This document shows, piece by piece, positions 1 through 64,000 of a stretch of DNA of 64,000 nucleotides. The stretch comes from Aestuariivirga sp. (GTDB lineage Bacteria > Pseudomonadota > Alphaproteobacteria > Rhizobiales > Aestuariivirgaceae): positions 1 to 64,000 of the forward strand of contig NZ_JADCDB010000027.1 in assembly GCF_020252395.1 (NCBI RefSeq), in the 5' to 3' direction. A model generated the notes under the pieces. The model was not told the origin of the DNA. It did not search any database and saw only the letters and a list, made by a program, of their open reading frames with translations. Positions within the stretch are counted from its first letter, which is position 1; every line of letters starts with the position of its first letter. The position numbers were made by a program, and so were the translations under genes.

Positions 1-1
1 C

Positions 2-124
2 CTGTTGCGCAAGACCGCAGCACGAACGCTCGACGACCTCACTACTGCCGTCGCCAACGCCCTCTCAGGCTTCACACAAAGCGAATGCGAAAATTTCCTC
101 ACTCATGCAGGATATCGAAGCTAA
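2..124 (+). CDS. IS630-family transposase, C-terminal end (partial, cut by window edge)
   Basis: Forty residues in frame with a TAA stop match the last stretch of IS630-family (mariner-like) DDE transposases: 'LLRKTAARTLDDL', then 'ECENFLTHAGY'. The catalytic residues lie outside the window to the left. The element has landed at the 3' end of the convergent acyl-homoserine-lactone synthase gene, whose stop codon (121-123) overlaps this stop. The terminal inverted repeat should lie at about 120-145 but cannot be defined without the other end. Confidence 0.75.
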   Translation: MLRKTAARTLDDLTTAVANALSGFTQSECENFLTHAGYRS

Positions 125-606
125 CTGTGAAAATGCTCTAGGATGCGCTCCATCGCCAGGTCGAAGACCGACACGATGCCATGCAAGCCGCGCGTCTCTG
201 CCATTTCGAACAGTCCAAGCAGCAGCAACCGTGTCGCGAGGTTGACGCCGTCCGGTCCGTAAGCTCGCGCGGCCTCGGTATCTATGCAGAACCGCGAACT
301 TTCCCAGACCTGCGGGTCTCGGATGACCGAGGCGGTACCCATCGTCTCGGGGAACAGGTCGGCAAGCATGTGCGGCCCGGTGGTCCGGAGCAGGCGCAGC
401 GAGCCGACGAGCCGCCCGCCGTCGGATACTAAGAGAGCGTAGATCGGAACGAGCGCGTCGAAGTCGTCGATCTCCTTGCCGTCCTCGACACGGACTCGCC
501 ATCCGCGACGATCCAGGAACTGCCGGGCCCGCAGCCGGTGCATCTGTTCGGTCAATGGAGCAACAGTGTGCGATCTCTCGGAAAATTCTATGAACCGGCA
601 CTTCAT
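121..606 (-). pseudogene. Acyl-homoserine-lactone synthase (LuxI family), C-terminally truncated
   Basis: Synthesises N-acyl-homoserine lactone autoinducers from S-adenosylmethionine and an acyl carrier. Family hallmarks are visible: the N-terminal R/F/W pattern (R-x-R-Q-F-L-D-R-R-G-W), 'EIDDFDALVPIYAL', 'GSLRLLRTTGPHML', 'LFPET' and 'WESSRFCID'. The start is the ATG at 606, with a strong GAGGAGG site 6-7 bases upstream. At 161 residues the protein lacks roughly the last 40 found in full-length members. Homology stops at 'LAMERILEHF', where an IS630-type transposase sequence begins, so the truncation is probably by insertion. No luxR partner is visible in the window. Whether the stub is active is unknown; loss of the C-terminal acyl-pocket part makes that unlikely. 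Confidence 0.85.
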
Positions 607-631
607 AATTCCTCCTCAGATATACTATCAG

Positions 632-656
632 TTACGTTAACCTCACGTTAACGTAA
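632..656. promoter_or_regulatory. Perfect inverted repeat upstream of the luxI-like gene (possible operator)
   Basis: TTACGTTAA (632-640) and TTAACGTAA (648-656) are exact reverse complements separated by 7 bases. ACGTTAAC also occurs as a direct repeat (634-641 and 645-652) at 11-bp spacing. The site lies 26-50 bp upstream of the synthase ATG, where a LuxR-type or other regulator would bind. This AT-rich motif is not a canonical lux box, so the regulator is unknown. Confidence 0.45.
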
Positions 657-979
657 GATCCGTTTTGCACCAAGTGTAGTCAATGCCGGAAATTTCGGGA
701 TTGACACATGGTGGTTCATGGAGTAATCCAGATGAAAAAGGATATGTATCGGGCAAATTAGCGTGATCGCGCGGCTTCTTCCGCCGGTGATTCAAGGTCT
801 AGTTGGTCTTAAGCTTCGCCTCCGCGGCTCACAATTTCGTTCGATCATCGAAGCTTATGGCAATGAGCATCCTTATGTCGAGGCGTCCGGTTTCTGATCT
901 GGCTTCGGGACTGAACAGATCCATTGAATGGTCTGTCCGTCTGTGAGCGGCCAAGATGGCTTGGCGAACAGCACAGAAG
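657..979. other. Intergenic stretch without a recognisable gene
   Basis: No coding sequence, RNA gene or clear repeat is recognisable. It lies between the regulatory dyad of the luxI-like gene and an IS3 remnant, and probably contains decayed insertion-sequence flank. Confidence 0.5.
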
Positions 980-1114
980 ATGTCGAAGCGACCGCGCCAT
1001 AACCACAACCCGGCCTTCAAAGTGATAGTGGCGCTGGCTGCCATCGAGGGCGAGAAGACGATCGCCGAACTGGCGCAGTAGTACGACGTCCATGCGAGCC
1101 AGACCACGACTTGA
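980..1114 (+). pseudogene. IS3-family transposase OrfA remnant
   Basis: The frame starting at ATG 980 reads 'MSKRPRHNHNPAFKV' then 'VALAAIEGEKTIAELAQ', the start of IS3-group OrfA helix-turn-helix proteins. It hits an in-frame TAG at 1079-1081, continues with 'YDVHASQ' and stops at 1112. Full OrfA is about 90-100 residues, so this is a dead fragment. Confidence 0.7.
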
Positions 1115-1143
1115 AAGTCACAACTCCTCGACGGCGCTGGGTG

Positions 1144-1280
1144 GTGGGGGTCGAGGCGATCCGTCGCCGTCCGAACAGGAGCAATCCGACGCCCGAGCAG
1201 AAGATCTACCCTTACATCCTACGCGGGATGAAAGTCGATCGGTCGGACCACGTCTGGGCGACAGGCATCTTCTACGGTGC
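1144..1280 (+). pseudogene. IS3-family transposase OrfB remnant
   Basis: The translated stretch 'GVEAIRRRPNRSN', 'KIYPYILRGMKVDR' and 'DHVWATGIFY' matches the region just before the first catalytic aspartate of IS3-group OrfB integrases (family form: IYPYLLR..., then VWA-D-I-T-Y). The aspartate position reads Thr-Gly, and nothing of the rest of the DDE domain remains. It belongs with the OrfA remnant immediately upstream as an internally deleted IS3 copy. Confidence 0.65.
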
Positions 1281-1520
1281 ACCTCGCCCCAATCTGGAAG
1301 GCATATGACTGGAATGCAAACGAGAAAGAAGGATGTGAATACTTGCCTGCCTTCTGCTATGAGGGGGCATGAGCCCGAGCGGCGGCGACCTGCTGTTAAA
1401 AGGCAGGATGACGTAGCCCGCAGATAAGGGGGTTAAGGCGAAGCCGTTGCGCAAAAATGGTTCCCCGAAGCTGAAGTATTGGAAGATTGAGGAACACGAA
1501 CCTGTTAATCCGCATCCGAG

Positions 1521-1614
1521 GGCCTACCGCACGAAGCGGATGATTCGCCGGAACACGCTCCTCTATATCGACATATGAGAAAAGCTGCCTTATCTCTTCA
1601 GCTACGCCGAGCAT
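1521..1614 (-). pseudogene. IS5/IS1182-type transposase N-terminal remnant
   Basis: About 30 codons read 'RQLFSYVDIEERVPANHPLR', the conserved N-terminus of a transposase group in which the phrase 'LFSYVDLE-x-RVP-x-DHPLR' recurs. The frame then loses similarity. No catalytic part remains. Confidence 0.55.
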
Positions 1615-1688
1615 TCCAGATCGCCCCGTCTTGCAAGACAGACTGAATCTCATCACAATAACAAAATCGAAGAGTTTTCAGCAGCCTG

Positions 1689-1936
1689 CTAGAGTTCCGA
1701 TCCGTCGTGGTGATGGCATGTGACGATCAAGTCACTCCCTTTCAAGAACGGATCGAGAGCGTTGCCAACAATGCCGAGACCTTGAGGAAGTCTACGATAC
1801 CGAGCGGCATCTGCTTTACGTCGCCTGCACGCGCGCCCGTGAACATTTGCTGATAACCGGCGTCGATCCGGTCTCGGAATTCCTGGACGACTTTCTGAAA
1901 GGCGATCAGGGCCGAGCCGCACAAGCCCGCGCCTGA
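1689..1936 (+). pseudogene. UvrD/Rep-type helicase, C-terminal remnant with frameshift
   Basis: Two adjacent frames together recreate the end of a superfamily 1 DNA helicase. The first (from 1689) reads 'LEFRSVVVMACDDQVTP' and 'QERIESVANNAE'. After a shift near 1775 comes 'DLEEVYDTERHLLYVACTRA', which contains the family's motif VI (YVACTRAR), then 'SEFLDDF'. Only the last ~80 residues of a helicase of 600 or more remain. Homology ends near 1896, where phage lysis-gene sequence begins on the other strand, so a recombination joint is likely at about 1896-1906. Confidence 0.75.
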
Positions 1937-2067
1937 TCGCGCAACTGAGCGTAGTCCAGCATGGCCCGTTCCAAAGCCGCGCCAGGCGGCAGGCGCTGGA
2001 TTTCTTCGGCAAGCTGGGCCTGGAAGGCGCGGGTGTAAGCGACCACCGGTGGGCAGACGACCGATGG
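1906..2067 (-). pseudogene. Rz1-like o-spanin, C-terminal half (separated from its start by an IS)
   Basis: The open frame reads 'PSVVCPPVVAYTRAFQ', 'AQLAEEIQRLPPGAALERA' and 'LDYAQLRDQARAC', then TGA. This is the soluble part of a small proline-containing phage lysis lipoprotein commonly found after the Rz gene in alphaproteobacterial phages. It has no start codon or signal peptide. Both are found on the far side of the IS5 element (3345-3440). Confidence 0.6.
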
Positions 2068-2072
2068 CCTAG

Positions 2073-3344
2073 AAGGTGGACACTTCTATTTATGCCGCGA
2101 CGGGAACCGTGCTGATAAGCGCGGCGTGAGTTCCTTCCGTGCGCAGGGTTCGTCCCTTGGCTGACGATTTACGCGTCGTTTTTTTCCGGCCTTGCTTGCG
2201 TCAAGCAGCGGCAGTTCGTTGCAGGAAGAGCAGCCGTTTGATGTTGTAGACGAGATTGGCCATGCCGATCTTCGTCGTCGCCCTCGCGATGCCGATCGTT
2301 CGGATGAAGAGATCCATCCGGTCCTTCTGCGCAGCAAAGACGTGCTCGACATGGCTGCGGATCTTTGATTTGGCGCTGTTGGCCCTCCGCACCGGCTCGG
2401 GCATGGGCTTGCCCTTCGGCTTCTTGCGATGAACGTTGGAGACGAAGCCGTTGTCGGCCATGAAGGCTTCGTTGGCCTTCGAGCGATAGGCGGAATCGGC
2501 CCAGACGCCGCTTGCGGTGTTGGACTTGTCGAGCAGCCCCTGGCGCAGCCGCGCGCCCTCATTGGCTGCGGCGTCTGTCGCCTGCCATTTGCGGATCAGC
2601 CCAAACCGCCGATCGATCGCGATGTGGTTCTGGTAGCCGAAGGTCGGGATTGCGATGTCGACCGGGGGCTTCGAGCCGTCGGGCCGCTCCTTTGCCTTGC
2701 TGAACTTCACGGTCCATCTGGCGTCCCGGTCCTTCTGCCGGAGCCTGGGCGGCCTGGCCTTCCACTCCTCGGGAATGCGCCCTTCCTTCAGGTCCTTCTT
2801 CTCCTCAATCGTGTGGCGCTGCTTCGGCGCGGCGATCAGGCTCGCATCGACGATCTGACCACCCATCGCGAGATAGCCCGCAGCACGAAGCGTGGCGTCG
2901 AACCGGTCGAACAGCGGCTGGATCGCGCCGGCCTTCGTGAGCTTCTCCCGGAACAGCCAGATCGTGCGGGCATCTGGCACGCGGTCGGACAGCCCAAGCC
3001 CGAGGAAGCGCATGAAGGAGAGACGGTCGCTGATCAGGAACTCCGTCCGCTCGTCGGAGAGATTGTTGGCCGCCTGGATCACCAGCACCTTGAACATCAT
3101 CACCGGATCGAAAGGAGGACGGCCGCCTTGTGAGCCATCTGAATAGGACAGCGCCTTCACCAGATCGGCGCGGAAAACCTCGAAATCGACCGCGCCGGCG
3201 AAAGCCTCGAGCTGGTCGCCCAGGTCGCTGAGCCGCTTCAGCCGCTCATCAATATCGAAAAATCCAGCCTGTCCCCGCATCGCGCCCTCCAATCAACAAT
3301 CACAGGACGCAATGAATCAAAATCCATGCCGTCTGGCGAGGTTT
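2073..3344 (-). mobile_element. IS5-family insertion sequence (ends approximate)
   Basis: A single intact transposase gene lies between two halves of the phage Rz1 gene. CTAG occurs at 2069-2072 and at 3345-3348, and CTAG/CTAA-type 4-bp target duplications are known for IS5 relatives, so these are the proposed edges. I could not find a convincing terminal inverted repeat; both sides merely share CTAGAA. The reading frames of the two Rz1 halves also do not rejoin cleanly at CTAG, so the true ends may differ by a few bases. Confidence 0.5.
2201..3280 (-). CDS. IS5-family DDE transposase
   Basis: Catalyses cut-and-paste movement of the surrounding element. The 359 residues begin at ATG 3280, preceded by GGAGGGCGCG. 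The N-terminal dimerisation/DUF772 region contains 'GGRPPFDPVMMFKVLVIQ' and 'LSDERTEFLISDRLSF'. The catalytic triad can be placed at the Asp of 'IVDASLIAAPKQRH', the Asp of 'WADSAYRS' and the Glu of 'SHVEHVFA'. The length is normal and no stop or frameshift is seen, so the enzyme may be active. It interrupts the phage lysis cassette. Confidence 0.9.
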   Translation of the reverse strand: MRGQAGFFDIDERLKRLSDLGDQLEAFAGAVDFEVFRADLVKALSYSDGSQGGRPPFDPVMMFKVLVIQAANNLSDERTEFLISDRLSFMRFLGLGLSDRVPDARTIWLFREKLTKAGAIQPLFDRFDATLRAAGYLAMGGQIVDASLIAAPKQRHTIEEKKDLKEGRIPEEWKARPPRLRQKDRDARWTVKFSKAKERPDGSKPPVDIAIPTFGYQNHIAIDRRFGLIRKWQATDAAANEGARLRQGLLDKSNTASGVWADSAYRSKANEAFMADNGFVSNVHRKKPKGKPMPEPVRRANSAKSKIRSHVEHVFAAQKDRMDLFIRTIGIARATTKIGMANLVYNIKRLLFLQRTAAA

Positions 3345-3585
3345 CTAGAACCGTCCAGGTGCCGTCGCGCAGGCGGCGAGTGAGAGTGTCGCGATCAGAA
3401 GGAGCGGCAGCGCCGGCCTCGAGCATCCGGGTTTGGGCATCGGAGACTTCCGTTTGAGATTTGAGTTCGGCCTCGCGGGCTTTTGCCGCCTCGGCGGCGG
3501 CCCCCGCGTTGCGGCCGGCGCGGAAGATCACCGCGGTGGTGAGGACCACCGCGGCGATGAGGACCAGTGTGATCCAGGCGCTCAC
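3238..3585 (-). CDS. Rz-like i-spanin, C-terminus altered by IS insertion
   Basis: Inner-membrane spanin subunit for the last step of phage lysis. It starts at GTG 3585, overlapping the stop of the holin-like gene. One N-terminal membrane segment ('WITLVLIAAVVLTTAVIF') is followed by an Ala/Glu-rich helical region ('AAEAAKAREAELKSQ'), the usual Rz design. Family members end shortly after a 'LRDGT' phrase. Here that phrase is followed by about 35 residues encoded by IS sequence before a stop at 3238. The Rz1 gene starts inside it in the +1 frame, as in lambda. The function call rests on topology, size and gene order. Confidence 0.6.
   Translation of the reverse strand: MSAWITLVLIAAVVLTTAVIFRAGRNAGAAAEAAKAREAELKSQTEVSDAQTRMLEAGAAAPSDRDTLTRRLRDGTWTVLETSPDGMDFDSLRPVIVDWRARCGDRLDFSILMSG
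3345..3440 (-). pseudogene. Rz1-like o-spanin, N-terminal half nested inside Rz
   Basis: Thirty-one codons from ATG 3440, in the +1 frame relative to Rz, encode a lipoprotein signal peptide: hydrophobic 'LPLLLIATLSL' followed by the lipobox 'LAAC', then 'ATAP' and TAG at 3345-3347. The mature part lies at 1906-2067, beyond the IS5 element. A lipoprotein embedded out of frame in Rz is the classic Rz/Rz1 arrangement. Confidence 0.6.
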
Positions 3586-3779
3586 TTGTTCGCCGCCGCG
3601 ATTCCAGCGCGAAGCGTGCCGAGGCCGAGGGCGGCGAGGAGGTGCGTGAGCCAGTCGGGGCCGACTTCCACGCCCGGCACGTCGATGCCCAGGCCCTTTT
3701 CGACAATCACGACGAGCACCAGCACGGCGGCGATGATATAGGTGCGATAGCCCGCACCGAATTTGAGGACGGCGTTCAT
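3582..3779 (-). CDS. Small membrane protein in the lysis cassette (holin candidate)
   Basis: A 65-residue protein starting at ATG 3779 behind AAGGAGT. It has one strong membrane helix ('YIIAAVLVLVVIVEKGLGI') and a second weaker hydrophobic stretch ('LTHLLAALGLGTLRAGIA'). It sits between the endolysin candidate and the spanin genes, where a holin would be expected, and overlaps the Rz GTG start. The holin role is inferred from size, topology and position; no diagnostic motif exists for the class. Confidence 0.6.
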   Translation of the reverse strand: MNAVLKFGAGYRTYIIAAVLVLVVIVEKGLGIDVPGVEVGPDWLTHLLAALGLGTLRAGIAAANK

Positions 3780-3802
3780 GGATAACTCCTTGGGTTGATG
3801 GA

Positions 3803-4372
3803 TCAGGCCTCGTTGACGGAGAGGCTTCCGCTCGCGGAGAGGAGGATCGGCCGGACATTCGCCGGTTGAGCGCGATAGGCCGGGCGGCGGATGGCCACGA
3901 GGCGCCGTTTGGAAAGCCGAGCGATAGAGACACGATCGGCCTGATTGCCGCCGAGAACATGGAAGGCCGAGGCGTCGTGGCCCACATAAAGGCCCACATG
4001 CCCGCCGCCCTTGCGCTTGAAGACGAGCACGTCGCCCAGCGCCGCGGCGCCCGTGGGAACCGGCGTTCCAAAGGACGCCCATTCGAGCGCCGAGAGATAG
4101 AGGCGGGGTGGATTGCGCTCAGGCCAGCGCTCGATGTTGGCGCGGTGGGCGATGATGGCCATGAACAGCCCGCACCACGGAATTGCGTCGTGGCGATAGA
4201 GGCCAGCATAGGAGCGGCCGAGACCGGCCGCTTCGAGCTCAGCCTGCCAGCCGACGATCTTGGGATTGTCGGAGACACCCGGCGCTTCGAGGGTGCCGAA
4301 TTCCTTCAGCGCAACGCAAATCATGCGCGGGCCGGGCTCGCTTTCGAGCCAGCGGTATTGGGCGGGCAACAT
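3803..4372 (-). CDS. Phage cell-wall hydrolase, TIGR02594-like (endolysin candidate)
   Basis: Probably cleaves peptidoglycan during lysis. The 189 residues start at ATG 4372 with GGAG upstream. Features of this CHAP/NlpC-like family are present: 'ALKEFGTLEAPGVSDNP' near the N-terminus, the putative nucleophile Cys in 'DAIPWCGLFMA', and the His in 'GGGHVGLYVGHD' around residues 120-130. It is followed directly by the holin and spanin candidates, so the four make a lysis cassette at the end of the late operon. The alternative is a tail-associated lysin, but that role is already covered by the NlpC/P60 gene. Confidence 0.75.
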   Translation of the reverse strand: MLPAQYRWLESEPGPRMICVALKEFGTLEAPGVSDNPKIVGWQAELEAAGLGRSYAGLYRHDAIPWCGLFMAIIAHRANIERWPERNPPRLYLSALEWASFGTPVPTGAAALGDVLVFKRKGGGHVGLYVGHDASAFHVLGGNQADRVSIARLSKRRLVAIRRPAYRAQPANVRPILLSASGSLSVNEA

Positions 4373-4443
4373 ATAGGGCTCCGGAAACGGCAAAGCCCGC
4401 CGGAAGGCGGGCTTGATTGGGTTTGAGGGATGAGCGCGGCCGA

Positions 4444-4776
4444 TCAGGTGTGTCTTCGCCCGTCCTCGTTGTTTTCCAGGCGGTCGATGCGTTCGCGGAA
4501 CTCGACCATCGTCGCCTTGATATGGGCAATGTCGGTCCGAGCGTCCGCGACCACCTTGCGGCCGGCGATATCGTTCGAGACGTCCGCCTTGATCGCCAGT
4601 ATATCCTTTGCATGGGCGGCGAGGGTTGCATCGATCAGCGTGAAGCGTTGCGAAAGCCACCACGTCACGCGGACGAGGAAGACAATCAGAATCAGAAGTT
4701 CGAGGACCAGGCTGCCGGCAACGACCCACGTAAGCGTGATCGCATCGGCGCCAATCGAAACCGGCGCGGCGGACAT
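4444..4776 (-). CDS. Phage protein with one membrane helix and a coiled coil
   Basis: No named family recognised. From ATG 4776 (GGAG 11 bases upstream) the 110 residues contain one membrane helix ('LVLELLILIVFLVRVTWWL') and a charged C-terminal helix ('FRERIDRLENNEDGRRH'). An in-frame GTG at 4800, overlapping the previous stop, would add 8 residues. Similar membrane-plus-coiled-coil proteins precede lysis genes in many phages. It may act in lysis timing or superinfection exclusion, but that is a guess. Confidence 0.6.
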   Translation of the reverse strand: MSAAPVSIGADAITLTWVVAGSLVLELLILIVFLVRVTWWLSQRFTLIDATLAAHAKDILAIKADVSNDIAGRKVVADARTDIAHIKATMVEFRERIDRLENNEDGRRHT

Positions 4777-4796
4777 TAGGGGGCATTCTCCATGTT

Positions 4797-5495
4797 TCAC
4801 GACGAAGGGGCGGCGAGGGCGAGCGCGTAGAGGACGACGCGGACTCTGCCGCCGGTGAAGCTGCCGCCATTGGCGGTCACGCGGACGGGCGTGTTGGCAT
4901 AGAAGGCCGTGGGGCCGATCACGCCGACGTTCGAGGAGCCAGCGGCAATTCCCAGCGAGCCGCCGAACTGGCCAGCATTCGCGGCGACACCCACCGAATA
5001 GGAGGCAGCGCCGGTGACGGTTTGCGTGGTGCGCGAGGCGACCGCCAGAACGATCATGCGGTCGGCGATCACGGCGGTGGTGGCATCGACGAAGGCACCG
5101 GTGAGCGTCAGTTCCTGTTCGATTGCGACGAGGCGGATCGCGCCGCCGTTCGCGGTGCCGATGATCCGGTCGCGCCAGGCGTTATCGGTCCAGGCGACGG
5201 TGAGGCGCTCGTCCTCGACATGGACACGCCAACCGACGACGGGCACAAAGAAGGCCCAGGCGTTTTCCCGCCAAAGGGCGATCCGGTCGGCTTGCCCCGC
5301 CCATGCGCCGCTGGCGCCCGGCGGAACGATCCAGCGTTCGCCATTGGCCGGGCCTGGCGGTGGCGTGGCGAGAACCCGGCTGCGGACGCTCGCCTGAACC
5401 AGCGCGTCAAGCCGCAACAGCGCCTCGTTATGGGTGATCTCCTTTTGCGCCTGACCCTGCGCGAGCGTGGACAGGCCGAGATTCGGCGTTGGCAT
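4797..5495 (-). CDS. DUF2793 phage tail-associated protein
   Basis: DUF2793 proteins follow the GTA-type tail hub gene in many alphaproteobacterial prophages and probably form part of the tail tip or fibre. The N-terminal signature is clear: 'LGLSTLAQGQAQKEITHNEA', 'LRLDALVQASV', 'PPPGPANGERWIVP' and 'GAWAGQADRIALW'. The C-terminal half is Gly/Ala/Thr-rich, as in fibre-like proteins. The start is taken at ATG 5495 (232 residues), where the family signature begins; an upstream in-frame start at 5525 would overlap the hub gene stop. Confidence 0.75.
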   Translation of the reverse strand: MPTPNLGLSTLAQGQAQKEITHNEALLRLDALVQASVRSRVLATPPPGPANGERWIVPPGASGAWAGQADRIALWRENAWAFFVPVVGWRVHVEDERLTVAWTDNAWRDRIIGTANGGAIRLVAIEQELTLTGAFVDATTAVIADRMIVLAVASRTTQTVTGAASYSVGVAANAGQFGGSLGIAAGSSNVGVIGPTAFYANTPVRVTANGGSFTGGRVRVVLYALALAAPSS

Positions 5496-5508
5496 ATTTT
5501 GATATCCT

Positions 5509-8500
5509 TCAGATGATCGCCGCACCCGGCCAGCCGCGGCCCACCGAGGCGGAGAGCTGATAGATGCGCACCGAAACCGTGACTTGCGCCGATCCGAAGT
5601 CGGCGATCTGCTGGGCGGCGGTGTAGTTCGCGGCAGGCGCGGTCACGGCAATCATGCGCACAACAACTGCGCCGTCGAGGATATCGACCTCATAGCGTTC
5701 GCTTTCTTTATTGAGCGGCACATCGGCGCCGTCGGTCCAGGCGCCGCCGAAGCGGGTGCGCCGAACCCAAGTGATGGAAAGATCGCCGCCCGCATTGCGC
5801 GCGCCCGCGATCAGCACCGGTGACCATGGCATCAGCCCGGCGGCTTTGGTGGCGAACACCGTCTGCTGCCAGGCCGGATCGGCAAGATCGAGGCCGGGCG
5901 GACCCCAGCGATAAAAGCGCGAGGCGAGGCGTTCGGCGATGCTGCCGCTGAGCGGAACGACAGCGTCGTCGAGCACGACGACCGGCGCGCCGGCGGGCAG
6001 AGGCGTCCGGATGGCGTGTTCGGTGCCAAGCCGCCCGCGCAGCAGCATCGAAAGCCGGTAGGTCAGAGGGCCGGTCAGCACCGCATTGGCGAATTGCACG
6101 ATTTCCCAGTCGCCGTCCGGGGTGCCCAGCGCAAGGCTGTTGGCCGTCCCGCTGAGAATCGTCTCGGGCGTCGCGGAAGCGAGTTCGCCGGAATAAAGCT
6201 TCACCTCAAGCACCGCACCTTCATCCCAATATTCGGAAGGGCCGGCAGCGAGCGCGCCCAGCGTTTCGCCAAGCGTTGCCTGCACATCGAGAAGCGTATC
6301 GGTTGCGAAATCGGAGCCGGTGGCGCTGTCCATCACCGCCACCCCGCCCCAGGGCGAAGCGGAGGCCGCGGCATAGGGGGCGACGCCATTATCGGTTTCG
6401 CGCAGCAGCGGCAGATCCATCAGGCGCAGCAGGGCCGCGCCGAAGACCGGCGGCACCGGGACGCGCGGCGGCGCAATCCCGTTGAGCGCCGGGCCATAGA
6501 TCGCGGCCTCGGCCCGCACCGCCTCGGCGGCCCGAAGCCCGCTATCGGTGATCCGTTGCAGGCGGAAGGCGCGTGGCCGCCCATTGACGACGAGATCGAT
6601 GACATCGCCGGGATCAAGCGCGATGCGCGAGGGCGGCAGCGAGAAGCGCGCGGTCTCGCGTTCGATCCATGCTTCGGCCAAAGCACGATCGGCGGTGGTT
6701 TGGGCCTGCACCTGATCCATCACCAGCGCCAGGTGGAGATCGCTCTTCCTTTCGGAATAGCCCGCAAGCCGCCGGGCGGCGACAGCGCCGGGCCGGTATT
6801 CATCGAGGCCATCGGCAAAACCAAGGCCGATCTCCTGCGGAAGTTCGGTTTCCTGGCCGCGCGTGAGCGTAAGCTCGTCGCCGCCTTGCGGCACGGCGAG
6901 ATCCCCGGCTATCAGGCTCAGCACAGGCGGCCGCCCGCGCGGAACGAAGCGGATCAGGCCATCGCTTTCGACAGCATCGAAAGAGAAGCCGGCGGCGAGC
7001 ATTTCGATTTCGGCACGCGGGCTCATCGGCCGATCGCGCAGATAGCCCGTCACGACGCCATAAAGTGCGGAAACATCATAGGCCGTTAGGCCCACCCGGC
7101 GGCAGCGTTCGGCGACCAGCGCCGCGAGATCGGCGAGCCCGATTTTGCCGTTCAGCCAATGGCCCAGCGGATAGAGATCGCCATCCGACCACAGATCGGT
7201 CCGGCCGGGCCAGGCGGGATAGGGCCGCGCATCCCAGGTCCAGACGCCGATGGTTTCAATCATGCGGCCGCCATAGACGGCAGAAACCGGGTTTCGGGAC
7301 CCCGAAGGCGCCCAATAGGAGAGCACCGCCTTGAGCGCCTCGCGCTGGATGAGATCGTCGCGCGTGCCCTTCGAGAAGCAAGGCAGGACGCTTTCGGAGG
7401 ATTTCGGATCGTAGAAGACATTGGGTTGGTTTGCGCCCTTGTCGACCGAGGGGACGCCGAGCTCACAGAACCATATGGGCTTCGACTGCGGAACCCAGGG
7501 GGTGGGTGCTGCGGCTTCAACCCCTCCCATGCGGTTGTAATGAGAGTTGAGCCACCAGCTCCGCAGATCTTTGGTGCGGAACACCCAAGGCTTGCCATGC
7601 GCGCCATCGGCAATGGGTGTGCGGAGCTGGGCGTTGCGCGCGCTTTCGCTGGCATAGAACCACTCGAAGAACTCACCTCCCTCGATATTGGCTTGCAAAT
7701 AGGCCCGGTCATAGATCGACGAGAAACCGGCTTGGCCGTCGAGATGGCTTGATCCGTCACGCCAATCGGCGAGCGGCGCATACCAGTCAATCCCCACAAA
7801 ATCGATGTTGGGATCGGCCCACAGCGGATCGAGATGGAAGAACAGATCGTTCGAGCCGTCCGCGGGGCTATAGGCATTGTAGTCCGACCAATCGGCGGCG
7901 TAGCCGATCTTGACGCTGCCGCCCAGTACGCTCCTCACATCGGCGGCCAGCGCCTTGAGCCGGGCGACGGCAGGAAAACTTGCCGGCCCATCGCGCACCG
8001 CGCAGAGAGCGCGGAATTCCGAACCGATCAGGAAAGCTTCGACCGTACCGGGATCACTTGCGTTTACCGCAGCGCAGAGCCTGGCATAGTGCAGGATGAA
8101 GCGGCGCAGGCCCCATTCCGCCGGACCGGAATAAGACGTTGAGACGCTTCCGCCGGAGCTCACAGACACAGAGATCTGGCTGGCCAAGCAGGAGCCGAGG
8201 AATGCAGAAAGCTGGGACCCCGCCGCGGCGGTCTTGTCCACCGTGCCCGGCTGGCCCGCCGCGGGATGGCAGGAGATCCGGCCACGCCAGGGATAAGCGG
8301 GCTGACCCGTGCCGCCATAGGGGTTCGGCAGCACGTTGCCTGCGGGCACGTCCACGAACAGAAAGGGATAGAACACCACCTTGTAGCCGCGCGCCCGGAG
8401 ATCACGAATGGCGCGGACGACCGAATCGTCGGAAGGCGTGCCGCCATAGGCGGGCTTGCCGTCATGAAGCGACATCACCAGCGCACCCGAACGAGAGAGA

Positions 8501-9447
8501 CCATGCACGCGCCAGGCATCGGGCGAGGTGGTCTTGTTGGCCACCTCAACCTTGGGCCGGATGGTGCAGGAACCGCAGCGCAGATCGTCGCCGAACCAGC
8601 CCGCCACCAGAAACACCCGTTCGACATTCGGAAGCGTTGTCCTGAGATCGTCGAGCGAGACCCGCCAGTCGGCCATGGCGCGCCCGGCGCTGTCGTTCTC
8701 AGGGGGAAAGGAGCCGCCCCCGGCGTTACGCGTCTGAATCTTCGTATCAAAGACCCGTTCGCCAGCACCGGGGATCACGGTGATGGCGCGGACCATATCT
8801 TCAAGCCCGCCAGCGGCATCGGGGATCACCCGCCGGAATATCTCGAAATTGAGTTGCGGCAGGCGGTTGCCGAATTTCTCAAGCGGAAGATCATCGAACA
8901 CCACATAGGCGAGGCCGCGATAGGCCGGTGTCTTGCCCGCCCCTTCGACCCCTTCGATCAGCGGATCGGGCATTTGCGAGGAAGAACCAGGATAGACCCG
9001 CATGGTGATGCCGGCGAGCGACAGGGGCTTGCCATCGGCCCAGACTCTCCCGATCCGGTCGATGGGGCCTTCGCAAAGCCCCACCGCGAAGTTCGCGAAA
9101 TAGGAATAGGTCTTGGTCTTGACCGAGCCGCCACCGCCACGCCCGCCTTTGCCGCCCGTGGTCTTGGTGCTGACGACTTCCTTGAAGCGCGTGGCCCAGA
9201 TGATCTGGCCCGCGATCCGCACCCGCCCCGCCATCTCGGGGATTGGCGCTCCTTCAGTTGAGGCCTGGACTTGCAGACTATCAAGGCGCGGGCCTTCCTG
9301 TTTTATGTCGTCGCCCGCCGGTCCGAACAGACGGCTGTCGATATAGCCGCCGATCGCAGTTGCGGCGGCGGCCGCCGCGATCTGGACAATGGACGAAGCC
9401 CCCGCCGTGAGCGCGGAAGCGGCGGCGGTGAGAAGAAGGACGGCCAT
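5509..9447 (-). CDS. Tail hub / host-specificity protein with GTA TIM-barrel-like domain
   Basis: Homologous in layout to Rhodobacter capsulatus GTA gp15, the large baseplate hub that binds the host and carries the tail tip. From ATG 9447 it has 1312 residues. An Ala-rich hydrophobic start is followed by a Gly-rich linker ('KGGRGGGG') and the family phrase 'SYFANFAVGLCEGPIDRIGR'. A TIM-barrel-like region follows ('IDFVGIDWYAPLADWRD', 'PIWFCELGVPSVDKG'), then beta-rich tail-protein domains. It lies downstream of the NlpC/P60 gene, as in GTA, but the toxin-antitoxin pair 9507-10309 now separates the two. Confidence 0.9.
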   Translation of the reverse strand: MAVLLLTAAASALTAGASSIVQIAAAAAATAIGGYIDSRLFGPAGDDIKQEGPRLDSLQVQASTEGAPIPEMAGRVRIAGQIIWATRFKEVVSTKTTGGKGGRGGGGSVKTKTYSYFANFAVGLCEGPIDRIGRVWADGKPLSLAGITMRVYPGSSSQMPDPLIEGVEGAGKTPAYRGLAYVVFDDLPLEKFGNRLPQLNFEIFRRVIPDAAGGLEDMVRAITVIPGAGERVFDTKIQTRNAGGGSFPPENDSAGRAMADWRVSLDDLRTTLPNVERVFLVAGWFGDDLRCGSCTIRPKVEVANKTTSPDAWRVHGLSRSGALVMSLHDGKPAYGGTPSDDSVVRAIRDLRARGYKVVFYPFLFVDVPAGNVLPNPYGGTGQPAYPWRGRISCHPAAGQPGTVDKTAAAGSQLSAFLGSCLASQISVSVSSGGSVSTSYSGPAEWGLRRFILHYARLCAAVNASDPGTVEAFLIGSEFRALCAVRDGPASFPAVARLKALAADVRSVLGGSVKIGYAADWSDYNAYSPADGSNDLFFHLDPLWADPNIDFVGIDWYAPLADWRDGSSHLDGQAGFSSIYDRAYLQANIEGGEFFEWFYASESARNAQLRTPIADGAHGKPWVFRTKDLRSWWLNSHYNRMGGVEAAAPTPWVPQSKPIWFCELGVPSVDKGANQPNVFYDPKSSESVLPCFSKGTRDDLIQREALKAVLSYWAPSGSRNPVSAVYGGRMIETIGVWTWDARPYPAWPGRTDLWSDGDLYPLGHWLNGKIGLADLAALVAERCRRVGLTAYDVSALYGVVTGYLRDRPMSPRAEIEMLAAGFSFDAVESDGLIRFVPRGRPPVLSLIAGDLAVPQGGDELTLTRGQETELPQEIGLGFADGLDEYRPGAVAARRLAGYSERKSDLHLALVMDQVQAQTTADRALAEAWIERETARFSLPPSRIALDPGDVIDLVVNGRPRAFRLQRITDSGLRAAEAVRAEAAIYGPALNGIAPPRVPVPPVFGAALLRLMDLPLLRETDNGVAPYAAASASPWGGVAVMDSATGSDFATDTLLDVQATLGETLGALAAGPSEYWDEGAVLEVKLYSGELASATPETILSGTANSLALGTPDGDWEIVQFANAVLTGPLTYRLSMLLRGRLGTEHAIRTPLPAGAPVVVLDDAVVPLSGSIAERLASRFYRWGPPGLDLADPAWQQTVFATKAAGLMPWSPVLIAGARNAGGDLSITWVRRTRFGGAWTDGADVPLNKESERYEVDILDGAVVVRMIAVTAPAANYTAAQQIADFGSAQVTVSVRIYQLSASVGRGWPGAAII

Positions 9448-9471
9448 GAGCCTAGATTTCCCGGCAGGAGA

Positions 9472-9494
9472 TGTATATATAGGAACGCGATACA
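9472..9494. promoter_or_regulatory. AT-rich dyad in the tacA promoter gap
   Basis: TGTAT (9472-9476) and ATACA (9490-9494) form an inverted repeat around a TATATA run, in the 59-bp gap between the divergent hub gene and tacA. TacA-type antitoxins repress their own promoter through such dyads. That role here is inferred from position. Confidence 0.35.
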
Positions 9495-9506
9495 GGGAGG
9501 CATGAC

Positions 9507-9803
9507 ATGGTTGATCCAATCCGAAAGCGTGACGTGGCGGTATCGATGCGGTTCCGGGACGATGACCTCGGTATCATCGACCGGGGTGCGGAGTTGACTG
9601 GGCTTTCCCGGACGGAGTTCATGCGTAAGGCGGCGATCCACGATGCCCAGATCGCCATTCTGAACGAGACGGTTGTGCGGCTTGAGCCCGGGGCCTTCAA
9701 AAGGTTTGCCGCCGCAATCGACGCGCCTGTGGCCCCCTTGCCGGCCAAGATGCGGCAGCGGCTTGCGCGCAAGGCGCCATGGGCGAGGAAGCCGAAAGGA
9801 TGA
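9507..9803 (+). CDS. tacA: TacA-family antitoxin (DUF1778, ribbon-helix-helix)
   Basis: Antitoxin that binds DNA and neutralises the GNAT toxin encoded next. The 98 residues start at ATG 9507 behind GGGAGG. The N-terminus has the ribbon-helix-helix pattern 'RKRDVAVSMRFRDDDLGIID' and 'TGLSRTEFMRKAAI'. The C-terminal arm ('LEPGAFKRFAAAIDAP', 'RLARKAPW') is the toxin-wrapping segment of this family. Its stop overlaps the toxin ATG in an ATGA. It stands on the plus strand inside a minus-strand phage tail operon, so it is a passenger with its own promoter. Confidence 0.88.
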   Translation: MVDPIRKRDVAVSMRFRDDDLGIIDRGAELTGLSRTEFMRKAAIHDAQIAILNETVVRLEPGAFKRFAAAIDAPVAPLPAKMRQRLARKAPWARKPKG

Positions 9804-10309
9804 TATCGCCGCCCGAGCCGCTCAACGCCGGTCACAATCTATCGGCTTTCGATTGCGGCAAATCGGCCCTGAACGATTGGCTCAGAACCTACGCCCTTGC
9901 CAATCAGGCGAAGGGCTTCACACGCGTCATGATCGTCCGGGAGGACACCCGGGTGATCGGTTTCTATGGCCTTGCCCCAACAGCGGTTCCGCCATCGATC
10001 CTGTCCCGGAAGGTCCGGACTGGACGGCCACCCGATCCTGTGCCGTGCATCCTGTTCGGTCAGCTTGCCGTCGATAAGGCATATGGAGGCAAAGGCATCG
10101 GCAGCGCGCTTCTCCGTCACGCGCTTGAGCGTTGCGTTGCCGCATCAGAGGCGATCGGCGGGCGGGCGGTGATCGTCCGCGCGATCGATCGCGAGGCTGA
10201 GGCGTTCTGGAGGTCTTGCGGCTTTATGCCGGCAACCTCCGATTCCTCGATACTGTTCCGATCAATTGACGACATCGCCGCGTGGCTTGTAGAGACCGCG
10301 CGGGCCTAA
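9800..10309 (+). CDS. tacT: TacT-family GNAT toxin (aminoacyl-tRNA acetyltransferase)
   Basis: Family members acetylate the amino acid on charged tRNA and stop translation. The 169 residues from ATG 9800 show the GNAT layout: 'FDCGKSALNDWLRTYA' at the N-terminus, 'VIGFYGLAP', the beta4 strand 'LFGQLAVDKAYGGKGIG' with the acetyl-CoA-binding Q/R-x-x-G-x-G/A loop, and the C-terminal 'FWRSCGFMP'. In characterised TacT proteins the residue after that Phe is the catalytic Tyr; here it is Trp137. Either catalysis differs or the toxin is weakened. It overlaps tacA by 4 bases. Confidence 0.88.
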   Translation: MISPPEPLNAGHNLSAFDCGKSALNDWLRTYALANQAKGFTRVMIVREDTRVIGFYGLAPTAVPPSILSRKVRTGRPPDPVPCILFGQLAVDKAYGGKGIGSALLRHALERCVAASEAIGGRAVIVRAIDREAEAFWRSCGFMPATSDSSILFRSIDDIAAWLVETARA

Positions 10310-10319
10310 CGGCCACCGG

Positions 10320-10748
10320 TCACATCTCCGGAAAGTGGAACGCGAAGCGGAGGCGGCCGCGCCACCACGGCACCAGCGAGACCTCGGCAACGGGATGGGA
10401 TTCAACGGCGTGCACTATACGATCCGGTGCCACCAGAATCCCGCAATGCTTGGCCGGCGCATCGGCGTTGATTGCGAACAGCAGAAGATCACCGGGCGCA
10501 ATCGCATCAAGCGCCACCGGGATCATATGGCGGCTTGCGGCCTCGGCCAGCGTCTCGCGGCGGAGCGTTTCGGCCCAATCCCGCGAATAGGCGGGCGGCT
10601 GTTCGGGATCGAACCCATAGACGGCGCGCCAGACGCCGCGCGCGAGGCCCAGGCAATCGCAGCCCACCCCCTTGACGGCTGCCTGATGATGATAGGGCGT
10701 GCCGATCCACGCACGCGCCTCGGCGATTACCGCGTCACGGAGGCTCAT
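10320..10748 (-). CDS. NlpC/P60 tail peptidase (GTA gp14-like)
   Basis: Tail-tip peptidoglycan endopeptidase that opens the host wall during DNA delivery. The 142 residues contain 'ARAWIGTPYHHQ' and the nucleophile loop 'GVGCDCLGLARGVW' (Cys32 in the D-C-x-G position), then 'PGDLLLF' and the His of 'AKHCGILV' or 'RIVHAVE'. Its ATG overlaps the stop of the DUF2163 gene in an ATGA. Order and sequence match the GTA tail module (gp12-gp13-gp14-gp15). Confidence 0.9.
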   Translation of the reverse strand: MSLRDAVIAEARAWIGTPYHHQAAVKGVGCDCLGLARGVWRAVYGFDPEQPPAYSRDWAETLRRETLAEAASRHMIPVALDAIAPGDLLLFAINADAPAKHCGILVAPDRIVHAVESHPVAEVSLVPWWRGRLRFAFHFPEM

Positions 10749-11632
10749 TCGATTCTGCCGCCGTCATTGCCGGCCCCCTGGTTCGGGTAGGAGATCGCAA
10801 AGTCGGTGCCCGGCATATGCGGAAAGCCCCCGAAGTTGAGCGTGTTGCCGAAGCTGTCCCGGCAGGTCGAAAAGCTGCAGTCGCAGCCGACCGTCGCGGC
10901 GAAGCCATCGCCTGCCGCCACCGGCGCGCCCATCGGCAGGACAAGCGCAATGCGCGCCAATCCGCCGCTTGCGGCATGCGCCTTGATTTCGACAGCCAGC
11001 CCCGCGTTGCCGCCCGAGGTCCATACCAACCGCCCCCGGTTGAGCGCGCCCGCCGCAAGCCCGCCAAGCCCCGAGGCGGTGAATTCGAAAGCATCGATCA
11101 CTTGCGAGACAGCGCCCAAAGCTCTGCGACCCGGCGCGTTGAGATCGACGCCGCAACGGGCATCGCCCAGATCCCAGGCGCAGGAGCGCTGGAACACGCG
11201 GCCCGCCGGTTGATCGAGCCTCGCCGCCAGGCCACGGAGTTCGGCGGAGAACGCGAGCTTGCCACGCGAGACTTGGCCCAGATGGCCCGCACGAAGGATC
11301 GCCCGTTGCGCCACGTCCGACCAGTTGACGAGATAGATGGTGACCGCCGCATCGTCATAGCGCCCGGCATGGAGATCCTCCTCGGTGAGCGCATCGGCGG
11401 AGAGTGCGCCCTGCACATCGAGGTTGGAGACGGCCAAGCCCAGCTGGCCCTCGATGGCGCTTGCCGTGAAGCCCGAGGCCGCCCGATAGGTCACGCCATC
11501 GAAGGCGAGATCGCGGTCGAAGTCGGTAAAGCCCATCACCACGCCATCGCGGCGGTCGACCCGCCAGCAGCGGCACAACGTGGTGAACCCGCCCGCGAGG
11601 TGCGCGGTAAGTGAGGAAGGCAGCGTCTTCAT
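10745..11632 (-). CDS. DUF2163 / BR0599-family baseplate protein (GTA gp13-like)
   Basis: Structural hub protein of GTA-type tail tips. The 295 residues begin 'MKTLPSSLTAHLAGG' and include the family phrases 'LCRCWRVDRRDGVVMGFTDF' and 'GVTYRAASGFTASAIEG'. The Cys-rich C-terminus is 'GCDCSFSTCRDSFGN' followed by 'NFGGFPHMPG'. The conserved cysteines correspond to the Fe-S-like site described for the GTA hub. Overlaps both neighbours by 4 bases, so it is translationally coupled. Confidence 0.9.
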   Translation of the reverse strand: MKTLPSSLTAHLAGGFTTLCRCWRVDRRDGVVMGFTDFDRDLAFDGVTYRAASGFTASAIEGQLGLAVSNLDVQGALSADALTEEDLHAGRYDDAAVTIYLVNWSDVAQRAILRAGHLGQVSRGKLAFSAELRGLAARLDQPAGRVFQRSCAWDLGDARCGVDLNAPGRRALGAVSQVIDAFEFTASGLGGLAAGALNRGRLVWTSGGNAGLAVEIKAHAASGGLARIALVLPMGAPVAAGDGFAATVGCDCSFSTCRDSFGNTLNFGGFPHMPGTDFAISYPNQGAGNDGGRIE

Positions 11633-12219
11633 TCGAGGACTTCCACGAGATCGATGTTGTTGACGATCTGCAAGTCCCAGGCGTTCGCTTGAACTGGCAG
11701 GCTGTCGGTATCGAAGCGGACGGGGACGTCGAACTGGGCCGAGGCGGCCGGCGCAGACCCCGGCGCGGAGGCAAAGGTGATCCGACCCGTCAGCGTATCG
11801 ATCGCGGCGGGTGTCACGGCATTGCCCGCAATCTTGACCGTCACCGATCCGGCAACCGGCTTGGTGATGGTGCGGACGTGCTCATAGCCCGCGCGGCTGT
11901 AGCGTTTGACGATCTGCCAGACGGTGGGCGCGATCTGCACCATTGCTTGATCGGCGGCATCGTAATCGTTCCAATCCTTGAAGCGGAAGGAATAGGCGCG
12001 GCCCTTGACGACATGGAAATGCGCGATGACCGCAGCCATATCGGCGCGGCTGCGGATTCCGGTCGAGATGTTCCAGCGGCCCCGGCCTTGCGACCAGTTG
12101 ATATTGCGTTGCTCGGCGCCCGAGGCCAGCGTGACGATCTGGGTCGAGAATCCCGGACCACCGGTAGCCCCGCGCCCGACCGAACCGGGGAAGGCGATAT
12201 CGAGAAACGGCTGTGGCAT
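11629..12219 (-). CDS. DUF2460 distal tail protein (GTA gp12-like)
   Basis: Forms the distal tail ring in GTA particles. The 196 residues contain the family's 'FLDIAFPGSVGRGATGGPGF', 'INWSQGRGRWNISTGIRS' and 'GRAYSFRFKDWNDYDAADQ'. Length is normal (about 200-210). The start ATG shares one base with the TAA of the tape-measure gene. Confidence 0.92.
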   Translation of the reverse strand: MPQPFLDIAFPGSVGRGATGGPGFSTQIVTLASGAEQRNINWSQGRGRWNISTGIRSRADMAAVIAHFHVVKGRAYSFRFKDWNDYDAADQAMVQIAPTVWQIVKRYSRAGYEHVRTITKPVAGSVTVKIAGNAVTPAAIDTLTGRITFASAPGSAPAASAQFDVPVRFDTDSLPVQANAWDLQIVNNIDLVEVLE

Positions 12220-14753
12220 TACATACCTCGCATGCCGGACCGAACCGCGCGCGCGAGGCCCGCCGCAAGCTGGGTGCGGCTGGCATCGAAGGCTGCCGGG
12301 TTCGGCGTCTGGATTGTCACGTTCACCACAGCACCTTGCCCGCGGCGTGAGGGTCCGCGTTCATAGGCGCGCGCTTCATTCCGGTTCAGCACGCGTTCGC
12401 CCCTTTGCAGAATTGCGGGAACTTCATCGGGTTTGAGGAAGGCCCCATCATGAAAGCGCGGCGCGCCCAGAAACAGCGACGCCGGCACAACGCGGCCCAC
12501 ACCGCCCGCCCCCACCAGCCCGCCATCATGGAAGAGGCGCGAGAACAGGTTCATGCCCTGGCTGAAGGTCGGCAGGCTCGATCCGAACAGCAGATTCTTC
12601 AGGGGATTGAGAAGCGCCAGCTTGACCATTTCGCGGGTAAGGTCCTGCAAGGCCGAGCGGCCGGCATCGGCCCAGGACTTCCAATCGAGCTTGCCCTGGG
12701 AAAGAACCTCGCCAAAGCGATCGAGCGCTGAGCCCACCGCCGTTTCGATGGCGCGATAGGCCGCGTCCTGCGCCTGAAGTTGCTGCGTCAGGCGCTCGAT
12801 GCGGCCCGCGTTTTCGACGATCGCGCGCCCTTCCTCGCCCGCAAGGTCAATGCCCCGCCGCCGCAGATCCTGCTCGGCCCGGAGCCCCGCGAGCAGCTGA
12901 TCGCGCTGCGCGGCATCCGCACCCTGAAGTGCTAGCCTGCGGGTGAGGAGGTCAATTTCGTTGCCGTGGCCTTCGCGCAGGCGCCGTGCCGCTTCGGCGG
13001 TGGCGGCGGCCTTCCTATCAAGTGCGGACGCGGTGCCGCGCAAGGCCCTTGCCTGGGCATCTTCGGCCTTCGCCGCCGCTTCAACTGGTGGCCGATAGGT
13101 TTCGATCCGTTGCGTGATGCGCCGATAGGCGTCTTCGATCATCGCCAGATCGGCCAGCTTGCCGCGGGCCAGCGGATCATCGAGTGCTGATTTCAGGGCG
13201 GCTTGTTGCGCCTTGAGCCGTTCGAGTTCGCGGAAGCCGGGCGCGATATCGCGCGCCATTTCGCCAGCCCGGATCGAAAGCTCGTTGGCCGCAATATCTT
13301 GCGCCACCAGCTGGGCCTTGCGCTGTTGCCGGTCGAGTTCATTCTGCAACAGGCGGATGCGCTCTTCCACCTGCGGCAGCATGAGCGGCATATCGCCGTC
13401 TCTCGCATTATCCAGCAGTTGCTGGCGTTGCCAGCGCAGAAGATCGAGTTCTTCCTGCGAGCTACGGCCATCGACGGCGCGGTCGACGGCTTTGCCAATG
13501 GCGTCGAAGGCGTTGGACGCCTGCCGCGCCACATAGGCCCAGGCGCGCCCGAAGGCGTTGGTGGCTTCTTCCGCATCGGCAAGCGCGGGCACGAGAGCGT
13601 CGAGAAGCACCTTCTGCGCTTCGGTCTTGTCGTTCTGTTCAACCAGCGTGCGGATCAGTTGCCGGGTGCGGTCGTCGAGGAAGCCCAGCTTCGTGTTGAG
13701 TTGATCAGCGCCGCGCACAGGGTCTGCAAGGGCCGCCGCCAGCTGTTCGGCCCCCGCCTTCGCATCAGCCCCGAGGGTGACCGCAAAATCGCGAGCAACA
13801 GAAATTGCCCGTCCGATTTCGCCCGCCCCGATCCGCCCGGCGCGCAGCAGCGCCACTTCCATCTCGCGGGCGGCGGTGACCGAGACCCCGCCGGCCGCGG
13901 CAGCGTTGAGCGCCACCTGTTCAAGCTGGGCGGTGGTTGCGCCCGAAGCCCGGCCCACGCCGGCAAGGGCCACGGCAACCGCGCGGGTCGACGCATCGTT
14001 CGCCACCCAGGCGGCAGTGAGACCCGCCACCGCGGCGGCAACACCCGCCACTGCGGCGCCGGCGACGCCCAGGCCTGAACCCAGCGCCGCGATGGTACCG
14101 CGCAGGCCCCCGAAGGCCTGCGTCACTTGTCCGCCCTGTTGCAGCAGGATGGTCATCGGCGACATGCCGGTCGAGAGCGACGCCACCACGTCGTTGAAAG
14201 TATATTGCAGCGTAAGGAGCTGGTTGCGGGTCAGGCGGCTTGCCCCGCCCATGCCGCGGATCGCTTGCGCCGTCTGGTCATAGCGTTGCCGCGCCAGCCC
14301 TTGTGCTACCGCATGTTCGGCAGACGTGATGGCACCGCGCCCGGCAAGGGCCGCGTATTCGGAAAGTTCCTGATTGAGCCGGGCCTGAGCGGCGTCGAGG
14401 GGATCAATCGCCGCCCGAAGTGCCCGGGCGCGGGCCTCGTACCGCTCGGCGTCCCTCGCGGCCTGTTCGAAGACTTCGGCAGAGGCGCGTGCCGAACTCG
14501 CCGACTGTCGGTCGACGCCCAAAACCTGATTGAACCACCCCTGCGCGGCATCGGCCTGCGCCGCCATGCGGGCGGCTTCCGCCAGGTGCTTGAACCGGGC
14601 GATTTCGCGATCCGTCGCGGCTCCCGTCTTCTCAAGCGCCCGATCGACCTGCCCGAAGGCTTGGCCGCCCGCCTGGCCGACTTCCTCGAAGGCACGCTTG
14701 ACCTCCGCCTTGCCTTCGACGCCGAGGCGGATCGAGACATTCGTGGCGCTCAT
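12219..14753 (-). CDS. Tail tape measure protein
   Basis: Sets tail length and is ejected with the DNA. The 844 residues open with a short basic domain ('SIRLGVEGKAEVKRAFEEV'), then long Ala/Gln/Arg helices. Around residues 180-210 comes the lambda-gpH-type phrase 'YTFNDVVASLSTGMSPMTIL' followed by 'LQQGGQVTQAFGG'. A hydrophobic Ala/Gly segment ('GVAGAAVAGVAAAVAGLTA') follows, then coiled coils. The C-terminus has 'FHDGGLVGAGG' and 'VLNRNEARAYERG', typical of gpH-like proteins. Length about 2.5 kb predicts a tail of roughly 120 nm, by the usual proportionality. Confidence 0.92.
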   Translation of the reverse strand: MSATNVSIRLGVEGKAEVKRAFEEVGQAGGQAFGQVDRALEKTGAATDREIARFKHLAEAARMAAQADAAQGWFNQVLGVDRQSASSARASAEVFEQAARDAERYEARARALRAAIDPLDAAQARLNQELSEYAALAGRGAITSAEHAVAQGLARQRYDQTAQAIRGMGGASRLTRNQLLTLQYTFNDVVASLSTGMSPMTILLQQGGQVTQAFGGLRGTIAALGSGLGVAGAAVAGVAAAVAGLTAAWVANDASTRAVAVALAGVGRASGATTAQLEQVALNAAAAGGVSVTAAREMEVALLRAGRIGAGEIGRAISVARDFAVTLGADAKAGAEQLAAALADPVRGADQLNTKLGFLDDRTRQLIRTLVEQNDKTEAQKVLLDALVPALADAEEATNAFGRAWAYVARQASNAFDAIGKAVDRAVDGRSSQEELDLLRWQRQQLLDNARDGDMPLMLPQVEERIRLLQNELDRQQRKAQLVAQDIAANELSIRAGEMARDIAPGFRELERLKAQQAALKSALDDPLARGKLADLAMIEDAYRRITQRIETYRPPVEAAAKAEDAQARALRGTASALDRKAAATAEAARRLREGHGNEIDLLTRRLALQGADAAQRDQLLAGLRAEQDLRRRGIDLAGEEGRAIVENAGRIERLTQQLQAQDAAYRAIETAVGSALDRFGEVLSQGKLDWKSWADAGRSALQDLTREMVKLALLNPLKNLLFGSSLPTFSQGMNLFSRLFHDGGLVGAGGVGRVVPASLFLGAPRFHDGAFLKPDEVPAILQRGERVLNRNEARAYERGPSRRGQGAVVNVTIQTPNPAAFDASRTQLAAGLARAVRSGMRGM

Positions 14754-15435
14754 GATGCATCAGCGTTCCGGCGATAGGCGTTGACGACGATGGGTTCGAT
14801 CTCTGGGAGGACATCGACGAGAAGCGGGTTCAGCGCGCCCATGGCGTGGGCGAGCATCAGGACCGCGCCGAAGTCGATGGCGTAGACGCCGCCCATCACG
14901 GCGCGAACCTGTCCAACGCAGCGGCGGATGACCTCCCATGCCAGCAGCCCCTCGCTGGTGAGGGGCGCGTGTTCGATATAGGCGCAAGCCCCGCACCGCG
15001 ATGGACAGGCGGCGCAGTAGCCCTCGCCGCCCTCGAAGTGCCAACGCGCGAGGGCGATCAGACGTTTTTTTCGTCGAGCCTCGTGAGGGCCGGGCCGACA
15101 TATAGCCGATCGATGGCGTCGAAGGCGGGCCAGACTTCAAGCAGCTGATTGATGGCGACCGGGTTCGGATCGATCGGCTTGCCGCCGGCATCGCCGATGC
15201 CCTCCCACGCCACGATGCCGCTCAGCGCGAGCGAGCGCGTGAAGGCCGCGCCGGCTGCGACCGTGGTGCTCCGGTCGAGCGGCTGGTCGCTCTCGACCTT
15301 CGTGCCGAGAGACTCGGCGGCGGCGGCGCGGGCGACCAGCATGTCGGCGACGGAGATCGGCCGGAACTGGATGCGCACGCCCGGCAGGATGTCGAGCCAG
15401 AACGGATCGCGGGACGGTGTCGAGAGCTTGAGCAA
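14750..15435 (-). CDS. Tail assembly chaperone GT product, made by -1 frameshift
   Basis: The frame that continues after a -1 slip at 15064-15070 runs without stop to TGA 14750-14752 and overlaps the tape-measure ATG. It adds about 104 residues, including 'LIALARWHFEGGEGYCAACP', 'CGACAYIEHAPLTSEGLL' and 'IEPIVVNAYRRN'. The extension has no start codon of its own and only makes sense as a fusion to the upstream chaperone. It carries four closely spaced Cys. In lambda, the gpG/gpGT ratio is set this way and both proteins load the tape measure for tail-tube growth; position between tail tube and tape measure agrees. Confidence 0.82.
15028..15070 (-). promoter_or_regulatory. Programmed -1 ribosomal frameshift signal (slippery heptamer plus stem-loop)
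   Basis: On the minus strand, the zero-frame codons GAA-AAA-AAC give the heptamer A-AAA-AAC at 15070-15064. A 7-nt spacer containing the zero-frame UGA follows. Next is a perfect 8-bp stem, CGCCCTCG (15056-15049) with CGAGGGCG (15035-15028), enclosing a 13-nt loop. Heptamer, spacing and GC-rich stem are those of known tail-chaperone frameshift sites. Confidence 0.82.
15058..15435 (-). CDS. Tail assembly chaperone, gpG-like
   Basis: Short, unshifted chaperone product of 125 residues. The start is TTG 15435 with GGAGG five bases upstream. The sequence begins 'LKLSTPSRDPFWLDILPGV' and ends '...TRLDEKNV' at the UGA that follows the slippery site. I see no enzymatic motif. Identification rests on its place between the tail tube and tape-measure genes and on the frameshift signal at its end. 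Confidence 0.8.
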   Translation of the reverse strand: MLKLSTPSRDPFWLDILPGVRIQFRPISVADMLVARAAAAESLGTKVESDQPLDRSTTVAAGAAFTRSLALSGIVAWEGIGDAGGKPIDPNPVAINQLLEVWPAFDAIDRLYVGPALTRLDEKNV

Positions 15436-15457
15436 GGGAGCCTCCTGGTGAAGCGGA

Positions 15458-16703
15458 TCAGTAGGACGCGACGTCGTTGGTGAGCACGCAGGTCGCGGCG
15501 CGGTTCAGCACCGGATCGATCGCGGCCTGGAATGCGAACGGGGCCTGCACGCCGCCCGGTCCCTGGATCTGACGGTCGCCGCGCGGCAGGAAGACCCGGT
15601 GCGCGGTCCAGACCAGCGAAGCAGCCGCGCCAGCCGCCCAGCGGAACTGAAGCTCGCATGGCAGGCGGTTGGTGGCCTGATCGAGAAGGACGCGGTCCTC
15701 GAAGCGGGTGGTGATGTTGCCGGTGAGCGCGATGATCCCGGGATCGGCATCGGCGATGCGCCCGTCGCTGCGGATCACCTCGACCGCTTCGAGGTTGTTC
15801 GAATAGGTGAGTTCCGCCGAGATGACGTTGCCGAGCGCCACGTTGTTGCGGCGGACCTCGCCCTGGAACTGGCCGAAGCGTTCGAGCACGAACTCCGACA
15901 GCGTGCCGGACTGCGCCGTGGCGGCGATGGTCTCGCCCTGCGCCATGATGTTGAGCGATGCGGTGAGCAGCCCGGATCGCTGCGCCTGAACCTGGAAGCT
16001 GTTGATGCGCGCCGTAATTCATGCCGAAGAAGGGCACGTCGGGAAGCTGGACCTCGATCGACATCGAGGGGAGAGCCTGCGCGCCCGAGAACCAGGTGTG
16101 GCTGTTGGCCCCGCCCGACAGCGTCGCGCCCGACAGGCTAGCGCGCGTCGGCGCGTTCGTCGCCAGCGTCCGCGCATTGCCGCCCGGTCCCAGCGCCTTG
16201 GCGGTCAGGTTGACGACCGCGCCAACCGCCGCGGCGGCGACGTTCGCACTCGGATTGATGATCGCGGAGAGCGCTGTGGCGGTGAGCGCCGCCGTGCCGC
16301 CGAGGTTGAACTGCTGACCCGTCGCGCCGGAGGCGACGGCGGTATAGACCGTGCCATCGACCGTCACGGTGTCGTTGACCAGAAGGTTCGCGGTCAGCGT
16401 GATCGTGGCGGTGGCGGCATTCGCCGCGACGGTCGTCGGCGCGCCCATCAGGCCGCGCAGCCAGACGCCGATGTTGCGGGTATCCACGGGAACGACGAGA
16501 TCGCCCATGTTGGTGATCACGTCATAGACCGGCGCCAATGGCTCGCGGCCAAAGCCGAGAAGCTCGCTGGCAATCAGGCCCTGTTCCTCGCCGATGTTGA
16601 CGGAGGCGAACGGCATGCGGCGAAAGCCGGTGCCGGGCGGGGTGCCGTAGGTGCTTTCGAACACGGCGGCGAGAGCCGCGTTCACGCCGCGTGCGCGAGG
16701 CAT
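15458..16703 (-). pseudogene. Major tail tube protein, frameshifted
   Basis: Two frames together encode a ~410-residue tail tube protein. From ATG 16703: 'MPRARGVNAALAAVFESTYG', 'GFRRMPFASVNIGEEQGLIA', an inserted beta-domain with 'TVTVDGTVYTAVASG', and 'DVPFFGMNYG'. At 16007-16016 the reading must move +1 to continue 'RINSFQVQAQRSGLLTAS', 'MAQGETIAATAQSGTLSEF', 'TYSNNLEAVEVIRSDG' and the normal end '...TNDVASY'. The shift lies at a GCGCGC run with no slippery or stimulatory element, so mutation or a sequencing indel is likelier than programming. Unshifted translation runs out of homology after residue ~230. Confidence 0.78.
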
Positions 16704-16796
16704 GGGTCGTTCTCCATGTGGTGTGGTGTCGGGGCCTGAACGGGGCTGGACCGTCGATCAGTTCCAAAGGTCCGAGCGCAGTCGAAGGATCGTCAT

Positions 16797-17231
16797 TCAG
16801 TTGAGCGGATCGGCGGTGGCGTAAGTCGCGACGATCACGAAATCGGCGAAGCGGCCTGCCTGACTGCCCGTGGTCTCGATGTCCTCGGAGGTCGGGGCTT
16901 CCGCCTCGATCCAGTCGACAAGCCCGCCGAGCCTGCGATTGGCGATGATCGCCGCGCCGATGGCGGCAAGCATCTCATCGACCACCTGCTCACGCGTGAG
17001 CGTGGCGCTTTCGAAGGCGGCGATCTCGACGGGAATGCGATGGGTGTAGAGATAGGACACCGGCGAGAGCGTGACGTCGGGCTCTCCCGGATCGCCATCG
17101 CGGATCACGACCAGCCCTCCCGGGGGAATGCGCTCCGGCTTGGCGAGATTGCGCTTCACCTCCGCGCCCGGGAGCGCTGCGGCGACAAGCGACTTCACCG
17201 CGCCAAGGACGGTTTCGCGTTTCGAGGGCAT
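16797..17231 (-). CDS. Tail terminator-like / minor tail protein
   Basis: The 144 residues include 'GAVKSLVAAALPGAEVKRN', 'PPGGLVVIRDGDPGEPDVTL' and 'YTHRIPVEIAAFES'. Proteins of this length and pattern lie between the HK97-gp10-like protein and the tail tube in many alphaproteobacterial phages and are taken as tail terminators. I infer the role mainly from position; no active site is expected. Confidence 0.65.
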   Translation of the reverse strand: MPSKRETVLGAVKSLVAAALPGAEVKRNLAKPERIPPGGLVVIRDGDPGEPDVTLSPVSYLYTHRIPVEIAAFESATLTREQVVDEMLAAIGAAIIANRRLGGLVDWIEAEAPTSEDIETTGSQAGRFADFVIVATYATADPLN

Positions 17232-17243
17232 GAGGACGAGCCT

Positions 17244-17876
17244 TCAGGATCGAGGCCAGTGTCGCGCGATCAGGGTTGGCACGCGCGCGGCTTGCCGCTT
17301 CGCGATCGCATCGATGTTGAGTCGCTTGCGCAACATGACCTGGGGCACGAGCAGGAACACGATCACCGTTGAATGACCGGTCTTGCGCCTGTTCGCTGCC
17401 GCCAATCCTCGCGTGTTGAGGCGGGCTGTATCGGCGACCAGCAACGAAGGACCACGCTTGCGGTAGACGAAGCGCAGCCGCATGCCGGTGCGCCGCTCCC
17501 AGCCGCCGGGCGTGATGCGTGACGCACGCCCGTTCGGCCCGCGCCCACGAGCACCAGCGGCTGGTGTCGGGATCGCCAGCCAGAACCCCCGCGCCGAGCG
17601 AATGGTGACGCCACGATCGAAAGCGTCGATGAGCTTCGGGGCCTTCGACCAGACGAAGGCTGCGGCCTCCACACTCTCGCCGACCTCGGGGAAGATCTTG
17701 CCCCGCCATGTCCGCGCGAGGCGTTCGCCAAGTCCGGAGACGACAACGTCATCGCGCAAATCCTGCTTAAGGCCGTCGGCGGCATCGCGCATCCCCGACG
17801 TAACCGCGCGCTCGATGCCCAGCTGCGTGCCCGCCAGCACCTTGCGCATGTCGGGACGTTCGATGCTGAAGCGCAT
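17244..17876 (-). CDS. DUF6441 phage head-tail region protein
   Basis: A 210-residue basic protein with the DUF6441 phrases 'MRDAADGLKQDLRDDVV', 'FVWSKAPKLIDAFDRGVTIR', 'GFWLAIPTPAAG', 'GWERRTGMRLRFVYRKRGPS' and 'FLLVPQVMLRKRLN'. It occupies the place of the HK97 gp10/neck protein between head-tail joining and tail terminator genes. Exact structural role is not established by the sequence. Confidence 0.75.
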   Translation of the reverse strand: MRFSIERPDMRKVLAGTQLGIERAVTSGMRDAADGLKQDLRDDVVVSGLGERLARTWRGKIFPEVGESVEAAAFVWSKAPKLIDAFDRGVTIRSARGFWLAIPTPAAGARGRGPNGRASRITPGGWERRTGMRLRFVYRKRGPSLLVADTARLNTRGLAAANRRKTGHSTVIVFLLVPQVMLRKRLNIDAIAKRQAARVPTLIARHWPRS

Positions 17877-17880
17877 GGTA

Positions 17881-18195
17881 TCAGACCTTGACGGCCTCGC
17901 AGGTGAGGACGAGCCCCATGGGATCGGATGCGGGCATCCCGATGATTTTGAAGGTCTCCGCGCCGATCACGAAGAGATCGCCCTCGTCGATTACCGAGAC
18001 TTCTGCCCTGCGCAAGTCGAGTAGAACGGTCGCCATCAAGGCGCGGGACGCTCCGAACTCGACCACGGCGTCCGGGCGGCGGCGGATGACGCGAACGGGG
18101 ACACACGGGCCGACGCCGTCTGCTTGCCAGAGCGCGGTCTCGCCAAGGTTCGGGTCGGCGAACAGGACGTCGGTGGCTGCGGCGAACACGTTCAC
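17881..18195 (-). CDS. Head-tail joining protein (stopper-like)
   Basis: A 104-residue beta-rich protein ('GVGPCVPVRVIRRRPDAVVE', 'VIDEGDLFVIGAETFKIIG') lying between the capsid decoration protein and the DUF6441 protein. Size and order fit the lambda gpFII-type connector that closes the head and binds the tail. Called by synteny and fold-like pattern. Confidence 0.65.
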   Translation of the reverse strand: MNVFAAATDVLFADPNLGETALWQADGVGPCVPVRVIRRRPDAVVEFGASRALMATVLLDLRRAEVSVIDEGDLFVIGAETFKIIGMPASDPMGLVLTCEAVKV

Positions 18196-18196
18196 G

Positions 18197-18532
18197 TCAG
18201 AAGCTGCCGTTCAGCCGAACACGGCCCATCGTGTCGTTGGCCCCGCCTGCCACCGGCTCGGTCGCCGCGCCGATCAGGGTGTTCGATGCGACCACGGTCG
18301 TTGCGAGGCGAGCGGTATTGTCCCAGTAGACCCGCACGCCGACAGCCCATGCCTGGGAGGGTGCCTTGCGCAGTTCGACCACGCCCTCGGTGAGGGTTTC
18401 GACCTCGGCGTTGATGGCAGCCGATCCGGTCGCGATGCCGAAGATTGCGCCGACCAGCAGTCCGTCGCCGGAGGCCACGGCATAGGGGGCGGGAAGCGTG
18501 ATGGTGTTGCCGGGCTGGATGTAGCCACGCAT
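18197..18532 (-). CDS. DUF2190-like capsid decoration protein
   Basis: A 111-residue Gly/Ala-rich beta protein beginning 'MRGYIQPGNTITLPAPYAV', with 'GDGLLVGAIFGIATGSA' and 'GVVELRKAPSQAWAVGVRVY', as in DUF2190 (gpD-like cement) proteins. A Shine-Dalgarno GGAGAATTCCC precedes the ATG. It follows the capsid gene directly, the usual place. Confidence 0.85.
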   Translation of the reverse strand: MRGYIQPGNTITLPAPYAVASGDGLLVGAIFGIATGSAAINAEVETLTEGVVELRKAPSQAWAVGVRVYWDNTARLATTVVASNTLIGAATEPVAGGANDTMGRVRLNGSF

Positions 18533-18579
18533 GGGAATTCTCCGAATGTGTCAGGTTTTAGGGTGAGTTTCGGTCGCGA

Positions 18580-20547
18580 TCACGCGCCGGGATTGCGGTA
18601 GAGCCCGCGCCAGTCGATCGCCTTCGCGCCGAAGTCGAGGCGGCACTTGATCTCGACGCCATCGACGTCAAAGCCGTTGCGCGTCTCGATATAGGCGCCT
18701 TGCTGGCCTTCGAGATAGGCATATTCGATGGTGTCGATCTGGGCGGGGTTCGCGGCGAGGTACCAGGCGTTAAGGCTCGCGGCATCGAGACGAGGCTCGG
18801 AGATCGGCGTCAGGGTGCGGATCGAGGACGGGACCACGCTGCCGGTCTGGGCAGGCACAAGGTTCTGCGCCATCAGCTGCTCGGCCGCGAGTTCGAGCGA
18901 TGCCGGCACGATGAGGTAGGCGGGCCGGACATTGAGGATCGTCTTCTTGTCAAGCCCGGTCTGCCGGGCCATGGCCGCGCGCGCGGCACCGATCGCGGTG
19001 ACGCTCAGAGCGGTGGCCGGGTTCGCCAGATTGCCGTGGGTCTGGTGGAACAGCGCAATGGAGTCGCTCATGGCGGCGTTGGCCAGGATGATGCCCCAGA
19101 CCACGTCGCTCTCCAGCGTGGCGATCGCCGTGCCATACATCGCCGGAATGCGGGTGAAAGCGTCGAGATCGTCGTTGATGAGGACCTGCCGCGTGACCGC
19201 GACGACGCGCCCATAGGTCTCGACCCGGTAGCTCTCGCGCCCTTCGGCCAGGGTGCCGCGCTTGAACTCGCCGCCCTCGTTCACCTTCACGAGCTGCGGC
19301 GCTTCTCCGAGCTGAACACGGTGCATCGCCTTGAAGTCGGTCGCGAGCACCTGCCGGCAGAAGGGAACATAGGTGCGTGGATAGGCATCATAGGCCTGCC
19401 GCAGCGTCTTGCCCGTCACGGCGGCAAGAACCTCGGGAAAGTCCGAGGTGGAGTGAAGGGCGCGTGTGGCGATCTCGTCGCGGGAAAGCCCGCGCACATT
19501 GACGCCTGCGGATGCCAGGAACTCGCGGGCAAGCTCGATCAGGGTCAGTCCGCGATAATCCCGCGCAGGTTCAGCAAGCGGAAACAGCGTTGGCGAGTGA
19601 CGGTGCAGCAACGCGCCTGCGACAGCTTCGCGCCGCGTGACGCGCTCGTCGCGCCCGCCCATCGGGCTTGCCGCCTGCGCGAACACCCGCGCTTCGTCCG
19701 CTGTCGAAGCAAGCGTGTCGAGGATCTCGCGGCGGGCATCGTCGATCGCGACACCACGCTTCACGAGGTCATCCGCTTGGGCACGTTTGAGGCCAAGACG
19801 GGCCTGCAGATCGAAGATCGCGGAGACGCGGGAGCGTTCGGCATCGCGCGCACGGGCTGCGATCGCGTCGGGATCGAGCTGCGGTTCGGGACGGTGCGCC
19901 GGAGTGTCGGATGCCTTGGGACGAGGTTCGGTATTGGCGCTCTGCTCAAGGGTTTCGGGCGTGTCGTCCATGGCTGTTTTCTCCTCGATGGAAACGTCGG
20001 CACGGTGGACGACGCAGGGGTTAAGGGGTTCGTCGGCGCGGAAGCCCGCTGCCGGATCAGCACCAATGGGCACCGCGGAAATCTCGAAGGGCGTCCAATC
20101 GACCGCGCGCCACAGCTCGGGCGCGCCTGCCTGCCGGGTCACTTCGAAGCGATGGACCTGGTAGCCGATCGAGACCGCACGGATGTGCCCGGCCTCGACG
20201 TCCTTCCAGAGCGGCTCGACTTCCACCCGGTCGGAGAAGCGGACACGGGCGATGCCGCGTCCATTCTCGATGCGGGCGCTGCCCGGCACGACCGAACCGA
20301 TGATGCTGTCGAGCACGGAGGCGTCGTGCACCTTCAGGAGTGGCGCGCCCGCGTTCAGGCGATCGAGACGGACGGCGCGCGGATCCATCGCCAGTTCCTC
20401 GTCGAACGGATCGCCGAAGAAGGGATTCCGGCGCACGCGGGCGCCCGTGGACCAGACCACCTCGATGGTGCGCTCGGCCGCGTCGATCGACGCAGGCAAC
20501 AGGTCCGCCACCCGCGTCAGCGGTGGCAGGTCGATATGTCGGTTCAT
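18580..20547 (-). CDS. Prohead protease fused to major capsid protein
   Basis: One 655-residue polypeptide carries both functions. The N-terminal ~200 residues are an S78/U35-type maturation protease ('LLKVHDASVLDSIIGSV', 'AVSIGYQVHRFEV', 'WTPFEISAVPIGADPAAGFR'). A charged linker of about 60-80 residues follows ('ETLEQSANTEPRPKASDTPA'). The C-terminal ~370 residues are an HK97-fold capsid protein ('LTLIELAREFLASAGVNVRG', 'QVLINDDLDAFTRIPAMYG', 'LIVPASLELAAEQLMAQN', 'YAYLEGQQGAYIETRNGFD'). The start at ATG 20547 has AGGA upstream; an open frame further upstream is antisense-free shadow of the portal gene. Self-cleavage during head maturation is expected. Confidence 0.9.
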   Translation of the reverse strand: MNRHIDLPPLTRVADLLPASIDAAERTIEVVWSTGARVRRNPFFGDPFDEELAMDPRAVRLDRLNAGAPLLKVHDASVLDSIIGSVVPGSARIENGRGIARVRFSDRVEVEPLWKDVEAGHIRAVSIGYQVHRFEVTRQAGAPELWRAVDWTPFEISAVPIGADPAAGFRADEPLNPCVVHRADVSIEEKTAMDDTPETLEQSANTEPRPKASDTPAHRPEPQLDPDAIAARARDAERSRVSAIFDLQARLGLKRAQADDLVKRGVAIDDARREILDTLASTADEARVFAQAASPMGGRDERVTRREAVAGALLHRHSPTLFPLAEPARDYRGLTLIELAREFLASAGVNVRGLSRDEIATRALHSTSDFPEVLAAVTGKTLRQAYDAYPRTYVPFCRQVLATDFKAMHRVQLGEAPQLVKVNEGGEFKRGTLAEGRESYRVETYGRVVAVTRQVLINDDLDAFTRIPAMYGTAIATLESDVVWGIILANAAMSDSIALFHQTHGNLANPATALSVTAIGAARAAMARQTGLDKKTILNVRPAYLIVPASLELAAEQLMAQNLVPAQTGSVVPSSIRTLTPISEPRLDAASLNAWYLAANPAQIDTIEYAYLEGQQGAYIETRNGFDVDGVEIKCRLDFGAKAIDWRGLYRNPGA

Positions 20548-20564
20548 GAGAGTGGTCCTTGAGA

Positions 20565-22073
20565 TCAGCCGAGTGACGGGTCGGTTGCCGCCTGCATCAC
20601 GCCGGTCTTCGTCACGCGCCGCGGATCGCTGTCGAAGATGAGCCCGAGGGCGTCGATCTTGGCGTTCATCGCGGCGATCTCGGTGAGCACGGCGTCGGGG
20701 TTGTGGCCCTGGCGGGCGATGGCCTGCGCGAGCGACATGGTGCCCGAACGCAACGCCAGAAGATCGGCCATCGCGTCCTTCAGCGGGTCCACGGCTTCGA
20801 AACGCGGCGGCGACCATTCGACCGCGATGTCCGGCCGAGGCAACTTGCCGGCTGCCCACGCGGCCTGACAGAACCAGACCCACATGGGCTGGCAGAGGAC
20901 CGGGATGACGGTCTGCCATTGGACGGCGTCGATCAACCTGCGAAACTCGACCAGCCCCGCCCGGATCGATGAATAATTGACCTGACTGAGATCGCCGGTC
21001 AGCAGCTCGTAGGGCATGCGGAACCCCGCCGCCACGATGTGAAGCTGCGCGCGAAGCCATTCACCGACGCCCGCCGTCGTGGCGGGCTGGTTGAAGCGGA
21101 TGTCCTTTCCACCGCGCGCATAGGCGATCAGTCCAGGCTCGAACTGCTCGACACGATTGCCGTCGGCGTCGACCACGGAAGGTGCGATGCCTTGGTCCGC
21201 CTCGTCGGCGCCAAGCACGATGCCGACGACGCAGGCTTCCGTCTTCTTGCGGACCAGCTCGGCCTGCGTCCAGTCATCGAGATCGCGCAGTGCCCGCATC
21301 ACCGGCGTGCCCCACGGGACGCCACGGACCTGCGTGCGTTGCTTCTCGTAGAGATGCAGCACTTCGCTCGCCGGGATGGCGAGGCTCTCCAGTCGCCGGC
21401 GCATGGTGACGACCGCGTCGCCCGGGTGCTGGGCATGGAGCCAATAGGCGCGGCGTCGGCCCAGAGGACCGAACTCGATGCCCTGAAGCAACCGCCCGCC
21501 ATCGGCGAGATCGCCGTTGCGGGTGTTGTCCAGCAGATCGGCTTCGATGATCTGGACCTGGAGCGGCACGGCCGGACGATCGCTGAGACGTCGCGGGCGG
21601 CGGCGGATCAGCACCTCGCCAGCCTCGATCATTTCCCTTAACGCCAGGGTCTGCAGCCCGAAGATGTCAAGCTGGCCATCGGCGTCGCAGGCGGCTGACC
21701 ATTCCGTCCAGAGCCGGTCAACCGTCTCGTCGAGCCTGGCGTCACCTGTCGCAGCGCGAGGAATGATGCCGCTGCCGACAATGTTGTTGACCAGCACGGA
21801 CACAGCCTTCGCCGCGTGCGGATTGTTGCGGGTGAGATCGCGCATGCGGTCTCGCAGCAGGCCACTTGCGGCGGCGATCTCGGCATCAGCCGATGTTCCC
21901 GCCGCCTTCCATCCGTCGGTGCGCCGTCCCTTGGCAGCGCCGTCATAGCCACGGGAATTGCCATGGGTTTTGGCGCTCAGCGCCTCGAAGCTGCGGCGGG
22001 CGAGCGCCCGCCTCACGCCCGCCTCGGGCGCGGCCCACGCCACCATCCGGTCGAAGAAGGTGATATGGTTCAT
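20565..22073 (-). CDS. Portal protein, lambda gpB family
   Basis: Forms the dodecameric DNA entry ring. The 502 residues contain 'DRMRDLTRNNPHAAKAVSVL', 'GSGIIPRAATGD', 'LWTEWSAACDADGQLDIFGL', 'RRRPRRLSDRPAVPLQVQII' and 'YSSIRAGLVEFRRLIDAVQW', all typical of lambda-type portals. Length is normal. It overlaps the gpW gene by 4 bases (ATGA) and precedes the protease-capsid fusion. Confidence 0.93.
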   Translation of the reverse strand: MNHITFFDRMVAWAAPEAGVRRALARRSFEALSAKTHGNSRGYDGAAKGRRTDGWKAAGTSADAEIAAASGLLRDRMRDLTRNNPHAAKAVSVLVNNIVGSGIIPRAATGDARLDETVDRLWTEWSAACDADGQLDIFGLQTLALREMIEAGEVLIRRRPRRLSDRPAVPLQVQIIEADLLDNTRNGDLADGGRLLQGIEFGPLGRRRAYWLHAQHPGDAVVTMRRRLESLAIPASEVLHLYEKQRTQVRGVPWGTPVMRALRDLDDWTQAELVRKKTEACVVGIVLGADEADQGIAPSVVDADGNRVEQFEPGLIAYARGGKDIRFNQPATTAGVGEWLRAQLHIVAAGFRMPYELLTGDLSQVNYSSIRAGLVEFRRLIDAVQWQTVIPVLCQPMWVWFCQAAWAAGKLPRPDIAVEWSPPRFEAVDPLKDAMADLLALRSGTMSLAQAIARQGHNPDAVLTEIAAMNAKIDALGLIFDSDPRRVTKTGVMQAATDPSLG

Positions 22074-22279
22074 CGGTCGCCTCGTCCGAACCCGGCATAG
22101 CCCGCGTTCGGGCGCGACACGCCGGAGGATGCCGTGATCTCGGTCTCGATGGTGCGGATCCGCTTCAGAAGGTCGTCCGCCGAGCCATACTCGACCGTCT
22201 TGCCGTCATAGCTGACCCGGAGCGTGCCGCTGGCATAGGCGCGCTTCAGCGCATCGAGTTCGTCCGTCGTCCAGGCCAT
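22070..22279 (-). CDS. gpW-like head-tail joining protein
   Basis: A 69-residue protein: 'WTTDELDALKRAYASGTLRV', 'YDGKTVEYGSADDLLKRIRT', with a basic, Gly-rich tail. This is the size and pattern of lambda gpW, which completes the head before tail attachment. It lies between large terminase and portal, as in lambda. Confidence 0.9.
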   Translation of the reverse strand: MAWTTDELDALKRAYASGTLRVSYDGKTVEYGSADDLLKRIRTIETEITASSGVSRPNAGYAGFGRGDR

Positions 22280-22288
22280 GGCATATCC

Positions 22289-24319
22289 TCAGAACCACTT
22301 CCCGCGCGGGCCGAGCCAGTCGCTCTGCCGCTTGGTCGATGGCGGGTTTGGACGGGCGAGACGCCCGGCTTCGATGTTCGAGTGCGTGTCGTCTGTGTCC
22401 GCAGGCTGGGGGCCGACCTGATCTTCGAGATCGCGCCACTTGTCCTCGGGCCAGCGATCGGCTCCGGCGATCCAGACGGCGGCGCGGGCGTAGACCCGGC
22501 AGTCCAGAGCCTCGTTGCGTTCGCGCACCTTCTGCCATTCGAGCTTCTGGAAGCCGCGCTTGGTCGTGACGGTCACGAGATGCTCGGCGACGAGCTGCTT
22601 CACCCATTCGGCGTCGACACCCTGCGGGAGATGCACGAGTCCGGCCGGGCCCTGCGCTCCATCGGCCGCATCCTCGTCGGTGGGCTTCGACAACCGGAGA
22701 AACCGATAGGTCTCGGCCTTGAAGGTCGCGACGGCGATCGTCCAGAGCCGCGCGCCGCGTCGGATCTTCCGGCCGCCTTCCGTCGCATCGACGAAGGACG
22801 GGCCGGTGACGGGCGCTGCGCGATTGAACCCCTCGACGCCCTTGATGGGAATGACCTGCGCAAAGCCCTGCTGGCGCGCCCATGCGTAGACGGCTGGCGC
22901 TTCGAAGCCTGTGTCGATCGCTAGTTTCGAGAGGCTCAGCCGAACGCCATGGGCGTGCGGCCAGGTCTGACCGAGCAGATCCGTCAGAGCCGCCCAAGCC
23001 TCGGCGCTGTCCGGGCCGCCGGGAATGACGATATGGTCGACGAGCCAGCTTGCGAGCCCGCGACCCCAGGCCCAGATCGAGACTTCAATGCGATCCTTCT
23101 GGATGTCGGCGCCTGCCGTCAGAAACAGGCCGCCGCTCGGCACCGTACCGATGCGCCAGGGCTCGCGCCGCTCATAAAGCCGCTGCCAGTCCGGCGCTTC
23201 GCCGGTCTCGATCCATGTCTCGCCCAGAACGCCGTTCTTGAAGCTGCGCTTCGCCTCGTCGCTGGTCTGCGCGGCTTCCCACATCCGGGCGATATCGGCC
23301 CATGAGAGCCAGCCCACCGGCGAATAAAGCCCGGAGAGGTGGTAGCCGACCGTTCCCGCGTGCACGCCATCGCGCGTCGGGCGCCATTCGCCGGACATCA
23401 TCAGAGAGGTCTTGTGATGCTCCTCGATCTGGCCGTCGCAAGACTCGCAGACATAGTGCGCCGTGTGCGGTTGCCCCTTCTCCCAGCGCAGGCGCTCGAA
23501 GCGAAGCCACTGGCGATGATAGCAATGCGGGCACGCCACGAAGTAACGCCGCTGGTCGCTGGCCTCGAACTCGCGCTCGATCCGCGACACGCCGTGGATC
23601 GTCGGCGTCGATGTCAGAAAGACCTTCGAGCGCCAGGAGAACGTGCGCGTGCGAGCCTCCGCGAGCGCGACCGGATCGCCTTCCTCGTCGGCGGACGGCG
23701 GATAGGCATCGACCTCGTCGAGAAACAGGTAGCGCGCCGGCATGGAGCGCAGGCCGACCGCGCTGTTCGCGCCTGTGATCACCAGAAGCCCAGCCGGGAA
23801 TTCCTTCGACAGAACCGTGTTGCCGGCGTCGCGCGAGCGCTGCGGCTTGACGCGCTCGCGCAGCACCGGGCTTTCCGCGATCAGCGGATCGATGCGCTGG
23901 CGCGAGAAGCGCTTGGCCAGTTCCACCGTCGGCTGAACCGCGAGCATCGGTCCCGGCGCATGATGGATGACATAGCCGATCCAGTTGTTCCCGGCCTCGG
24001 TCGCGCCGACCTGCGCAGCCTTCATGAAGACGATGCGCCGCGCGGCGTTGCCGGGCGACAGCGCATCCATGATGGCGCGCATATAGGGCGTGCGATCGGT
24101 ACGATAGCGCCCCGGCTCGGCCGAAGCGCGCGGGCTCAGAAACCGGTGCCGATCCGCCCATTCCGAGACGGTGAGCGCAGGATCGGGCGTGAGCCCATCA
24201 CGCCAGGCCTGGATGAGCGCATCGACGCCTTCGAAGGCGAACAGCTCCTCTGACCCACGGTCCGCGTCAGCGAAAATCTGTGGCGACCTCGGCGAGATCT
24301 GCGAGGTGCGCTCGGACAT
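22289..24319 (-). CDS. Terminase large subunit, lambda gpA family
   Basis: ATPase and nuclease that packages DNA from cohesive-end sites. The 676 residues include 'LTVSEWADRHRFLSPRASAE', the deviant Walker A 'FMKAAQVGATEAGNNWIGY', 'VGLRSMPARYLFLDEVDAYP' (Walker B), 'LTSTPTIHGVSRIEREFEAS' and a C-x2-C pair ('CPHCYHRQW', 'CESCDG'). The nuclease part has 'GADIQKDRIEVSIWAWG'. It overlaps the small subunit gene by 53 bases. A gpA-type enzyme implies cos packaging. Confidence 0.95.
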   Translation of the reverse strand: MSERTSQISPRSPQIFADADRGSEELFAFEGVDALIQAWRDGLTPDPALTVSEWADRHRFLSPRASAEPGRYRTDRTPYMRAIMDALSPGNAARRIVFMKAAQVGATEAGNNWIGYVIHHAPGPMLAVQPTVELAKRFSRQRIDPLIAESPVLRERVKPQRSRDAGNTVLSKEFPAGLLVITGANSAVGLRSMPARYLFLDEVDAYPPSADEEGDPVALAEARTRTFSWRSKVFLTSTPTIHGVSRIEREFEASDQRRYFVACPHCYHRQWLRFERLRWEKGQPHTAHYVCESCDGQIEEHHKTSLMMSGEWRPTRDGVHAGTVGYHLSGLYSPVGWLSWADIARMWEAAQTSDEAKRSFKNGVLGETWIETGEAPDWQRLYERREPWRIGTVPSGGLFLTAGADIQKDRIEVSIWAWGRGLASWLVDHIVIPGGPDSAEAWAALTDLLGQTWPHAHGVRLSLSKLAIDTGFEAPAVYAWARQQGFAQVIPIKGVEGFNRAAPVTGPSFVDATEGGRKIRRGARLWTIAVATFKAETYRFLRLSKPTDEDAADGAQGPAGLVHLPQGVDAEWVKQLVAEHLVTVTTKRGFQKLEWQKVRERNEALDCRVYARAAVWIAGADRWPEDKWRDLEDQVGPQPADTDDTHSNIEAGRLARPNPPSTKRQSDWLGPRGKWF

Positions 24320-24830
24320 GGGTCTCCAGAACCTTCTGCATCGCGTGCGCTTCGAGGCCGAGCTCCGCCGCCATCAGTGCCGCGATCCGTGCGGGCCAGT
24401 TCGCCCACGCATCGCGCTCCTCGCGCGCCAGTCGAAAGACGAGCGCTGTCGCCCGCGCGCGGTCGATGACCTCGCCCTTCATCCGCTGCAGCCGCAGACG
24501 CCTTTCCTGGGCCTTCAGCACCTCGTTGGCGGTCTTGGCCTGGAGGAACGTGGTTCCGCCGCCGACCGGAGACGGCGCGATGCCGCTTTCGCGAAGGGTG
24601 TCGCCGACGGCGGACAAGGCCGCATCGGACACGGGCCTCAGCTTGGCCTCGGCTCCATCGCGGCGCTGCTTCGAAGGGTCGGTCATCGACGCGCGGCGCG
24701 CATCGCTGACCCGCGCATCGATCGAACCATCGGCATGAAGGACGAGCCGTCCCGACGTCTTCGCCTTCTGGATCGCGCCCCGCGACAAGCCGACATGGGA
24801 CGCGTACTGGCGCTCGCTCATGCCCTGCAT
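24267..24830 (-). CDS. Terminase small subunit (Nu1-like)
   Basis: DNA-recognition partner of the terminase. The 187 residues open with a helix-turn-helix typical of Nu1 ('MSERQYASHVGLSRGAIQKA', then 'KTSGRLVLHADGSID'). Helices for large-subunit contact follow ('TANEVLKAQERRLRLQRMKG'). It is the first gene of the late operon. The divergent gap 24831-24925 must carry its promoter and may be near the cos site. Confidence 0.85.
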   Translation of the reverse strand: MQGMSERQYASHVGLSRGAIQKAKTSGRLVLHADGSIDARVSDARRASMTDPSKQRRDGAEAKLRPVSDAALSAVGDTLRESGIAPSPVGGGTTFLQAKTANEVLKAQERRLRLQRMKGEVIDRARATALVFRLAREERDAWANWPARIAALMAAELGLEAHAMQKVLETHVRAHLADLAEVATDFR

Positions 24831-24925
24831 GTCGGCTCCGAAAACTTAATGTTTTGATGCACTTATTGCCTTGATAAGCGCGTCGGACAGAGCCTGTATG
24901 GAGTGACGAACCAAGGAGAATTCCG

Positions 24926-25147
24926 ATGACCCGCCAAGCCAATAACGCCCAGGCCCTCGACGCCTTCATCGCCCGCAAGGTCGATATCGACGCCATGCTG
25001 GCCCGGCTTGCCGCCCTGAGCGACGAGCATTTCGACGTTCATCCGGACGAAGTGCATTGGGGCCATGTCGGAACGCTCGCCCACTACGCCGAACTCTTGA
25101 AGCGCATCACCGACAGCGCCTTTCGCGAAGGCGAACACGCCGAATGA
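24926..25147 (+). CDS. Small conserved hypothetical protein
   Basis: A 73-residue acidic, mostly helical protein ('FIARKVDIDAMLARLAALSD', 'HPDEVHWGHVGTLAHYAELL') with a good AAGGAGAA site before ATG 24926. Similar short proteins accompany DUF3489 genes on alphaproteobacterial mobile elements. Function unknown. It reads away from the terminase genes on the plus strand. Confidence 0.7.
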   Translation: MTRQANNAQALDAFIARKVDIDAMLARLAALSDEHFDVHPDEVHWGHVGTLAHYAELLKRITDSAFREGEHAE

Positions 25148-25166
25148 TCCGGCCGACCTCCGCGCC

Positions 25167-25220
25167 AGCCCCGCGATTGCGGGGCTTGGCCTCGTAGAAG
25201 CGCCGCGATGGTCGCGGCGC
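25167..25220 (+). repeat. Two adjacent perfect hairpins between small genes
   Basis: AGCCCCGC (25167-25174) pairs with GCGGGGCT (25179-25186) around GATT. GCGCCGCGA (25200-25208) pairs with TCGCGGCGC (25212-25220) around TGG. Neither is followed by a T-run, so they look like processing or attenuation structures rather than simple terminators. Confidence 0.6.
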
Positions 25221-25239
25221 TCTCGAACCGGAGGTTCCG

Positions 25240-25806
25240 ATGACCCAGCTTTCCGACACCCAAGCCATCATCCTGAGCGCTGCTGCGCAGCGACCCGAAC
25301 GCATCGCCCTCCCGCTGCCCGACAGCCTGCGGGGCGGTGCAGCCGCAAAGGTCGTCAGCACGATGATCGCGAAGGGCCTGTTGCAGGAGGTCGAAGTCAA
25401 CGCACGACGGGGCGAACTGGTCTGGCGCGAAACCGGCGACGGCCACGGCACGACGCTGGTCGCCACCGACGCTGGCCTTGCCGCCATCGGCATCGAGCCG
25501 GATGATGTCGACGTTGCGCGCAAGAGCGCGACAGAAGCGCCGCCGCAGGATCCAGCTCAGGATGGCGACGCCGAAGCCGCACATGCGACGCGCACGCCGC
25601 GCGCCGGGACCAAACAGGCCGCGCTGATCGCCATGCTGCGCGCGCCGGACGGCGCAACCATCGAGGAGATCACCGCAGCCACCGGTTGGCAGGCCCACAC
25701 GGTGCGCGGCGCGATCGCCGGTGCGATCAAAAAGAAGCTCGGGCTCGACGTCACCTCGGAGAAGGTCGACGGTCGCGGGCGGGTCTACCGGCTTCCCGGC
25801 ACCTGA
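25240..25806 (+). CDS. DUF3489 protein with two winged-helix-like modules
   Basis: The 188 residues have an N-terminal winged-helix-like half ('LSDTQAIILSAAAQRP', 'AKVVSTMIAKGLLQEV'), an acidic Ala-rich linker, and a C-terminal DUF3489 domain ('GTKQAALIAMLRAPDGATIE', 'ITAATGWQAHTVRGAIAGAI', 'KKKLGLDVTSEKVDGRGRVY'). DUF3489 looks like a DNA-binding HTH and is common on phages and conjugative elements. Probably a regulator; target unknown. Confidence 0.8.
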   Translation: MTQLSDTQAIILSAAAQRPERIALPLPDSLRGGAAAKVVSTMIAKGLLQEVEVNARRGELVWRETGDGHGTTLVATDAGLAAIGIEPDDVDVARKSATEAPPQDPAQDGDAEAAHATRTPRAGTKQAALIAMLRAPDGATIEEITAATGWQAHTVRGAIAGAIKKKLGLDVTSEKVDGRGRVYRLPGT

Positions 25807-25934
25807 CGAGCATAACTGCAAAGTGGCAAGTACAGCCGCCAACTTTGGCGGCTGTGTTTCTTGGGGCTTACGCAGCTTCTCCCGGAACTGTACCCTTTGC
25901 GTGCATTACAGTTAACGCGTAGGGAATGCAGAAA

Positions 25935-26720
25935 ATGACCGATAAAGAAACACAGCGTAAAGTTAGCGGGATCATCACCGCAGGGGCGGATATCGCGGGT
26001 GCGGCTGCAGGCGGGGCAATTGGCTTTCTATTGGGAGGTCCAGCAGGAGCCGCAGCGGGTGGCGCTGGCGGAGCGGCGGCCGCACACGCCCTGCGAAACA
26101 TTGGAGAACAGGCATCGGATCGCCTCCTCAGCCCTCGCGAAAAGGTCCGCGTTGGGGGCGCTTTGGCGATTGCAGCTTCGAAGATCAGTGGTCGGCTAGG
26201 GAGAGGTGAGACCCTGCGAACCGACGGTTTTTTTGATCCAAAGTACAATGGACGCAGCGATGCAGAAGAAATCGCCGAAAGTGTTCTGCTTAAGTGCCAA
26301 AGGGAAGCCGAGGAACGTAAAGTTCCCTACATGGCCTTTCTTATCGGCAACATCGCCTTCGACGACCAGACCAGTCCGGGTCTGGCGCATCAGATCGTCA
26401 AAACAGCCGAAGACCTCACCTATCGACAACTATGTATTCTGAAAATCGCAGCACTCCAGGGGAACTTCAGCCTGCGTTCTGGAGATTATCGTGGGCAGCA
26501 AAATTTCGACAGGCCGCTCTACGAAATCCTTTACGAGTGCCTTGATCTCTATCACCGGGCACTAGTGAACTTTGCCGGCGAGGTCGCTTTTGGTCCAACC
26601 GATGTAAAGCCGGGCAGCATGAGCATTCAGGGAATGGGAGTGGATCTTTTCAACCAAATGGGCCTCGCAACGATTCCAGATACCGACCTAACTCCCATAG
26701 CTGCCCAGCTTTCACGCTAA
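25935..26720 (+). CDS. Unknown glycine-zipper protein (prophage passenger)
   Basis: No family recognised. From ATG 25935 (AGGGA nine bases upstream; an alternative ATG lies at 25926) it has 261 residues. Residues ~10-50 form an Ala/Gly-rich small-x3-small helix pair ('AGADIAGAAAGGAIGFLLGG', 'AGAAAGGAGGAAAAH'), the pattern of membrane-inserting glycine zippers. The rest is soluble helical sequence ('EEIAESVLLKCQREAEERKV', 'AHQIVKTAEDLTYRQLCILK'). Base composition is visibly lower in GC than its neighbours. The gene is on the plus strand between two minus-strand phage genes with its own upstream region. An exclusion or abortive-infection role is conceivable but unproven. Confidence 0.65.
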   Translation: MTDKETQRKVSGIITAGADIAGAAAGGAIGFLLGGPAGAAAGGAGGAAAAHALRNIGEQASDRLLSPREKVRVGGALAIAASKISGRLGRGETLRTDGFFDPKYNGRSDAEEIAESVLLKCQREAEERKVPYMAFLIGNIAFDDQTSPGLAHQIVKTAEDLTYRQLCILKIAALQGNFSLRSGDYRGQQNFDRPLYEILYECLDLYHRALVNFAGEVAFGPTDVKPGSMSIQGMGVDLFNQMGLATIPDTDLTPIAAQLSR

Positions 26721-26724
26721 ATCA

Positions 26725-26937
26725 CTAATCGCGGATCGCCTCGAACACGCGCCGCAGGACATACGACCGCGCGATGCTCACCACCGTGAACACCGCGCCC
26801 ATCTTCAGGTTTTGCGCCAGCGTCGTGTGCAGCCCGAAGACCGGAAAAATCAGGATCTGAGTGACCACCGCAAGCCCGTAGCCGACGATCACGTTGGCAA
26901 CGGACTCGACCAGCGAGATGAGGCGGGACTGCTTCAT
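26725..26937 (-). CDS. DUF7220 small membrane protein
   Basis: A 70-residue protein with two membrane helices ('LVESVANVIVGYGLAVVTQI', 'LKMGAVFTVVSIARSYVL') and the conserved start 'MKQSRLISL'. This short family is widespread in alphaproteobacterial prophages. Function unknown. Its ATG overlaps the stop of the methyltransferase gene in an ATGA. Confidence 0.8.
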   Translation of the reverse strand: MKQSRLISLVESVANVIVGYGLAVVTQILIFPVFGLHTTLAQNLKMGAVFTVVSIARSYVLRRVFEAIRD

Positions 26938-28292
26938 GCGGCGGTCTTGCGCTTTGGCGAAGGTTCAGGATCGGGGTCGGTGGCGGGCGGACCGACCGCT
27001 CCGTCGCCCAGCCGCTCGGCCTTCACTTGCGCAAAGGTCCGTCCGTTGCCGTTGAGGATCGCGTCGCGCCCGGTGTCGGCCTGCCAGCGCTCGATGGCGA
27101 CGTCGACATAGGCCGGGCTGATCTCCATTGCGAAGACGCGGCGGCCATTCGCTTCGCCCGCCATGATCTGCGAGCCGGAGCCCGAGAACGGCTCGTAGCA
27201 AAGCCCGCCGCGCGCCACATGCTGGCGCATCGGGATGCCGAAGGCATCGAGCGGTTTTGGCGTCGGGTGATCGGGCCGGTCGTCCTTTGCGAAACTCGGC
27301 AGCGCCCATGTCGACGGGAGCGTTTCCTCGGCCACCTTCGGCGGGCGCTTGCCCTTGATCCAGCCCATGAAGCAGGGCTCATGCTTCCAGAGGTAGTGCG
27401 ATCGGGTCAGAACGCCGCGGTCCTTCACCCAGATGATCTGCTGATGGACGAACGCGCCTGCCTTCTCCCAGCAGGCTTCCAGCATCGCCTGGCGACGCGA
27501 GGCGTGCCAGCAATACCAGGCGGCGTCTTCCGTGATCGCCTCGGCGACAGCCGCCGCGATGAAGCCGTCGTAAAGCTCGGCCCCCTGTGAGCTGTCGTCC
27601 CAAGTGGTGCCGTAGGATGCCGACCAGTCCTTGTTGCGGGTCGGATGGTTCGAGCCGTCGTAGTCGACGAGATAAGGCGGGTCGGCGGCGAACAGGATGG
27701 CTCGCTCGCCATTCATCAGGCGACGAACGTCGGTGGCGCTCGTGCTGTCGCCGCAGAGCAGCCGGTGATCGCCAAGCAGCCACAGATCGCCTGTCCGCGA
27801 TGCCGGATTGCGCGGCGGTTCCGGGATCACGACGGGGGCGACGCCCGCGCCGTCGGATGCCTCGGCGCCCGGTTCCAGCGCAAGCAGCCGGTCGAGCTCG
27901 CCATCGGAAAAGCCGATCAGCGAGAGGTCGAATTCATCGGCGACGAGTTCCTGCAGTTCGCCCGAAAGCAGCGCGTCGTCCCAGGCCCCGAGTTCGGTCA
28001 ACTTGTTGTCGGCGATGCGGTAGGCACGACGCTGCGCCTCGGTCAGATGATCGAGCACGATGACCGGCGCTTCGGTGAGGCCAAGCTGCGCGGCCGCCAT
28101 GATGCGCCCATGGCCTGCAATGACCTCGCCATCGCTCGACACCAGCACCGGGACGGTCCAGCCGAACTCCGCCATGCTGGCGGCGATCCTGGCGACCTGG
28201 TCCGCGCCATGGGTCTTGGCGTTGCGCGCATAGGGACGCAGGCGGTCGAGCGGCCAGGTCTCGATCGCTTCGGGGGCGAAGCTGAGGGTCAT
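26934..28292 (-). CDS. ParB-like domain fused to beta-class DNA methyltransferase
   Basis: Orphan phage methyltransferase. Residues ~10-130 form a ParB/sulfiredoxin-like domain ('LDRLRPYARNAKTHGADQV', 'GHGRIMAAAQLGL'). The catalytic domain has motif IV DPPY (D204) before motif I 'FSGSGSQ' (near 369), the beta-class order for N6-adenine or N4-cytosine methylation. 'DHPTPKPLDAFGIPMRQH' and 'GRRVFAMEISPAYVDVAIER' support this. There is no paired endonuclease, so it likely protects phage DNA or regulates packaging or transcription. Independent of the Mod enzyme at 49022. Confidence 0.92.
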   Translation of the reverse strand: MTLSFAPEAIETWPLDRLRPYARNAKTHGADQVARIAASMAEFGWTVPVLVSSDGEVIAGHGRIMAAAQLGLTEAPVIVLDHLTEAQRRAYRIADNKLTELGAWDDALLSGELQELVADEFDLSLIGFSDGELDRLLALEPGAEASDGAGVAPVVIPEPPRNPASRTGDLWLLGDHRLLCGDSTSATDVRRLMNGERAILFAADPPYLVDYDGSNHPTRNKDWSASYGTTWDDSSQGAELYDGFIAAAVAEAITEDAAWYCWHASRRQAMLEACWEKAGAFVHQQIIWVKDRGVLTRSHYLWKHEPCFMGWIKGKRPPKVAEETLPSTWALPSFAKDDRPDHPTPKPLDAFGIPMRQHVARGGLCYEPFSGSGSQIMAGEANGRRVFAMEISPAYVDVAIERWQADTGRDAILNGNGRTFAQVKAERLGDGAVGPPATDPDPEPSPKRKTAA

Positions 28293-28656
28293 GATGTCCG
28301 GTGATGGCTGGGCGTGTCGCCGTCGATTGGCCGCTGGATGCCGAATGCCGAGCCGGACTCCGCGAAGGGTCCAGGCATGGCAGCGGCTAGGAGGCAGAAA
28401 AGTTTGTGTTCGTCGGGACTTCCGAGCGGCCGTGAAAGGCGCTGGACTCTCGCTGGCTTCCCAAAAAATCCGGCCTGCCGCTAGCGACGTTTCGCGCCGC
28501 GCCCTCCCGCATAGGGTATCCGCCGGGAAGGAACCAAACGCGTCAGCCGGGCCGCTTGGGATGCGCCTCTCGCGAACATGCCACCGGGATACGCGAATTC
28601 GGGCCGTTCTGTCTCGCCGGGAAATGTCTCACTGAAAATTGTCTCACGCGATGCAT
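28293..28656. other. 364-bp gap without a convincing gene; 15-bp periodic repeat at one end
   Basis: No supported coding sequence. Near 28609-28647 the minus strand reads GTGAGACA, GTGAGACA and GCGAGACA at 15-base spacing. Fifteen bases equals five codons, so this could be decayed coding sequence or a spaced protein-binding array. The rest shows nothing recognisable. Confidence 0.5.
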
Positions 28657-29094
28657 TCAGCTTGACACGCGGCGCGTCGCATCGACGACGAACCGCTGCG
28701 AGCGCTTCGCGGGTGGCCGGCGTCCATTGAGCCGCCATGTGATGACGCACAGCGCGTATTCCCAGCGGCGGTGCGCCGTGGCGCGCGACAGGCCGAACCG
28801 CCAGCAGATCGGCTTCCACGGCGTGCCCTCGGCGCGCGCCCAGACGAGCTTGGCGTCTTCCGGCTCCAGCCAGGCGAGCCAGTCGAAGGTCTTTTCCATC
28901 CGGGAGATGGCGGCAGGCGACGGCGGAGGCCGGCGCAGTCGTGGGGGCTCCTGGCCGGCGAGATCCGAAAACTCGTACACGATCTGCGGCCAGGTGCTGA
29001 AATACCCCTGACCTTTCGCATCAGGCAGGCGCTTCAGGACATCGGCCGCCTCGGCGAGCCGTTCTTCCACCTGATCACGGGTCCAGACGTCCAT
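28657..29094 (-). CDS. DUF6362 phage protein
   Basis: The 145 residues include 'DQVEERLAEAADVLKRLPDA', 'EKTFDWLAWLEPEDAKLVWA' and the HTH-like 'PWKPICWRFGLSRATAHRRW', which fit DUF6362. The HTH-like C-terminus suggests DNA binding. It overlaps the upstream small gene by 20 bases and lies in the replication operon. Confidence 0.75.
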   Translation of the reverse strand: MDVWTRDQVEERLAEAADVLKRLPDAKGQGYFSTWPQIVYEFSDLAGQEPPRLRRPPPSPAAISRMEKTFDWLAWLEPEDAKLVWARAEGTPWKPICWRFGLSRATAHRRWEYALCVITWRLNGRRPPAKRSQRFVVDATRRVSS

Positions 29095-29278
29095 GCCGCG
29101 CCTCCTTGGTGTATCCGTAGAGTTTGTCTCCGAGTTGCCGCACGAGCTCGCGCTCGGGCCAGGTCAGGCGCGGATCGGTCTCGCTGACCACGAGGACCTT
29201 CTGCTCGCGCCAGCCTTCGCGCTTGATCTCTTCCGGCGATCGCCGTTTGCCGCCGAAACCGGGTGGCGCCCATCTCAT
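29075..29278 (-). CDS. Small basic phage protein, unknown
   Basis: The 67 residues from ATG 29278 (overlapping the RuvC-like stop in an ATGA) are rich in Arg, Lys and Trp: 'RWAPPGFGGKRRSPEEIKRE', 'WPERELVRQLGDKLYGYTKE'. No family recognised; probably DNA-binding from its charge. Confidence 0.6.
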   Translation of the reverse strand: MRWAPPGFGGKRRSPEEIKREGWREQKVLVVSETDPRLTWPERELVRQLGDKLYGYTKEARHGRLDP

Positions 29279-29778
29279 CGCAGGCCTCCCCTTGTCTCGA
29301 TGGCCCAGAGGAGCAGCGCGATGGCGTCGGCTTCGTTGTTGTCCTTCGGGCTGAAGCCTCGCGCTGAGACGGCGGCGATGACGGCGTCCTTGCCCGCATT
29401 GCCCTTGGCCGTCGCATGGCGCTTGATGGTGCCGACGGGCACGCCCTGATAGGCGATCGACCGATGCTCGCACCACGCAGTCAGCGTGGCGAGGAAGCCG
29501 CCATAGAGGTGGGCGGCATCGACGCCGAGGTGGCGGCGGACCTCCTCGAAGTAGATCGCTTCGAGACTGCCGGCGTCGGCGATCAGGGTGTCGAGCCAGG
29601 CGGAGAACCGGACGAAGCGCATACCGCCGCCATCGAAGCGGCTCGGCCGGAACGAGACTGAGCCATGCAGGATCTGGCCGGTCGCGAGCCGCAGCGCCCA
29701 GCCGGTCGTGGTGCCGAAATCAAGGGCGAGGAGTGGGCCCTTTCCCGGTCGCAGGGGGTCGGTGCCGAGGGGCACCAT
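29275..29778 (-). CDS. RuvC-like Holliday junction resolvase
   Basis: Resolves recombination or replication junctions in phage DNA. From ATG 29778 it has 167 residues with the RNase-H-fold acidic residues in RuvC order: Asp20 in 'LLALDFGTTTGWALRL', Glu in 'AIYFEEVRRH' and the C-terminal 'NNEADAIALLLWA'. A basic 'GTIKRHATAKGNAGKDAV' precedes the last. The open frame extends upstream to 30126 through the iteron-like repeats, but that part looks non-coding, so I chose the ATG next to the conserved domain. Confidence 0.85.
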   Translation of the reverse strand: MVPLGTDPLRPGKGPLLALDFGTTTGWALRLATGQILHGSVSFRPSRFDGGGMRFVRFSAWLDTLIADAGSLEAIYFEEVRRHLGVDAAHLYGGFLATLTAWCEHRSIAYQGVPVGTIKRHATAKGNAGKDAVIAAVSARGFSPKDNNEADAIALLLWAIETRGGLR

Positions 29779-29920
29779 GGTCGGATCACGGGGTGCGACG
29801 AGGACGGGCTGGCACGCTGTTGCCAACGCCGCTGCCGACGACACAGGTCGCGACGGACGAGCGCGCCTGATGGGCGCTCGCTCGTCTCTCCCGTAGGGAG
29901 AGCAGGAATTCTGGCAATCT

Positions 29921-30109
29921 GGCAACTTCTCTAAGTCGTTGAGATAGAACGATCTTTTGAAGTTGCCAAGTTGCCGGAGGGAAGTTGCCAGATTGCCGAC
30001 CGGCAACTTCGCCGCTTCCTTAAGCGTTTGGAATGAAACGACTTTTCGTGCCGGGAAGTTGCCAGTTGCCGAAGTTGCCAGTTGCCAGGACAGCGCCGTT
30101 GGCAACTTC
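29921..30109. repeat. Iteron-like cluster: seven copies of GAAGTTGCC in both orientations
   Basis: GAAGTTGCC occurs at 29959, 29981, 30055 and 30071. Its complement GGCAACTTC occurs at 29921, 30002 and 30101. Shorter AGTTGCC copies sit between them (29968, 30064, 30080). Pairs 29921/29959 and 30002/30055 bracket inner imperfect dyads (AAGTCGTT with AACGATCTT; AAGCGTTT with AAACGACTT), giving two long hairpins. It lies between the primase-helicase and resolvase genes, so a replication origin is the leading idea. Confidence 0.75.
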
Positions 30110-30122
30110 TCGACGGGGAACA

Positions 30123-32381
30123 TCATGGGGTCTCTCCTTCGGGATAGACCCAGACGAGCGGGTTCTCGACGTCGAGCACGGCGCCGGTCTGGGCTGCTTT
30201 GTAGTGGGTGGGAAGAACGGGAATGAAGGCGGGCGTCACCTCGCCGGTGTCCGCATCGACGCTCTCGCCCGATGGGAACCGCATGCCTTCGATCACGAGG
30301 TAGCCGAGCTTCGAACGGGCGTTGGGCAGGCCATAGGGACCGCCGTCGCGGGTGAACTTCACGTAGCCCTTGGTGGCGAGCACGCTGACACGTTCACAGA
30401 TCGTCGTGCGCCCGCCGAGCCCCGCCTGGTTCTCGAAGGCCTCGGCGAACTGCAGGGCGGTGAAGAGGTGTCCGGCGCGCGCCTGCTCATCGAGAATGTC
30501 GAGGATCACATCGCGCTTGCGCGCGCGCTCGGCATCGAGCCGCTCGCCAAGGTCCTTGCGCACCAGGCGCTCGGATTTCGGATCGAGCATGATCCAGCGG
30601 CCTTGCCGCTTGTCGATGAGGATGGGCTCGATCGCGGGGCCATTGCGCAGTTCGAACTCGATGCGGCGCTCGGGGCGCTCCTCATCGGGGCGATGCATGA
30701 GGATGCCGGCGCTGTAGAACCCGCGCAGCGCGCTGGCGCCGGCGAGCGCCTGGAACGGATCCTCGGCGATCTGCTTCTTCTGCGCCTTCCGTGTGTGGTG
30801 GCAGAGGATCAGCCCGGCTTCGGGGGCGGTGGTATTGCGCAGCGCTTCCACCCGGGCCTGCAGGAAGAAGAGCATCGCATCATTGTCGTTCTCGCTGCCG
30901 CCATCCGGTCCGCCGTCGAAAAGGTTGCGGATCGGGTCGATGCAAAGGATGTCCGGACGCTCGCTCTCGAACGCGCCGAGGATCGCGGCTTCCACCAGGC
31001 CAAGGCCACGCCCGTCCAGGATGAGCCGGAGCTTCGGCGTCACGACGAGATTGTCGCGCGCGATGGCGAGCACCGGCTTCGGCAGGCTGAGGCCTTGCAG
31101 CCGCTCGCGCAGGTAGTGGTAGTCGATCTCCGCCTGGAGGTAGAACACGCGCAGAGGGCGCGGCGGCTTGAAGCAGAGGAACGCGGCCCCCGCCGCCATG
31201 TGGGCGAGCAGGCTGATCAGAAAATCGCTCTTGCCGACCTTCGGCGCGCCGCCGAGCACGAGCATGCCACCGGGCGTGAGCACGCGCGGCGCAATGATGT
31301 CGGCCGGCATGGGGCTCTTGTCGTCGATCAGCGCGCCGAGCGTGAAAGCCGGGATCGATGCGACTGGTGCGTGGCCAAGCGTCAGGCCGGGCCCGTTGCG
31401 GGCGACATGCCGACGCCAGAGCCGATCGAATTCCGCATCGATGCGTTCCGGCGGCCAGGGCGGATCGAGGCAGGCCTGGTTGAACTCCTGGATCGCGCGC
31501 CGGGCCTCGTCCTCGGTCTCGCGCCCTTCATGAACGAGCCGGACATGATGGCCGATCGCCATGCTGGCCGCTTCGAAGCGGGTGACGGGATCGACGCCGC
31601 CTGCGCGGGTGCGACGGGACAGAACGTCATCGAGCGTCGGCTTGTCAGGCGTTGCGTGCGGCTCGATGGGCGGTGCGAGACCCGGAAGCGCCGGCATCAC
31701 CTCGACCGCGTCGGCGAATTCACGCAGGTCGCTTTCGGCTGCGGAGCTCTCACGGATGGCGACAAGGCGCGAGGCTCCGCCCGTGAAGTAGATCGATCCT
31801 GCGACGCGGATCGGCTGATGTGCCGAGCGAAAATGCGGATCGCCGCCGACCTTGTCGGCGATCAGCCCTCGCAGCGCGCAGACGAGATCGACGTCTGCGC
31901 CCTCGACGGGTTCATTGAGCCGCCACCAGACATGCAGCTTCGGCGCGCCGGTCTCGCTGCGGCCGCCGCTTTCGACCACCATCACCGGTGACGGCAGGTA
32001 CTGCCTGAGGTGAGAGAGCTTTGCTTGCGTCTCGCCTGAGTCGAGGTCGACAACGATGGTCTGGATCTGCTGGACGTCCTCGGCCTTGGCCTGACCCGCC
32101 TCGGCGACGGTTCCAGGCACAACATAGAGCGCCGCGCCTTCGCGCGCGGCCCAGATGGCCGAGGTCACGATTTTCGTGGCGGCGTCGCGATCCGCTTCGA
32201 TCCAGGCGGTGTGGGGGCGGCCCGAGCTTCCTTTCTCGGCAAGGCCGCGCACAGGGATCAGCCCATCACAATAGTCGAAGACGCGGTCGATGAAGAGCGC
32301 GATGGTGTCCTGGTCCGGCGTGAGCATGGGCTCGGCCGCGGACCGGGCATCGCTGGATCGCGGGTTCGCGTCAGCGCTCAT
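30123..32381 (-). CDS. Phage primase-helicase (RepA-like AAA ATPase)
   Basis: A 752-residue replication protein. The N-terminal ~230 residues resemble archaeo-eukaryotic/RepB-type primase folds ('IQTIVVDLDSGETQAKLSHL', 'GAPKLHVWWRLNEPVEG', 'RSAHQPIRVAGSIYF'). The central RecA-like ATPase has Walker A 'GGAPKVGKSD' (K384), 'RVFYLQAEIDYHYLRERL', Walker B 'PDILCIDPIRNLFDG' and 'LILCHHTRK'. A winged-helix-like C-terminus follows. The start at ATG 32381 overlaps the upstream nuclease stop. The iteron cluster immediately downstream fits an initiator role. Confidence 0.85.
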   Translation of the reverse strand: MSADANPRSSDARSAAEPMLTPDQDTIALFIDRVFDYCDGLIPVRGLAEKGSSGRPHTAWIEADRDAATKIVTSAIWAAREGAALYVVPGTVAEAGQAKAEDVQQIQTIVVDLDSGETQAKLSHLRQYLPSPVMVVESGGRSETGAPKLHVWWRLNEPVEGADVDLVCALRGLIADKVGGDPHFRSAHQPIRVAGSIYFTGGASRLVAIRESSAAESDLREFADAVEVMPALPGLAPPIEPHATPDKPTLDDVLSRRTRAGGVDPVTRFEAASMAIGHHVRLVHEGRETEDEARRAIQEFNQACLDPPWPPERIDAEFDRLWRRHVARNGPGLTLGHAPVASIPAFTLGALIDDKSPMPADIIAPRVLTPGGMLVLGGAPKVGKSDFLISLLAHMAAGAAFLCFKPPRPLRVFYLQAEIDYHYLRERLQGLSLPKPVLAIARDNLVVTPKLRLILDGRGLGLVEAAILGAFESERPDILCIDPIRNLFDGGPDGGSENDNDAMLFFLQARVEALRNTTAPEAGLILCHHTRKAQKKQIAEDPFQALAGASALRGFYSAGILMHRPDEERPERRIEFELRNGPAIEPILIDKRQGRWIMLDPKSERLVRKDLGERLDAERARKRDVILDILDEQARAGHLFTALQFAEAFENQAGLGGRTTICERVSVLATKGYVKFTRDGGPYGLPNARSKLGYLVIEGMRFPSGESVDADTGEVTPAFIPVLPTHYKAAQTGAVLDVENPLVWVYPEGETP

Positions 32382-33136
32382 CCGGGCAGCCTCCAGCAAC
32401 GCTCGGCCCATGGGCAGAAGCGGCACTCGAAGTGCGTCGGGTCGTGCGCGATGCGCGGCAGCAGTTCATGCGCGTCGGTGGCGCGCAGGATGCGCACGGC
32501 GCGGTCGCTCGCGGCCTGAGCCCTAGCGGCGTCGAACGGCACGAGCTCGTGGTGAAGCTCGGCGGTATCCTTGTTGATGGCGGTGAAGAGCGCCGGATGC
32601 TCCGAGACACCGGGCAGCGCAGGCTCCAAATAGGCCTGATAGATCGCGATCTGGACGGCGTAGATCGGCTTCGCAAGCACGACGCCCTTGGCGACGGTCT
32701 CCCGCCACCCCTTGGCGTTCATCGTCTTGCATTCCCACAGTACTGGAACCTGAAGGGCCGGCATGTCGCGAGCCCCGAACACCACGCCGTCGACATGACC
32801 GCGGATACGCCCGCCCGCGACGGAGAAGCCGATCTGTCCGCCGTCCCTTGTGCGCGTGACGAGATCGAGGCCGCTTGCACGTAGCCAGCGAATGGCGACC
32901 TCTTCGAGAGCATGGCCGATCTCCAAGATTCGAAGGGTCCGGCCATCGAGGCTCGCGCCGGGATCACGGGGGGTGTCCGTGAACTCGAACTGAAGCGCGC
33001 GATCGCAGGTGACGCCGAGGCGGGAGGCTCCGAGATAGCCGCGCGCCGGGACGGCAACGCGTTCACCTGCAAGCGCCGCATCGATGCGCTGGTTCAAATG
33101 GTCGGCAAAGGTCGTGCCCGAATTGAAGTCGAGCAT
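32378..33136 (-). CDS. RecB/Cas4-like PD-(D/E)XK nuclease with Cys cluster
   Basis: The 252 residues show PD-(D/E)XK nuclease motifs: 'IRGHVDGVVFG' (Asp), 'LWECKTMNAKGW' (E-x-K) and 'YAVQIAIYQAYL' (motif with Gln/Tyr). Four cysteines, one near residue 45 ('TCDRALQF') and three at the end ('CRFCPWAERCW'), match the Fe-S cluster of Cas4/AddB-type nucleases. Likely processes DNA ends for the Sak4-like recombination system two genes away. Confidence 0.85.
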   Translation of the reverse strand: MLDFNSGTTFADHLNQRIDAALAGERVAVPARGYLGASRLGVTCDRALQFEFTDTPRDPGASLDGRTLRILEIGHALEEVAIRWLRASGLDLVTRTRDGGQIGFSVAGGRIRGHVDGVVFGARDMPALQVPVLWECKTMNAKGWRETVAKGVVLAKPIYAVQIAIYQAYLEPALPGVSEHPALFTAINKDTAELHHELVPFDAARAQAASDRAVRILRATDAHELLPRIAHDPTHFECRFCPWAERCWRLPG

Positions 33137-33519
33137 CAGAATGGGATCTCCGCGCTCGCCTGCGCGGCGCTCGCCGCCATCGCTTCCTGAAAGCTGCCGA
33201 TGGCGGCTTCGATCAGGGTCAGCACCTGCGTTTCGGAGAGGCTGTCGAGCGGCGTCGTCCAGCCGATCTCCTCCATCAGCTCGGCGACGGGCCGGAGCGC
33301 TGCACGCATGGCGGCGCGTTCCTGTTCGGTCAGATCAACCACGGAACGCCTCCGTGCCGACGAGGACCAGAAGGCCTGACAGCTGATCGAGCAGAACCAG
33401 CGTTCCGGGCGCGGCCGGCTTATCGGCAAGGGCTCGCGCCAGCCAAAGCCGCGTGATGGTTTCCTGCAGGCGGCACAGGGGATGCCCTTCGGGTGCCAGA
33501 GACGCTCCCGGTCCGACAT
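33136..33519 (-). CDS. DUF6511 zinc-ribbon phage protein
   Basis: The 127 residues from ATG 33519 show the DUF6511 pattern: 'CAACRKPSRGFGW', then 'WFCSISCQAFW' (two Cys pairs suggesting zinc), then the helical 'DLTEQERAAMRAALRPVAEL' and 'EEIGWTTPLDSL'. The stop shares one base with the nuclease ATG. Function unknown; it is common in replication modules of alphaproteobacterial phages. Confidence 0.75.
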   Translation of the reverse strand: MSDRERLWHPKGIPCAACRKPSRGFGWREPLPISRPRPERWFCSISCQAFWSSSARRRSVVDLTEQERAAMRAALRPVAELMEEIGWTTPLDSLSETQVLTLIEAAIGSFQEAMAASAAQASAEIPF

Positions 33520-33556
33520 CGGTTGCGGCGATGGTGTCATGGGCGTCGCCTGTCAT
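33335..33556 (-). CDS. Possible small overlapping gene
   Basis: A 73-codon frame starts at an ATG fused to the helicase stop (TGATG) and overlaps most of the DUF6511 gene in another frame. It contains a plausible amphipathic helix ('ETITRLWLARALADK'). The coupling to the helicase argues for translation; the overlap with a better-supported gene argues against. Confidence 0.25.
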   Translation of the reverse strand: MTGDAHDTIAATDVGPGASLAPEGHPLCRLQETITRLWLARALADKPAAPGTLVLLDQLSGLLVLVGTEAFRG

Positions 33557-35280
33557 CACGCCGCCCTCGCCAGCGCGTCGCGATCGGCCCCGAACACGAG
33601 CCGACGGATCGCGGCCTTGTTGAACTGGAAGGCGATCAGCGCGGAGGCTTGGTAGCGGGTCAGACCGAAGTCCTGGCGGTACTCCATCGGCAGCAGCGCC
33701 AGCTGTTTGTCGGTCGGGGGCTGCGAGAGCCAGCGGCGGGTCTTATGCGCGGTCTCGTCGCTCTCGTGCTCGTTCAGCCAGTCATCGGCGGAAGCCAGAC
33801 AGACCATGCGCTCGCCAGTGCCGACGAGCGTGGTTGGTTGGCCCTGCCGGCCGCCCACCGCATACCAGCGCCCGTTCAGGAAGAAGACGCCCGCCCAGGC
33901 GGAGAAGCCGGTCGCGACCAGCGCGGCATCGTCGCCAAACAGATCGCACCACTTGAAGCTCGACCGCTTCAGGAGATCGATCTCGCTCATCACGAAGTCG
34001 CCGAGCGGTTGCGGCGCATCCGAGGCGTCGTCGCAGGTGAAGGCATGGCCGCAGAGCGGGCAATCCCGCGATGAGAGCGGGATGATCGCATCGCAGGACG
34101 GGCACGTCTTGGTCGGCGCTTCCCCGGTCGGCTCGCGGCCGTCGAGATCGACATCCTGCTCCAGCGAGCCGTGCAGCAGCGTGGACGTGCCGAAATCCAG
34201 GACGACACAGTCCGTCTTGACGACGCCCGGGTGTTCCTGCGGGTTCACCGTGCGCAAGCCGCGGCCTGCCATCTGGACCATGGTCGAGCGATAGGAACTC
34301 GGGCGCAGCAGCACGACGCAGGAGGTCGGCGGGTGGTCCCAACCCTCGGTCAGGACCGCCACGTTGACGATGACGCGCGCTCGGGCCTCGGCGAAGTCGG
34401 CGAGAGCAGCCTTGCGGCTCGCCTCCGTCATCTCGCCGGTGACCAGCACCGTCGGCACGTCGGCTTCACGGAAGGCGTTCGCGACAGCGGTGGCGTGGGC
34501 GACATCGGCGCAGAACACGACCGTCTGCCGGTAGTTTTCGCCTTTCCCTGTCGCGGCAACGCCGCTCTCCGCCTCTTGCGCCTTTTCGCGCCAATGGCGG
34601 ATGACGGCCTCCGTCACCGGCGTCCGGTTCATCACCTTGGCGACCTCGGCCATGTCGAAATCCTCGGCGGTCTTGCGGACCCGTCCGAGATCGGACTGGA
34701 CGCCGACGTCGATCACGAAGGTTCTGGGTGGCACGAGGTGGCCGGAGGCGATGAGTTCTCCGATCCGGATCTGGTCGGCGACATTCGAGAAAACCGGGCG
34801 AAGGCCCTTGCGATCGCCACGGTTCGGCGTCGCCGTCACGCCATAGATCAGCGCCTTCGGGTTGCGCGTCTGGACCCGGTCGATGATGCGCCGATAGCTG
34901 TCGGCGGCGGCATGATGCGCTTCGTCGATGACGAGAAGATCGAGCGCCGGGAGTTGGTCGAGATTGTTTTCGCGCGCGAGCGTCGGCGCCATGGCGAAGG
35001 TGGCGCGCCCTTGCCAGGACTTCTCGCCCGCATCGACCACGGAGGTCGACAGGCCCGGATTGACCCGGGCGAACTTGGCGCGGTTCTGCGCGGTCAACTC
35101 GTCGCGATGCGCGAGCACGCAGGCCTTCGTGTCGCGCTCTTTCAGGATCTCGCCGACCACGCCGGACAGCATGATGGTCTTGCCGGCGCCGGTGGGCGCC
35201 ACGCCGATCGTGTTGTTGTGGCTGCGCAGCGCCGCGACGCTGCGCTCCACGAAGAGCTTCTGGCGGGGGCGAAGCAGCAT
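33556..35280 (-). CDS. DEAH-box helicase (SF2, UvsW/Res-like)
   Basis: Phage DNA helicase of 574 residues. Walker A 'APTGAGKTIM' lies at 28-37, 'VLAHRDEL' is motif Ia, 'LLVIDEAHHAAAD' is DEAH, 'GVTATPNRGDRKG' is motif III, 'VIVNVAVLTEGWDHPP' is motif V and 'VQMAGRGLRT' is motif VI. A zinc ribbon follows ('CPSCDAII', 'CPLCGHAF'), then a C-terminal domain of unknown role. Probably unwinds forks or branched DNA during phage replication. Confidence 0.9.
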   Translation of the reverse strand: MLLRPRQKLFVERSVAALRSHNNTIGVAPTGAGKTIMLSGVVGEILKERDTKACVLAHRDELTAQNRAKFARVNPGLSTSVVDAGEKSWQGRATFAMAPTLARENNLDQLPALDLLVIDEAHHAAADSYRRIIDRVQTRNPKALIYGVTATPNRGDRKGLRPVFSNVADQIRIGELIASGHLVPPRTFVIDVGVQSDLGRVRKTAEDFDMAEVAKVMNRTPVTEAVIRHWREKAQEAESGVAATGKGENYRQTVVFCADVAHATAVANAFREADVPTVLVTGEMTEASRKAALADFAEARARVIVNVAVLTEGWDHPPTSCVVLLRPSSYRSTMVQMAGRGLRTVNPQEHPGVVKTDCVVLDFGTSTLLHGSLEQDVDLDGREPTGEAPTKTCPSCDAIIPLSSRDCPLCGHAFTCDDASDAPQPLGDFVMSEIDLLKRSSFKWCDLFGDDAALVATGFSAWAGVFFLNGRWYAVGGRQGQPTTLVGTGERMVCLASADDWLNEHESDETAHKTRRWLSQPPTDKQLALLPMEYRQDFGLTRYQASALIAFQFNKAAIRRLVFGADRDALARAA

Positions 35281-35289
35281 GGCGTCGCC

Positions 35290-35886
35290 TCACTGCGCCC
35301 ACGAGGGACGCATTCCGGCCGCCGGAGCCGCCGCAGGCTGGGCTGCCGTCGGCGGAGCGCCGCCGCTCTGGAAACCGAAGGACTGCGCCACCGGGCCCAT
35401 GACCCCGGCGTATTCCTTGTGATCGGGCGTGACGGCGGTCCGGATCTCGTTCTTCGAATCGCCATTGGTGTCGGTGCCAACATCGATCTTGGCGACGAAC
35501 TCGATGCCGTCGAGATCGGCGAAGCCGCGGATGCGCCGGGCGGACTGGGCCTGAGGCGAGACGTCCTTGTCGGAAATGCCGCGCGCCGAGTTGAGGATCG
35601 CGCGCACCAGCGCCCGGCCCATATTGCCCCAGTCTGGGCCCTTCGGGCTGTACAGTCCGATCAGCGAGAAGATCTTGCGCCGGGCATACGGGCCTTCGAG
35701 CACCGTGAATTCGGCATTGAGGTAGACCGCGCCGGTGGAGCCGCGCGTCGCATAGCCGCCGGTCCACCCCTGGCTCGGATCATCGTAGCCGCCAGGGCGG
35801 ATCGAGAGGCGAACCTTGGCGATCGCGCCCTTCGGGATGACGCTGGTGGTGGACTTGGCGTCGTTGAAATCACTCCAGTTGGACAT
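35290..35886 (-). CDS. Phage protein next to Sak4-like ATPase, possibly ssDNA-binding
   Basis: The 198 residues begin 'MSNWSDFNDAKSTTSVIPKG' and end in a Pro/Ala-rich tail, '...PAAGMRPSWAQ'. The middle is beta-rich ('STGAVYLNAEFTVLEGPYAR', 'FVAKIDVGTDTNGDSKNEIR'). A beta-rich core with a disordered acidic or Pro-rich tail next to a RecA-like ATPase suggests a DUF669-like single-strand-binding role. I infer this from context. Confidence 0.55.
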   Translation of the reverse strand: MSNWSDFNDAKSTTSVIPKGAIAKVRLSIRPGGYDDPSQGWTGGYATRGSTGAVYLNAEFTVLEGPYARRKIFSLIGLYSPKGPDWGNMGRALVRAILNSARGISDKDVSPQAQSARRIRGFADLDGIEFVAKIDVGTDTNGDSKNEIRTAVTPDHKEYAGVMGPVAQSFGFQSGGAPPTAAQPAAAPAAGMRPSWAQ

Positions 35887-35892
35887 GGGGGA

Positions 35893-36768
35893 CTACTCCT
35901 TGATCTGGTCGTTCGAGGCGAAAGCGGACGGGGTTGGATCTGGCAGGCGGCCGGAGAAATCGAGCGGCTGGCGCGAGGGCCCGCGGATCTTGCGCATCAG
36001 GCGTCCGAGATGCGGCTCCTCGACTATGTCGAGGCGGCCGCTGCGGTCCTTCGCGGGAAAGCCGAACGGGTTCAGGGTCTGACAGATGAAGGCGCGGCGG
36101 TTCGCGCCGTCCTCGGCCTTCACCTCCGCCATCGTCAGGACCTCATCGACGATGCCCGGCAGTTCGAGACCGGTCTTGGAGCCGTCGATCTGGGGTGAGA
36201 AGACGCGTCGATTGAAGTCATCGAGCCGCTCATCGAGGATGCCGACGAACCAGACATTCTTCGCTCGGGCGTGCTGCAGCTGGGTGAGCCAGCCGATCAT
36301 CTCCCGGCCATGGAGACCGTAGGCACCGCGTACGTCAGGCTTGCCGGTCTTTTCGGACATCGCCTCGGGTTGCCCGCGACACCACTGAAAGCAGAGCCGG
36401 CCGGCGACGGTGATCGAGTCGACGAAGATCGTATCGTAACGATCGAGCACACTCGGCGGCCCGAAGCGCTCGGCGACCGCCGCGAAATGCGCCTCGCCAT
36501 AGGCCTGGTCGGAGCGGAGCGCCGGGTTCGGCCCGCCGATGAACACAGCCAGATCGCGGCACTCAGCCCAGGTGCGCGGACGCAATGCGTCGCCGGTCCA
36601 CCCTTCGATGGCGAGGTCTCCCGCCTCGAGGTCGAGGAAGAGCGTCGTCTTCGGATCGAGCGTCCAGAGAAGGCTCGTCTTGCCGATCCCGGACTTGCCG
36701 AAGATGCAGCCCTTGACGCCACGAGCTTCGGCAAGGCGCTGGTCGGCGGTGATGATCGGAAGCGCCAT
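35893..36768 (-). CDS. Sak4-like RecA-family ATPase (AAA_24)
   Basis: Probable phage recombinase or annealing helper. The 291 residues hold Walker A 'FGKSGIGKTS' (G24-T31), 'LFLDLEAGDLAIEGW', Walker B 'DTIFVDSITVAGRLCF' and 'NVWFVGILDERLDD'. Similar single-domain RecA-like proteins (Sak4/AAA_24) lie beside SSB-like and nuclease genes in phages, as here. Confidence 0.82.
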   Translation of the reverse strand: MALPIITADQRLAEARGVKGCIFGKSGIGKTSLLWTLDPKTTLFLDLEAGDLAIEGWTGDALRPRTWAECRDLAVFIGGPNPALRSDQAYGEAHFAAVAERFGPPSVLDRYDTIFVDSITVAGRLCFQWCRGQPEAMSEKTGKPDVRGAYGLHGREMIGWLTQLQHARAKNVWFVGILDERLDDFNRRVFSPQIDGSKTGLELPGIVDEVLTMAEVKAEDGANRRAFICQTLNPFGFPAKDRSGRLDIVEEPHLGRLMRKIRGPSRQPLDFSGRLPDPTPSAFASNDQIKE

Positions 36769-36770
36769 GA

Positions 36771-37094
36771 TCAGCGCTCCGCCTTGGCGCGGGCTGCGGC
36801 TTCGACCGCGCGATCGGCCCCGACGCCGCCTGCATCACGGGCGATGTGGCTGAGCTTGCGGAGCGCATGCATCCGGTCGCCGATGGCGTTGAACTCGGCT
36901 TCGAGTACCCGCAGCGCGAAGGCGATATCATCGAGCGTCGCCTCGGTGATGGGCTTGGCGTCGATCGCGCTCGTACCCGGCGTCGCCAGAATGCGGATCG
37001 TCTCTGGCAACGAGCCGAGGCCGTAGTGCGCCTTCTGGAGAGTTTCGAGCGTGGACAGCGGTGCCTCGGGCTTGGTCTTGCCGAACGGGGACAT
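36771..37094 (-). CDS. Hypothetical phage protein
   Basis: A 107-residue helical protein ('TLQKAHYGLGSLPETIRI', 'TLDDIAFALRVLEAEFNAIG', 'MHALRKLSHIARDAGG'). No family recognised. Separated by 2 bases from the ATPase gene, so co-transcribed. Confidence 0.65.
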   Translation of the reverse strand: MSPFGKTKPEAPLSTLETLQKAHYGLGSLPETIRILATPGTSAIDAKPITEATLDDIAFALRVLEAEFNAIGDRMHALRKLSHIARDAGGVGADRAVEAAARAKAER

Positions 37095-37106
37095 GGGTCG
37101 ATCCTT

Positions 37107-37586
37107 TCAATCGCGGAGAAGTCGGAAGGCCGGTTTCCCGGTCCTGAGCGTCCGGGCTGGTTCAAAGTTGCGGCGGATCGCATCCGGCCACGCGCCATAG
37201 GCGCGCTCGGAGACCGAGAGGCTGATCTCGACATATTGGCTGGGGTCCTCGCCCGAGGCGCGGATCGTCTCGACAAGAGCGGCGAGCTTGGCCTGATCCC
37301 ACTCGGTCTTCTTCGGCAGATCGGCAACGACCGTGACCGAGCCCTCGCTGAAGCGGACCGTTCCCGTGTCCTTGCCCAGCGCTGCGCGGGCTTCACGCGC
37401 ACGCTCGCCGAACTTAAGCGCGATGGCGCCGTCAAGCCAATCCTTCAGCGCCTTCGCGCTCTTCAGCGCTGCATCGGCGTCGTCCTGCAGCACGGCCAGG
37501 ACCTCGGCCGCCAGGGTTGTGATTTCGGCGATCGGCATGGTGCGGAGCGCGTCGAGCGTCGGCAGGTTGTTGCGAGGATCTGTCAT
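37107..37586 (-). CDS. Hypothetical phage protein in the early operon
   Basis: The 159 residues from ATG 37586 overlap the previous stop in TGATG. A helical N-terminus ('ITTLAAEVLAVLQDDADAAL') is followed by 'GTVRFSEGSVTVVADLPKKT' and 'SERAYGAWPDAIRRNFEPAR'. Layout resembles small Gam- or host-nuclease-inhibitor-like phage proteins only loosely. Function not assigned. Confidence 0.65.
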   Translation of the reverse strand: MTDPRNNLPTLDALRTMPIAEITTLAAEVLAVLQDDADAALKSAKALKDWLDGAIALKFGERAREARAALGKDTGTVRFSEGSVTVVADLPKKTEWDQAKLAALVETIRASGEDPSQYVEISLSVSERAYGAWPDAIRRNFEPARTLRTGKPAFRLLRD

Positions 37587-37927
37587 CACGCAACCTCCTC
37601 GGCGAGGAGCGCGGAGAGCGAGACAGGCGACGACTTCGGCTTCAACCGCGCCACCGCGAAATAGGAGAAGTCGTCGGGGCCATGACGCCGCTGGACGAGG
37701 TGCGCGAGCCCCTGTTCGGCCGCCCACATCGCCCGCCGGCCGAGCTTCAGGAGCTCGGTGCGGTCCTTGGGCAGCAGCCGGGTCGCCATCGGCATGCCGT
37801 CAAGGGCGAGGAACCCTCGATGGTATTCGAGGCGGTCACCGGACGTGGCTTGGCCGAGCCAGCCGCAGAAGTCGATCTCCGAGATCCGGAGCCTGACCGT
37901 GGGAAGGGGAATGATCGTGTTGCTCAT
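37586..37927 (-). CDS. Hypothetical phage early protein
   Basis: A 113-residue protein behind AGGAGCCAATT: 'MSNTIIPLPTVRLRISEIDF', 'GFLALDGMPMATRLLPKDR', 'LVQRRHGPDDFSYFAVAR'. No family recognised. Second gene of the early operon. Confidence 0.65.
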   Translation of the reverse strand: MSNTIIPLPTVRLRISEIDFCGWLGQATSGDRLEYHRGFLALDGMPMATRLLPKDRTELLKLGRRAMWAAEQGLAHLVQRRHGPDDFSYFAVARLKPKSSPVSLSALLAEEVA

Positions 37928-37961
37928 AATTGGCTCCTACTCACCGGCACCGGAAATCGTC

Positions 37962-38537
37962 TCAGCCAGCCACAAGGCCGTGAGCGAGGAGCGAACCGCG
38001 CAGCGTCCTGATGCGGCGATAGAGGCCAGCGCGGGAGCCGCGGCCCTCGGCCGCCACCTCATCGACGCTCTTGGTCGTGAGTGCCGCGCACAGGAGCCCA
38101 TCTTGCCGATCGAGCGTCCCGAGGCAGCGCTCGACATCGAGCCGGACTTTGGACGTCGCCGCGCCCTTGGTGGTCTGCCCCCAAAGCGCGCAAAGACCAT
38201 CATCCTCGGGGACGCCGTCGCCGACGGACGCTCCCTCGCCTCCGGGGGCCGGAGCGTCGATCGAGATTGGCTCGAAGCCGAACACGCGACGTTCGGAAAC
38301 CACCCGGCGTGCAATCCGCGACGCCTTGTGTACCATCACCGTCGCGGCGAATGCCCCGATCGACCCGCGCGCCGGATCAAAGGCTGCCAGCCGCACAAGG
38401 GCGTCGATCAGCAGATCCTGCCGGACATCGTCCAGATCATGGCGGGGAAGTCGAAGCTGCCGCACCAAGCGGCGGGCGGCCAGGTCCGCCTCATGCAGCA
38501 GGGTGTGAAGCTGATCCGGGGATGGAGAGAAATGCAT
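37962..38537 (-). CDS. Sigma-70-like (ECF-type) transcription factor
   Basis: Probable regulator at the head of the early operon. From ATG 38537 (AGG nine bases upstream) it has 191 residues. The N-terminal part resembles sigma region 2 ('LPRHDLDDVRQDLLIDALVR', 'RGSIGAFAATVMVHKASRIA'). The C-terminal part resembles a region-4 HTH ('VDEVAAEGRGSRAGLYRRIR'). The linker carries an acidic stretch. An upstream ATG at 38555 is possible but lacks a ribosome site. Could alternatively be a sigma-like DNA-binding protein without sigma activity. Confidence 0.65.
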   Translation of the reverse strand: MHFSPSPDQLHTLLHEADLAARRLVRQLRLPRHDLDDVRQDLLIDALVRLAAFDPARGSIGAFAATVMVHKASRIARRVVSERRVFGFEPISIDAPAPGGEGASVGDGVPEDDGLCALWGQTTKGAATSKVRLDVERCLGTLDRQDGLLCAALTTKSVDEVAAEGRGSRAGLYRRIRTLRGSLLAHGLVAG

Positions 38538-38608
38538 GGAGCGGTGCCTCGTCATCGCGTTTCGATGGCGGCACAGTGCCGAATGACAGGTCGCCCTTGG
38601 TGGGCTTA

Positions 38609-38628
38609 GCGTGGGAACCGCGTGGGAA
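38609..38628. promoter_or_regulatory. Direct repeats GCGTGGGAA at 11-bp spacing upstream of the early operon
   Basis: GCGTGGGAA occurs at 38609-38617 and 38620-38628, one helical turn apart, with a degenerate third copy (CTGTGGGTT) at 38631. They lie 72-91 bp upstream of the sigma-like gene start and just before the end of the convergent-side gene 38638-39606. Operator or activator site by position; the binding protein is unknown. Confidence 0.4.
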
Positions 38629-38637
38629 GGCTGTGGG

Positions 38638-39606
38638 TTAAGGTTCAACCCTTGTTACGTCCTGGCAGTCGAGACGCCATCCCCGATTGCCCTCCCTTCG
38701 GATGAGCGCCTTGACTTGCGACTGGTCAAGACCGCCTTTCGTCAAGGCATCACGCAGCTCACGAATAATGTCGCGTCCGGGACGTGCCGTGGCGGGCGCC
38801 AGCGACCCATAGATAACGTCTTCAACATCGCGAGTCGTAAGATGGGGGGATGGCGTTTTCGCTCGTTCAATCAGAGCAGCAAGGAGCCGCGTCGGCTGAT
38901 CGCTAAGGACAATCTGCCTCTCACCCCACGTAACGCGTCTTGCCCCGCGATACAGAATGAGTGTTGGATGCACCTTCTCTTCCACCGGTTTTTGGGGAAG
39001 CGTTACAGTCATTTTTCCGGCGCCAGACATGCTCGTGGCAGCTGCCAACGATGCGGTTCTGATCCCGGCCCGCGTGAAGCGTATCCGCTCCGGAGCTGAT
39101 AGTGATGGAGACAGCAGCAAGAGATCCCCTCGCCTTGCTTCCCGAAGCGCTCCCTCCAACCCCGATTGGGCCAGGGTTCTGCGCGATGGAATGATCACGA
39201 TCGCCGCGGGGTCATCGCTGGACTCGATAAGCCAAACACCGGGCAGATGCAGTGAGAGGTCCTTCCGTCGTGCCAGAGCGTCGGCAATCAGTCCGACGAG
39301 GCCATCGGGATGGACCTGGAAGCTGCGAAGATCATCGTCTCCGAGCTGAGTATCGCGATATATGTCGTGCGGACAAAGTGCCCACGACGCTCCCTCGCGG
39401 AGCTGGATGATGCGGGAATAGGCGCCGCATGAACAATCGACGCAAGGGTGCCACTCTGCGGCCGGCAGACACTCCTCCAGGACGCCGGACGAGAGCAATC
39501 GGTCGAAGGCCGGACCAAAGTGGCAGGCAGCTTGCCGACCCCAAAGCAAGATCGGCTCATCAGCCTCACTCAGCCGCCACAGCAGTGCCAGAAACGTCTC
39601 GGTCAT
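38638..39606 (-). CDS. Unknown protein with C-terminal winged helix (pair partner of 39566-40798)
   Basis: No family recognised. The 322 residues have an N-terminal region with 'LLWGRQAACHFGPAFD' and a Cys cluster ('WHPCVDCSCGAYS', 'WALCPHDIY') that may bind metal. A middle alpha/beta part ('DPAAIVIIPSRRT') follows. The C-terminus resembles an OmpR-type winged helix ('RRVTWGERQIVLSDQPTRLL', 'GRDIIRELRDALTK'). It overlaps the upstream gene by 41 bases, so the two are coupled. Sensor-regulator or defence roles are both possible. Confidence 0.6.
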   Translation of the reverse strand: MTETFLALLWRLSEADEPILLWGRQAACHFGPAFDRLLSSGVLEECLPAAEWHPCVDCSCGAYSRIIQLREGASWALCPHDIYRDTQLGDDDLRSFQVHPDGLVGLIADALARRKDLSLHLPGVWLIESSDDPAAIVIIPSRRTLAQSGLEGALREARRGDLLLLSPSLSAPERIRFTRAGIRTASLAAATSMSGAGKMTVTLPQKPVEEKVHPTLILYRGARRVTWGERQIVLSDQPTRLLAALIERAKTPSPHLTTRDVEDVIYGSLAPATARPGRDIIRELRDALTKGGLDQSQVKALIRREGNRGWRLDCQDVTRVEP

Positions 39607-40798
39607 GAAGCAGTCCGTTGCGGCGGAGAAGGCGCAAAATGCGACTCTCGAAGTGGATTCGCTTGAAGACGGCGTGTGTGGGTGGCTTCAGTTTGACGAT
39701 AACCTTCTTGGTTCGTGTGCCTGCCTTCCCGAATTGCACCCGAAACACCAGGTGATTGAGCCGCCAGTCAGCTCCGAGGCTTGCTCCCCGCATTATCTCG
39801 CCGAGCCTCGCGAGTGCGTTGTCACGCCCGTCGCGCGCCACGTAGGAGAAAAACGCCCGGGTTTCGCCGGTCTTCGGATCAGCGCCGACCCGGTCGACTT
39901 GCACCTCCGTGATCTGGACACGCTGAATGAAGTCGTCGAAGTCGTGGGTGAAGCGGAAGCCGAAGCCAACCTGTTGCACGCGATCGAGGCTGTAGAGGTT
40001 CTGCGCATGATCCGATGCGAAAAAACCCGGACGTCCCAAAACCTTGTCAGCGAAAATCTCCGCCAGCTCGCGCCGCAACGCTTTTGCCGTGCCTCCAATC
40101 CCGACGATGCCCGTGCCGCTCTGATACTTGAGTACGGCATGTTCAGCGGTTCGGAAACTGATTACCTTCTCCTGCTGGCCATCCACGATCGACGCGGTCG
40201 TCACGTGCGATCCATGAGTGATCACCAGCGAGAACTCGTCGTCATCGTACCAGCCGACACGGCAGTGATTACTGCGAAGCCCCTTCTTGAATAGCTCGGC
40301 GGCTGCGGTTTCGAATGCCTGACGAGCGACGTCGTCCATCCTTGCCTCAACGCCTTCATCGAGACCGACGAACTCGTCGAGACTCGGCCGCGCTATGATC
40401 ACCATCATGTCTGACGCTGCGTCGAACACCTCGCGGTGATCGAGGAATGCGCTCACCGCGATATGCTTCGGATCTTGCGCGCGATCGCTTTCGCCTTCTC
40501 GTGGCAGAAGGTTGACGCCAAACCGAAGAGCCTGCTGCAACAGAATTTCCAATCCAGCGGCGGTACCCAGTTCTGCGATATGATGCAGATCTGCGATCAG
40601 GCCCTCCGAATAGTTCTCATCGGGACCGGCAAAGTATCCTTCGATGAACTTTCGGGCTTCGGCGTCGTCCTTGCCGAAGACCGAAAAATCGAACTGGGGC
40701 AGCTCATCCGAGTGGCGTTCGAGAAGCCTGCGCAGGAGTTTGAAATCGATCGTGCGGGTAAACTTCGGATTGACGAATTTCTTATGGTCTCGGGACAC
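39566..40798 (-). CDS. Unknown protein, first gene of an overlapping pair
   Basis: No family recognised. GTG 40798 has GGAGG six bases upstream and gives 410 residues; the open frame extends further but without a site. Notable stretches: 'KKFVNPKFTRTIDFKLLRRL' at the start, 'LKYQSGTGIVGIGGTAKALR' in the middle (Gly-rich loop), and a basic C-terminus ('KKVIVKLKPPTHAVFKRIHF', 'RILRLLRRNG') that may bind nucleic acid. Its promoter must lie in the divergent gap 40799-40938 shared with the recombinase cassette. Confidence 0.6.
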   Translation of the reverse strand: MSRDHKKFVNPKFTRTIDFKLLRRLLERHSDELPQFDFSVFGKDDAEARKFIEGYFAGPDENYSEGLIADLHHIAELGTAAGLEILLQQALRFGVNLLPREGESDRAQDPKHIAVSAFLDHREVFDAASDMMVIIARPSLDEFVGLDEGVEARMDDVARQAFETAAAELFKKGLRSNHCRVGWYDDDEFSLVITHGSHVTTASIVDGQQEKVISFRTAEHAVLKYQSGTGIVGIGGTAKALRRELAEIFADKVLGRPGFFASDHAQNLYSLDRVQQVGFGFRFTHDFDDFIQRVQITEVQVDRVGADPKTGETRAFFSYVARDGRDNALARLGEIMRGASLGADWRLNHLVFRVQFGKAGTRTKKVIVKLKPPTHAVFKRIHFESRILRLLRRNGLLHDRDVSGTAVAAE

Positions 40799-40938
40799 GC
40801 CAGTCCTCCATACCGCAATGATGTTCTTGCTACGTTCTATCGCAAGTAGGGCAGTGAGTCGATTCCGGCTGCAACCCCTGATACGATTTCTCCACAGAAT
40901 GAGTAGGTATCCCGGGAGATCACCCACCCGGTAGCCGA

Positions 40939-41154
40939 ATGACTGGCCCCAACGCCCTGCGCCCCGAATTGATGAGCGATGCCGAGCGGCTCGACGAGGC
41001 CGCCGAGCTCCTCGCGCGCGGCGTGATCCGGATGCGGCAGCGGCGGGAGCGACGACTCACACCTTTATCTCGCGAGGGCGGAGAGAGTTGGCTGGACTTC
41101 ACCGCTGACCAACGCCGTCATGCGGAGACTCAACTCGACGGAGAAACCCCATGA
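40939..41154 (+). CDS. Small protein of the DUF2924/serine recombinase cassette
   Basis: The 71 residues ('MSDAERLDEAAELLARGVIR' and an Arg-rich middle) overlap the DUF2924 gene in an ATGA. Short proteins of this kind regularly lead such cassettes in Alphaproteobacteria. Function unknown. Confidence 0.7.
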   Translation: MTGPNALRPELMSDAERLDEAAELLARGVIRMRQRRERRLTPLSREGGESWLDFTADQRRHAETQLDGETP

Positions 41155-41597
41155 ATGATCCCGTGCTGGCGCGCGTCGCCGCCATCAAGACCATGCCCAC
41201 GCCCTCCCTGAGAACGATGTGGCGTGATCTCCATGGCACCGAAGCACCGCCCTACAACCGGCGCTTTCTCGAAAGCCGTCTGGCCTACCGCATCCAGGAA
41301 CTCGCCTATGGCGGCCTCAAGCCCGAGACTGTGAAGCGGCTCGAGGCCCTCGCGCGCGGCGTCGAGGACACCAATCCCAAGACCCGGCGGATCCGCACCG
41401 ACCGCAAGCCGGTGGCGGGCACGCGCCTCCTGCGCGAATTCCAGGACGTCGAGCATATCGTGACGGTGACCGTCGAGGGATACGAGTACCAGGGCCGCCC
41501 TTACAGATCGTTGTCGGCAGTCGCCCGCGCCATCACTGGCGTGAAGTGGAACGGCTGGGTGTTCTTCGGCCTGAAGAGCGCAGGGAGCGGCACATGA
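41151..41597 (+). CDS. DUF2924 protein
   Basis: The 148 residues show the DUF2924 signature: 'LRTMWRDLHGTEAPPYNRRF', 'ESRLAYRIQELAYGGL' and 'YRSLSAVARAITGVKWNGWV' ending 'FFGLK'. The C-terminal SSAVA-R-ITG-x-x-NG-x-x-FF part resembles a small DNA-binding motif found in MTase-like proteins. It always neighbours a large serine recombinase and probably assists it. Overlaps both neighbours by 4 bases. Confidence 0.88.
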   Translation: MNDPVLARVAAIKTMPTPSLRTMWRDLHGTEAPPYNRRFLESRLAYRIQELAYGGLKPETVKRLEALARGVEDTNPKTRRIRTDRKPVAGTRLLREFQDVEHIVTVTVEGYEYQGRPYRSLSAVARAITGVKWNGWVFFGLKSAGSGT

Positions 41598-42934
41598 AGC
41601 GTGCGGCAACCGGCCATCCTCCGACGACGAAGATCACGCCGAAGGTCCGGTGCGCGATCTACACGCGGAAATCCTCCGAGGAAGGGCTCGACATGGAGTT
41701 CAACAGCCTCGACGCTCAGCGCGAGGCCTGTGCCGCCTACATCCTGAGCCAGAAGCCCGAGGGCTGGGTTGCGGTCGCCGACCGCTATGACGACGGCGGG
41801 ATGTCTGGCGGCACGCTGGAACGTCCGGCGTTGAAGCGGCTCATCGCCGACATCGAGTTCGGCAAGGTCGATGTGGTCGTCGTCTACAAGATCGACCGGC
41901 TGTCGCGCTCGCTGATGGACTTCGCCAAGCTGGTCGAGGTGTTCGAGCGGCGAGGCGTCACCTTCGTCAGCGTCACGCAGTCCTTCAACACGACGACCTC
42001 GATGGGGCGGCTGACGCTGAATATCCTGCTGTCCTTCGCCCAGTTCGAGCGGGAGGTGATCGGCGAGCGCATCCGCGACAAGGTCGCGGCCTCGCGCCGC
42101 AAGGGCATGTGGATGGGCGGCTACGTGCCGCTCGGCTACCGCGTCGAGAACCGCAAGCTGCTCGTCAACGAGGAAGAAGCGGCATCCGTCCGGCTGATCT
42201 TCGAGCGGTTCGTGAAGCTCGGATCGATCAAGCTGCTGATGCGGGAACTGCAAGCGGCCAACATCCGCAGCAGACGCGGCTACATGCTCGACAAGGGCGC
42301 GCTCTACAAACTGCTCAACAATCGGGTCTATATCGGCGAGGCCGTCCACAAGGGCGAGGCCTATCCCGGCGAGCACGAGGCAATCATCAGCGCCGATCTC
42401 TGGCAGCGTACCCACGCCATCATGGGCGAAAGCCCGCGCATGCTCGCCAACCAGACCCGACTGTCGGGACCGTCCCTGCTGCGCGGCCTGATCTTCTCGC
42501 CGAATGGCGACGCCATGTCGCCGAGCCACACCCGAAAGGGTGACCGGCTCTACCGCTACTATGTCACGCAGTCGATCCTCAAGCGCGGTCCGGGAACCTG
42601 TCCAGTGGGCCGGGTTCCCGCCGCTGAGATCGAGACGGCGGTGATCAAGCAGCTTCGCGGCTTCCTGCGCGCGCCGGAACTGATCGTGCGGACATGGATA
42701 ACCGCGACCCAGCACGACGATCGCATCACCGAGGCCGAGGTTCGCGACGCCTTCGAGCGGCTCGATCCGATGTGGGACGAACTGTTCCCCGCCGAGCAGG
42801 CACGCATCGTCCAGCTTCTGGTCGAGCGTGTCGACGTGAAGGTTGATGGCATCGCGATCCGTCTCCGCACCAACGGGCTGACGAAGCTGCTGGGCGAACT
42901 CCAGACCTTCTCTGACCGAAAGGACGCGGCCTGA
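41594..42934 (+). CDS. Large serine recombinase (site-specific integrase)
   Basis: Catalyses integration or excision of a mobile element. From ATG 41594 the 446 residues include the catalytic N-terminus ('AIYTRKSSEEGLDMEFNSLD', Ser27 in the Y-x-R-x-S motif; 'YDDGGMSGGTLERPALKRLI'; 'VVVYKIDRLSRSLMDFAKLV'). The long helix motif 'FAQFEREVIGERIRDKVAAS' follows. A Recombinase domain ('RGYMLDKGALYKLLNNRVYI') and a zinc-beta-ribbon region truncated relative to large phage integrases complete it. It may have served the prophage to the left, the defence operon to the right, or both. Confidence 0.92.
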   Translation: MKRAATGHPPTTKITPKVRCAIYTRKSSEEGLDMEFNSLDAQREACAAYILSQKPEGWVAVADRYDDGGMSGGTLERPALKRLIADIEFGKVDVVVVYKIDRLSRSLMDFAKLVEVFERRGVTFVSVTQSFNTTTSMGRLTLNILLSFAQFEREVIGERIRDKVAASRRKGMWMGGYVPLGYRVENRKLLVNEEEAASVRLIFERFVKLGSIKLLMRELQAANIRSRRGYMLDKGALYKLLNNRVYIGEAVHKGEAYPGEHEAIISADLWQRTHAIMGESPRMLANQTRLSGPSLLRGLIFSPNGDAMSPSHTRKGDRLYRYYVTQSILKRGPGTCPVGRVPAAEIETAVIKQLRGFLRAPELIVRTWITATQHDDRITEAEVRDAFERLDPMWDELFPAEQARIVQLLVERVDVKVDGIAIRLRTNGLTKLLGELQTFSDRKDAA

Positions 42935-43335
42935 TGGCGAAGGGCGCTCTCTTCCACGATGCGGGCGCTCTCACCGTCACCGTGCCGATGACATTCAGGA
43001 AGCGCGGGGGACGCAAGCTGGTCATCGCGCCGAACGGTGCTGACGCATGGGCGCTTCCCCGCGCCCGCATCGACAACACCATGGTCAAGGCGCTGGCCCG
43101 CGCCCATCGCTGGAAGAAGCTACTCGATTTCGGTCGCTTCCAGACCGTCCAGGACCTTGCCGAGGCCGAGAGGATCAACCCCTCCTACATCGCCCGTGTC
43201 CTGCGCCTCACGCTGCTCGCCCCGGATATCGTCGAAGCCATTCTCGACGGGCGGCAACCGGCGAAGATGCAACTGGATGACCTTTTCGAGCCGTTCCCAG
43301 TGGAGTGGGAGCGGCAGAGAGCGGAATTCCTATAG
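42934..43335 (+). CDS. HTH protein ending the recombinase cassette
   Basis: The 133 residues follow the recombinase with a TGATG overlap. The C-terminal half has a clear HTH pattern ('RFQTVQDLAEAERINPSYIA', 'VLRLTLLAPDIVEAILDGRQ'), as in the ParB-like or resolvase-associated proteins of this cassette. Likely a directionality or regulatory partner; not tested by any visible motif. Confidence 0.75.
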   Translation: MAKGALFHDAGALTVTVPMTFRKRGGRKLVIAPNGADAWALPRARIDNTMVKALARAHRWKKLLDFGRFQTVQDLAEAERINPSYIARVLRLTLLAPDIVEAILDGRQPAKMQLDDLFEPFPVEWERQRAEFL

Positions 43336-43369
43336 GCTTATGGGTCCGAGTAGTGATGGAAGGCTAGCA

Positions 43370-43422
43370 TTGACAGGCGCAATCTGGCATCCTTTGCCAA
43401 ACCTTGACCTGAGGCTAAGCGG
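43370..43422 (+). promoter_or_regulatory. Candidate promoter of the defence operon
   Basis: TTGACA (43370-43375) matches a -35 box in the 87-bp gap before the first operon gene. No good -10 is obvious at 16-18 bp (the sequence there is CATCCTTTG). This is the only gap large enough for a promoter upstream of the seven overlapping genes. Confidence 0.3.
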
Positions 43423-43677
43423 ATGCCCGATGAAATTCTGACTCTGCCGGAAGTGGCTGTCCTGCTGAAGGTCGCGGAGAAGACCGTCTACACGATGGCT
43501 CAACGCACTGAAATTCCAGCATTTAAGGTAAGAGGGCAATGGAGGTTCATGCGGGTGGATCTCGATAGCTGGATCGAGGCGCAAAAGGCCTCTCTGAATT
43601 CCGCAAAGGCTCAGAATGAGACGCCGCCTTCCGGTACGTCGGCGATGGAACGTGGCGGGAGGCAGGATGATCACTGA
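43423..43677 (+). CDS. Excisionase-family HTH protein, first gene of defence operon
   Basis: The 84 residues form a MerR/HTH_17-type excisionase domain: 'ILTLPEVAVLLKVAEKTVYT', 'MAQRTEIPAFKVRGQWRF' and 'VDLDSWIEAQK'. A Ser/Thr/Gly-rich tail follows. Such proteins often head BREX, DISARM and restriction operons as regulators. It overlaps the SNF2 gene by 11 bases. Likely controls the operon; could alternatively be left over from an integrative element. Confidence 0.85.
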   Translation: MPDEILTLPEVAVLLKVAEKTVYTMAQRTEIPAFKVRGQWRFMRVDLDSWIEAQKASLNSAKAQNETPPSGTSAMERGGRQDDH

Positions 43678-46528
43678 CTTCCACGCCAGGTATCTGGCCC
43701 ATGAACTGACAAAACGGTGCCCGCCTGATAGTTCAGAGCGCCTCGCTGGAGCCGTGGCCGGCGCTCAAGTCGATCTCAATCCGCATCAGGTCGACGCAGC
43801 GTTGTTCGCTTTCGCATCGCCGCTATCAAAAGGCGCGTTGCTTGCCGACGAGGTCGGTCTCGGCAAAACGATCGAAGCGGGATTGGTAATCGCGCAGCGA
43901 TGGGCCGAGAGGAAGCGTCGCATCCTGGTAATTGCGCCATCGAACTTGCGCAAACAGTGGCACCAGGAACTCAGTGAGAAGTTCCTGCTTCCCGGCGTGA
44001 TACTCGAGTCGAAATCCTACAACCAATCCATTCGCGATGGCGTTCTTCAGCCGTTCGAGGTCGAAAACGCAATCGTGATCTGTTCGTATCAGTTCGCGCG
44101 TTCCAAGGCATCCGATGTGCATCGGGTTTCGTGGGATCTCGTGGTGATCGACGAGGCCCATCGGCTGAGGAACGTCTATAAGCCCTCGAATGTCATTGCC
44201 AACACACTCAAGAATGCTCTTGCTCAGAAGAACAAGCTCCTTCTGACTGCGACTCCGCTTCAGAATTCACTGCTGGAATTGTACGGCCTTGTCAGTTTCA
44301 TCGACGAGCATGCCTTTGGCGACGTGAAAAGCTTCCGCGAGCAGTTTGCGAATCCTGGCGACAAGCGGGGTTTTGAGGCACTGAAGGAGCGGCTGAAACC
44401 AATCTGCCACCGCACACTGCGGCGCCAGGTGACGGCCTACATCCCCTATACGCGCCGCCTGCCTTTGGTGGAGGAGTTTACCCCTGCGGACGGCGAAGAC
44501 CGCCTATATCAGCTCGTTTCCGACTATCTGCAGCGTGACAATTTGCAGGCGCTGCCCTCCGGGCAACGGTCGCTGATGACGCTGGTTCTCCGCAAGCTAC
44601 TGGCGTCGTCAACATTCGCGATTGCAGGCGCCTTGAACTCGATCTCGCAAAGGCTGACCGCGAAGCTCGCGGCGCATCCCGTTGCAACGCCTCTGGAGGA
44701 GGAACTCTCGGAAGAATTCGAGGCCCTCGATGCGACGGCAGATGAGTGGCCCGAGGATGCAGATGAAGAGCCGCTTTCCGACGCTGACCGCAAAGCGATC
44801 GAGGCGGAAATCGCCGATCTCGAAACATTCGCGAAGCTGGCGACTTCGATCGAGCACAACGCCAAGGGCAAGGCGCTGCTCAAGGCATTGGACGTTGCCT
44901 TCGCGAAAGCGCGCGAACTGGGCGGTGCGGAGAAGGCGATCATCTTCACCGAGTCACGTCGAACTCAAGAGTATCTCCAAAGGATTCTGTCCAGCAGCCC
45001 ATACGCTGGTGGCATTGTTTTGTTCAACGGAACGAACACCGACCCTCTGTCCCGCGAGATCTATGCGCGCTGGATCGAAAGGCACGCGGGATCCGATCGC
45101 GTCACCGGGTCGCGAACTGCGGACATGAGGTCTGCGCTGGTCGACTATTTCCGTGACGAAGGTCAGATCATGATTGCGACGGAAGCAGGTGCCGAGGGCA
45201 TCAACCTGCAATTTTGCTCGCTCGTCGTGAATTATGATCTGCCATGGAACCCGCAAAGGGTGGAGCAGCGCATCGGCCGCTGCCATCGCTACGGCCAGAA
45301 GCACGACGTGGTTGTCGTCAATTTCATCAATCGCAAGAACGAGGCGGACCAGCGGGTCTACCAGCTTCTTTCCGAGAAATTCCGGCTCTTCGAGGGCGTT
45401 TTCGGTGCCAGCGACGAAGTCTTGGGTGCCATCGAGTCAGGCGTCGATTTCGAGAAGCGGATCGCAGGTATCTATCAGGAGTGCCGCCAACCAGAACAAA
45501 TCCGGGCAGCCTTCGATCAACTGCAGCTGGAGCTCAGCCTCGAAATCGATACGGCGATGAGTCAGACGCGCCAGAAGCTGCTCGAAAAGTTCGACGACGA
45601 AGTGCGGGAGAAGCTGCGCGTGCGAGATGAGGACGCGAAGGTTCATCTCGATCGCTATGAGCAATGGTTGATGCGCCTGACCCGCCACGAGTTGGATGGT
45701 CAGGCAACGTTCCACAACAGCTCGTCCTTCACCTTGCCTGCTCGGCCGCGATGGGCGAACGGCGCGGCGATCCCGCCAGGGCTCTACGAGTTGCCACGAC
45801 GTTCTGGCGAGGCGCACACCTACCGGCTCAATCATCCCCTCGGCGAGGCCGTTGTTGCCCGCGCGAAGGCGCGCGAACTCAACCCGGCCGAGGTGCATTT
45901 CGACTATGCCAATCACGCCGGCAAAATCAGCATTCTGGAACCCTATGTCGGGAAGGCTGGCTGGCTGGTCGCATCCTTGATGACGGTCGAAGCTCTGGAT
46001 GAGGCCGAGGATCACATCCTTCTGTCGGGGATCACCGATGAAGGGCATTTGCTGACACAGGAGATCTGCGATCGCCTGATGACGATCCACGGCACACGTC
46101 GGCAAGAAGTCACGCCGGATCCCGACGCCATGAGCAGCATCGAAAAGTCCTTGGGGGAAGCCCAGACGCTGATCCGTCGTGGCGTATCGGAGCGTAACGC
46201 GCGGTTTTTTGAGGCCGAAGCCGACAAGCTCGATGGTTGGGCGGATGACCTCAAGGTCGGGCTGGAGCGCGAAATCAAGGAAATCGACAGGCTCATCAAA
46301 GAGGCGCGACGTGCGGCCACGACCGCCATGACGCTAGAAGAGAAACTTGCAGGTCAGAAGCAGATCAAGACGCTCGAGGCGGCGCGCAATCAGAAGCGTC
46401 GTTCGCTGTTCGATGCCCAAGACCAGATCGACCGACAGCGGGCGGAGTTGATCGCCCAAATCGAGTCCAAGCTCGAACAGAAGGTCGAGGTCGCGCCTCT
46501 GTTCTCGATCCGTTGGAGGCTGGAATGA
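43667..46528 (+). CDS. RapA/SNF2-like helicase with coiled-coil C-terminus
   Basis: DNA translocase or remodeller of 953 residues. ATG 43667 has GGGAGGCAGG upstream. Motifs: Walker A 'LLADEVGLGKTIEAG' (61-68), Ia 'ILVIAPSNLRKQW', II 'LVVIDEAHRLRN' (DEAH at 162), III 'LLLTATPLQNS', V 'MIATEAGAEGINLQFC', VI 'EQRIGRCHRYGQKHDV' (Q534). An acidic insertion lies between the two RecA lobes ('EEELSEEFEALDATADEWPE'). The last ~150 residues are coiled coil. In DISARM-type systems SNF2 proteins act with methyltransferases; here the partner set is different. Stop overlaps the next ATG. Confidence 0.92.
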   Translation: MITDFHARYLAHELTKRCPPDSSERLAGAVAGAQVDLNPHQVDAALFAFASPLSKGALLADEVGLGKTIEAGLVIAQRWAERKRRILVIAPSNLRKQWHQELSEKFLLPGVILESKSYNQSIRDGVLQPFEVENAIVICSYQFARSKASDVHRVSWDLVVIDEAHRLRNVYKPSNVIANTLKNALAQKNKLLLTATPLQNSLLELYGLVSFIDEHAFGDVKSFREQFANPGDKRGFEALKERLKPICHRTLRRQVTAYIPYTRRLPLVEEFTPADGEDRLYQLVSDYLQRDNLQALPSGQRSLMTLVLRKLLASSTFAIAGALNSISQRLTAKLAAHPVATPLEEELSEEFEALDATADEWPEDADEEPLSDADRKAIEAEIADLETFAKLATSIEHNAKGKALLKALDVAFAKARELGGAEKAIIFTESRRTQEYLQRILSSSPYAGGIVLFNGTNTDPLSREIYARWIERHAGSDRVTGSRTADMRSALVDYFRDEGQIMIATEAGAEGINLQFCSLVVNYDLPWNPQRVEQRIGRCHRYGQKHDVVVVNFINRKNEADQRVYQLLSEKFRLFEGVFGASDEVLGAIESGVDFEKRIAGIYQECRQPEQIRAAFDQLQLELSLEIDTAMSQTRQKLLEKFDDEVREKLRVRDEDAKVHLDRYEQWLMRLTRHELDGQATFHNSSSFTLPARPRWANGAAIPPGLYELPRRSGEAHTYRLNHPLGEAVVARAKARELNPAEVHFDYANHAGKISILEPYVGKAGWLVASLMTVEALDEAEDHILLSGITDEGHLLTQEICDRLMTIHGTRRQEVTPDPDAMSSIEKSLGEAQTLIRRGVSERNARFFEAEADKLDGWADDLKVGLEREIKEIDRLIKEARRAATTAMTLEEKLAGQKQIKTLEAARNQKRRSLFDAQDQIDRQRAELIAQIESKLEQKVEVAPLFSIRWRLE

Positions 46529-46707
46529 CAGAGGAAACGCCGTCAGTACGCCTTGCGATGCGGGTCATAGAGGAACTGATCGCCAAAGGCCTCTTGCGCG
46601 AGAGCAGTCGCAAGACGTTCTTGGCGAAACTGGCGTCCGGCAAGGTCAAAGATGAGGACTGGAAGCTGGAACTTGAACTCGCCACCCCCTCGGAACCTGC
46701 CCCATGA
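46525..46707 (+). CDS. 60-residue protein between SNF2 and SMC-like genes
   Basis: Unrecognised, but held by ATGA overlaps on both sides, which strongly suggests translation. It is helical and amphipathic: 'VRLAMRVIEELIAKGLLRES', 'RKTFLAKLASGKVKDEDWKL'. Its size and conserved position suggest an adaptor or inhibitor for one of the flanking ATPases. That is inference. Confidence 0.7.
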   Translation: MTEETPSVRLAMRVIEELIAKGLLRESSRKTFLAKLASGKVKDEDWKLELELATPSEPAP

Positions 46708-49013
46708 CCAAGGTGCGCCTGAAATCACTGACCATTTCGGCGTTCCGCGGCTCGCCCGATCCCTTCACCCTGACATTCGAAACCGACCGCCAGCTCACCA
46801 TCATCTATGGTGAGAACGGCAGCGGCAAGACAACGATCTGCGACGCTCTGGAGTTCCTGGCCAAGGGTAAGGTCGGCTCGCTCGATGACCGCGGCATGGG
46901 TGGCGGGCTGGAAAAGTTCTACCCATTCGCCGGCAAGTCTGCAGCGGATTTGGCGATCCGGCTTGAGACATCGAGTGGCGCTTGCGAAGGCCGGCTGAAC
47001 GGCAAGAATGCAGTTGTCACTCCGCCGGATGTGGTGCCACGCATTTCCATCCTACGTCAGCGGGACATCGCTCGGCTCGTGGAAGCAAAGCCCGCAGAGC
47101 GCTATGAGGCCATTCGCCGATTCATCGACATCTCCGAGTTCGAACAGTCAGAGAAGGTGCTGTCCGACCTCGTCAAGAGCCTGAAGGCCGAAGAGAACGG
47201 CGCGCAGACGGCCGAGAACCAGAGCCTCGATAGCTTGCAGGGCTTCTTCGAGGCTGCAGGTAAGCCGGCGGGCTTGAATCCCGTGTCTTGGGCAAAGGCC
47301 AGGTTGGCTGATGCGAGCGCTGACAAAAGCGCTGAGGCGGCGGCATTGGGCCAGTTGCGCGCTGCCTATGCAAGACTGGAATCTATGTCGGAGCAGGTGC
47401 GGAACCAACAACAAGCGGTCGACGATGTAGAAAGAGAACTCGCCGGGGCTGTCAAAGCCTTTGAGGACGCGGCAGCACTTGTCGGCTCGGAAGCGCAGGA
47501 CATTCTCGATCTGATGGAGGCCGGAGGCAGGTATGTCCATGCCCATCCCGATCTGACGGAATGCCCGCTGTGTAGCAGCGCGGAGAAGGTTCAAGGCTTA
47601 GCAGAGCGCATTACCGAGCAGCTGCAGCGCTCGGCGGCCCTTCGCAGCGCTCGATCGAACAGACAGCACTTTGAGGCAGCGCGCGAGAAGGCGCAGCACG
47701 CTCTACAGCAACAGGAGGTCGCGGCTGCCGACGCGGCGGCAGCTCTGCGCCAGATGGCTGCAGGGTTCAAGTGGCCGGACGGCCTCGCTGCGCCAGACAG
47801 CACCGTCCCCGCGGCGGTCGCAGATCTCGCCAGCTGGCTGAAGCATACATCGCATCTGGTCGCCTCCTGGCAGGCGACGGAGGACGCGTGGCGTGAGGAA
47901 GTGAAGTTCGTCAAGGCTTTGAGAAGCGCAGTCGAGCAGTACGAAAGCAATCTTCACCGTCGCATGACGCTTCAGGAGCTGCGCCCTCGCGCTGAGAAAG
48001 CTCTTGACGTCTGTATGCAGCAGCGGCGGTCGTTCACCGATGGCATCCTCACAGACATTGCGACCCGCGTTGGCGAAATCTACGAGAAAGTCCATCCCGG
48101 CGAGGGATTGGAGAAGATCGCACTGCCGCTTGACCCGAATAAGCGCGCCTCGATTGAACTGGAGGCGAAGTTCTCGGGTTTGGATGTTCCACCGCAAGCT
48201 TACTTCAGCCAGTCGCACTTAGATACACTGGGGCTTTGCGTTTTCCTCGCGCTTGCGACCCGCGACAAGCCGGGCGAGACCGTACTCATTCTCGACGATG
48301 TGCTGGGCAGTGTGGACGAACCGCACGTCGAGCGGGTCGTCAGCATGATTTACGAGGTGAGTGCAACTTTCCGCCACACCATCGTCACCACACACTATCG
48401 CCCTTGGCGCGAGAAGTTTCGTTGGGGTTTTCTCAAACCGGATCAGGTTTGCCAGTTTGTCGAATTGCGGCAGTGGAATCTTGGGGCCGGCATGACGCTT
48501 ACCGGCTCCACCCCCGAAATCGCGCGGCTCAGGACACTACTGACGGACCCTAACCCGGACATACAAGCCATCAGCGGTAAGGCCGGGGTGATCTTGGAAG
48601 CGCTGCTGGACTTCCTGACCCTGAAATACGCTTGTGCCGTTCCGCGACGCGCCGGCGGCTCATACACCTTGGGTGAATTACTCCCAACCGTGAATGGAAA
48701 ACTGCTCGCCGCGTTGAAGGTGGAAGCGCTCGATCCGACAGGAAGCGCTCCCGCTGCAGCTACCGAGCTCAAGCCGATCATCGATCAAATCAGCAGCATC
48801 GCCCAAACCCGCAATGTGATGGGAGCGCACTTCAATACACTATCCTTCGAGCTCTATCCGCAGGACGGCATCAATTTCGCCAAGCTGGTCGAGCAGCTTG
48901 CCGATGCACTCATTTGCCCTGACCACGGCTGGCCCAGCAAGGACAAGTCCGGCAGCTATTGGAACAATGGCGGCGACACGCGCCGCCTGCACCCGCTCAA
49001 GAAACCCACATAA
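46704..49013 (+). CDS. SMC/Rad50-like ATPase with CxxC hook
   Basis: A 769-residue ABC-type ATPase. The head is split: Walker A 'YGENGSGKTT' at 36-43 and, after coiled-coil arms, signature-like 'FSQSHLDTLGLCVFLALA' and Walker B 'VLILDDVLGSVDEPH' near residue 530. The middle of the coiled coil carries 'DLTECPLCSSAE' (Cys287, Cys290), the form of a Rad50 zinc hook. After the head comes a ~200-residue extra C-terminal domain ('HTIVTTHYRPWREKFRWGFL', '...GVILEALLDFLTLKYAC') not found in Rad50. A role in sensing or tethering foreign DNA is likely by analogy to Wadjet, Rad50 and RecN-like proteins. Confidence 0.88.
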   Translation: MTKVRLKSLTISAFRGSPDPFTLTFETDRQLTIIYGENGSGKTTICDALEFLAKGKVGSLDDRGMGGGLEKFYPFAGKSAADLAIRLETSSGACEGRLNGKNAVVTPPDVVPRISILRQRDIARLVEAKPAERYEAIRRFIDISEFEQSEKVLSDLVKSLKAEENGAQTAENQSLDSLQGFFEAAGKPAGLNPVSWAKARLADASADKSAEAAALGQLRAAYARLESMSEQVRNQQQAVDDVERELAGAVKAFEDAAALVGSEAQDILDLMEAGGRYVHAHPDLTECPLCSSAEKVQGLAERITEQLQRSAALRSARSNRQHFEAAREKAQHALQQQEVAAADAAAALRQMAAGFKWPDGLAAPDSTVPAAVADLASWLKHTSHLVASWQATEDAWREEVKFVKALRSAVEQYESNLHRRMTLQELRPRAEKALDVCMQQRRSFTDGILTDIATRVGEIYEKVHPGEGLEKIALPLDPNKRASIELEAKFSGLDVPPQAYFSQSHLDTLGLCVFLALATRDKPGETVLILDDVLGSVDEPHVERVVSMIYEVSATFRHTIVTTHYRPWREKFRWGFLKPDQVCQFVELRQWNLGAGMTLTGSTPEIARLRTLLTDPNPDIQAISGKAGVILEALLDFLTLKYACAVPRRAGGSYTLGELLPTVNGKLLAALKVEALDPTGSAPAAATELKPIIDQISSIAQTRNVMGAHFNTLSFELYPQDGINFAKLVEQLADALICPDHGWPSKDKSGSYWNNGGDTRRLHPLKKPT

Positions 49014-49021
49014 GGCCACTC

Positions 49022-50683
49022 ATGGCGAAGAACCAGAAACTCGAACTCACATGGGTCGGCAAAGAGAACAGGCCGCGGCTTGAGCCGCGCATTCTGCTGG
49101 AGGACCCGGAGAAGTCCTATCACGCGAAGCATCGCGTCAGCGACGACGACATTTTCGACAACCGGCTGATCTTCGGTGACAACCTCCTCGCGCTGAAGGC
49201 GCTGGAGCAGGAATTCGCCGGCAAGGTGAAGTGCGTGTTCATCGACCCGCCCTACAACACGGGCAGCGCATTCGAGCATTATGACGACGGGCTGGAGCAC
49301 TCGATCTGGCTTGGCTTGATGCGCGATCGGCTGGAAATCATTCGCCGCCTTTTGTCGGAGGAGGGCTCTCTTTGGATTACAATAGACGATAACGAGGCGC
49401 ACTACTTGAAGGTCTTGTGCGACGAAATTTTTGGTCGAAAGAATTTCGTTGCTAACGTCGTATGGCAAAAACGATATGCTCGGGATAACAACGCTGCAAT
49501 TGGCAGTGCGCATGACCACGTATTTGTCTATGAGAAGACATTTGATGCGTTTCGTAAAACACGAAATCGCGTTGAATTGGATTATAAGACGCGTGCCCCC
49601 TATAAAAATCCGAACAACGATCCAAAAGGTCCTTGGCAGTCTATCTCTTTTACTGGTGCTGGCTTTCGCGCAAACATGATGTATCCGATTATCGGACCGG
49701 ATGGGCGTGAGCATCGGCCACCGGAGGGACGCCATTGGGCGGCGCTTGAGCCTGAGTACCATCGACTTCGAAAGGAAGGCAGAATTTGGTTCGGTTCGGA
49801 TGGTAAGGGGGTCCCTCGAGTAATCCGATATCTTTCAGAAGTCGAGGGTCTGGTCCCATCCACATGGTGGCCTCATGAAGAAGTAGGACATAATGATGAA
49901 GCAAAGAAAGACGCCTACAATCTTCACGGCAAGGAAAACGCTTTTGACACGCCTAAACCAGAACGGCTTCTGGGACGCATAATTCATATTGCCACAGACC
50001 CCGGCGACCTCGTCCTCGACTCCTTCGCTGGCTCCGGCACGACCGGCGCGGTCGCGCACAAGATGGGCCGTCGCTGGATCATGGTGGAGCTCGGTGAGCA
50101 CTGCCATACCCACATCATCCCGCGCCTGACGAAGGTTATAGACGGCGAGGACAAGGGCGGCGTGACCGAGGTGACCGGCTGGCAGGGTGGCGGGGGGTTC
50201 CGCTATTTCAAGCTGGCGCCTTCGCTCCTCGAAAAGGATAAGTGGGGCCGTGAGGTCATCAGCAAGTCCTACAATGCCGAGATGCTGGCCGAGGCGTTGT
50301 GCAAGATCGAGGGCTTCACCTATGCCCCGAGCGATAGCGTCTACTGGCAGCACGGCACCTCGACCGAGCGCGACTTCATCTATGTGACGACGCAGACGCT
50401 GTCGCCCGAGCAACTCGACGCCCTAAGCGAAGAGGTTGGCGAGGGACGAACGCTGCTGGTGCTCTGCGCCGCCTTCCGTGGCAACCCCTCCGCCTGGCCC
50501 AATCTGACGGTGAAAAAGATCCCGAACCACATTCGCGAGCGCTGCGAATGGGGTCATGACGACTACAGCCTCAATGTCGAAAATCTCCCGAAGGCACCGC
50601 CCGCGACAAAGGCTATCGATAAGGCAACACCTCGTTCCGCCTCCCAGCCGGGCCTGTTTGATCTCGCGGGAGACGATCAATGA
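49022..50683 (+). CDS. Type III restriction-modification Mod methyltransferase
   Basis: N6-adenine methyltransferase and specificity subunit, 553 residues from ATG 49022. Motif IV 'FIDPPYNTGSAF' (D75) precedes motif I 'DSFAGSGTTGAVA' (335-339), the beta-class order of type III Mod. 'NRLIFGDNLLALKAL' and 'SLWITIDDNEAHYLK' are typical neighbours. The target-recognition region between the motifs is encoded by DNA of about 43% GC in three 60-base lines I counted (49441-49620), against 58-68% in lines either side. The gene starts 8 bases after the SMC-like stop and overlaps Res by 4. Confidence 0.93.
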   Translation: MAKNQKLELTWVGKENRPRLEPRILLEDPEKSYHAKHRVSDDDIFDNRLIFGDNLLALKALEQEFAGKVKCVFIDPPYNTGSAFEHYDDGLEHSIWLGLMRDRLEIIRRLLSEEGSLWITIDDNEAHYLKVLCDEIFGRKNFVANVVWQKRYARDNNAAIGSAHDHVFVYEKTFDAFRKTRNRVELDYKTRAPYKNPNNDPKGPWQSISFTGAGFRANMMYPIIGPDGREHRPPEGRHWAALEPEYHRLRKEGRIWFGSDGKGVPRVIRYLSEVEGLVPSTWWPHEEVGHNDEAKKDAYNLHGKENAFDTPKPERLLGRIIHIATDPGDLVLDSFAGSGTTGAVAHKMGRRWIMVELGEHCHTHIIPRLTKVIDGEDKGGVTEVTGWQGGGGFRYFKLAPSLLEKDKWGREVISKSYNAEMLAEALCKIEGFTYAPSDSVYWQHGTSTERDFIYVTTQTLSPEQLDALSEEVGEGRTLLVLCAAFRGNPSAWPNLTVKKIPNHIRERCEWGHDDYSLNVENLPKAPPATKAIDKATPRSASQPGLFDLAGDDQ

Positions 50684-53355
50684 ACCGTCACGTCAACGCC
50701 ATCGCCGGTCGTCTCAGCCTCCGCGCTCCGCAGCGGCAATCCCTCGAAATTCTCGATCGCGTCACCGAGCTGGTTCCGCCGCGAAAGGACGCCGATCTTG
50801 AAGCCGCGCTTGCTGCGCTTCGCAGCGAGTTCCCAAGCGTCACTGACTTCGAACGCGACTTTCCGAGCCTGTGCTTCGCGTTGGCGACGGGCGTCGGCAA
50901 GACCCGCCTGATGGGCGCGTTCATCGCCTATCTGCACCTGGCGCATGGCCTGAATAACTTCTTCGTGCTCGCGCCGAACCTGACGATCTACAACAAGCTG
51001 ATCGCGGACTTCACGCCCAACACGCCGAAATATGTCCTGAAGGGTATCGCGGAGTTCGCGATTTCGCCGCCCGTCATCACGACGGGCGACAATTTCGAAC
51101 GACAGATCGCGAGTGGCGGCAACCTGTTCCCCGTCACGATCAACATCTTCAATATCTCCAAGATCAACTCCGAGGTGCGCGGCGGCCGAAGCCCGCGCAT
51201 CCGCAGCTTCAAGGAGGAGATCGGAGACAGCTATTTCGACTTTCTCGCGGCCCAGAAAGACCTCGTCATGATCATGGACGAATCCCACCGCTACCGCGCG
51301 ACGGCGGGCGTGCGCGCCATCAACGAATTGAAGCCGGTGATGGGCCTGGAGCTGACCGCCACCCCATTCGTGGAGACGACGCGCGGCCCGACGCCGTTCC
51401 AGAATGTGATCTTCGACTATCCGCTCGGCCGCGCCATGGCCGACGGCTTCGTGAAAGAACCTGCCGTCGTTACCCGCGAGAACTTCGTCGCGGCCGGCAA
51501 GTCGCCCGAGCAGTTGCAGCAGATCAAGCTGGAAGACGGCGTGCGCCTGCACGAAAGCGTCAAGGTCGAATTGGAAACCTATGCGCGCCAGGTCGGCGAT
51601 CGAATCGTCAAACCGTTCATGCTGGTGATCGCACGCGACACGACCCAGGCTGCTGAACTGATGACGCTGGTGAAGTCCGCCGCCTTCTTCGAGGGGCGCT
51701 ATGCGGACAAGGTCATCCAGGTCGATTCCAGCGTGAAGGAAGAGGAGACGATCGAAAGGTTGCTCAAGGTCGAAAGCCCGGATGAGCCGACCGAGATCGT
51801 CATCCACGTCAACATGCTGAAAGAGGGTTGGGACGTCACCAACCTTTACACGATCGTGCCGTTGCGCGCCGCCAATGCGCGGACGCTGATCGAGCAGTCG
51901 ATAGGGCGTGGCCTGCGGCTTCCCTATGGCAGGCGGACAGGGGTCACAGCCGTCGACCGCCTGAACATCGTGGCGCATGACCGCTTCCAGGAAATCGTTG
52001 ACGAAGCCCGCAAGCCGGACTCGGCCATTCGCCTCCAGCAGGTCATCCTCACCGAAGGACAGTTGCAGCAGAAGACGGTTACGGTCGAGTCCCGCCCGCA
52101 GCTTGCCGCCAAGCTTGGACTGCGCTCCGACACACCGGCGAATGGAATGTCGGGCTTCGAGGAAGCGCAGGCTGAATTCACGCACGAGGAGCAGCAGGTT
52201 GTTCGGATCGCCTATGACGTGATCCGCAAGATGGAGACCGAGCCGTCGCGCCTGCCCAGCGTCGCGCATCTGCAGAAGCCGGAGGTTCAGGCGGCAGTCC
52301 TCCGGGAGGTCCAAAGCCAGTATCGGCCTGCCCAGCTGGAGTTGGAGGGGATTGCCAAGCAGCCCGATCTCACAGCCATCGTCGCCAAGACCGTCGACCT
52401 TGTCGTCCAGCAGACGATCGACATTCCGCGTATCCTGGTCACGCCGAAGGGCGAGGTGAGGTCGGGCTTCCATCACTTCACGCTCGATCTGTCGCGCATG
52501 CGCTACGAAGTGCCGAACGAAACGCTATGGGCTGCTCACCTCAGGACCGGACAGGTCGATCGGATCGGCCTCGGCGCCGGCAATATCGATGAACAGCGGC
52601 TGGAGGACTACATCGTCAGCGGCCTCATCGACTTTGATGACGTGGCCTACGACGAGCACGCCGATCTGCTCTACGACCTCGCGTCACAGGTGGCCAACCA
52701 TCTGTTGGCGACGCACGCGGACGACGGCGTTCGCAAGATCCTGCGCCTCCACCAGAAGGAAATCGCCCGCTTCGTGCATGCGCAGATGCAGACGCACTTC
52801 TGGCAGGACACGGCGGTCGAATACGAGGTCGTCGTCACACGGGGCTTCACTGAACTACGAAAGAGCGCGTACACGGCGGCAGCCGGCGAGGCACCTCTCG
52901 ATTTCCGCCAGTCCCCCTCCGACAAGGCGAATATGGCGCGTTACCTGTTCGGCGGGTTTCAGAAGTGCCTCTATCCAACACAAAAGTTCCAGTCAGACGC
53001 CGAGCGAAAGCTCGCAGTCATTCTCGATCGCGAAGCCCAGAAATGGTTCAAGCCCGCGCGTGGGCAGTTTCAGTTGTTCTACCGCAACGGCACGGATCTG
53101 CAGGAGTACCAGCCGGACTTCGTCGCAGAGACGGATGACAGCATCCTGATGCTTGAGCCCAAGGCCTCAAACCAGATGACCGAGCCAGAGGTGGTGGCGA
53201 AGCGCGATTCAGCGGTCGAATGGTGCCGGCACGCGAGCAGTCATTCGGCAAGTTATGGCGGCAAACCGTGGCGCTACGCCTTGATCCCACATGACGCGAT
53301 CGCGGAAAACATGACACTGGCCGGTCTGCTGCGCCAATTTGGTACGACCAAATGA
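50680..53355 (+). CDS. Type III restriction Res subunit (SF2 helicase-nuclease)
   Basis: ATP-driven restriction subunit of 891 residues. Walker A 'FALATGVGKTRLMG' (69-75), motif II 'MIMDESHRYR' (DESH 200-203, in place of DEAH), motif III 'GLELTATPF', V 'HVNMLKEGWDVTN' and VI 'EQSIGRGLRLPYG'. The C-terminal PD-(D/E)XK nuclease shows 'EYQPDFVAE' (D813) and 'LMLEPKAS' (E826, K828). Length is near the 900-1000 usual for Res. All motifs look intact. Coupled to Mod and Mrr by ATGA overlaps. Confidence 0.93.
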   Translation: MNRHVNAIAGRLSLRAPQRQSLEILDRVTELVPPRKDADLEAALAALRSEFPSVTDFERDFPSLCFALATGVGKTRLMGAFIAYLHLAHGLNNFFVLAPNLTIYNKLIADFTPNTPKYVLKGIAEFAISPPVITTGDNFERQIASGGNLFPVTINIFNISKINSEVRGGRSPRIRSFKEEIGDSYFDFLAAQKDLVMIMDESHRYRATAGVRAINELKPVMGLELTATPFVETTRGPTPFQNVIFDYPLGRAMADGFVKEPAVVTRENFVAAGKSPEQLQQIKLEDGVRLHESVKVELETYARQVGDRIVKPFMLVIARDTTQAAELMTLVKSAAFFEGRYADKVIQVDSSVKEEETIERLLKVESPDEPTEIVIHVNMLKEGWDVTNLYTIVPLRAANARTLIEQSIGRGLRLPYGRRTGVTAVDRLNIVAHDRFQEIVDEARKPDSAIRLQQVILTEGQLQQKTVTVESRPQLAAKLGLRSDTPANGMSGFEEAQAEFTHEEQQVVRIAYDVIRKMETEPSRLPSVAHLQKPEVQAAVLREVQSQYRPAQLELEGIAKQPDLTAIVAKTVDLVVQQTIDIPRILVTPKGEVRSGFHHFTLDLSRMRYEVPNETLWAAHLRTGQVDRIGLGAGNIDEQRLEDYIVSGLIDFDDVAYDEHADLLYDLASQVANHLLATHADDGVRKILRLHQKEIARFVHAQMQTHFWQDTAVEYEVVVTRGFTELRKSAYTAAAGEAPLDFRQSPSDKANMARYLFGGFQKCLYPTQKFQSDAERKLAVILDREAQKWFKPARGQFQLFYRNGTDLQEYQPDFVAETDDSILMLEPKASNQMTEPEVVAKRDSAVEWCRHASSHSASYGGKPWRYALIPHDAIAENMTLAGLLRQFGTTK

Positions 53356-54266
53356 GCATCCCCGACTATCAGTCCCTGATGATGCCGGTTCTCCAGATCG
53401 CCGCCAAGGGCGAAACCTCGGTTCCGCTTGCCGAGGCAGAGATTGCGGCCATGTTTGCTCTGTCGCAGGAGGAGCGCGAACAGATGCTCCCGAGCGGCAA
53501 GCAGCGCGTCCTTCACAACCGAATCCATTGGGCAAAGTTCTATCTGACCAAGGCGGGATATCTGGAGGCCCCCAGGCGCGGACGCTTCATGATCACGCCC
53601 GCTGGGACGGCCCTACTGGCGAAGCCACCAGCGAAGCTCGACACCCAATACCTGTTGTCCGTGCCGGTCTTCCGGGATTTCTATCGTGCCGATCAGCCAG
53701 ATGAGACCGTCGGTCAAACAGCGCAGAGCACCACGCCAACGGCCACGCCCGAAGAAGTGATCGAGGCGGCGTTCAATGCCACACAGGCAGCACTCCGAAC
53801 GGAACTCTTGGACCGGATCCTCCAGAATGGGCCAGGGTTCTTCGAAGGTTTGATCGTCGAGCTCCTCGTCGCAATGGGTTATGGCGGCTCGCATCGCAAT
53901 GCAGCGGCGCAACTGGGTCGAACCGGTGATGGCGGGGTGGATGGCGTCATCAACGAAGACGTTCTGGGCCTCGACCGTGTTTACGTCCAAGCGAAGCGCT
54001 ACAGTCCCGGCACGTCCGTCGGACGGCCTGACGTCCAAGCATTCACCGGCAGTCTTGTGGGGCTGGGCGCGACCAAGGGCGTGTTCGTGACAACATCGAC
54101 GTTCTCGCCTCAGGCCATCGAGTTTGCGGCTCGAATTCCGCAACGCGTGATCCTCATCGATGGGAAGAGGCTCACCGAACTGATGATCGAGCACGGTGTC
54201 GGCGTTCGGTCGAGCCGTATGCTGGAGTTCAAGCGTATCGACGAGGACTTTTTTGCCGAAGAATGA
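53352..54266 (+). CDS. Mrr-type restriction endonuclease
   Basis: The 304 residues contain an Mrr N-terminal winged helix ('MMPVLQIAAKGETSVPLAEA', 'RVLHNRIHWAKFYLTKAGYL') and a C-terminal Mrr nuclease domain. The active site is visible as 'GRTGDGGVDGVI' (D197) and 'VYVQAKRYSPG' (Q213, K215), with 'FVTTSTFSPQAIEFA' after it. Mrr enzymes of E. coli cut modified DNA. Here the gene is fused by overlap to a modification operon, so its specificity must be compatible with self DNA. Last gene of the operon. Confidence 0.92.
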   Translation: MSIPDYQSLMMPVLQIAAKGETSVPLAEAEIAAMFALSQEEREQMLPSGKQRVLHNRIHWAKFYLTKAGYLEAPRRGRFMITPAGTALLAKPPAKLDTQYLLSVPVFRDFYRADQPDETVGQTAQSTTPTATPEEVIEAAFNATQAALRTELLDRILQNGPGFFEGLIVELLVAMGYGGSHRNAAAQLGRTGDGGVDGVINEDVLGLDRVYVQAKRYSPGTSVGRPDVQAFTGSLVGLGATKGVFVTTSTFSPQAIEFAARIPQRVILIDGKRLTELMIEHGVGVRSSRMLEFKRIDEDFFAEE

Positions 54267-54506
54267 TCGGCAATGCTCGCTCGAACTCCGAGGGCAGCGC
54301 AGAAATAAAAACACATTTATTTCAATGCGTTGAGTTCCGTACCGCGGCGGCGTCAGTCCTCGGGTACGGAGAATATCGGGGTAAATGGAGAGAGATGACA
54401 CTTCAGCACGACCGCCGCAGTACACAGCTCGGCATGGGAAGGCCCCGGAATTGTTTGTGGATTTCAGCAGACGCCTGAATGCGGGAGACGCTTCATTTGG
54501 AGGCAA

Positions 54507-54596
54507 TGGCGGAAGAGGAGGGATTCGAACCCTCGATACGCTTTCACGTATGCACGCGTTCCAGGCGTGTGCCTTAAACCACTCGGCCACCCTTCC
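54507..54596 (-). tRNA. tRNA-Ser (GGA)
   Basis: The minus strand reads GGAAGGGTGGCCGAGTGG at its 5' end, has an anticodon loop CTGGAAC (anticodon GGA), a long class II variable arm, a T-loop GGTTCGAATCC and an encoded 3' CCA. The acceptor pairs GGAAGGG with CTCTTCC, including one G-T. Total 90 nt fits tRNA-Ser. Its 3' end faces the defence island, a usual orientation for an integration target. Confidence 0.95.
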
Positions 54597-54708
54597 TTGA
54601 CGTGGGGCCGGGAATATCGCCAACCCTCTCGTAAATCAAGCTTTGTTGAGTGGCGGCGAGGCGTTTGTCCGCCTATATCTGGCGGGCAACAGAGGAAGGA
54701 GCCTCCAG

Positions 54709-55362
<654 letters not shown>

Positions 55363-55363
55363 A

Positions 55364-55407
55364 GCATGTTCCGATCAGGTGGAATCACCTGATCGACAAG
55401 AACATGC
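55364..55407. repeat. Composite palindrome after msrA
   Basis: GCATGTTC (55364-55371) pairs with GAACATGC (55400-55407), enclosing GATCAGGTG (55373-55381) and CACCTGATC (55386-55394). Such nested palindromes recur in intergenic regions of Rhizobiales genomes. It may also act as msrA's terminator. Confidence 0.7.
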
Positions 55408-55423
55408 GCCAGATCATAATCTT

Positions 55424-55471
55424 GAGCATGATCTTATCGCAAAAGTGGTTCCACTTTTGCGGATCATACTC
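55424..55471. repeat. Second palindromic element (GCAAAAGTGG type)
   Basis: GCAAAAGTGG (55439-55448) and CCACTTTTGC (55451-55460) are exact complements around TT. Outer arms GAGCATGATC (55424-55433) and GATCATACTC (55462-55471) pair with one mismatch. This AAAAGTGG...CCACTTTT form is a familiar rhizobial intergenic repeat. Confidence 0.7.
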
Positions 55472-55490
55472 TAAAGTCCCTGCACGGCAT

Positions 55491-55587
55491 CCCACCCCTA
55501 CCCCTCCCCACAAGGGGGAGGGGGACTCCAATAGACGATCTGTCGGCTGTGATTCCCCTCCCCCTTGTGGGGAGGGGTAGGGGTGGG
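55491..55587. repeat. 33-bp perfect inverted repeat, purine/pyrimidine-rich
   Basis: Arms at 55491-55523 and 55555-55587 are exact reverse complements separated by 31 bases. Each arm has the core CCCCTCCCCACAAGGGGGAG. It lies between the convergent msrA and oxidoreductase genes and could end transcription from both sides. The same GC-rich element type is dispersed in several Rhizobiales. Confidence 0.8.
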
Positions 55588-55605
55588 GGGCCACACGGCA
55601 AGCCC

Positions 55606-56727
55606 TCAGCCCACCCTCACCCAGCCACGCGCTTTGGATGAGGAAATCGCCGCCTCCACCACCTTCTGGATTTCATAGGCCTCGCGGAAATCCGGCGAGG
55701 CCTTTTCGCCCCGGCCGATGGCCCGCAGAAACTCGCCCATCTCGATGGTCTTGAGATCGTTGAAGCCCAGCTGGTGGCCGCCGGCGATGCAGAACTCGCC
55801 GTAAGGCGGGTGCTGCGGGCCAGCCTCGATCCTCACATAGCCATTGGTGCGGCTGTCGCCGCCTGCGCGGTAGAACAGCAGTTCGTTCAGCCGCTCCTGG
55901 CTGAACACCAGCGAGCCCTTCTCGCCCGTGAGCTCGAAGCCGAGCTGCATCTTGCGGCCCGTGGCGATCCAGTTGGCCTCGATCGTGCCGCCACAGCCGC
56001 GCGCGAAGTTCACCAGCATGCGCGCGGCGTCGTCGGCCAGCACGTCCTTCCGCTCCTTCGCACCGCGCGCCACGGGGCGCGATTTGACGACCGTGCGCAC
56101 ATCCGCACTCACCTCCGCGATGGGCCCCAGCAGGAAGCGCGCCATGCCGATGATGTGGGAGCCCAGGTCCGCAATCACGCCGGGCCCGCCCACGGGGTCG
56201 ATCCGCCATGTGTATGGGCCCTCGGGATCATGCATATAGTCCTCGGCATGGATGCCGCGGAAGCCGGTGATCTCGCCCAATTCGCCCGCGGCCACCATGC
56301 CGCGCGCCATCTTGAGAAGCGGGTTCTTGATATAATTGAACCCCACCTGCGTGACGGCGCCCGCCTTCTCCGCCGCCTCCACCATCTCGCGCGAGTCGCC
56401 AAGCGAGGGCGACAGCGGCTTTTCGCAATGCACGTGCTTTCCCGCGGCAATCGCCGCCAGCGCCATCTCCTTGTGCAGGGTATTGGGCGTGGTGATGGAC
56501 ACGACATCGACCCTGGGATCATTCACCAGTGCGCGCCAATCGGCGGTGAAGCGCGCGAAGCCATATTGATGCGCGGCCTTGGCGGCAAGCCCCGCCTCCA
56601 CATCGGCGATCATCTCAAGGCGGGGGACAGGAATATCGGGAAAGGCCGCAAGGGCTGCGCGGTAGGCGAAGGCATGGGCCTTGCCCATGAAGCCCGTGCC
56701 GACGATGCCGATGCCGAGTTCCCTCAT
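55606..56727 (-). CDS. Gfo/Idh/MocA-family NAD(P)-dependent oxidoreductase
   Basis: Probable sugar or inositol-type dehydrogenase. From ATG 56727 (sharing a base with the iolE stop) it has 373 residues. The Rossmann start 'GIGIVGTGFMGKAHAFAYR', the catalytic 'HVHCEKPLSP' (E-K-P), 'VGFNYIKNP' and the 'GGPGVIADLGSHIIGMARFL' stretch with the H-x-x-D-like site are intact. Last gene of the catabolic operon. Exact substrate cannot be read from sequence; an inositol or keto-inositol epimer is likely from context. Confidence 0.9.
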   Translation of the reverse strand: MRELGIGIVGTGFMGKAHAFAYRAALAAFPDIPVPRLEMIADVEAGLAAKAAHQYGFARFTADWRALVNDPRVDVVSITTPNTLHKEMALAAIAAGKHVHCEKPLSPSLGDSREMVEAAEKAGAVTQVGFNYIKNPLLKMARGMVAAGELGEITGFRGIHAEDYMHDPEGPYTWRIDPVGGPGVIADLGSHIIGMARFLLGPIAEVSADVRTVVKSRPVARGAKERKDVLADDAARMLVNFARGCGGTIEANWIATGRKMQLGFELTGEKGSLVFSQERLNELLFYRAGGDSRTNGYVRIEAGPQHPPYGEFCIAGGHQLGFNDLKTIEMGEFLRAIGRGEKASPDFREAYEIQKVVEAAISSSKARGWVRVG

Positions 56728-57623
56728 CACGCAACAACCTCATATCCCGCGGCCGTCATCACCCGCATCAGCTCCGCGTGGCCCACCTGCGCCATCTTCA
56801 GGGGCGGCGCCTTCTTCGGGTCCTGCTCGGCCTCGACCACGAACCAGCCTTGATAGCCATAGGAAGCAAGCTTCTTCACGATTGCCTCGAAATCGAGCGA
56901 TCCGTCACCCGGCACGGTGAAGGCGCCCTTGATCACCGCATCGAGGAAGCTGTCCTTCGTGCGGTCGAGCTTCTCGATCACCTCCATGCGCACATCCTTG
57001 GTGTGCACATGCCGGATGCGCTTGTGATGCTTGTCGATGCAGCGCAGCACGTCGCCGCCGGCGAAGGCCATGTGGCCCGCGTCGAACAAGAGTGCAATGC
57101 CGGAAGCCGCCATGAAGGCGTCGAGCTCCGGCTCGGTCTCGACCACGGCGCCCATGTGGTGGTGATAGACGATGGGCATGCCCTGGGCTTCCACCCACTT
57201 GGCGAATTCGGAGACCTTGGCGCCATAGGCCTTCATCTCGTCAGCCGAGAGCTTGGCCTTGCTGGCGAGCGGCCGCGACTGGTCGCCCTGGATCGAGAGG
57301 CCCACCTCGCCATAGACGATGCAAGGCGCGTTCACCGCCTTGAACAGGTCGATCATCGGCTGGATGCGCTTTTTGTTCACGTCCAGCGACTCGTTGACCA
57401 GCGTGGCCGAGTACCAGCCGCCGCACAGGGTCACGTCCGCCTTCTTGAGCGCCGGCAACATCTCGGCGGCCGTCGCGGGGAAGCGGCGGCCCTGCTCCAT
57501 GCCGGTGAAGCCCGCAGAACGCGACTGGCGCAAGCACTCCTCCAGCGACACATCGTCCGAGAGTTCGGGAAGGTCGTCGTTCCACCAGGCGATGGGCGAC
57601 ATGCCCAGCTTTGCTTTCAACAT
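56727..57623 (-). CDS. iolE: Myo-inosose-2 dehydratase (IolE-like TIM-barrel isomerase/dehydratase)
   Basis: Converts 2-keto-myo-inositol to the diketo product. The 298 residues from ATG 57623 match IolE in length and order: 'GMSPIAWWNDDLPEL', 'GFTGMEQGRRFP', 'TLCGGWYSATLV', metal-site residues in 'IVYHHHMGAVVETEPEL' and 'LFDAGHMAFAGGD', 'IRHVHTKDVR' and 'GWFVVEAEQDP'. Starts 1 base after iolD ends. An IolH- or IolI-like relative is possible but iolD next door favours IolE. Confidence 0.9.
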   Translation of the reverse strand: MLKAKLGMSPIAWWNDDLPELSDDVSLEECLRQSRSAGFTGMEQGRRFPATAAEMLPALKKADVTLCGGWYSATLVNESLDVNKKRIQPMIDLFKAVNAPCIVYGEVGLSIQGDQSRPLASKAKLSADEMKAYGAKVSEFAKWVEAQGMPIVYHHHMGAVVETEPELDAFMAASGIALLFDAGHMAFAGGDVLRCIDKHHKRIRHVHTKDVRMEVIEKLDRTKDSFLDAVIKGAFTVPGDGSLDFEAIVKKLASYGYQGWFVVEAEQDPKKAPPLKMAQVGHAELMRVMTAAGYEVVA

Positions 57624-57624
57624 C

Positions 57625-59469
57625 TCAAACTCCAATGCGTTGCTTCTTGCGGATGGTCTCGTGGTGCGCGCGCGCCTTGTTGACCTCGGGCCGGTCGGAG
57701 ACTTCCGGCACGCCCACGTCCCAGTCGGCATCGCCCGGCACCCAGGCATAGGCGTCGGTAACGATGGAGATCACCGTGGTGCGATCCGTCGTCTTGGCCC
57801 AGGCGAGTGCCGCTTCGAGATCGGCGAGGCTCTCGCAATGGCGCGTCAGCGCACCCATCGAGGCGGCATGCTGTGCGAAGTTGACAGCGAAAGGCTGCTT
57901 CACCCGGCTGTCCTTGATCAGATTGTTGAACGACGGCGTGCCCTTGAAGTTCTGCAGCCGGTTGATGACGGCGAAACCGCCATTGTCGCAGACGACGACG
58001 ATCATCTTGTGGCCGGTGAGAACCGTCGAATAGATGTCCGAGTTCATCATCAGGTAGGAGCCGTCGCCCACCATCACGATGGTCTCTCCGTCACCCTTCT
58101 TGGCCATGGCATGGCCCCAGCCGCCGGCAATCTCATAGCCCATGGCGGAGAAGCCGAATTCGAGGTCAAAGGTGTTGGGGTTCTTGACGCGCCAGCCCTT
58201 GGCCGTCTCGCCGGGAAGTCCGCCCGCCGCCGTCACCATCGTGTCGTTGGGGGCGGCCCATGTGTTCACCAGGCCCACGACCTGCGCATAGGTCGGCACT
58301 GCCGCATTGGTCGGCTTCTGGTGCTGGTCGACGAGGTCGTTCCAGGCCTTGAAGGCGGTCTTGCCCTTGTTGGTCCAAGCCGCATCGGCCTTCCATCCGC
58401 CAAGCGCCGCCGCCAGCTCCGTTACCGTTTCCTTCGCATCGCCGACGACGGCGAGGGCGCGGTGTTTCGTGGCGTCGTAACGCGCCGCATTGATGGAGAC
58501 GAACTGCGCATCATGCGCAAACACCGTCCAGGAACCGGTGGTGAAGTCCTGGAGCCTCGTGCCGATGGCGACGATCACGTCAGCAGCCCCCGCCATTTCA
58601 TTGGCAGAGGTGGAACCGATCACGCCGATTGGCCCCACATGCGCGGGATGGTCATGCGTGACGGCTCCTTTGCCGGCGATGGTTTCGGCCATAGGAATGC
58701 CGTGCGTCAGCGCGAAGTCCGCGACCTCCTTCTCCGCCCCCGAATACCGCACGCCGCCGCCGGAGATGATGAGCGGCCGCTTGGCGGATTTGATCAGTTC
58801 GACGGCCTTAGCCACGCGGTCACGGTCGGGACGCAGGCGCGGGATAGTGTGGACCGTCGGGGTGAAGAAGGCCTCCGGATAATCGAAGGCCAGTTCCTGC
58901 GTGTCCTGGCACAGGCCGAGGAAGGCGGGTCCGCAGTCGCCGGGGTCGAGCATGGTGGCCACCGCCTGGGGCAACGAGGAGATGATCTGCTCGGGATGCG
59001 TGATGCGGTCCCAGTAGCGTGTCACCGCCTTGAAAGCGTCGTTCACCGAGGTGGTGGGGTTGTTGAAATGCTCCACCTGTTGCAGCACGGGGTCCGGCCT
59101 GCGGTTGGCAAAGATGTCGCCCGCGAGGATCAGAACCGGAATGCGGTTGGCATGGGCGCAGCCTGCTGCCGTCACCATATTTAGAGCGCCCGGCCCGATC
59201 GATGACAGCGCCACCATGATCTGCCGCCGCCGCATCGCCTTGGCATAGGCCATGGCCGCCAGCGCCATGGATTGCTCATTCTGGCCGCGCCAGGTGGGAA
59301 GCTGGTCCTGCACCGCCTCCAGGGCCTCCGAGATGCAGGTCACGTTGCCGTGGCCGAAAATGCCGAAGAGGCCAGCAAACAGCGGCTCGCGCTTGCCGTC
59401 GATGATGGTGAACTGGTTGCACAGATAGCGCACGAGCGCCTGGCCCATGGTCAAGCGGACAGTCAGCAT
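57625..59469 (-). CDS. iolD: 3D-(3,5/4)-trihydroxycyclohexane-1,2-dione hydrolase, IolD
   Basis: ThDP-dependent ring-opening enzyme of inositol catabolism. The 614 residues (GGAG 8 bases before ATG 59469) include 'FGHGNVTCISEALEAVQDQL', the activating Glu region 'TWRGQNEQSMALAAMAYA', 'ALSSIGPGALNMVTAAGCAH' and the ThDP/Mg site 'VMVGDGSYLMMNSDIYSTV'. Length is normal. No iolB, iolC or iolG is visible beside it, which is unusual for the pathway. Confidence 0.93.
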   Translation of the reverse strand: MLTVRLTMGQALVRYLCNQFTIIDGKREPLFAGLFGIFGHGNVTCISEALEAVQDQLPTWRGQNEQSMALAAMAYAKAMRRRQIMVALSSIGPGALNMVTAAGCAHANRIPVLILAGDIFANRRPDPVLQQVEHFNNPTTSVNDAFKAVTRYWDRITHPEQIISSLPQAVATMLDPGDCGPAFLGLCQDTQELAFDYPEAFFTPTVHTIPRLRPDRDRVAKAVELIKSAKRPLIISGGGVRYSGAEKEVADFALTHGIPMAETIAGKGAVTHDHPAHVGPIGVIGSTSANEMAGAADVIVAIGTRLQDFTTGSWTVFAHDAQFVSINAARYDATKHRALAVVGDAKETVTELAAALGGWKADAAWTNKGKTAFKAWNDLVDQHQKPTNAAVPTYAQVVGLVNTWAAPNDTMVTAAGGLPGETAKGWRVKNPNTFDLEFGFSAMGYEIAGGWGHAMAKKGDGETIVMVGDGSYLMMNSDIYSTVLTGHKMIVVVCDNGGFAVINRLQNFKGTPSFNNLIKDSRVKQPFAVNFAQHAASMGALTRHCESLADLEAALAWAKTTDRTTVISIVTDAYAWVPGDADWDVGVPEVSDRPEVNKARAHHETIRKKQRIGV

Positions 59470-59539
59470 GTCGGTTTCTCCAATTGGAATGTGTTTTGGA
59501 ACATTTCGTCTATCTTTTTCAAGTGATGGAATACGACTT
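59470..59539 (-). promoter_or_regulatory. Short gap before iolD with a 10-bp palindrome
   Basis: TCCAATTGGA (59479-59488) is a perfect palindrome overlapping the iolD leader, flanked by TTCC/GGAA half-sites (GGAACA near 59498). GGAA-N6-TTCC-like sites are bound by IolR in rhizobia, but the spacing does not match exactly here. Nothing else is seen in the 70-bp gap. Confidence 0.3.
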
Positions 59540-60544
59540 CTATTGGCGCGTCACCCGGCCGTTCTGGGGCCTCCCTGGCGAAATCGCCACCTCCGCCGCA
59601 TTGATCACCAGCGCGGGGTCCAGCCTGCCGGCGAAGTAGTCGAGCACATTCTGAACCGACGCCACCGCCATGCGGGCCGCGCATTCCGCGGTGAGGCCCG
59701 CCGCATGTGGGCTGAGCAGCACCCGGTCATTCGCCAGCAGCGGATCGCCGGCGGCGGGCGGCTCGGCCCTGAACACGTCCAGACCGGCCCCCGCGAGGCG
59801 GCCCCCGCGCAGCGCCCGGTCGAGCGCCGCCTCGTCCACCAGCCCGCCGCGGGCGGCATTGACGAGAATGGCGCCGGGCTTCATCGCCTTGATCTCCTCC
59901 TCCCGGATCACGCCGCCCGCCGTTGTGCCGGGCATGTGGAGGGAGACATAGTCGGCGCAGCCCAGCGCCTTCGCCAGATCGGCCGCCGGGCGCACGCCAT
60001 GCTTGGCCATCGCCTCCGGCTTCACGAAGGGATCGTAAGCGCTGACCGCCATGCCGAAAGCGCGGGCCAGTTCCGCCACGCGGCGGCCGATGCGGCCGAA
60101 GCCGACGAGCAGCAGGTTCTTGCCATCGAGTTCGACCGTCTCGAAGCGGTTCCGGATGTTCCACTCGCCCTTGCGCACCGCGGCATCATGCTGGGCCGCC
60201 TTGCGCGCGGTGGCGAGCATCAGCATCAGCGTGTGCTCGGCCACGGCGCGCGAGTTGACGTCGCCAACGATGCACAATGGAATGCCGCGTGCGGTCAACG
60301 CCTTCACGTCCACTGCATCGTAACCGACGCCATGGCGCGACACGATCTTGAGATTGGGCGCCGCGGCGATCACCTCCGCCGTCATCGGCTGGGTGCGCAG
60401 GATCACAGCGTCCGCCATGCCCACATGCGGCAGGTAGGAGTCGAGCGAGATCTCGTCCACCAGCGTAAACGTCATGTCCGGCGCGGCTTTCAGCCGCTCG
60501 AGGCCCGCGGCATGCAGCTTTCCGGCAACGAGGATATGCGCCAT
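59540..60544 (-). CDS. D-2-hydroxyacid dehydrogenase family protein
   Basis: NAD-dependent enzyme of the phosphoglycerate/hydroxypyruvate reductase family, 334 residues from ATG 60544. Seen: 'ILRTQPMTAEVIAAAPNLKI', 'VSRHGVGYDAVDV', the Rossmann loop 'LLLVGFGRIGRRVAELARAF', catalytic Arg in 'ILVNAARGGLVDE', Glu in 'LDVFRAEPP' and His in 'LSPHAAG'. Starts 1 base after the aldolase stop. With an HpcH-type aldolase upstream, it may reduce the released keto acid. Confidence 0.92.
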   Translation of the reverse strand: MAHILVAGKLHAAGLERLKAAPDMTFTLVDEISLDSYLPHVGMADAVILRTQPMTAEVIAAAPNLKIVSRHGVGYDAVDVKALTARGIPLCIVGDVNSRAVAEHTLMLMLATARKAAQHDAAVRKGEWNIRNRFETVELDGKNLLLVGFGRIGRRVAELARAFGMAVSAYDPFVKPEAMAKHGVRPAADLAKALGCADYVSLHMPGTTAGGVIREEEIKAMKPGAILVNAARGGLVDEAALDRALRGGRLAGAGLDVFRAEPPAAGDPLLANDRVLLSPHAAGLTAECAARMAVASVQNVLDYFAGRLDPALVINAAEVAISPGRPQNGRVTRQ

Positions 60545-60545
60545 G

Positions 60546-61361
60546 TCAGTAGCCTGCATTCTTCGGCGCGGGGGCGTCCGCCACCTGCTCGCCGATGAGT
60601 TTGCGGGCCTGGTCGACGCTGGCCTTGGCGGCTCCTGCGAGCAGGCGCACGTCGTTCAAGAGCGTCACCATGTCGAAGCCCCAGCCGATGGCGCGTGCGG
60701 CATAGGCCGAATTACCGCAATGGATCGCCGCCCTGATGCCCGCCTCGTGGGCGCGCGCCAGAATCTCCTTGATGGCCTCGATCATCTCCGGCTCCTCGCG
60801 GTCGAAGCCCGTGGGATATTTGCGGCCGGTGAGGCCAAGCGTCAGGTCTGCGGGGCCGATATAGACGCCGTCGAGGCCGGGCGTGGCCACAATGTCCTTC
60901 AGGTTCTTTATGCCGTCCGCCGTCTCGATCATGGCAAGCGCGATCACCTCGCCGTCGGCCCATTTGCCGTAGTCGGCGCCATGCGCGAACACCGCGCGGG
61001 TGGGCCCCATGCTGCGCTGGCCGCGCGGCGGATAGCGCATGCAGGAAACGAACTGCCCGGACTCCTCGCGGCTGTTGATCATCGGGCAGATGATGCCCAG
61101 CGCGCCGGCGTCCAGCGCCTTCATGATATCGCCCGGCTGGTTCCACGGCACGCGCACCAGGGGGGTCGCCGGACCCTTCATGGCCTGCAGCATCGGCGCC
61201 AGCGCCTCATAGCCGAGGAAGCCGTGCTGCTGGTCGATGGTGAGCGAGTCATAGCCCTGGGCCGCGAGAATTTCGGCGGTAAAGGCATTGCCGATCGACA
61301 GCCAGCCATTGAGCACCGGCTTCCCTTCGGCCCACAGCCGGCGGATGTTGTTCTGGGTCAT
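60546..61361 (-). CDS. HpcH/HpaI-family class II aldolase
   Basis: Metal-dependent aldolase of the 2,4-dihydroxyhept-2-ene-1,7-dioate aldolase type, 271 residues. Seen: 'NGWLSIGNAFTAEILAAQGY', 'LTIDQQHGFLGYEALAPML', 'PLVRVPWNQPGDIMKALDAG', 'GIICPMINSREE', 'IALAMIETADGIKNLKDIV' (metal Glu) and 'GVYIGPADLTLGLTG' (metal Asp). It splits 2-keto-3-deoxy-type acids into pyruvate and an aldehyde. First gene of the minus-strand operon. Confidence 0.93.
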   Translation of the reverse strand: MTQNNIRRLWAEGKPVLNGWLSIGNAFTAEILAAQGYDSLTIDQQHGFLGYEALAPMLQAMKGPATPLVRVPWNQPGDIMKALDAGALGIICPMINSREESGQFVSCMRYPPRGQRSMGPTRAVFAHGADYGKWADGEVIALAMIETADGIKNLKDIVATPGLDGVYIGPADLTLGLTGRKYPTGFDREEPEMIEAIKEILARAHEAGIRAAIHCGNSAYAARAIGWGFDMVTLLNDVRLLAGAAKASVDQARKLIGEQVADAPAPKNAGY

Positions 61362-61502
61362 TTTCGTTTCTCCCTGCCGTCTTTGATTGGCCAGCAGCCG
61401 CCCGCCGTCAAGGGATCGAGCACCGATGTCTGAGCATGGCTGGAGAGGCTGGAATTGCCGGACGGGATGGCGTAACCAGCCTGCTCCTCAGGTTGCGGAG
61501 GG

Positions 61503-62726
61503 ATGATGGCGGACGCAGGCATGGTGATCGTGGGGGGCGGCATGGCAGGCGCGCGCGCCGTCGTCAGCCTGCGCGCCAACGGCTTCCACGGTCCGATCAC
61601 ACTGGTGAGCGAGGAAACGCTGCTGCCCTATGACAGGCCGCCCTTGTCCAAGGCCATGCTGGTCGAAGAAACGGAGCCGCAGCCGGTGCATCTTCTGGAC
61701 CAGGGCATGATCGCCTCGCTTAACGCCAGCTTCGTACGGGGGGTGAAAGCGATCGGAATCGATCGCACGGCCAAGGCGCTGGTGCTGGAGAATGGCCGCA
61801 CCATTTCCTACGAAAAGCTGCTGATCGCCACCGGCGCCAAGCCGCGCCGGCTGTCGATCGAAGGCGGCGAACTCGCTTACACCCTGCGCGACTTCGCCGA
61901 TGGCGACCACCTGCGCCACCGCCTGCGGCAAAGCAGGTCGGCTGCCATTGTCGGCGGCGGCTTCATTGGCCTCGAGGTGGCATCGAGCGCAAGAAAGCTC
62001 GGCCTCGACGTAACGCTGATCGAAGCCCAGCCGCGCATTCTGATGCGCGGCGTGCCGGAGGAGATTGCCAAGGTGGTGCACGCGCGCCACGTCGAAGCAG
62101 GCGTGACCATGCAGGTCGGCACCGCGCTGAAGGCGGTCGAGACCGGCGGCGTGCGCCTCGCCGATGGCCGCAAGGTGAAGGCCGGGATCGTGGTGGCGGG
62201 CATCGGCGCCGCACCGGAGATCGCGCTGGCGCAGGCCGCGGGGCTTGCCGTCGACAATGGCATCGCCTGCGATGCGACGCTTCAGACCAGCGACCCGGAC
62301 ATCTATGCCGCGGGCGACTGCTGCTCCTTCCCGCATGGGCTGTTCGGCAACAAGCGCATGCGGCTCGAGGCCTGGCGCAATGCGACAGACCAGGCGAATG
62401 TCGCGACCGGGAACATGCTGGGTGCGTCGAAGCCCTACATGGCCGTGCCGTGGTTCTGGTCGGACCAGTATGACCTGTCGCTGCAGATTGCCGGCAACCC
62501 GGCGGATGGCCCGGAGGTCGTGAAGCGCCAGACGGGCGAACAGTCCTTCGTGATGTTCCACCGCGATCCCGAGGGCCGCCTCGTCGGCGCGTCAGGGATC
62601 GGACCCGGCAATTCCATCGCGCGCGACGTGAAGCTGGCCGAAATGCTGATCGCCAAACGCTCGGCTCCCACGGCGGAGCAGCTCGCCGACCCATCCGTTC
62701 AACTCAAAGTGCTTCTCAAGGGCTGA
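61503..62726 (+). CDS. FAD-dependent ferredoxin reductase-like protein
   Basis: Pyridine nucleotide-disulphide oxidoreductase of the rubredoxin/ferredoxin reductase type, 407 residues. FAD site 'VIVGGGMAGARAVVSLRANG', 'YDRPPLSKAMLVEE', 'LLIATGAKPRRL', NAD site 'AAIVGGGFIGLEVASSARKL' and second FAD site 'DIYAAGDCCSFPHG' are all present, then 'VPWFWSDQYDLSLQIAG', typical of the group. ATG 61503 touches GGAGGG; ATG 61506 is equally possible. Likely passes electrons to a dioxygenase or P450 ferredoxin encoded elsewhere. Confidence 0.9.
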   Translation: MMADAGMVIVGGGMAGARAVVSLRANGFHGPITLVSEETLLPYDRPPLSKAMLVEETEPQPVHLLDQGMIASLNASFVRGVKAIGIDRTAKALVLENGRTISYEKLLIATGAKPRRLSIEGGELAYTLRDFADGDHLRHRLRQSRSAAIVGGGFIGLEVASSARKLGLDVTLIEAQPRILMRGVPEEIAKVVHARHVEAGVTMQVGTALKAVETGGVRLADGRKVKAGIVVAGIGAAPEIALAQAAGLAVDNGIACDATLQTSDPDIYAAGDCCSFPHGLFGNKRMRLEAWRNATDQANVATGNMLGASKPYMAVPWFWSDQYDLSLQIAGNPADGPEVVKRQTGEQSFVMFHRDPEGRLVGASGIGPGNSIARDVKLAEMLIAKRSAPTAEQLADPSVQLKVLLKG

Positions 62727-62731
62727 ACCTC

Positions 62732-63781
62732 ATGAATTTCGCATCCGACAATGTCTATGGCGTGCATCCGAAGATTCTCGCGGCCCTCACGCAAGTGAAT
62801 GGCGGCACCGCCCCCTCCTATGGCGGTGACGATCAGACCAGGCGCGCCGAAGAGATGCTGAGGCAAGTGTTCGAGTGCGAGTTGCGCGCCTTCCTCGTCA
62901 CCAGCGGCACGGCGGCCAATGGGTTTGCGCTATCGACGATCACGCCCGGCTTCGGTGCGATCTTCTGCAATGCAGAGGCCCATATCGCGGTCGATGAATG
63001 CAATTCGCCGGAGTTCTTCACCGGCGGGGCCAAGATCATCGGCCTCAACGGTCCCAGCGGCAAGATCACGCCCGGGCAGGTGGAGAAGGCGCTGAACGGC
63101 TTCATCCGCGGCGAGCACGACCCGAAGCCCAAGGGCGTGTCACTCACCAATGCCACCGAGCTCGGCACCGTCTATTCACCGGCCGAGGTGAAGGCCTTCT
63201 CCGGCCTCATCCGCCCGCGCGGCATGAAGCTGCACATGGATGGCGCCCGCTTCGCCAATGCGGTCGCGGGGCTTGGCTGCACGCCGGCCGAACTCACCTG
63301 GAAGGCGGGTGTCGATGTCATGTCCTTCGGCGCCACCAAGAATGGTGCCATGATGCTCGAGGCGGTGGTGTTCTTCGACCTTGGCCTCGCCGAGGACTTC
63401 GCCTACCGCCGCATGCGCGGCGGCCAGTTGCTTTCGAAGAGCCGCTATCTCGGCGCGCAGATGATCGCCTATCTGGAAAACGGCTTGTGGCTGGAGAATG
63501 CCAGGCGCGCCAATGCGCTGGCGCAGAAGCTGGCCGGGGGGCTGACGGCGGGGGGCAAGCTGCGCATCCCCAATCCGGTGGAGGCCAACGAAGTTTTCGC
63601 CGTGATGCCGAAGACGATGTTCGACAGGCTTCAGGCGGAAGGCGCCAAGTTCTATGACTGGATGCCGGACAGCCTCGGTGATGCCATCGCAGCGGACGAG
63701 AAATTCGCCCGTTTCGTCCTCTCTTTCGCCACTCCGGAAGAGGAGGTCGACGCCTTCGTGAGGCTGGTGGCACAGGACTGA
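62732..63781 (+). CDS. Threonine aldolase family PLP enzyme
   Basis: Beta-eliminating lyase fold; cleaves L-threonine or related beta-hydroxy amino acids to glycine and an aldehyde. The 349 residues start 'MNFASDNVYGVHPKIL' and show 'APSYGGDDQTRRAEEML', 'VTSGTAANGFALSTI', 'HMDGARFANAVAGLG' and the PLP lysine in 'VMSFGATKNGAMMLEAVVFF'. Five bases after the flavoprotein, so co-transcribed. Low-specificity (LtaE-like) by similarity. Confidence 0.92.
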   Translation: MNFASDNVYGVHPKILAALTQVNGGTAPSYGGDDQTRRAEEMLRQVFECELRAFLVTSGTAANGFALSTITPGFGAIFCNAEAHIAVDECNSPEFFTGGAKIIGLNGPSGKITPGQVEKALNGFIRGEHDPKPKGVSLTNATELGTVYSPAEVKAFSGLIRPRGMKLHMDGARFANAVAGLGCTPAELTWKAGVDVMSFGATKNGAMMLEAVVFFDLGLAEDFAYRRMRGGQLLSKSRYLGAQMIAYLENGLWLENARRANALAQKLAGGLTAGGKLRIPNPVEANEVFAVMPKTMFDRLQAEGAKFYDWMPDSLGDAIAADEKFARFVLSFATPEEEVDAFVRLVAQD

Positions 63782-63789
63782 CGCAAAGA

Positions 63790-63809
63790 GCGCTCCCTTG
63801 CGGGAGCGC
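63790..63809. terminator. Hairpin between convergent aldolase and hsp20 genes
   Basis: GCGCTCCC (63790-63797) and GGGAGCGC (63802-63809) pair around TTGC. The minus-strand side is followed by TCTTTG, a weak T-run. Probably a bidirectional terminator. Confidence 0.65.
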
Positions 63810-63836
63810 CCCTCATCCGTTCAGGACGTGACTGGT

Positions 63837-64000
63837 TCAGGCAGCCTTCCTGGCTTCGATGACCTTGGGAGCCTCGACGCCGTTCACCGGAATGGTGCGC
63901 GGCTTGAGGGCTTCCGGCACCTCGCGCTTCAGCGCGACGTGCAGGAGACCGTTCTCCATGCCGGCAGACTGCACAAGCACGTGATCGGCAAGCTGGAAGC
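63837..64000 (-). CDS. Hsp20/alpha-crystallin small heat shock protein, C-terminal part
   Basis: Partial at the window edge. The last 53 codons read 'FQLADHVLVQSAGMENGLLH', 'VALKREVPEALKPRTIPVNG' and an Ala/Lys end. 'MENGLLHVALKREVPE' is the final beta-strand region and 'RTIPV' the I-x-I/V dimer-docking motif of IbpA-type chaperones. The N-terminal part lies beyond 64000. Confidence 0.9.
   Translation of the reverse strand, partial: FQLADHVLVQSAGMENGLLHVALKREVPEALKPRTIPVNGVEAPKVIEARKAA

Follow-up and report, generated by a model that had tools for sequence, protein, structure and literature searches.

A candidate SNF2-assisted type III restriction–modification platform with exchangeable accessory defence genes in Aestuariivirga sp.

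A seven-gene operon of Aestuariivirga sp. probably functions as an SNF2-assisted type III restriction–modification (R-M) platform with exchangeable accessory defence genes, and sits on the integrase side of a prophage, or of an island derived from one, in a tRNA-Ser gene; this reading is held with somewhat more confidence than doubt. Distant bacteria share its core genes, and other predicted defence genes are exchanged at fixed slots. The window referred to below is the whole stretch of DNA that was analysed, 64,000 nucleotides in length.

Gene content and genomic setting

All seven genes lie on the forward strand. The first encodes a small excisionase-type HTH protein resembling MAD1 (43423-43677; HTH_17, PF12728, 54.5 bits), which is the probable regulator of the operon. 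It is followed by the first backbone gene, encoding a DrmD-like SNF2 helicase or translocase (43667-46528; SNF2 and Helicase_C; PDLC02619, DrmD, 693.5 bits). Two slot genes come next, encoding a 60-aa protein (46525-46707), which has no Pfam, PADLOC or NCBIfam match at E 0.001 and whose homologues adjoin the same ATPase family, and its partner, a Rad50-like ATPase with a CxxC motif (46704-49013; AAA_23, SMC_N). The C-terminal domain of the ATPase (48435-49010) carries the sequence RNVMGAH, which includes R703 and H709, and is a candidate HEPN-type RNase. The backbone resumes with the type III DNA methyltransferase Mod (49022-50683; N6_N4_Mtase, PF01555, 156.8 bits; PDLC03636, MTase_III, 723.7 bits) and the type III restriction subunit Res, an SF2 helicase with a C-terminal PD-(D/E)XK motif (50680-53355; ResIII, PF04851; PDLC03648, REase_III, 657.2 bits). 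The last gene encodes an Mrr-type (type IV) restriction endonuclease (53352-54266; Mrr_N, PF14338, and Mrr_cat, PF04471; PDLC03657, 334.3 bits).

The six junctions are, in order, overlaps of 11, 4 and 4 bp, an 8-bp gap, and two overlaps of 4 bp. Every junction agrees with the overlapping seven-gene operon described in the initial annotation, which is thereby confirmed. From the gene overlaps, the one line of evidence used here, we infer that the seven genes are co-transcribed. A sigma-70-type consensus scan returned no promoter-like site (mean of 3.4 in shuffled sequences), a result of little weight for Aestuariivirga sp. The catalytic motifs, previously described as intact, were all located: DEVGLGKT at 61, DEAH at 162 and QRIGRCHR at 534 in SNF2; GENGSGKT at 36, CPLC at 287 and LDD at 530 in the ATPase; DPPY at 75 and FAGSG at 335 in Mod; GVGKT at 71, DESH at 200 and the PD-(D/E)XK motif PDFVAETDDSILMLEPK at 812 in Res; and the D..QxK motif DGGVDGVINEDVLGLDRVYVQAK at 193 in Mrr.

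Upstream of the operon, on the same strand, lie the serine recombinase/integrase gene of the adjacent prophage (41546-42934; phrog_95, integrase, 362.5 bits) and a gene whose family is annotated as recombinase (42934-43335; phrog_14161, 149.5 bits). Downstream, ARAGORN identified a tRNA-Ser(GGA) gene on the reverse strand (54507-54596), the 3' end of which forms the right-hand border of the insertion; homology to the window begins at 54505-54507 in all 12 congeneric loci compared. The operon adjoins a serine-integrase prophage within DNA inserted at tRNA-Ser. The left border was not found by comparison with relatives, and neither the window nor the genome holds a second copy of the tRNA-Ser 3' end.

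The backbone and its slot in other genomes

A total of 148 loci were compared, drawn from genomes, plasmids and viral contigs, those on genome contigs being the 80 best among at least 569; two short matches (L321, L322) were left out of the 44 viral loci. SNF2 exceeded 900 bits in 129 of the 148 loci, and Mod lay downstream in 100 of these 129, as counted with HMMs built from the same loci. The DrmD-like SNF2, Mod and Res form a backbone, at times preceded by a small HTH gene. An HTH-like ORF was detected before SNF2 in just 16/92 loci by our own HMM, and by annotation at six of ten plasmid loci; the HTH gene was rejected as a universal part of the operon.

Among 398 Pseudomonadota genomes, that of Aestuariivirga sp. 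included, 19 carry SNF2. Mod of the window's class lies downstream on the same strand in 12 of them, with or without slot genes, and in three further genomes (G382, G397, G233) this position is taken by Mod and Res of other classes. SNF2 thus belongs with Mod and Res, which bears out the earlier proposal of an extended type III R-M operon. That proposal was to be refuted if Mod and Res occurred mostly without the remaining genes, and the neighbourhoods give a divided answer: most loci lack the 60-aa–ATPase pair and Mrr, and 20 of the 32 genomes with Mod have no detected SNF2 of the window's class beside it (several of these being contig edges), yet SNF2-Mod-Res recurs. No named system with exactly this composition was found in the profile and literature searches made, in keeping with the initial annotation. 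Nor was the backbone found described in the literature searched; bioRxiv and most subscription journals lay outside its coverage, so this is weak evidence.

The slot, taken as the stretch from the SNF2 stop to the Mod start, was measured in 96 loci after de-duplication. In 42 of them it is shorter than 250 bp, which makes a slot gene dispensable for whatever the backbone does; in 50 it is at least 600 bp. Slot contents fall into 20 groups without detectable similarity, among them AIPR, SIR2, kinase and Fic proteins, and Schlafen-type and PARIS-like genes are further cargo types. The slots of relatives carry dissimilar genes, many of abortive-infection type, and many cargo families are hit by models of defence genes, known or candidate.

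The exchange is most visible in a close relative, the Methylobacterium fujisawaense locus L024, whose SNF2 and Res proteins are 93% and 96% identical to those of the window. Its DNA matches the window at 43662-46516 (92% identity), 49027-49441 (88%) and 50003-53315 (93%), with nothing between these segments; its slot holds AIPR instead of the 60-aa–ATPase pair, and Mrr is absent. The alignment of L279 to the window breaks at almost the same places. The interruption within Mod, a variable block at 49442-50002 (about residues 141-327), has no blastn match to L024, and the alignments of L279 and L029 are interrupted at nearly identical positions; the block is a probable target-recognition domain. 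Where two loci share 70-99% SNF2 identity and each has a filled slot, contents were dissimilar in 16 pairs and similar in 14, with members shared between pairs. A partial SNF2 3' end was present inside 2 of 55 slots (L029, L286), and no claim is made for cassette insertion by way of this end because a shifted control yielded the same number, 2 of 55.

The slot pair, Mrr and competing readings

The 60-aa–ATPase pair occupies the slot in 7/96 loci. It is also present on three Bacteroidota plasmids, where the annotated 12-kb flanks contain no SNF2, and is a two-gene module in its own right. A search of viral contigs with the ATPase gave 25 loci, none with a full-length relative: 23 match only within residues 1-78, and two reach residues 267 and 351. 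One full pair among viral contigs (L287) was found through the SNF2 search. The earlier description of the protein as an SMC/Rad50-like ATPase with a CxxC hook is right as to its profile and the presence of CxxC, which is found in 11 of 12 aligned sequences (all but L012), but Pfam gave no SMC hinge match, and a conserved C-terminal domain had been overlooked. This domain contains the motif RN..G[AC]H. The residues E, R, N, G and H are invariant in 13/13 aligned domains whose mean column identity is 43%, a conservation that looks catalytic. The arginine is missing from three more distant relatives (L013, L002, L016), and L011 lacks the domain.

No HEPN family of Pfam, and no PDB sequence of such kind, matched the domain. 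Profile comparison gave weak matches to Abi_C (probability 2.1%, P 0.022; profile from 6/7 rows, with L135 left out for a stop inside) and DUF4145 (1.1%, P 0.048; from 7/8 rows, L145 left out), and four control blocks in the same comparison gave P of 0.32-0.6. The Abi_C alignment stops before the histidine, and that of DUF4145 leaves the arginine unaligned. Together, the motif and the weak profile match suggest a HEPN-type RNase in a design like that of PrrC and RloC.

Mrr is a 3' accessory gene. It was not found with the window's SNF2 class in the other loci examined. At 25 other Mrr loci (24 in other genomes, one in the same genome), a type III Mod-Res adjoins Mrr in two, L237 and L238, where Mrr follows Mod-Res of another class in operons led by a distant HKD-Snf2 helicase; none was detected in 23. 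Mrr and type III Mod were reportedly found to be mutually exclusive in a 2011 paper. This exclusion was not supported here: Mrr of the window's type (E 1e-30) is present in 28/398 genomes and Mod of the window's class, the only one counted (E 1e-70), in 32/398. Both occur in three genomes (that of Aestuariivirga sp., G381 and G464), which, with the first set aside, leaves 2 against about 2 by chance.

According to the favoured reading, Mod would methylate host DNA and, with Res, cut incoming unmodified DNA, as expected from their families. On behalf of Mod-Res, the DrmD-like SNF2 protein probably travels along incoming DNA or clears it, and operon expression is probably set by the HTH protein. 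By analogy with PrrC and RloC, the ATPase would be held inactive, possibly through the 60-aa protein or the R-M complex, until a phage blocks the R-M enzyme or causes DNA breaks; it would then be freed to act as a translation-arresting RNase. Mrr would act as a second-line, modification-dependent nuclease.

A different view, proposed in the initial annotation, is that all seven genes form one integrated machine in which DNA is sensed or processed for Mod-Res by SNF2 and the SMC-like ATPase, with Mrr as the effector. The single overlapping operon with intact motifs speaks for such a unit, as do the presence of Mrr after Mod-Res in the two HKD-Snf2-led operons, which made this view very slightly more likely, and the recurrence of the order SNF2–60-aa–ATPase–Mod in Nitrospira, Bacteroidetes, Deltaproteobacteria and Omnitrophota loci and one IMG/VR contig. 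However, a second complete seven-gene locus was not found among those compared, the pair occurs without SNF2, and L024 combines a nearly identical backbone with AIPR and no Mrr. There is, then, no conserved seven-gene set, and the integrated machine is quite improbable. The opposite extreme, simple stacking in a defence island, treats the slot as a handy insertion point whose cargo acts independently of R-M and shares only a promoter; the cargo genes might respond to triggers of their own and be passengers, not partners. The pair alone on plasmids, the 23 Mrr loci without a detected type III neighbour and the many cargo families resembling known or candidate defence genes agree with this, but cargo repeatedly enters one position, with junctions that are short or overlapping, which points to selection for its expression together with Mod-Res, and stacking is considered unlikely.

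It is also conceivable, although somewhat doubtful, that the pair is a Rad50- or Lamassu-like sensor of DNA breaks or DNA loops without RNase activity, its RN..G[AC]H domain being a binding module. The best PADLOC profile of the ATPase is LmuB (70.4 bits, a partial match), its PDB matches are Rad50 and SMC chains, and a HEPN family match is lacking. Against this stand the catalytic appearance of the invariant residues and the absence of LmuA from the PADLOC matches listed for the operon proteins, which also led to the rejection of Lamassu membership.

A broader form of the favoured platform reading is advanced tentatively and may well fail. It holds that SNF2-Mod-Res is a general effector-swapping immune chassis, in which the R-M core senses and a slot effector (AIPR, Schlafen-type, SIR2, kinase, Fic, PARIS-like, or in the window a new HEPN-type, Rad50-like RNase controlled by a 60-aa protein) fires when the core is blocked; the Mod block and the effector would be exchanged independently between close relatives, and prophages would help the spread. 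If the slot is a general place for R-M guards, natural gene pairs with matched backbones are available, and swapping slot cassettes between near-identical operons, such as those of the window and Methylobacterium, would ask whether the R-M complex controls the embedded effector. Reading the genes between this SNF2 class and mod would also be a simple route to new defence genes.

Relation to known systems

Classical type III R-M shares with the operon the families, order and motifs of Mod (DPPY and FxGxG) and Res, an SF2 helicase with a C-terminal PD-(D/E)XK encoded after mod; the window's operon differs by adding SNF2, HTH and the cargo slot upstream of mod. Type III enzymes further have an asymmetric recognition site, methylate one strand and cleave by way of two sites. 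PrrC of EcoprrI is a well-studied suicide RNase guarding an R-M system, and RloC is a Rad50-like protein with a zinc hook, a feature matched by the CxxC hook of the window's ABC ATPase. AAA_13, the Pfam family of both, matches this ATPase at the P-loop only, with 26.8 bits against a cut-off of 36. PMC12707154 describes PrrC as embedded in the type IC locus EcoprrI, an arrangement shared by the window in that an ATPase with a predicted RNase domain is encoded inside an R-M locus, and RloC as responding to DNA breaks. Unlike those systems, the host locus here is of type III with SNF2, and the ATPase has a 60-aa partner.

The SNF2 protein is nearest to the DrmD profiles of DISARM but falls below their equivalog cut-offs (NF038318, 698 against 950 bits; NF038317, 247 against 610). 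DISARM membership was rejected, DrmA, DrmB and DrmC being the best profile of none of the seven proteins; SNF2 cross-matches DrmA at 126 bits. The methylation-associated defence system (MADS) has an eight-gene make-up. The HTH protein comes near its MAD1 (NF047737, 79.4 bits, cut-off 80), and MAD3-like ATPases and a MAD6-like kinase are slot cargo in relatives. Membership was not supported, since an ATPase–mad3 similarity of 59 bits was the only one among the PADLOC matches listed and NCBIfam gave nothing beyond MAD1. Hma and DUF499-centred BREX-related systems, as defined in PMC12839542, likewise combine SNF2 with a methylase, and HEC-01 models match cargo of relatives, but the window's SNF2 scores 176 bits with the HmaA profile against 693.5 with DrmD. 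HmaC is absent from the eight PADLOC matches of Res and from the best 25 of 49 of the ATPase, and Pfam results contain no DUF499, so that membership was rejected here as well. For other hosts, too, membership of these systems and of Lamassu was rejected.

Parallels also exist for Mrr, which has the Mrr_N and Mrr_cat domains and the D..QxK motif of type IV enzymes. TgvAB is an antiphage type IV pair located inside a type I R-M locus of Vibrio cholerae (PMC11411939) and similarly places modification-dependent restriction genes inside an R-M operon, although its host is of type I and its family is GmrSD rather than Mrr. The HKD-Snf2 operons (L329/L237 and L330/L238; PADLOC C3a139) differ in their HKD+Snf2 helicase profile (420-434 bits), in their Mod/Res class and in lacking the pair, but they encode a Snf2-type helicase, Mod, Res and Mrr in the same one-strand order.

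Gene content and relation to known systems

The operon comprises seven plus-strand genes at 43423..54266, described in the initial annotation as encoding an HTH protein, an SNF2 protein, a 60-aa protein, an SMC/Rad50-like ATPase, Mod, Res and Mrr. Gene calls confirmed these positions, and the junctions are as claimed: in order, the genes overlap by 11, 4 and 4 bp, then comes an 8-bp gap, and at each of the last two junctions they overlap by 4 bp. The naming was borne out by family searches, which returned HTH_17, SNF2, AAA_23/SMC_N, N6_N4_Mtase, ResIII and Mrr_N with Mrr_cat; none of the families searched matched the 60-aa protein. A motif check of the operon proteins also found the catalytic motifs intact, as had been stated.

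Because of its Mod and Res genes, the operon is a type III R-M system. When it was compared with DISARM, MADS, Hma and Lamassu, it was found to belong to none of them. Its parts are not new, since a 2008 article (PMC2292703) already noted both SNF2 proteins and AIPR within R-M operons. Literature searches, which excluded bioRxiv and most subscription journals, turned up no SNF2-Mod-Res backbone carrying an exchange slot. A preprint on embedded defences, reportedly the source of the PADLOC HEC models, may overlap with this backbone.

A recurring SNF2-Mod-Res backbone with a variable slot

The SNF2, Mod and Res genes recur together as a backbone, and the interval between the SNF2 stop and the Mod start forms a slot with variable cargo. 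Relatives were found by tblastn on plasmids and by scanning genome contigs with an SNF2 alignment (best 80 of at least 569 genome-contig relatives), and by their record titles they span many phyla. The ten annotated plasmid loci all have a methyltransferase gene and a DEAD/DEAH helicase (Res) gene after SNF2, and the intervening genes differ. Deinococcus has AIPR, HTH and VapC, Salmonella has an IS and Abi, and Hymenobacter and the Planctomycetes plasmid have AAA with hypothetical genes. The Aeromonas (AAA and DUF4276) and Rhizobium (DUF262) plasmids carry them between mod and res, the Roseomonas plasmid has a gap of about 1 kb without an annotated gene, and those of Cupriavidus, Klebsiella and Ketogulonicigenium have no intervening genes.

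Across all sources, 129 of 148 loci contain an SNF2 gene scoring above 900 bits, and Mod lies downstream in 100 of these. Removal of four loci with near-identical SNF2 left 96 for slot statistics. Of these, 42 have an SNF2-Mod interval shorter than 250 bp, 4 have one of 250-599 bp and 50 have one of at least 600 bp. By tblastn similarity, the 50 long slots form 20 groups, which a multi-gene slot can join together. AIPR-like genes occupy 11 of the 96 slots, and the pair formed by the 60-aa protein and the ATPase occupies 7.

Pfam searches covered 100 cargo proteins no shorter than 100 aa, of which 53 came from the SNF2-Mod slot, 18 from between Mod and Res and 29 from just after Res. Among the best 25 of 78 families were AAA_21 (9), AIPR (7), SLFN_AlbA_2 (7), DUF4276 (4), GmrSD_N (3), SIR2_2 (3), RhuM (2) and Abi_2 (2). 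PADLOC matches to cargo, among the best 25 of 329, included mad3, AbiU, AriA, NsnB and HEC-01, with others. Individual slots hold a tandem protein kinase (L064), a SIR2 protein (L087) and a Fic protein scoring above its cut-off (L068). In five loci (L062, L065, L069, L299 and L313, with identical SNF2 in L062 and L299), a gene of about 380 aa and then one of about 920 aa lie 3' of SNF2-Mod-Res; they are probably an SbcCD-like pair behind the Pfam Metallophos and SbcD_C matches.

Slot cassettes and a block within Mod differ even between close relatives. DNA identity between the window and the Methylobacterium fujisawaense locus L024 is 92% over 43662-46516, 88% over 49027-49441 and 93% over 50003-53315; nothing between these three blocks matches. 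The first gap is the slot, filled by the 60-aa protein and ATPase genes in the window and by a gene for a 600-aa AIPR protein in L024. The second covers Mod residues 141-327, probably the target-recognition domain, judging by the usual layout of type III Mod proteins. Since homology begins only at 43662, the HTH gene is not common to the two loci; at the other end, the match stops 40 bp short of the Res stop codon, and L024 contains nothing that matches Mrr. Protein identities are 93% for SNF2, 75% for Mod and 96% for Res. The IMG/VR contig L279, compared with the window, shows breaks at 46516/49021 and 49437/50003. Among locus pairs with 70-99% SNF2 identity and both slots filled, contents are dissimilar in 16 and similar in 14, a count that is descriptive rather than a test because pairs share members. 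Two cargo cassettes in L029 are separated by what is left of an SNF2 3' end (14336-14452), and L286 gives a similar hint, but the control yielded just as many such cases.

The ATPase pair, Mrr and a possible mode of action

The 60-aa family is paired with the ATPase in the window and in L029, L030, L031, L058, L096, L097, L100, L104 (the same place as L207), L106 and the IMG/VR contig L287. Plasmids L008-L010 also carry the pair, and their annotated flanks contain no SNF2. More distant ATPases in L011, L013 and L016 have a short gene annotated directly upstream, in which no similarity to the 60-aa protein was detected. In L016 (Rhizobium sp. NLR16a), this AAA ATPase, at 21196-23918 with a 74-aa gene upstream, is convergent to an SNF2-Mod-DUF262-Res operon. 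At E <1e-30, the window ATPase is found in 3 of 398 Pseudomonadota genomes, its own included. ATPase similarity does not track backbone similarity: identity to the window is 67% for SNF2 and 31% for the ATPase in L029, and 64% and 41%, respectively, in L207.

HEPN-type domains carry a pattern of an arginine, a polar residue, a few residues and a histidine. In 13 aligned C-terminal domains of the ATPase, E632, R703, N704, G707 and H709 (E55, R126, N127, G130 and H132 of the fragment) are invariant, together with six other positions. The resulting RN..G[AC]H pattern is of this type. Searches with this domain returned no HEPN-kind Pfam family and no convincing PDB sequence. In HMM-HMM comparison, Abi_C (P 0.022, probability 2.1%) aligned across RN..G, stopping before the histidine, and DUF4145 (P 0.048, probability 1.1%) aligned the N and H and not the R; four SNF2 blocks used as controls gave P 0.32-0.6. 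With probabilities this low, the two matches are at most a hint. The arginine is missing in L013, L002 and L016, and L011 lacks the whole domain.

Mrr of the window's family occurs in 28 of the 398 genomes. Its combination with the window's SNF2 class was seen in none of the other loci examined, in some of which contig ends conceal the 3' side. The three closest relatives in these genomes are L239 (71-76% identity, in pieces and broken), where no type III neighbour was seen, L237 (64% identity) and L238 (60% identity). In the latter two, Mrr lies 3' of a different type III Mod-Res class, directly or two genes later. Their operons (L237/L329 and L238/L330) start with a 1090-1092-aa helicase, followed by a 231-252-aa gene; the helicases score weakly against the window-type SNF2 HMM (143 and 145 bits) and well against the PADLOC HKD+Snf2 profile C3a139 (420 and 434 bits). 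The order of Snf2-helicase, Mod, Res and Mrr thus exists in a second backbone, whether newly arisen or retained, and this argues for a genuine partnership between Mrr and operons of this kind. The window's own genome contains a second, partial Mrr-like match (G000:C42:48868-49368).

From family knowledge, we take Mod-Res to perform type III modification and restriction, and Mrr is presumably a modification-dependent nuclease. SNF2 would be a DNA translocase aiding Mod-Res, and the HTH protein a regulator. The ATPase could be a restrained RNase that is released by a block of R-M or by DNA breakage, with the 60-aa protein as its putative control subunit. PrrC inside EcoprrI, as presented in PMC12707154, is the experimental precedent. 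A type IV pair within a type I R-M operon (PMC11411939) shows that embedded genes can be independent defences.

Insertion at tRNA-Ser

The operon sits in DNA inserted at tRNA-Ser, because the homology of congeneric loci stops at the 3' end of this gene. The tRNA-Ser(GGA) gene lies downstream of the operon on the minus strand (54507-54596), and in 12 of the 14 congeneric loci fetched, the window's own excluded, homology to the window begins at 54505-54507 and extends no further left. A search for a second copy of the tRNA end found none, and the left border of the insertion was not located; the window contig starts in a repeat present several times in its own genome. A prophage at 2200-41000 adjoins the operon on its 5' side, on the minus strand and thus opposite to it, with families including a tail protein, tape measure, terminase large subunit, ParB/DNA methyltransferase and primase/helicase. 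Between these genes and the operon, a serine integrase gene (41546-42934) and a further gene (42934-43335) lie on the plus strand. Prophage and operon would have arrived in a single insertion.

The tRNA-Ser(GGA) gene may be an integration hotspot (congeneric loci L245-L256). The left flanks of the 12 congeneric loci have no long match to the window, apart from a 55-bp match in L245, or to each other, except for L253/L256. Among 44 IMG/VR contigs retrieved, 42 contain an SNF2 gene above 300 bits, with Mod and Res downstream in 26 of those 42. In L279, L301, L308 and L320, the start of a serine recombinase gene lies roughly 2 kb ahead of SNF2, which matches the arrangement in the window. One is located elsewhere in L284, L293 and L300, and none was seen in the stretch covered of the remaining contigs.
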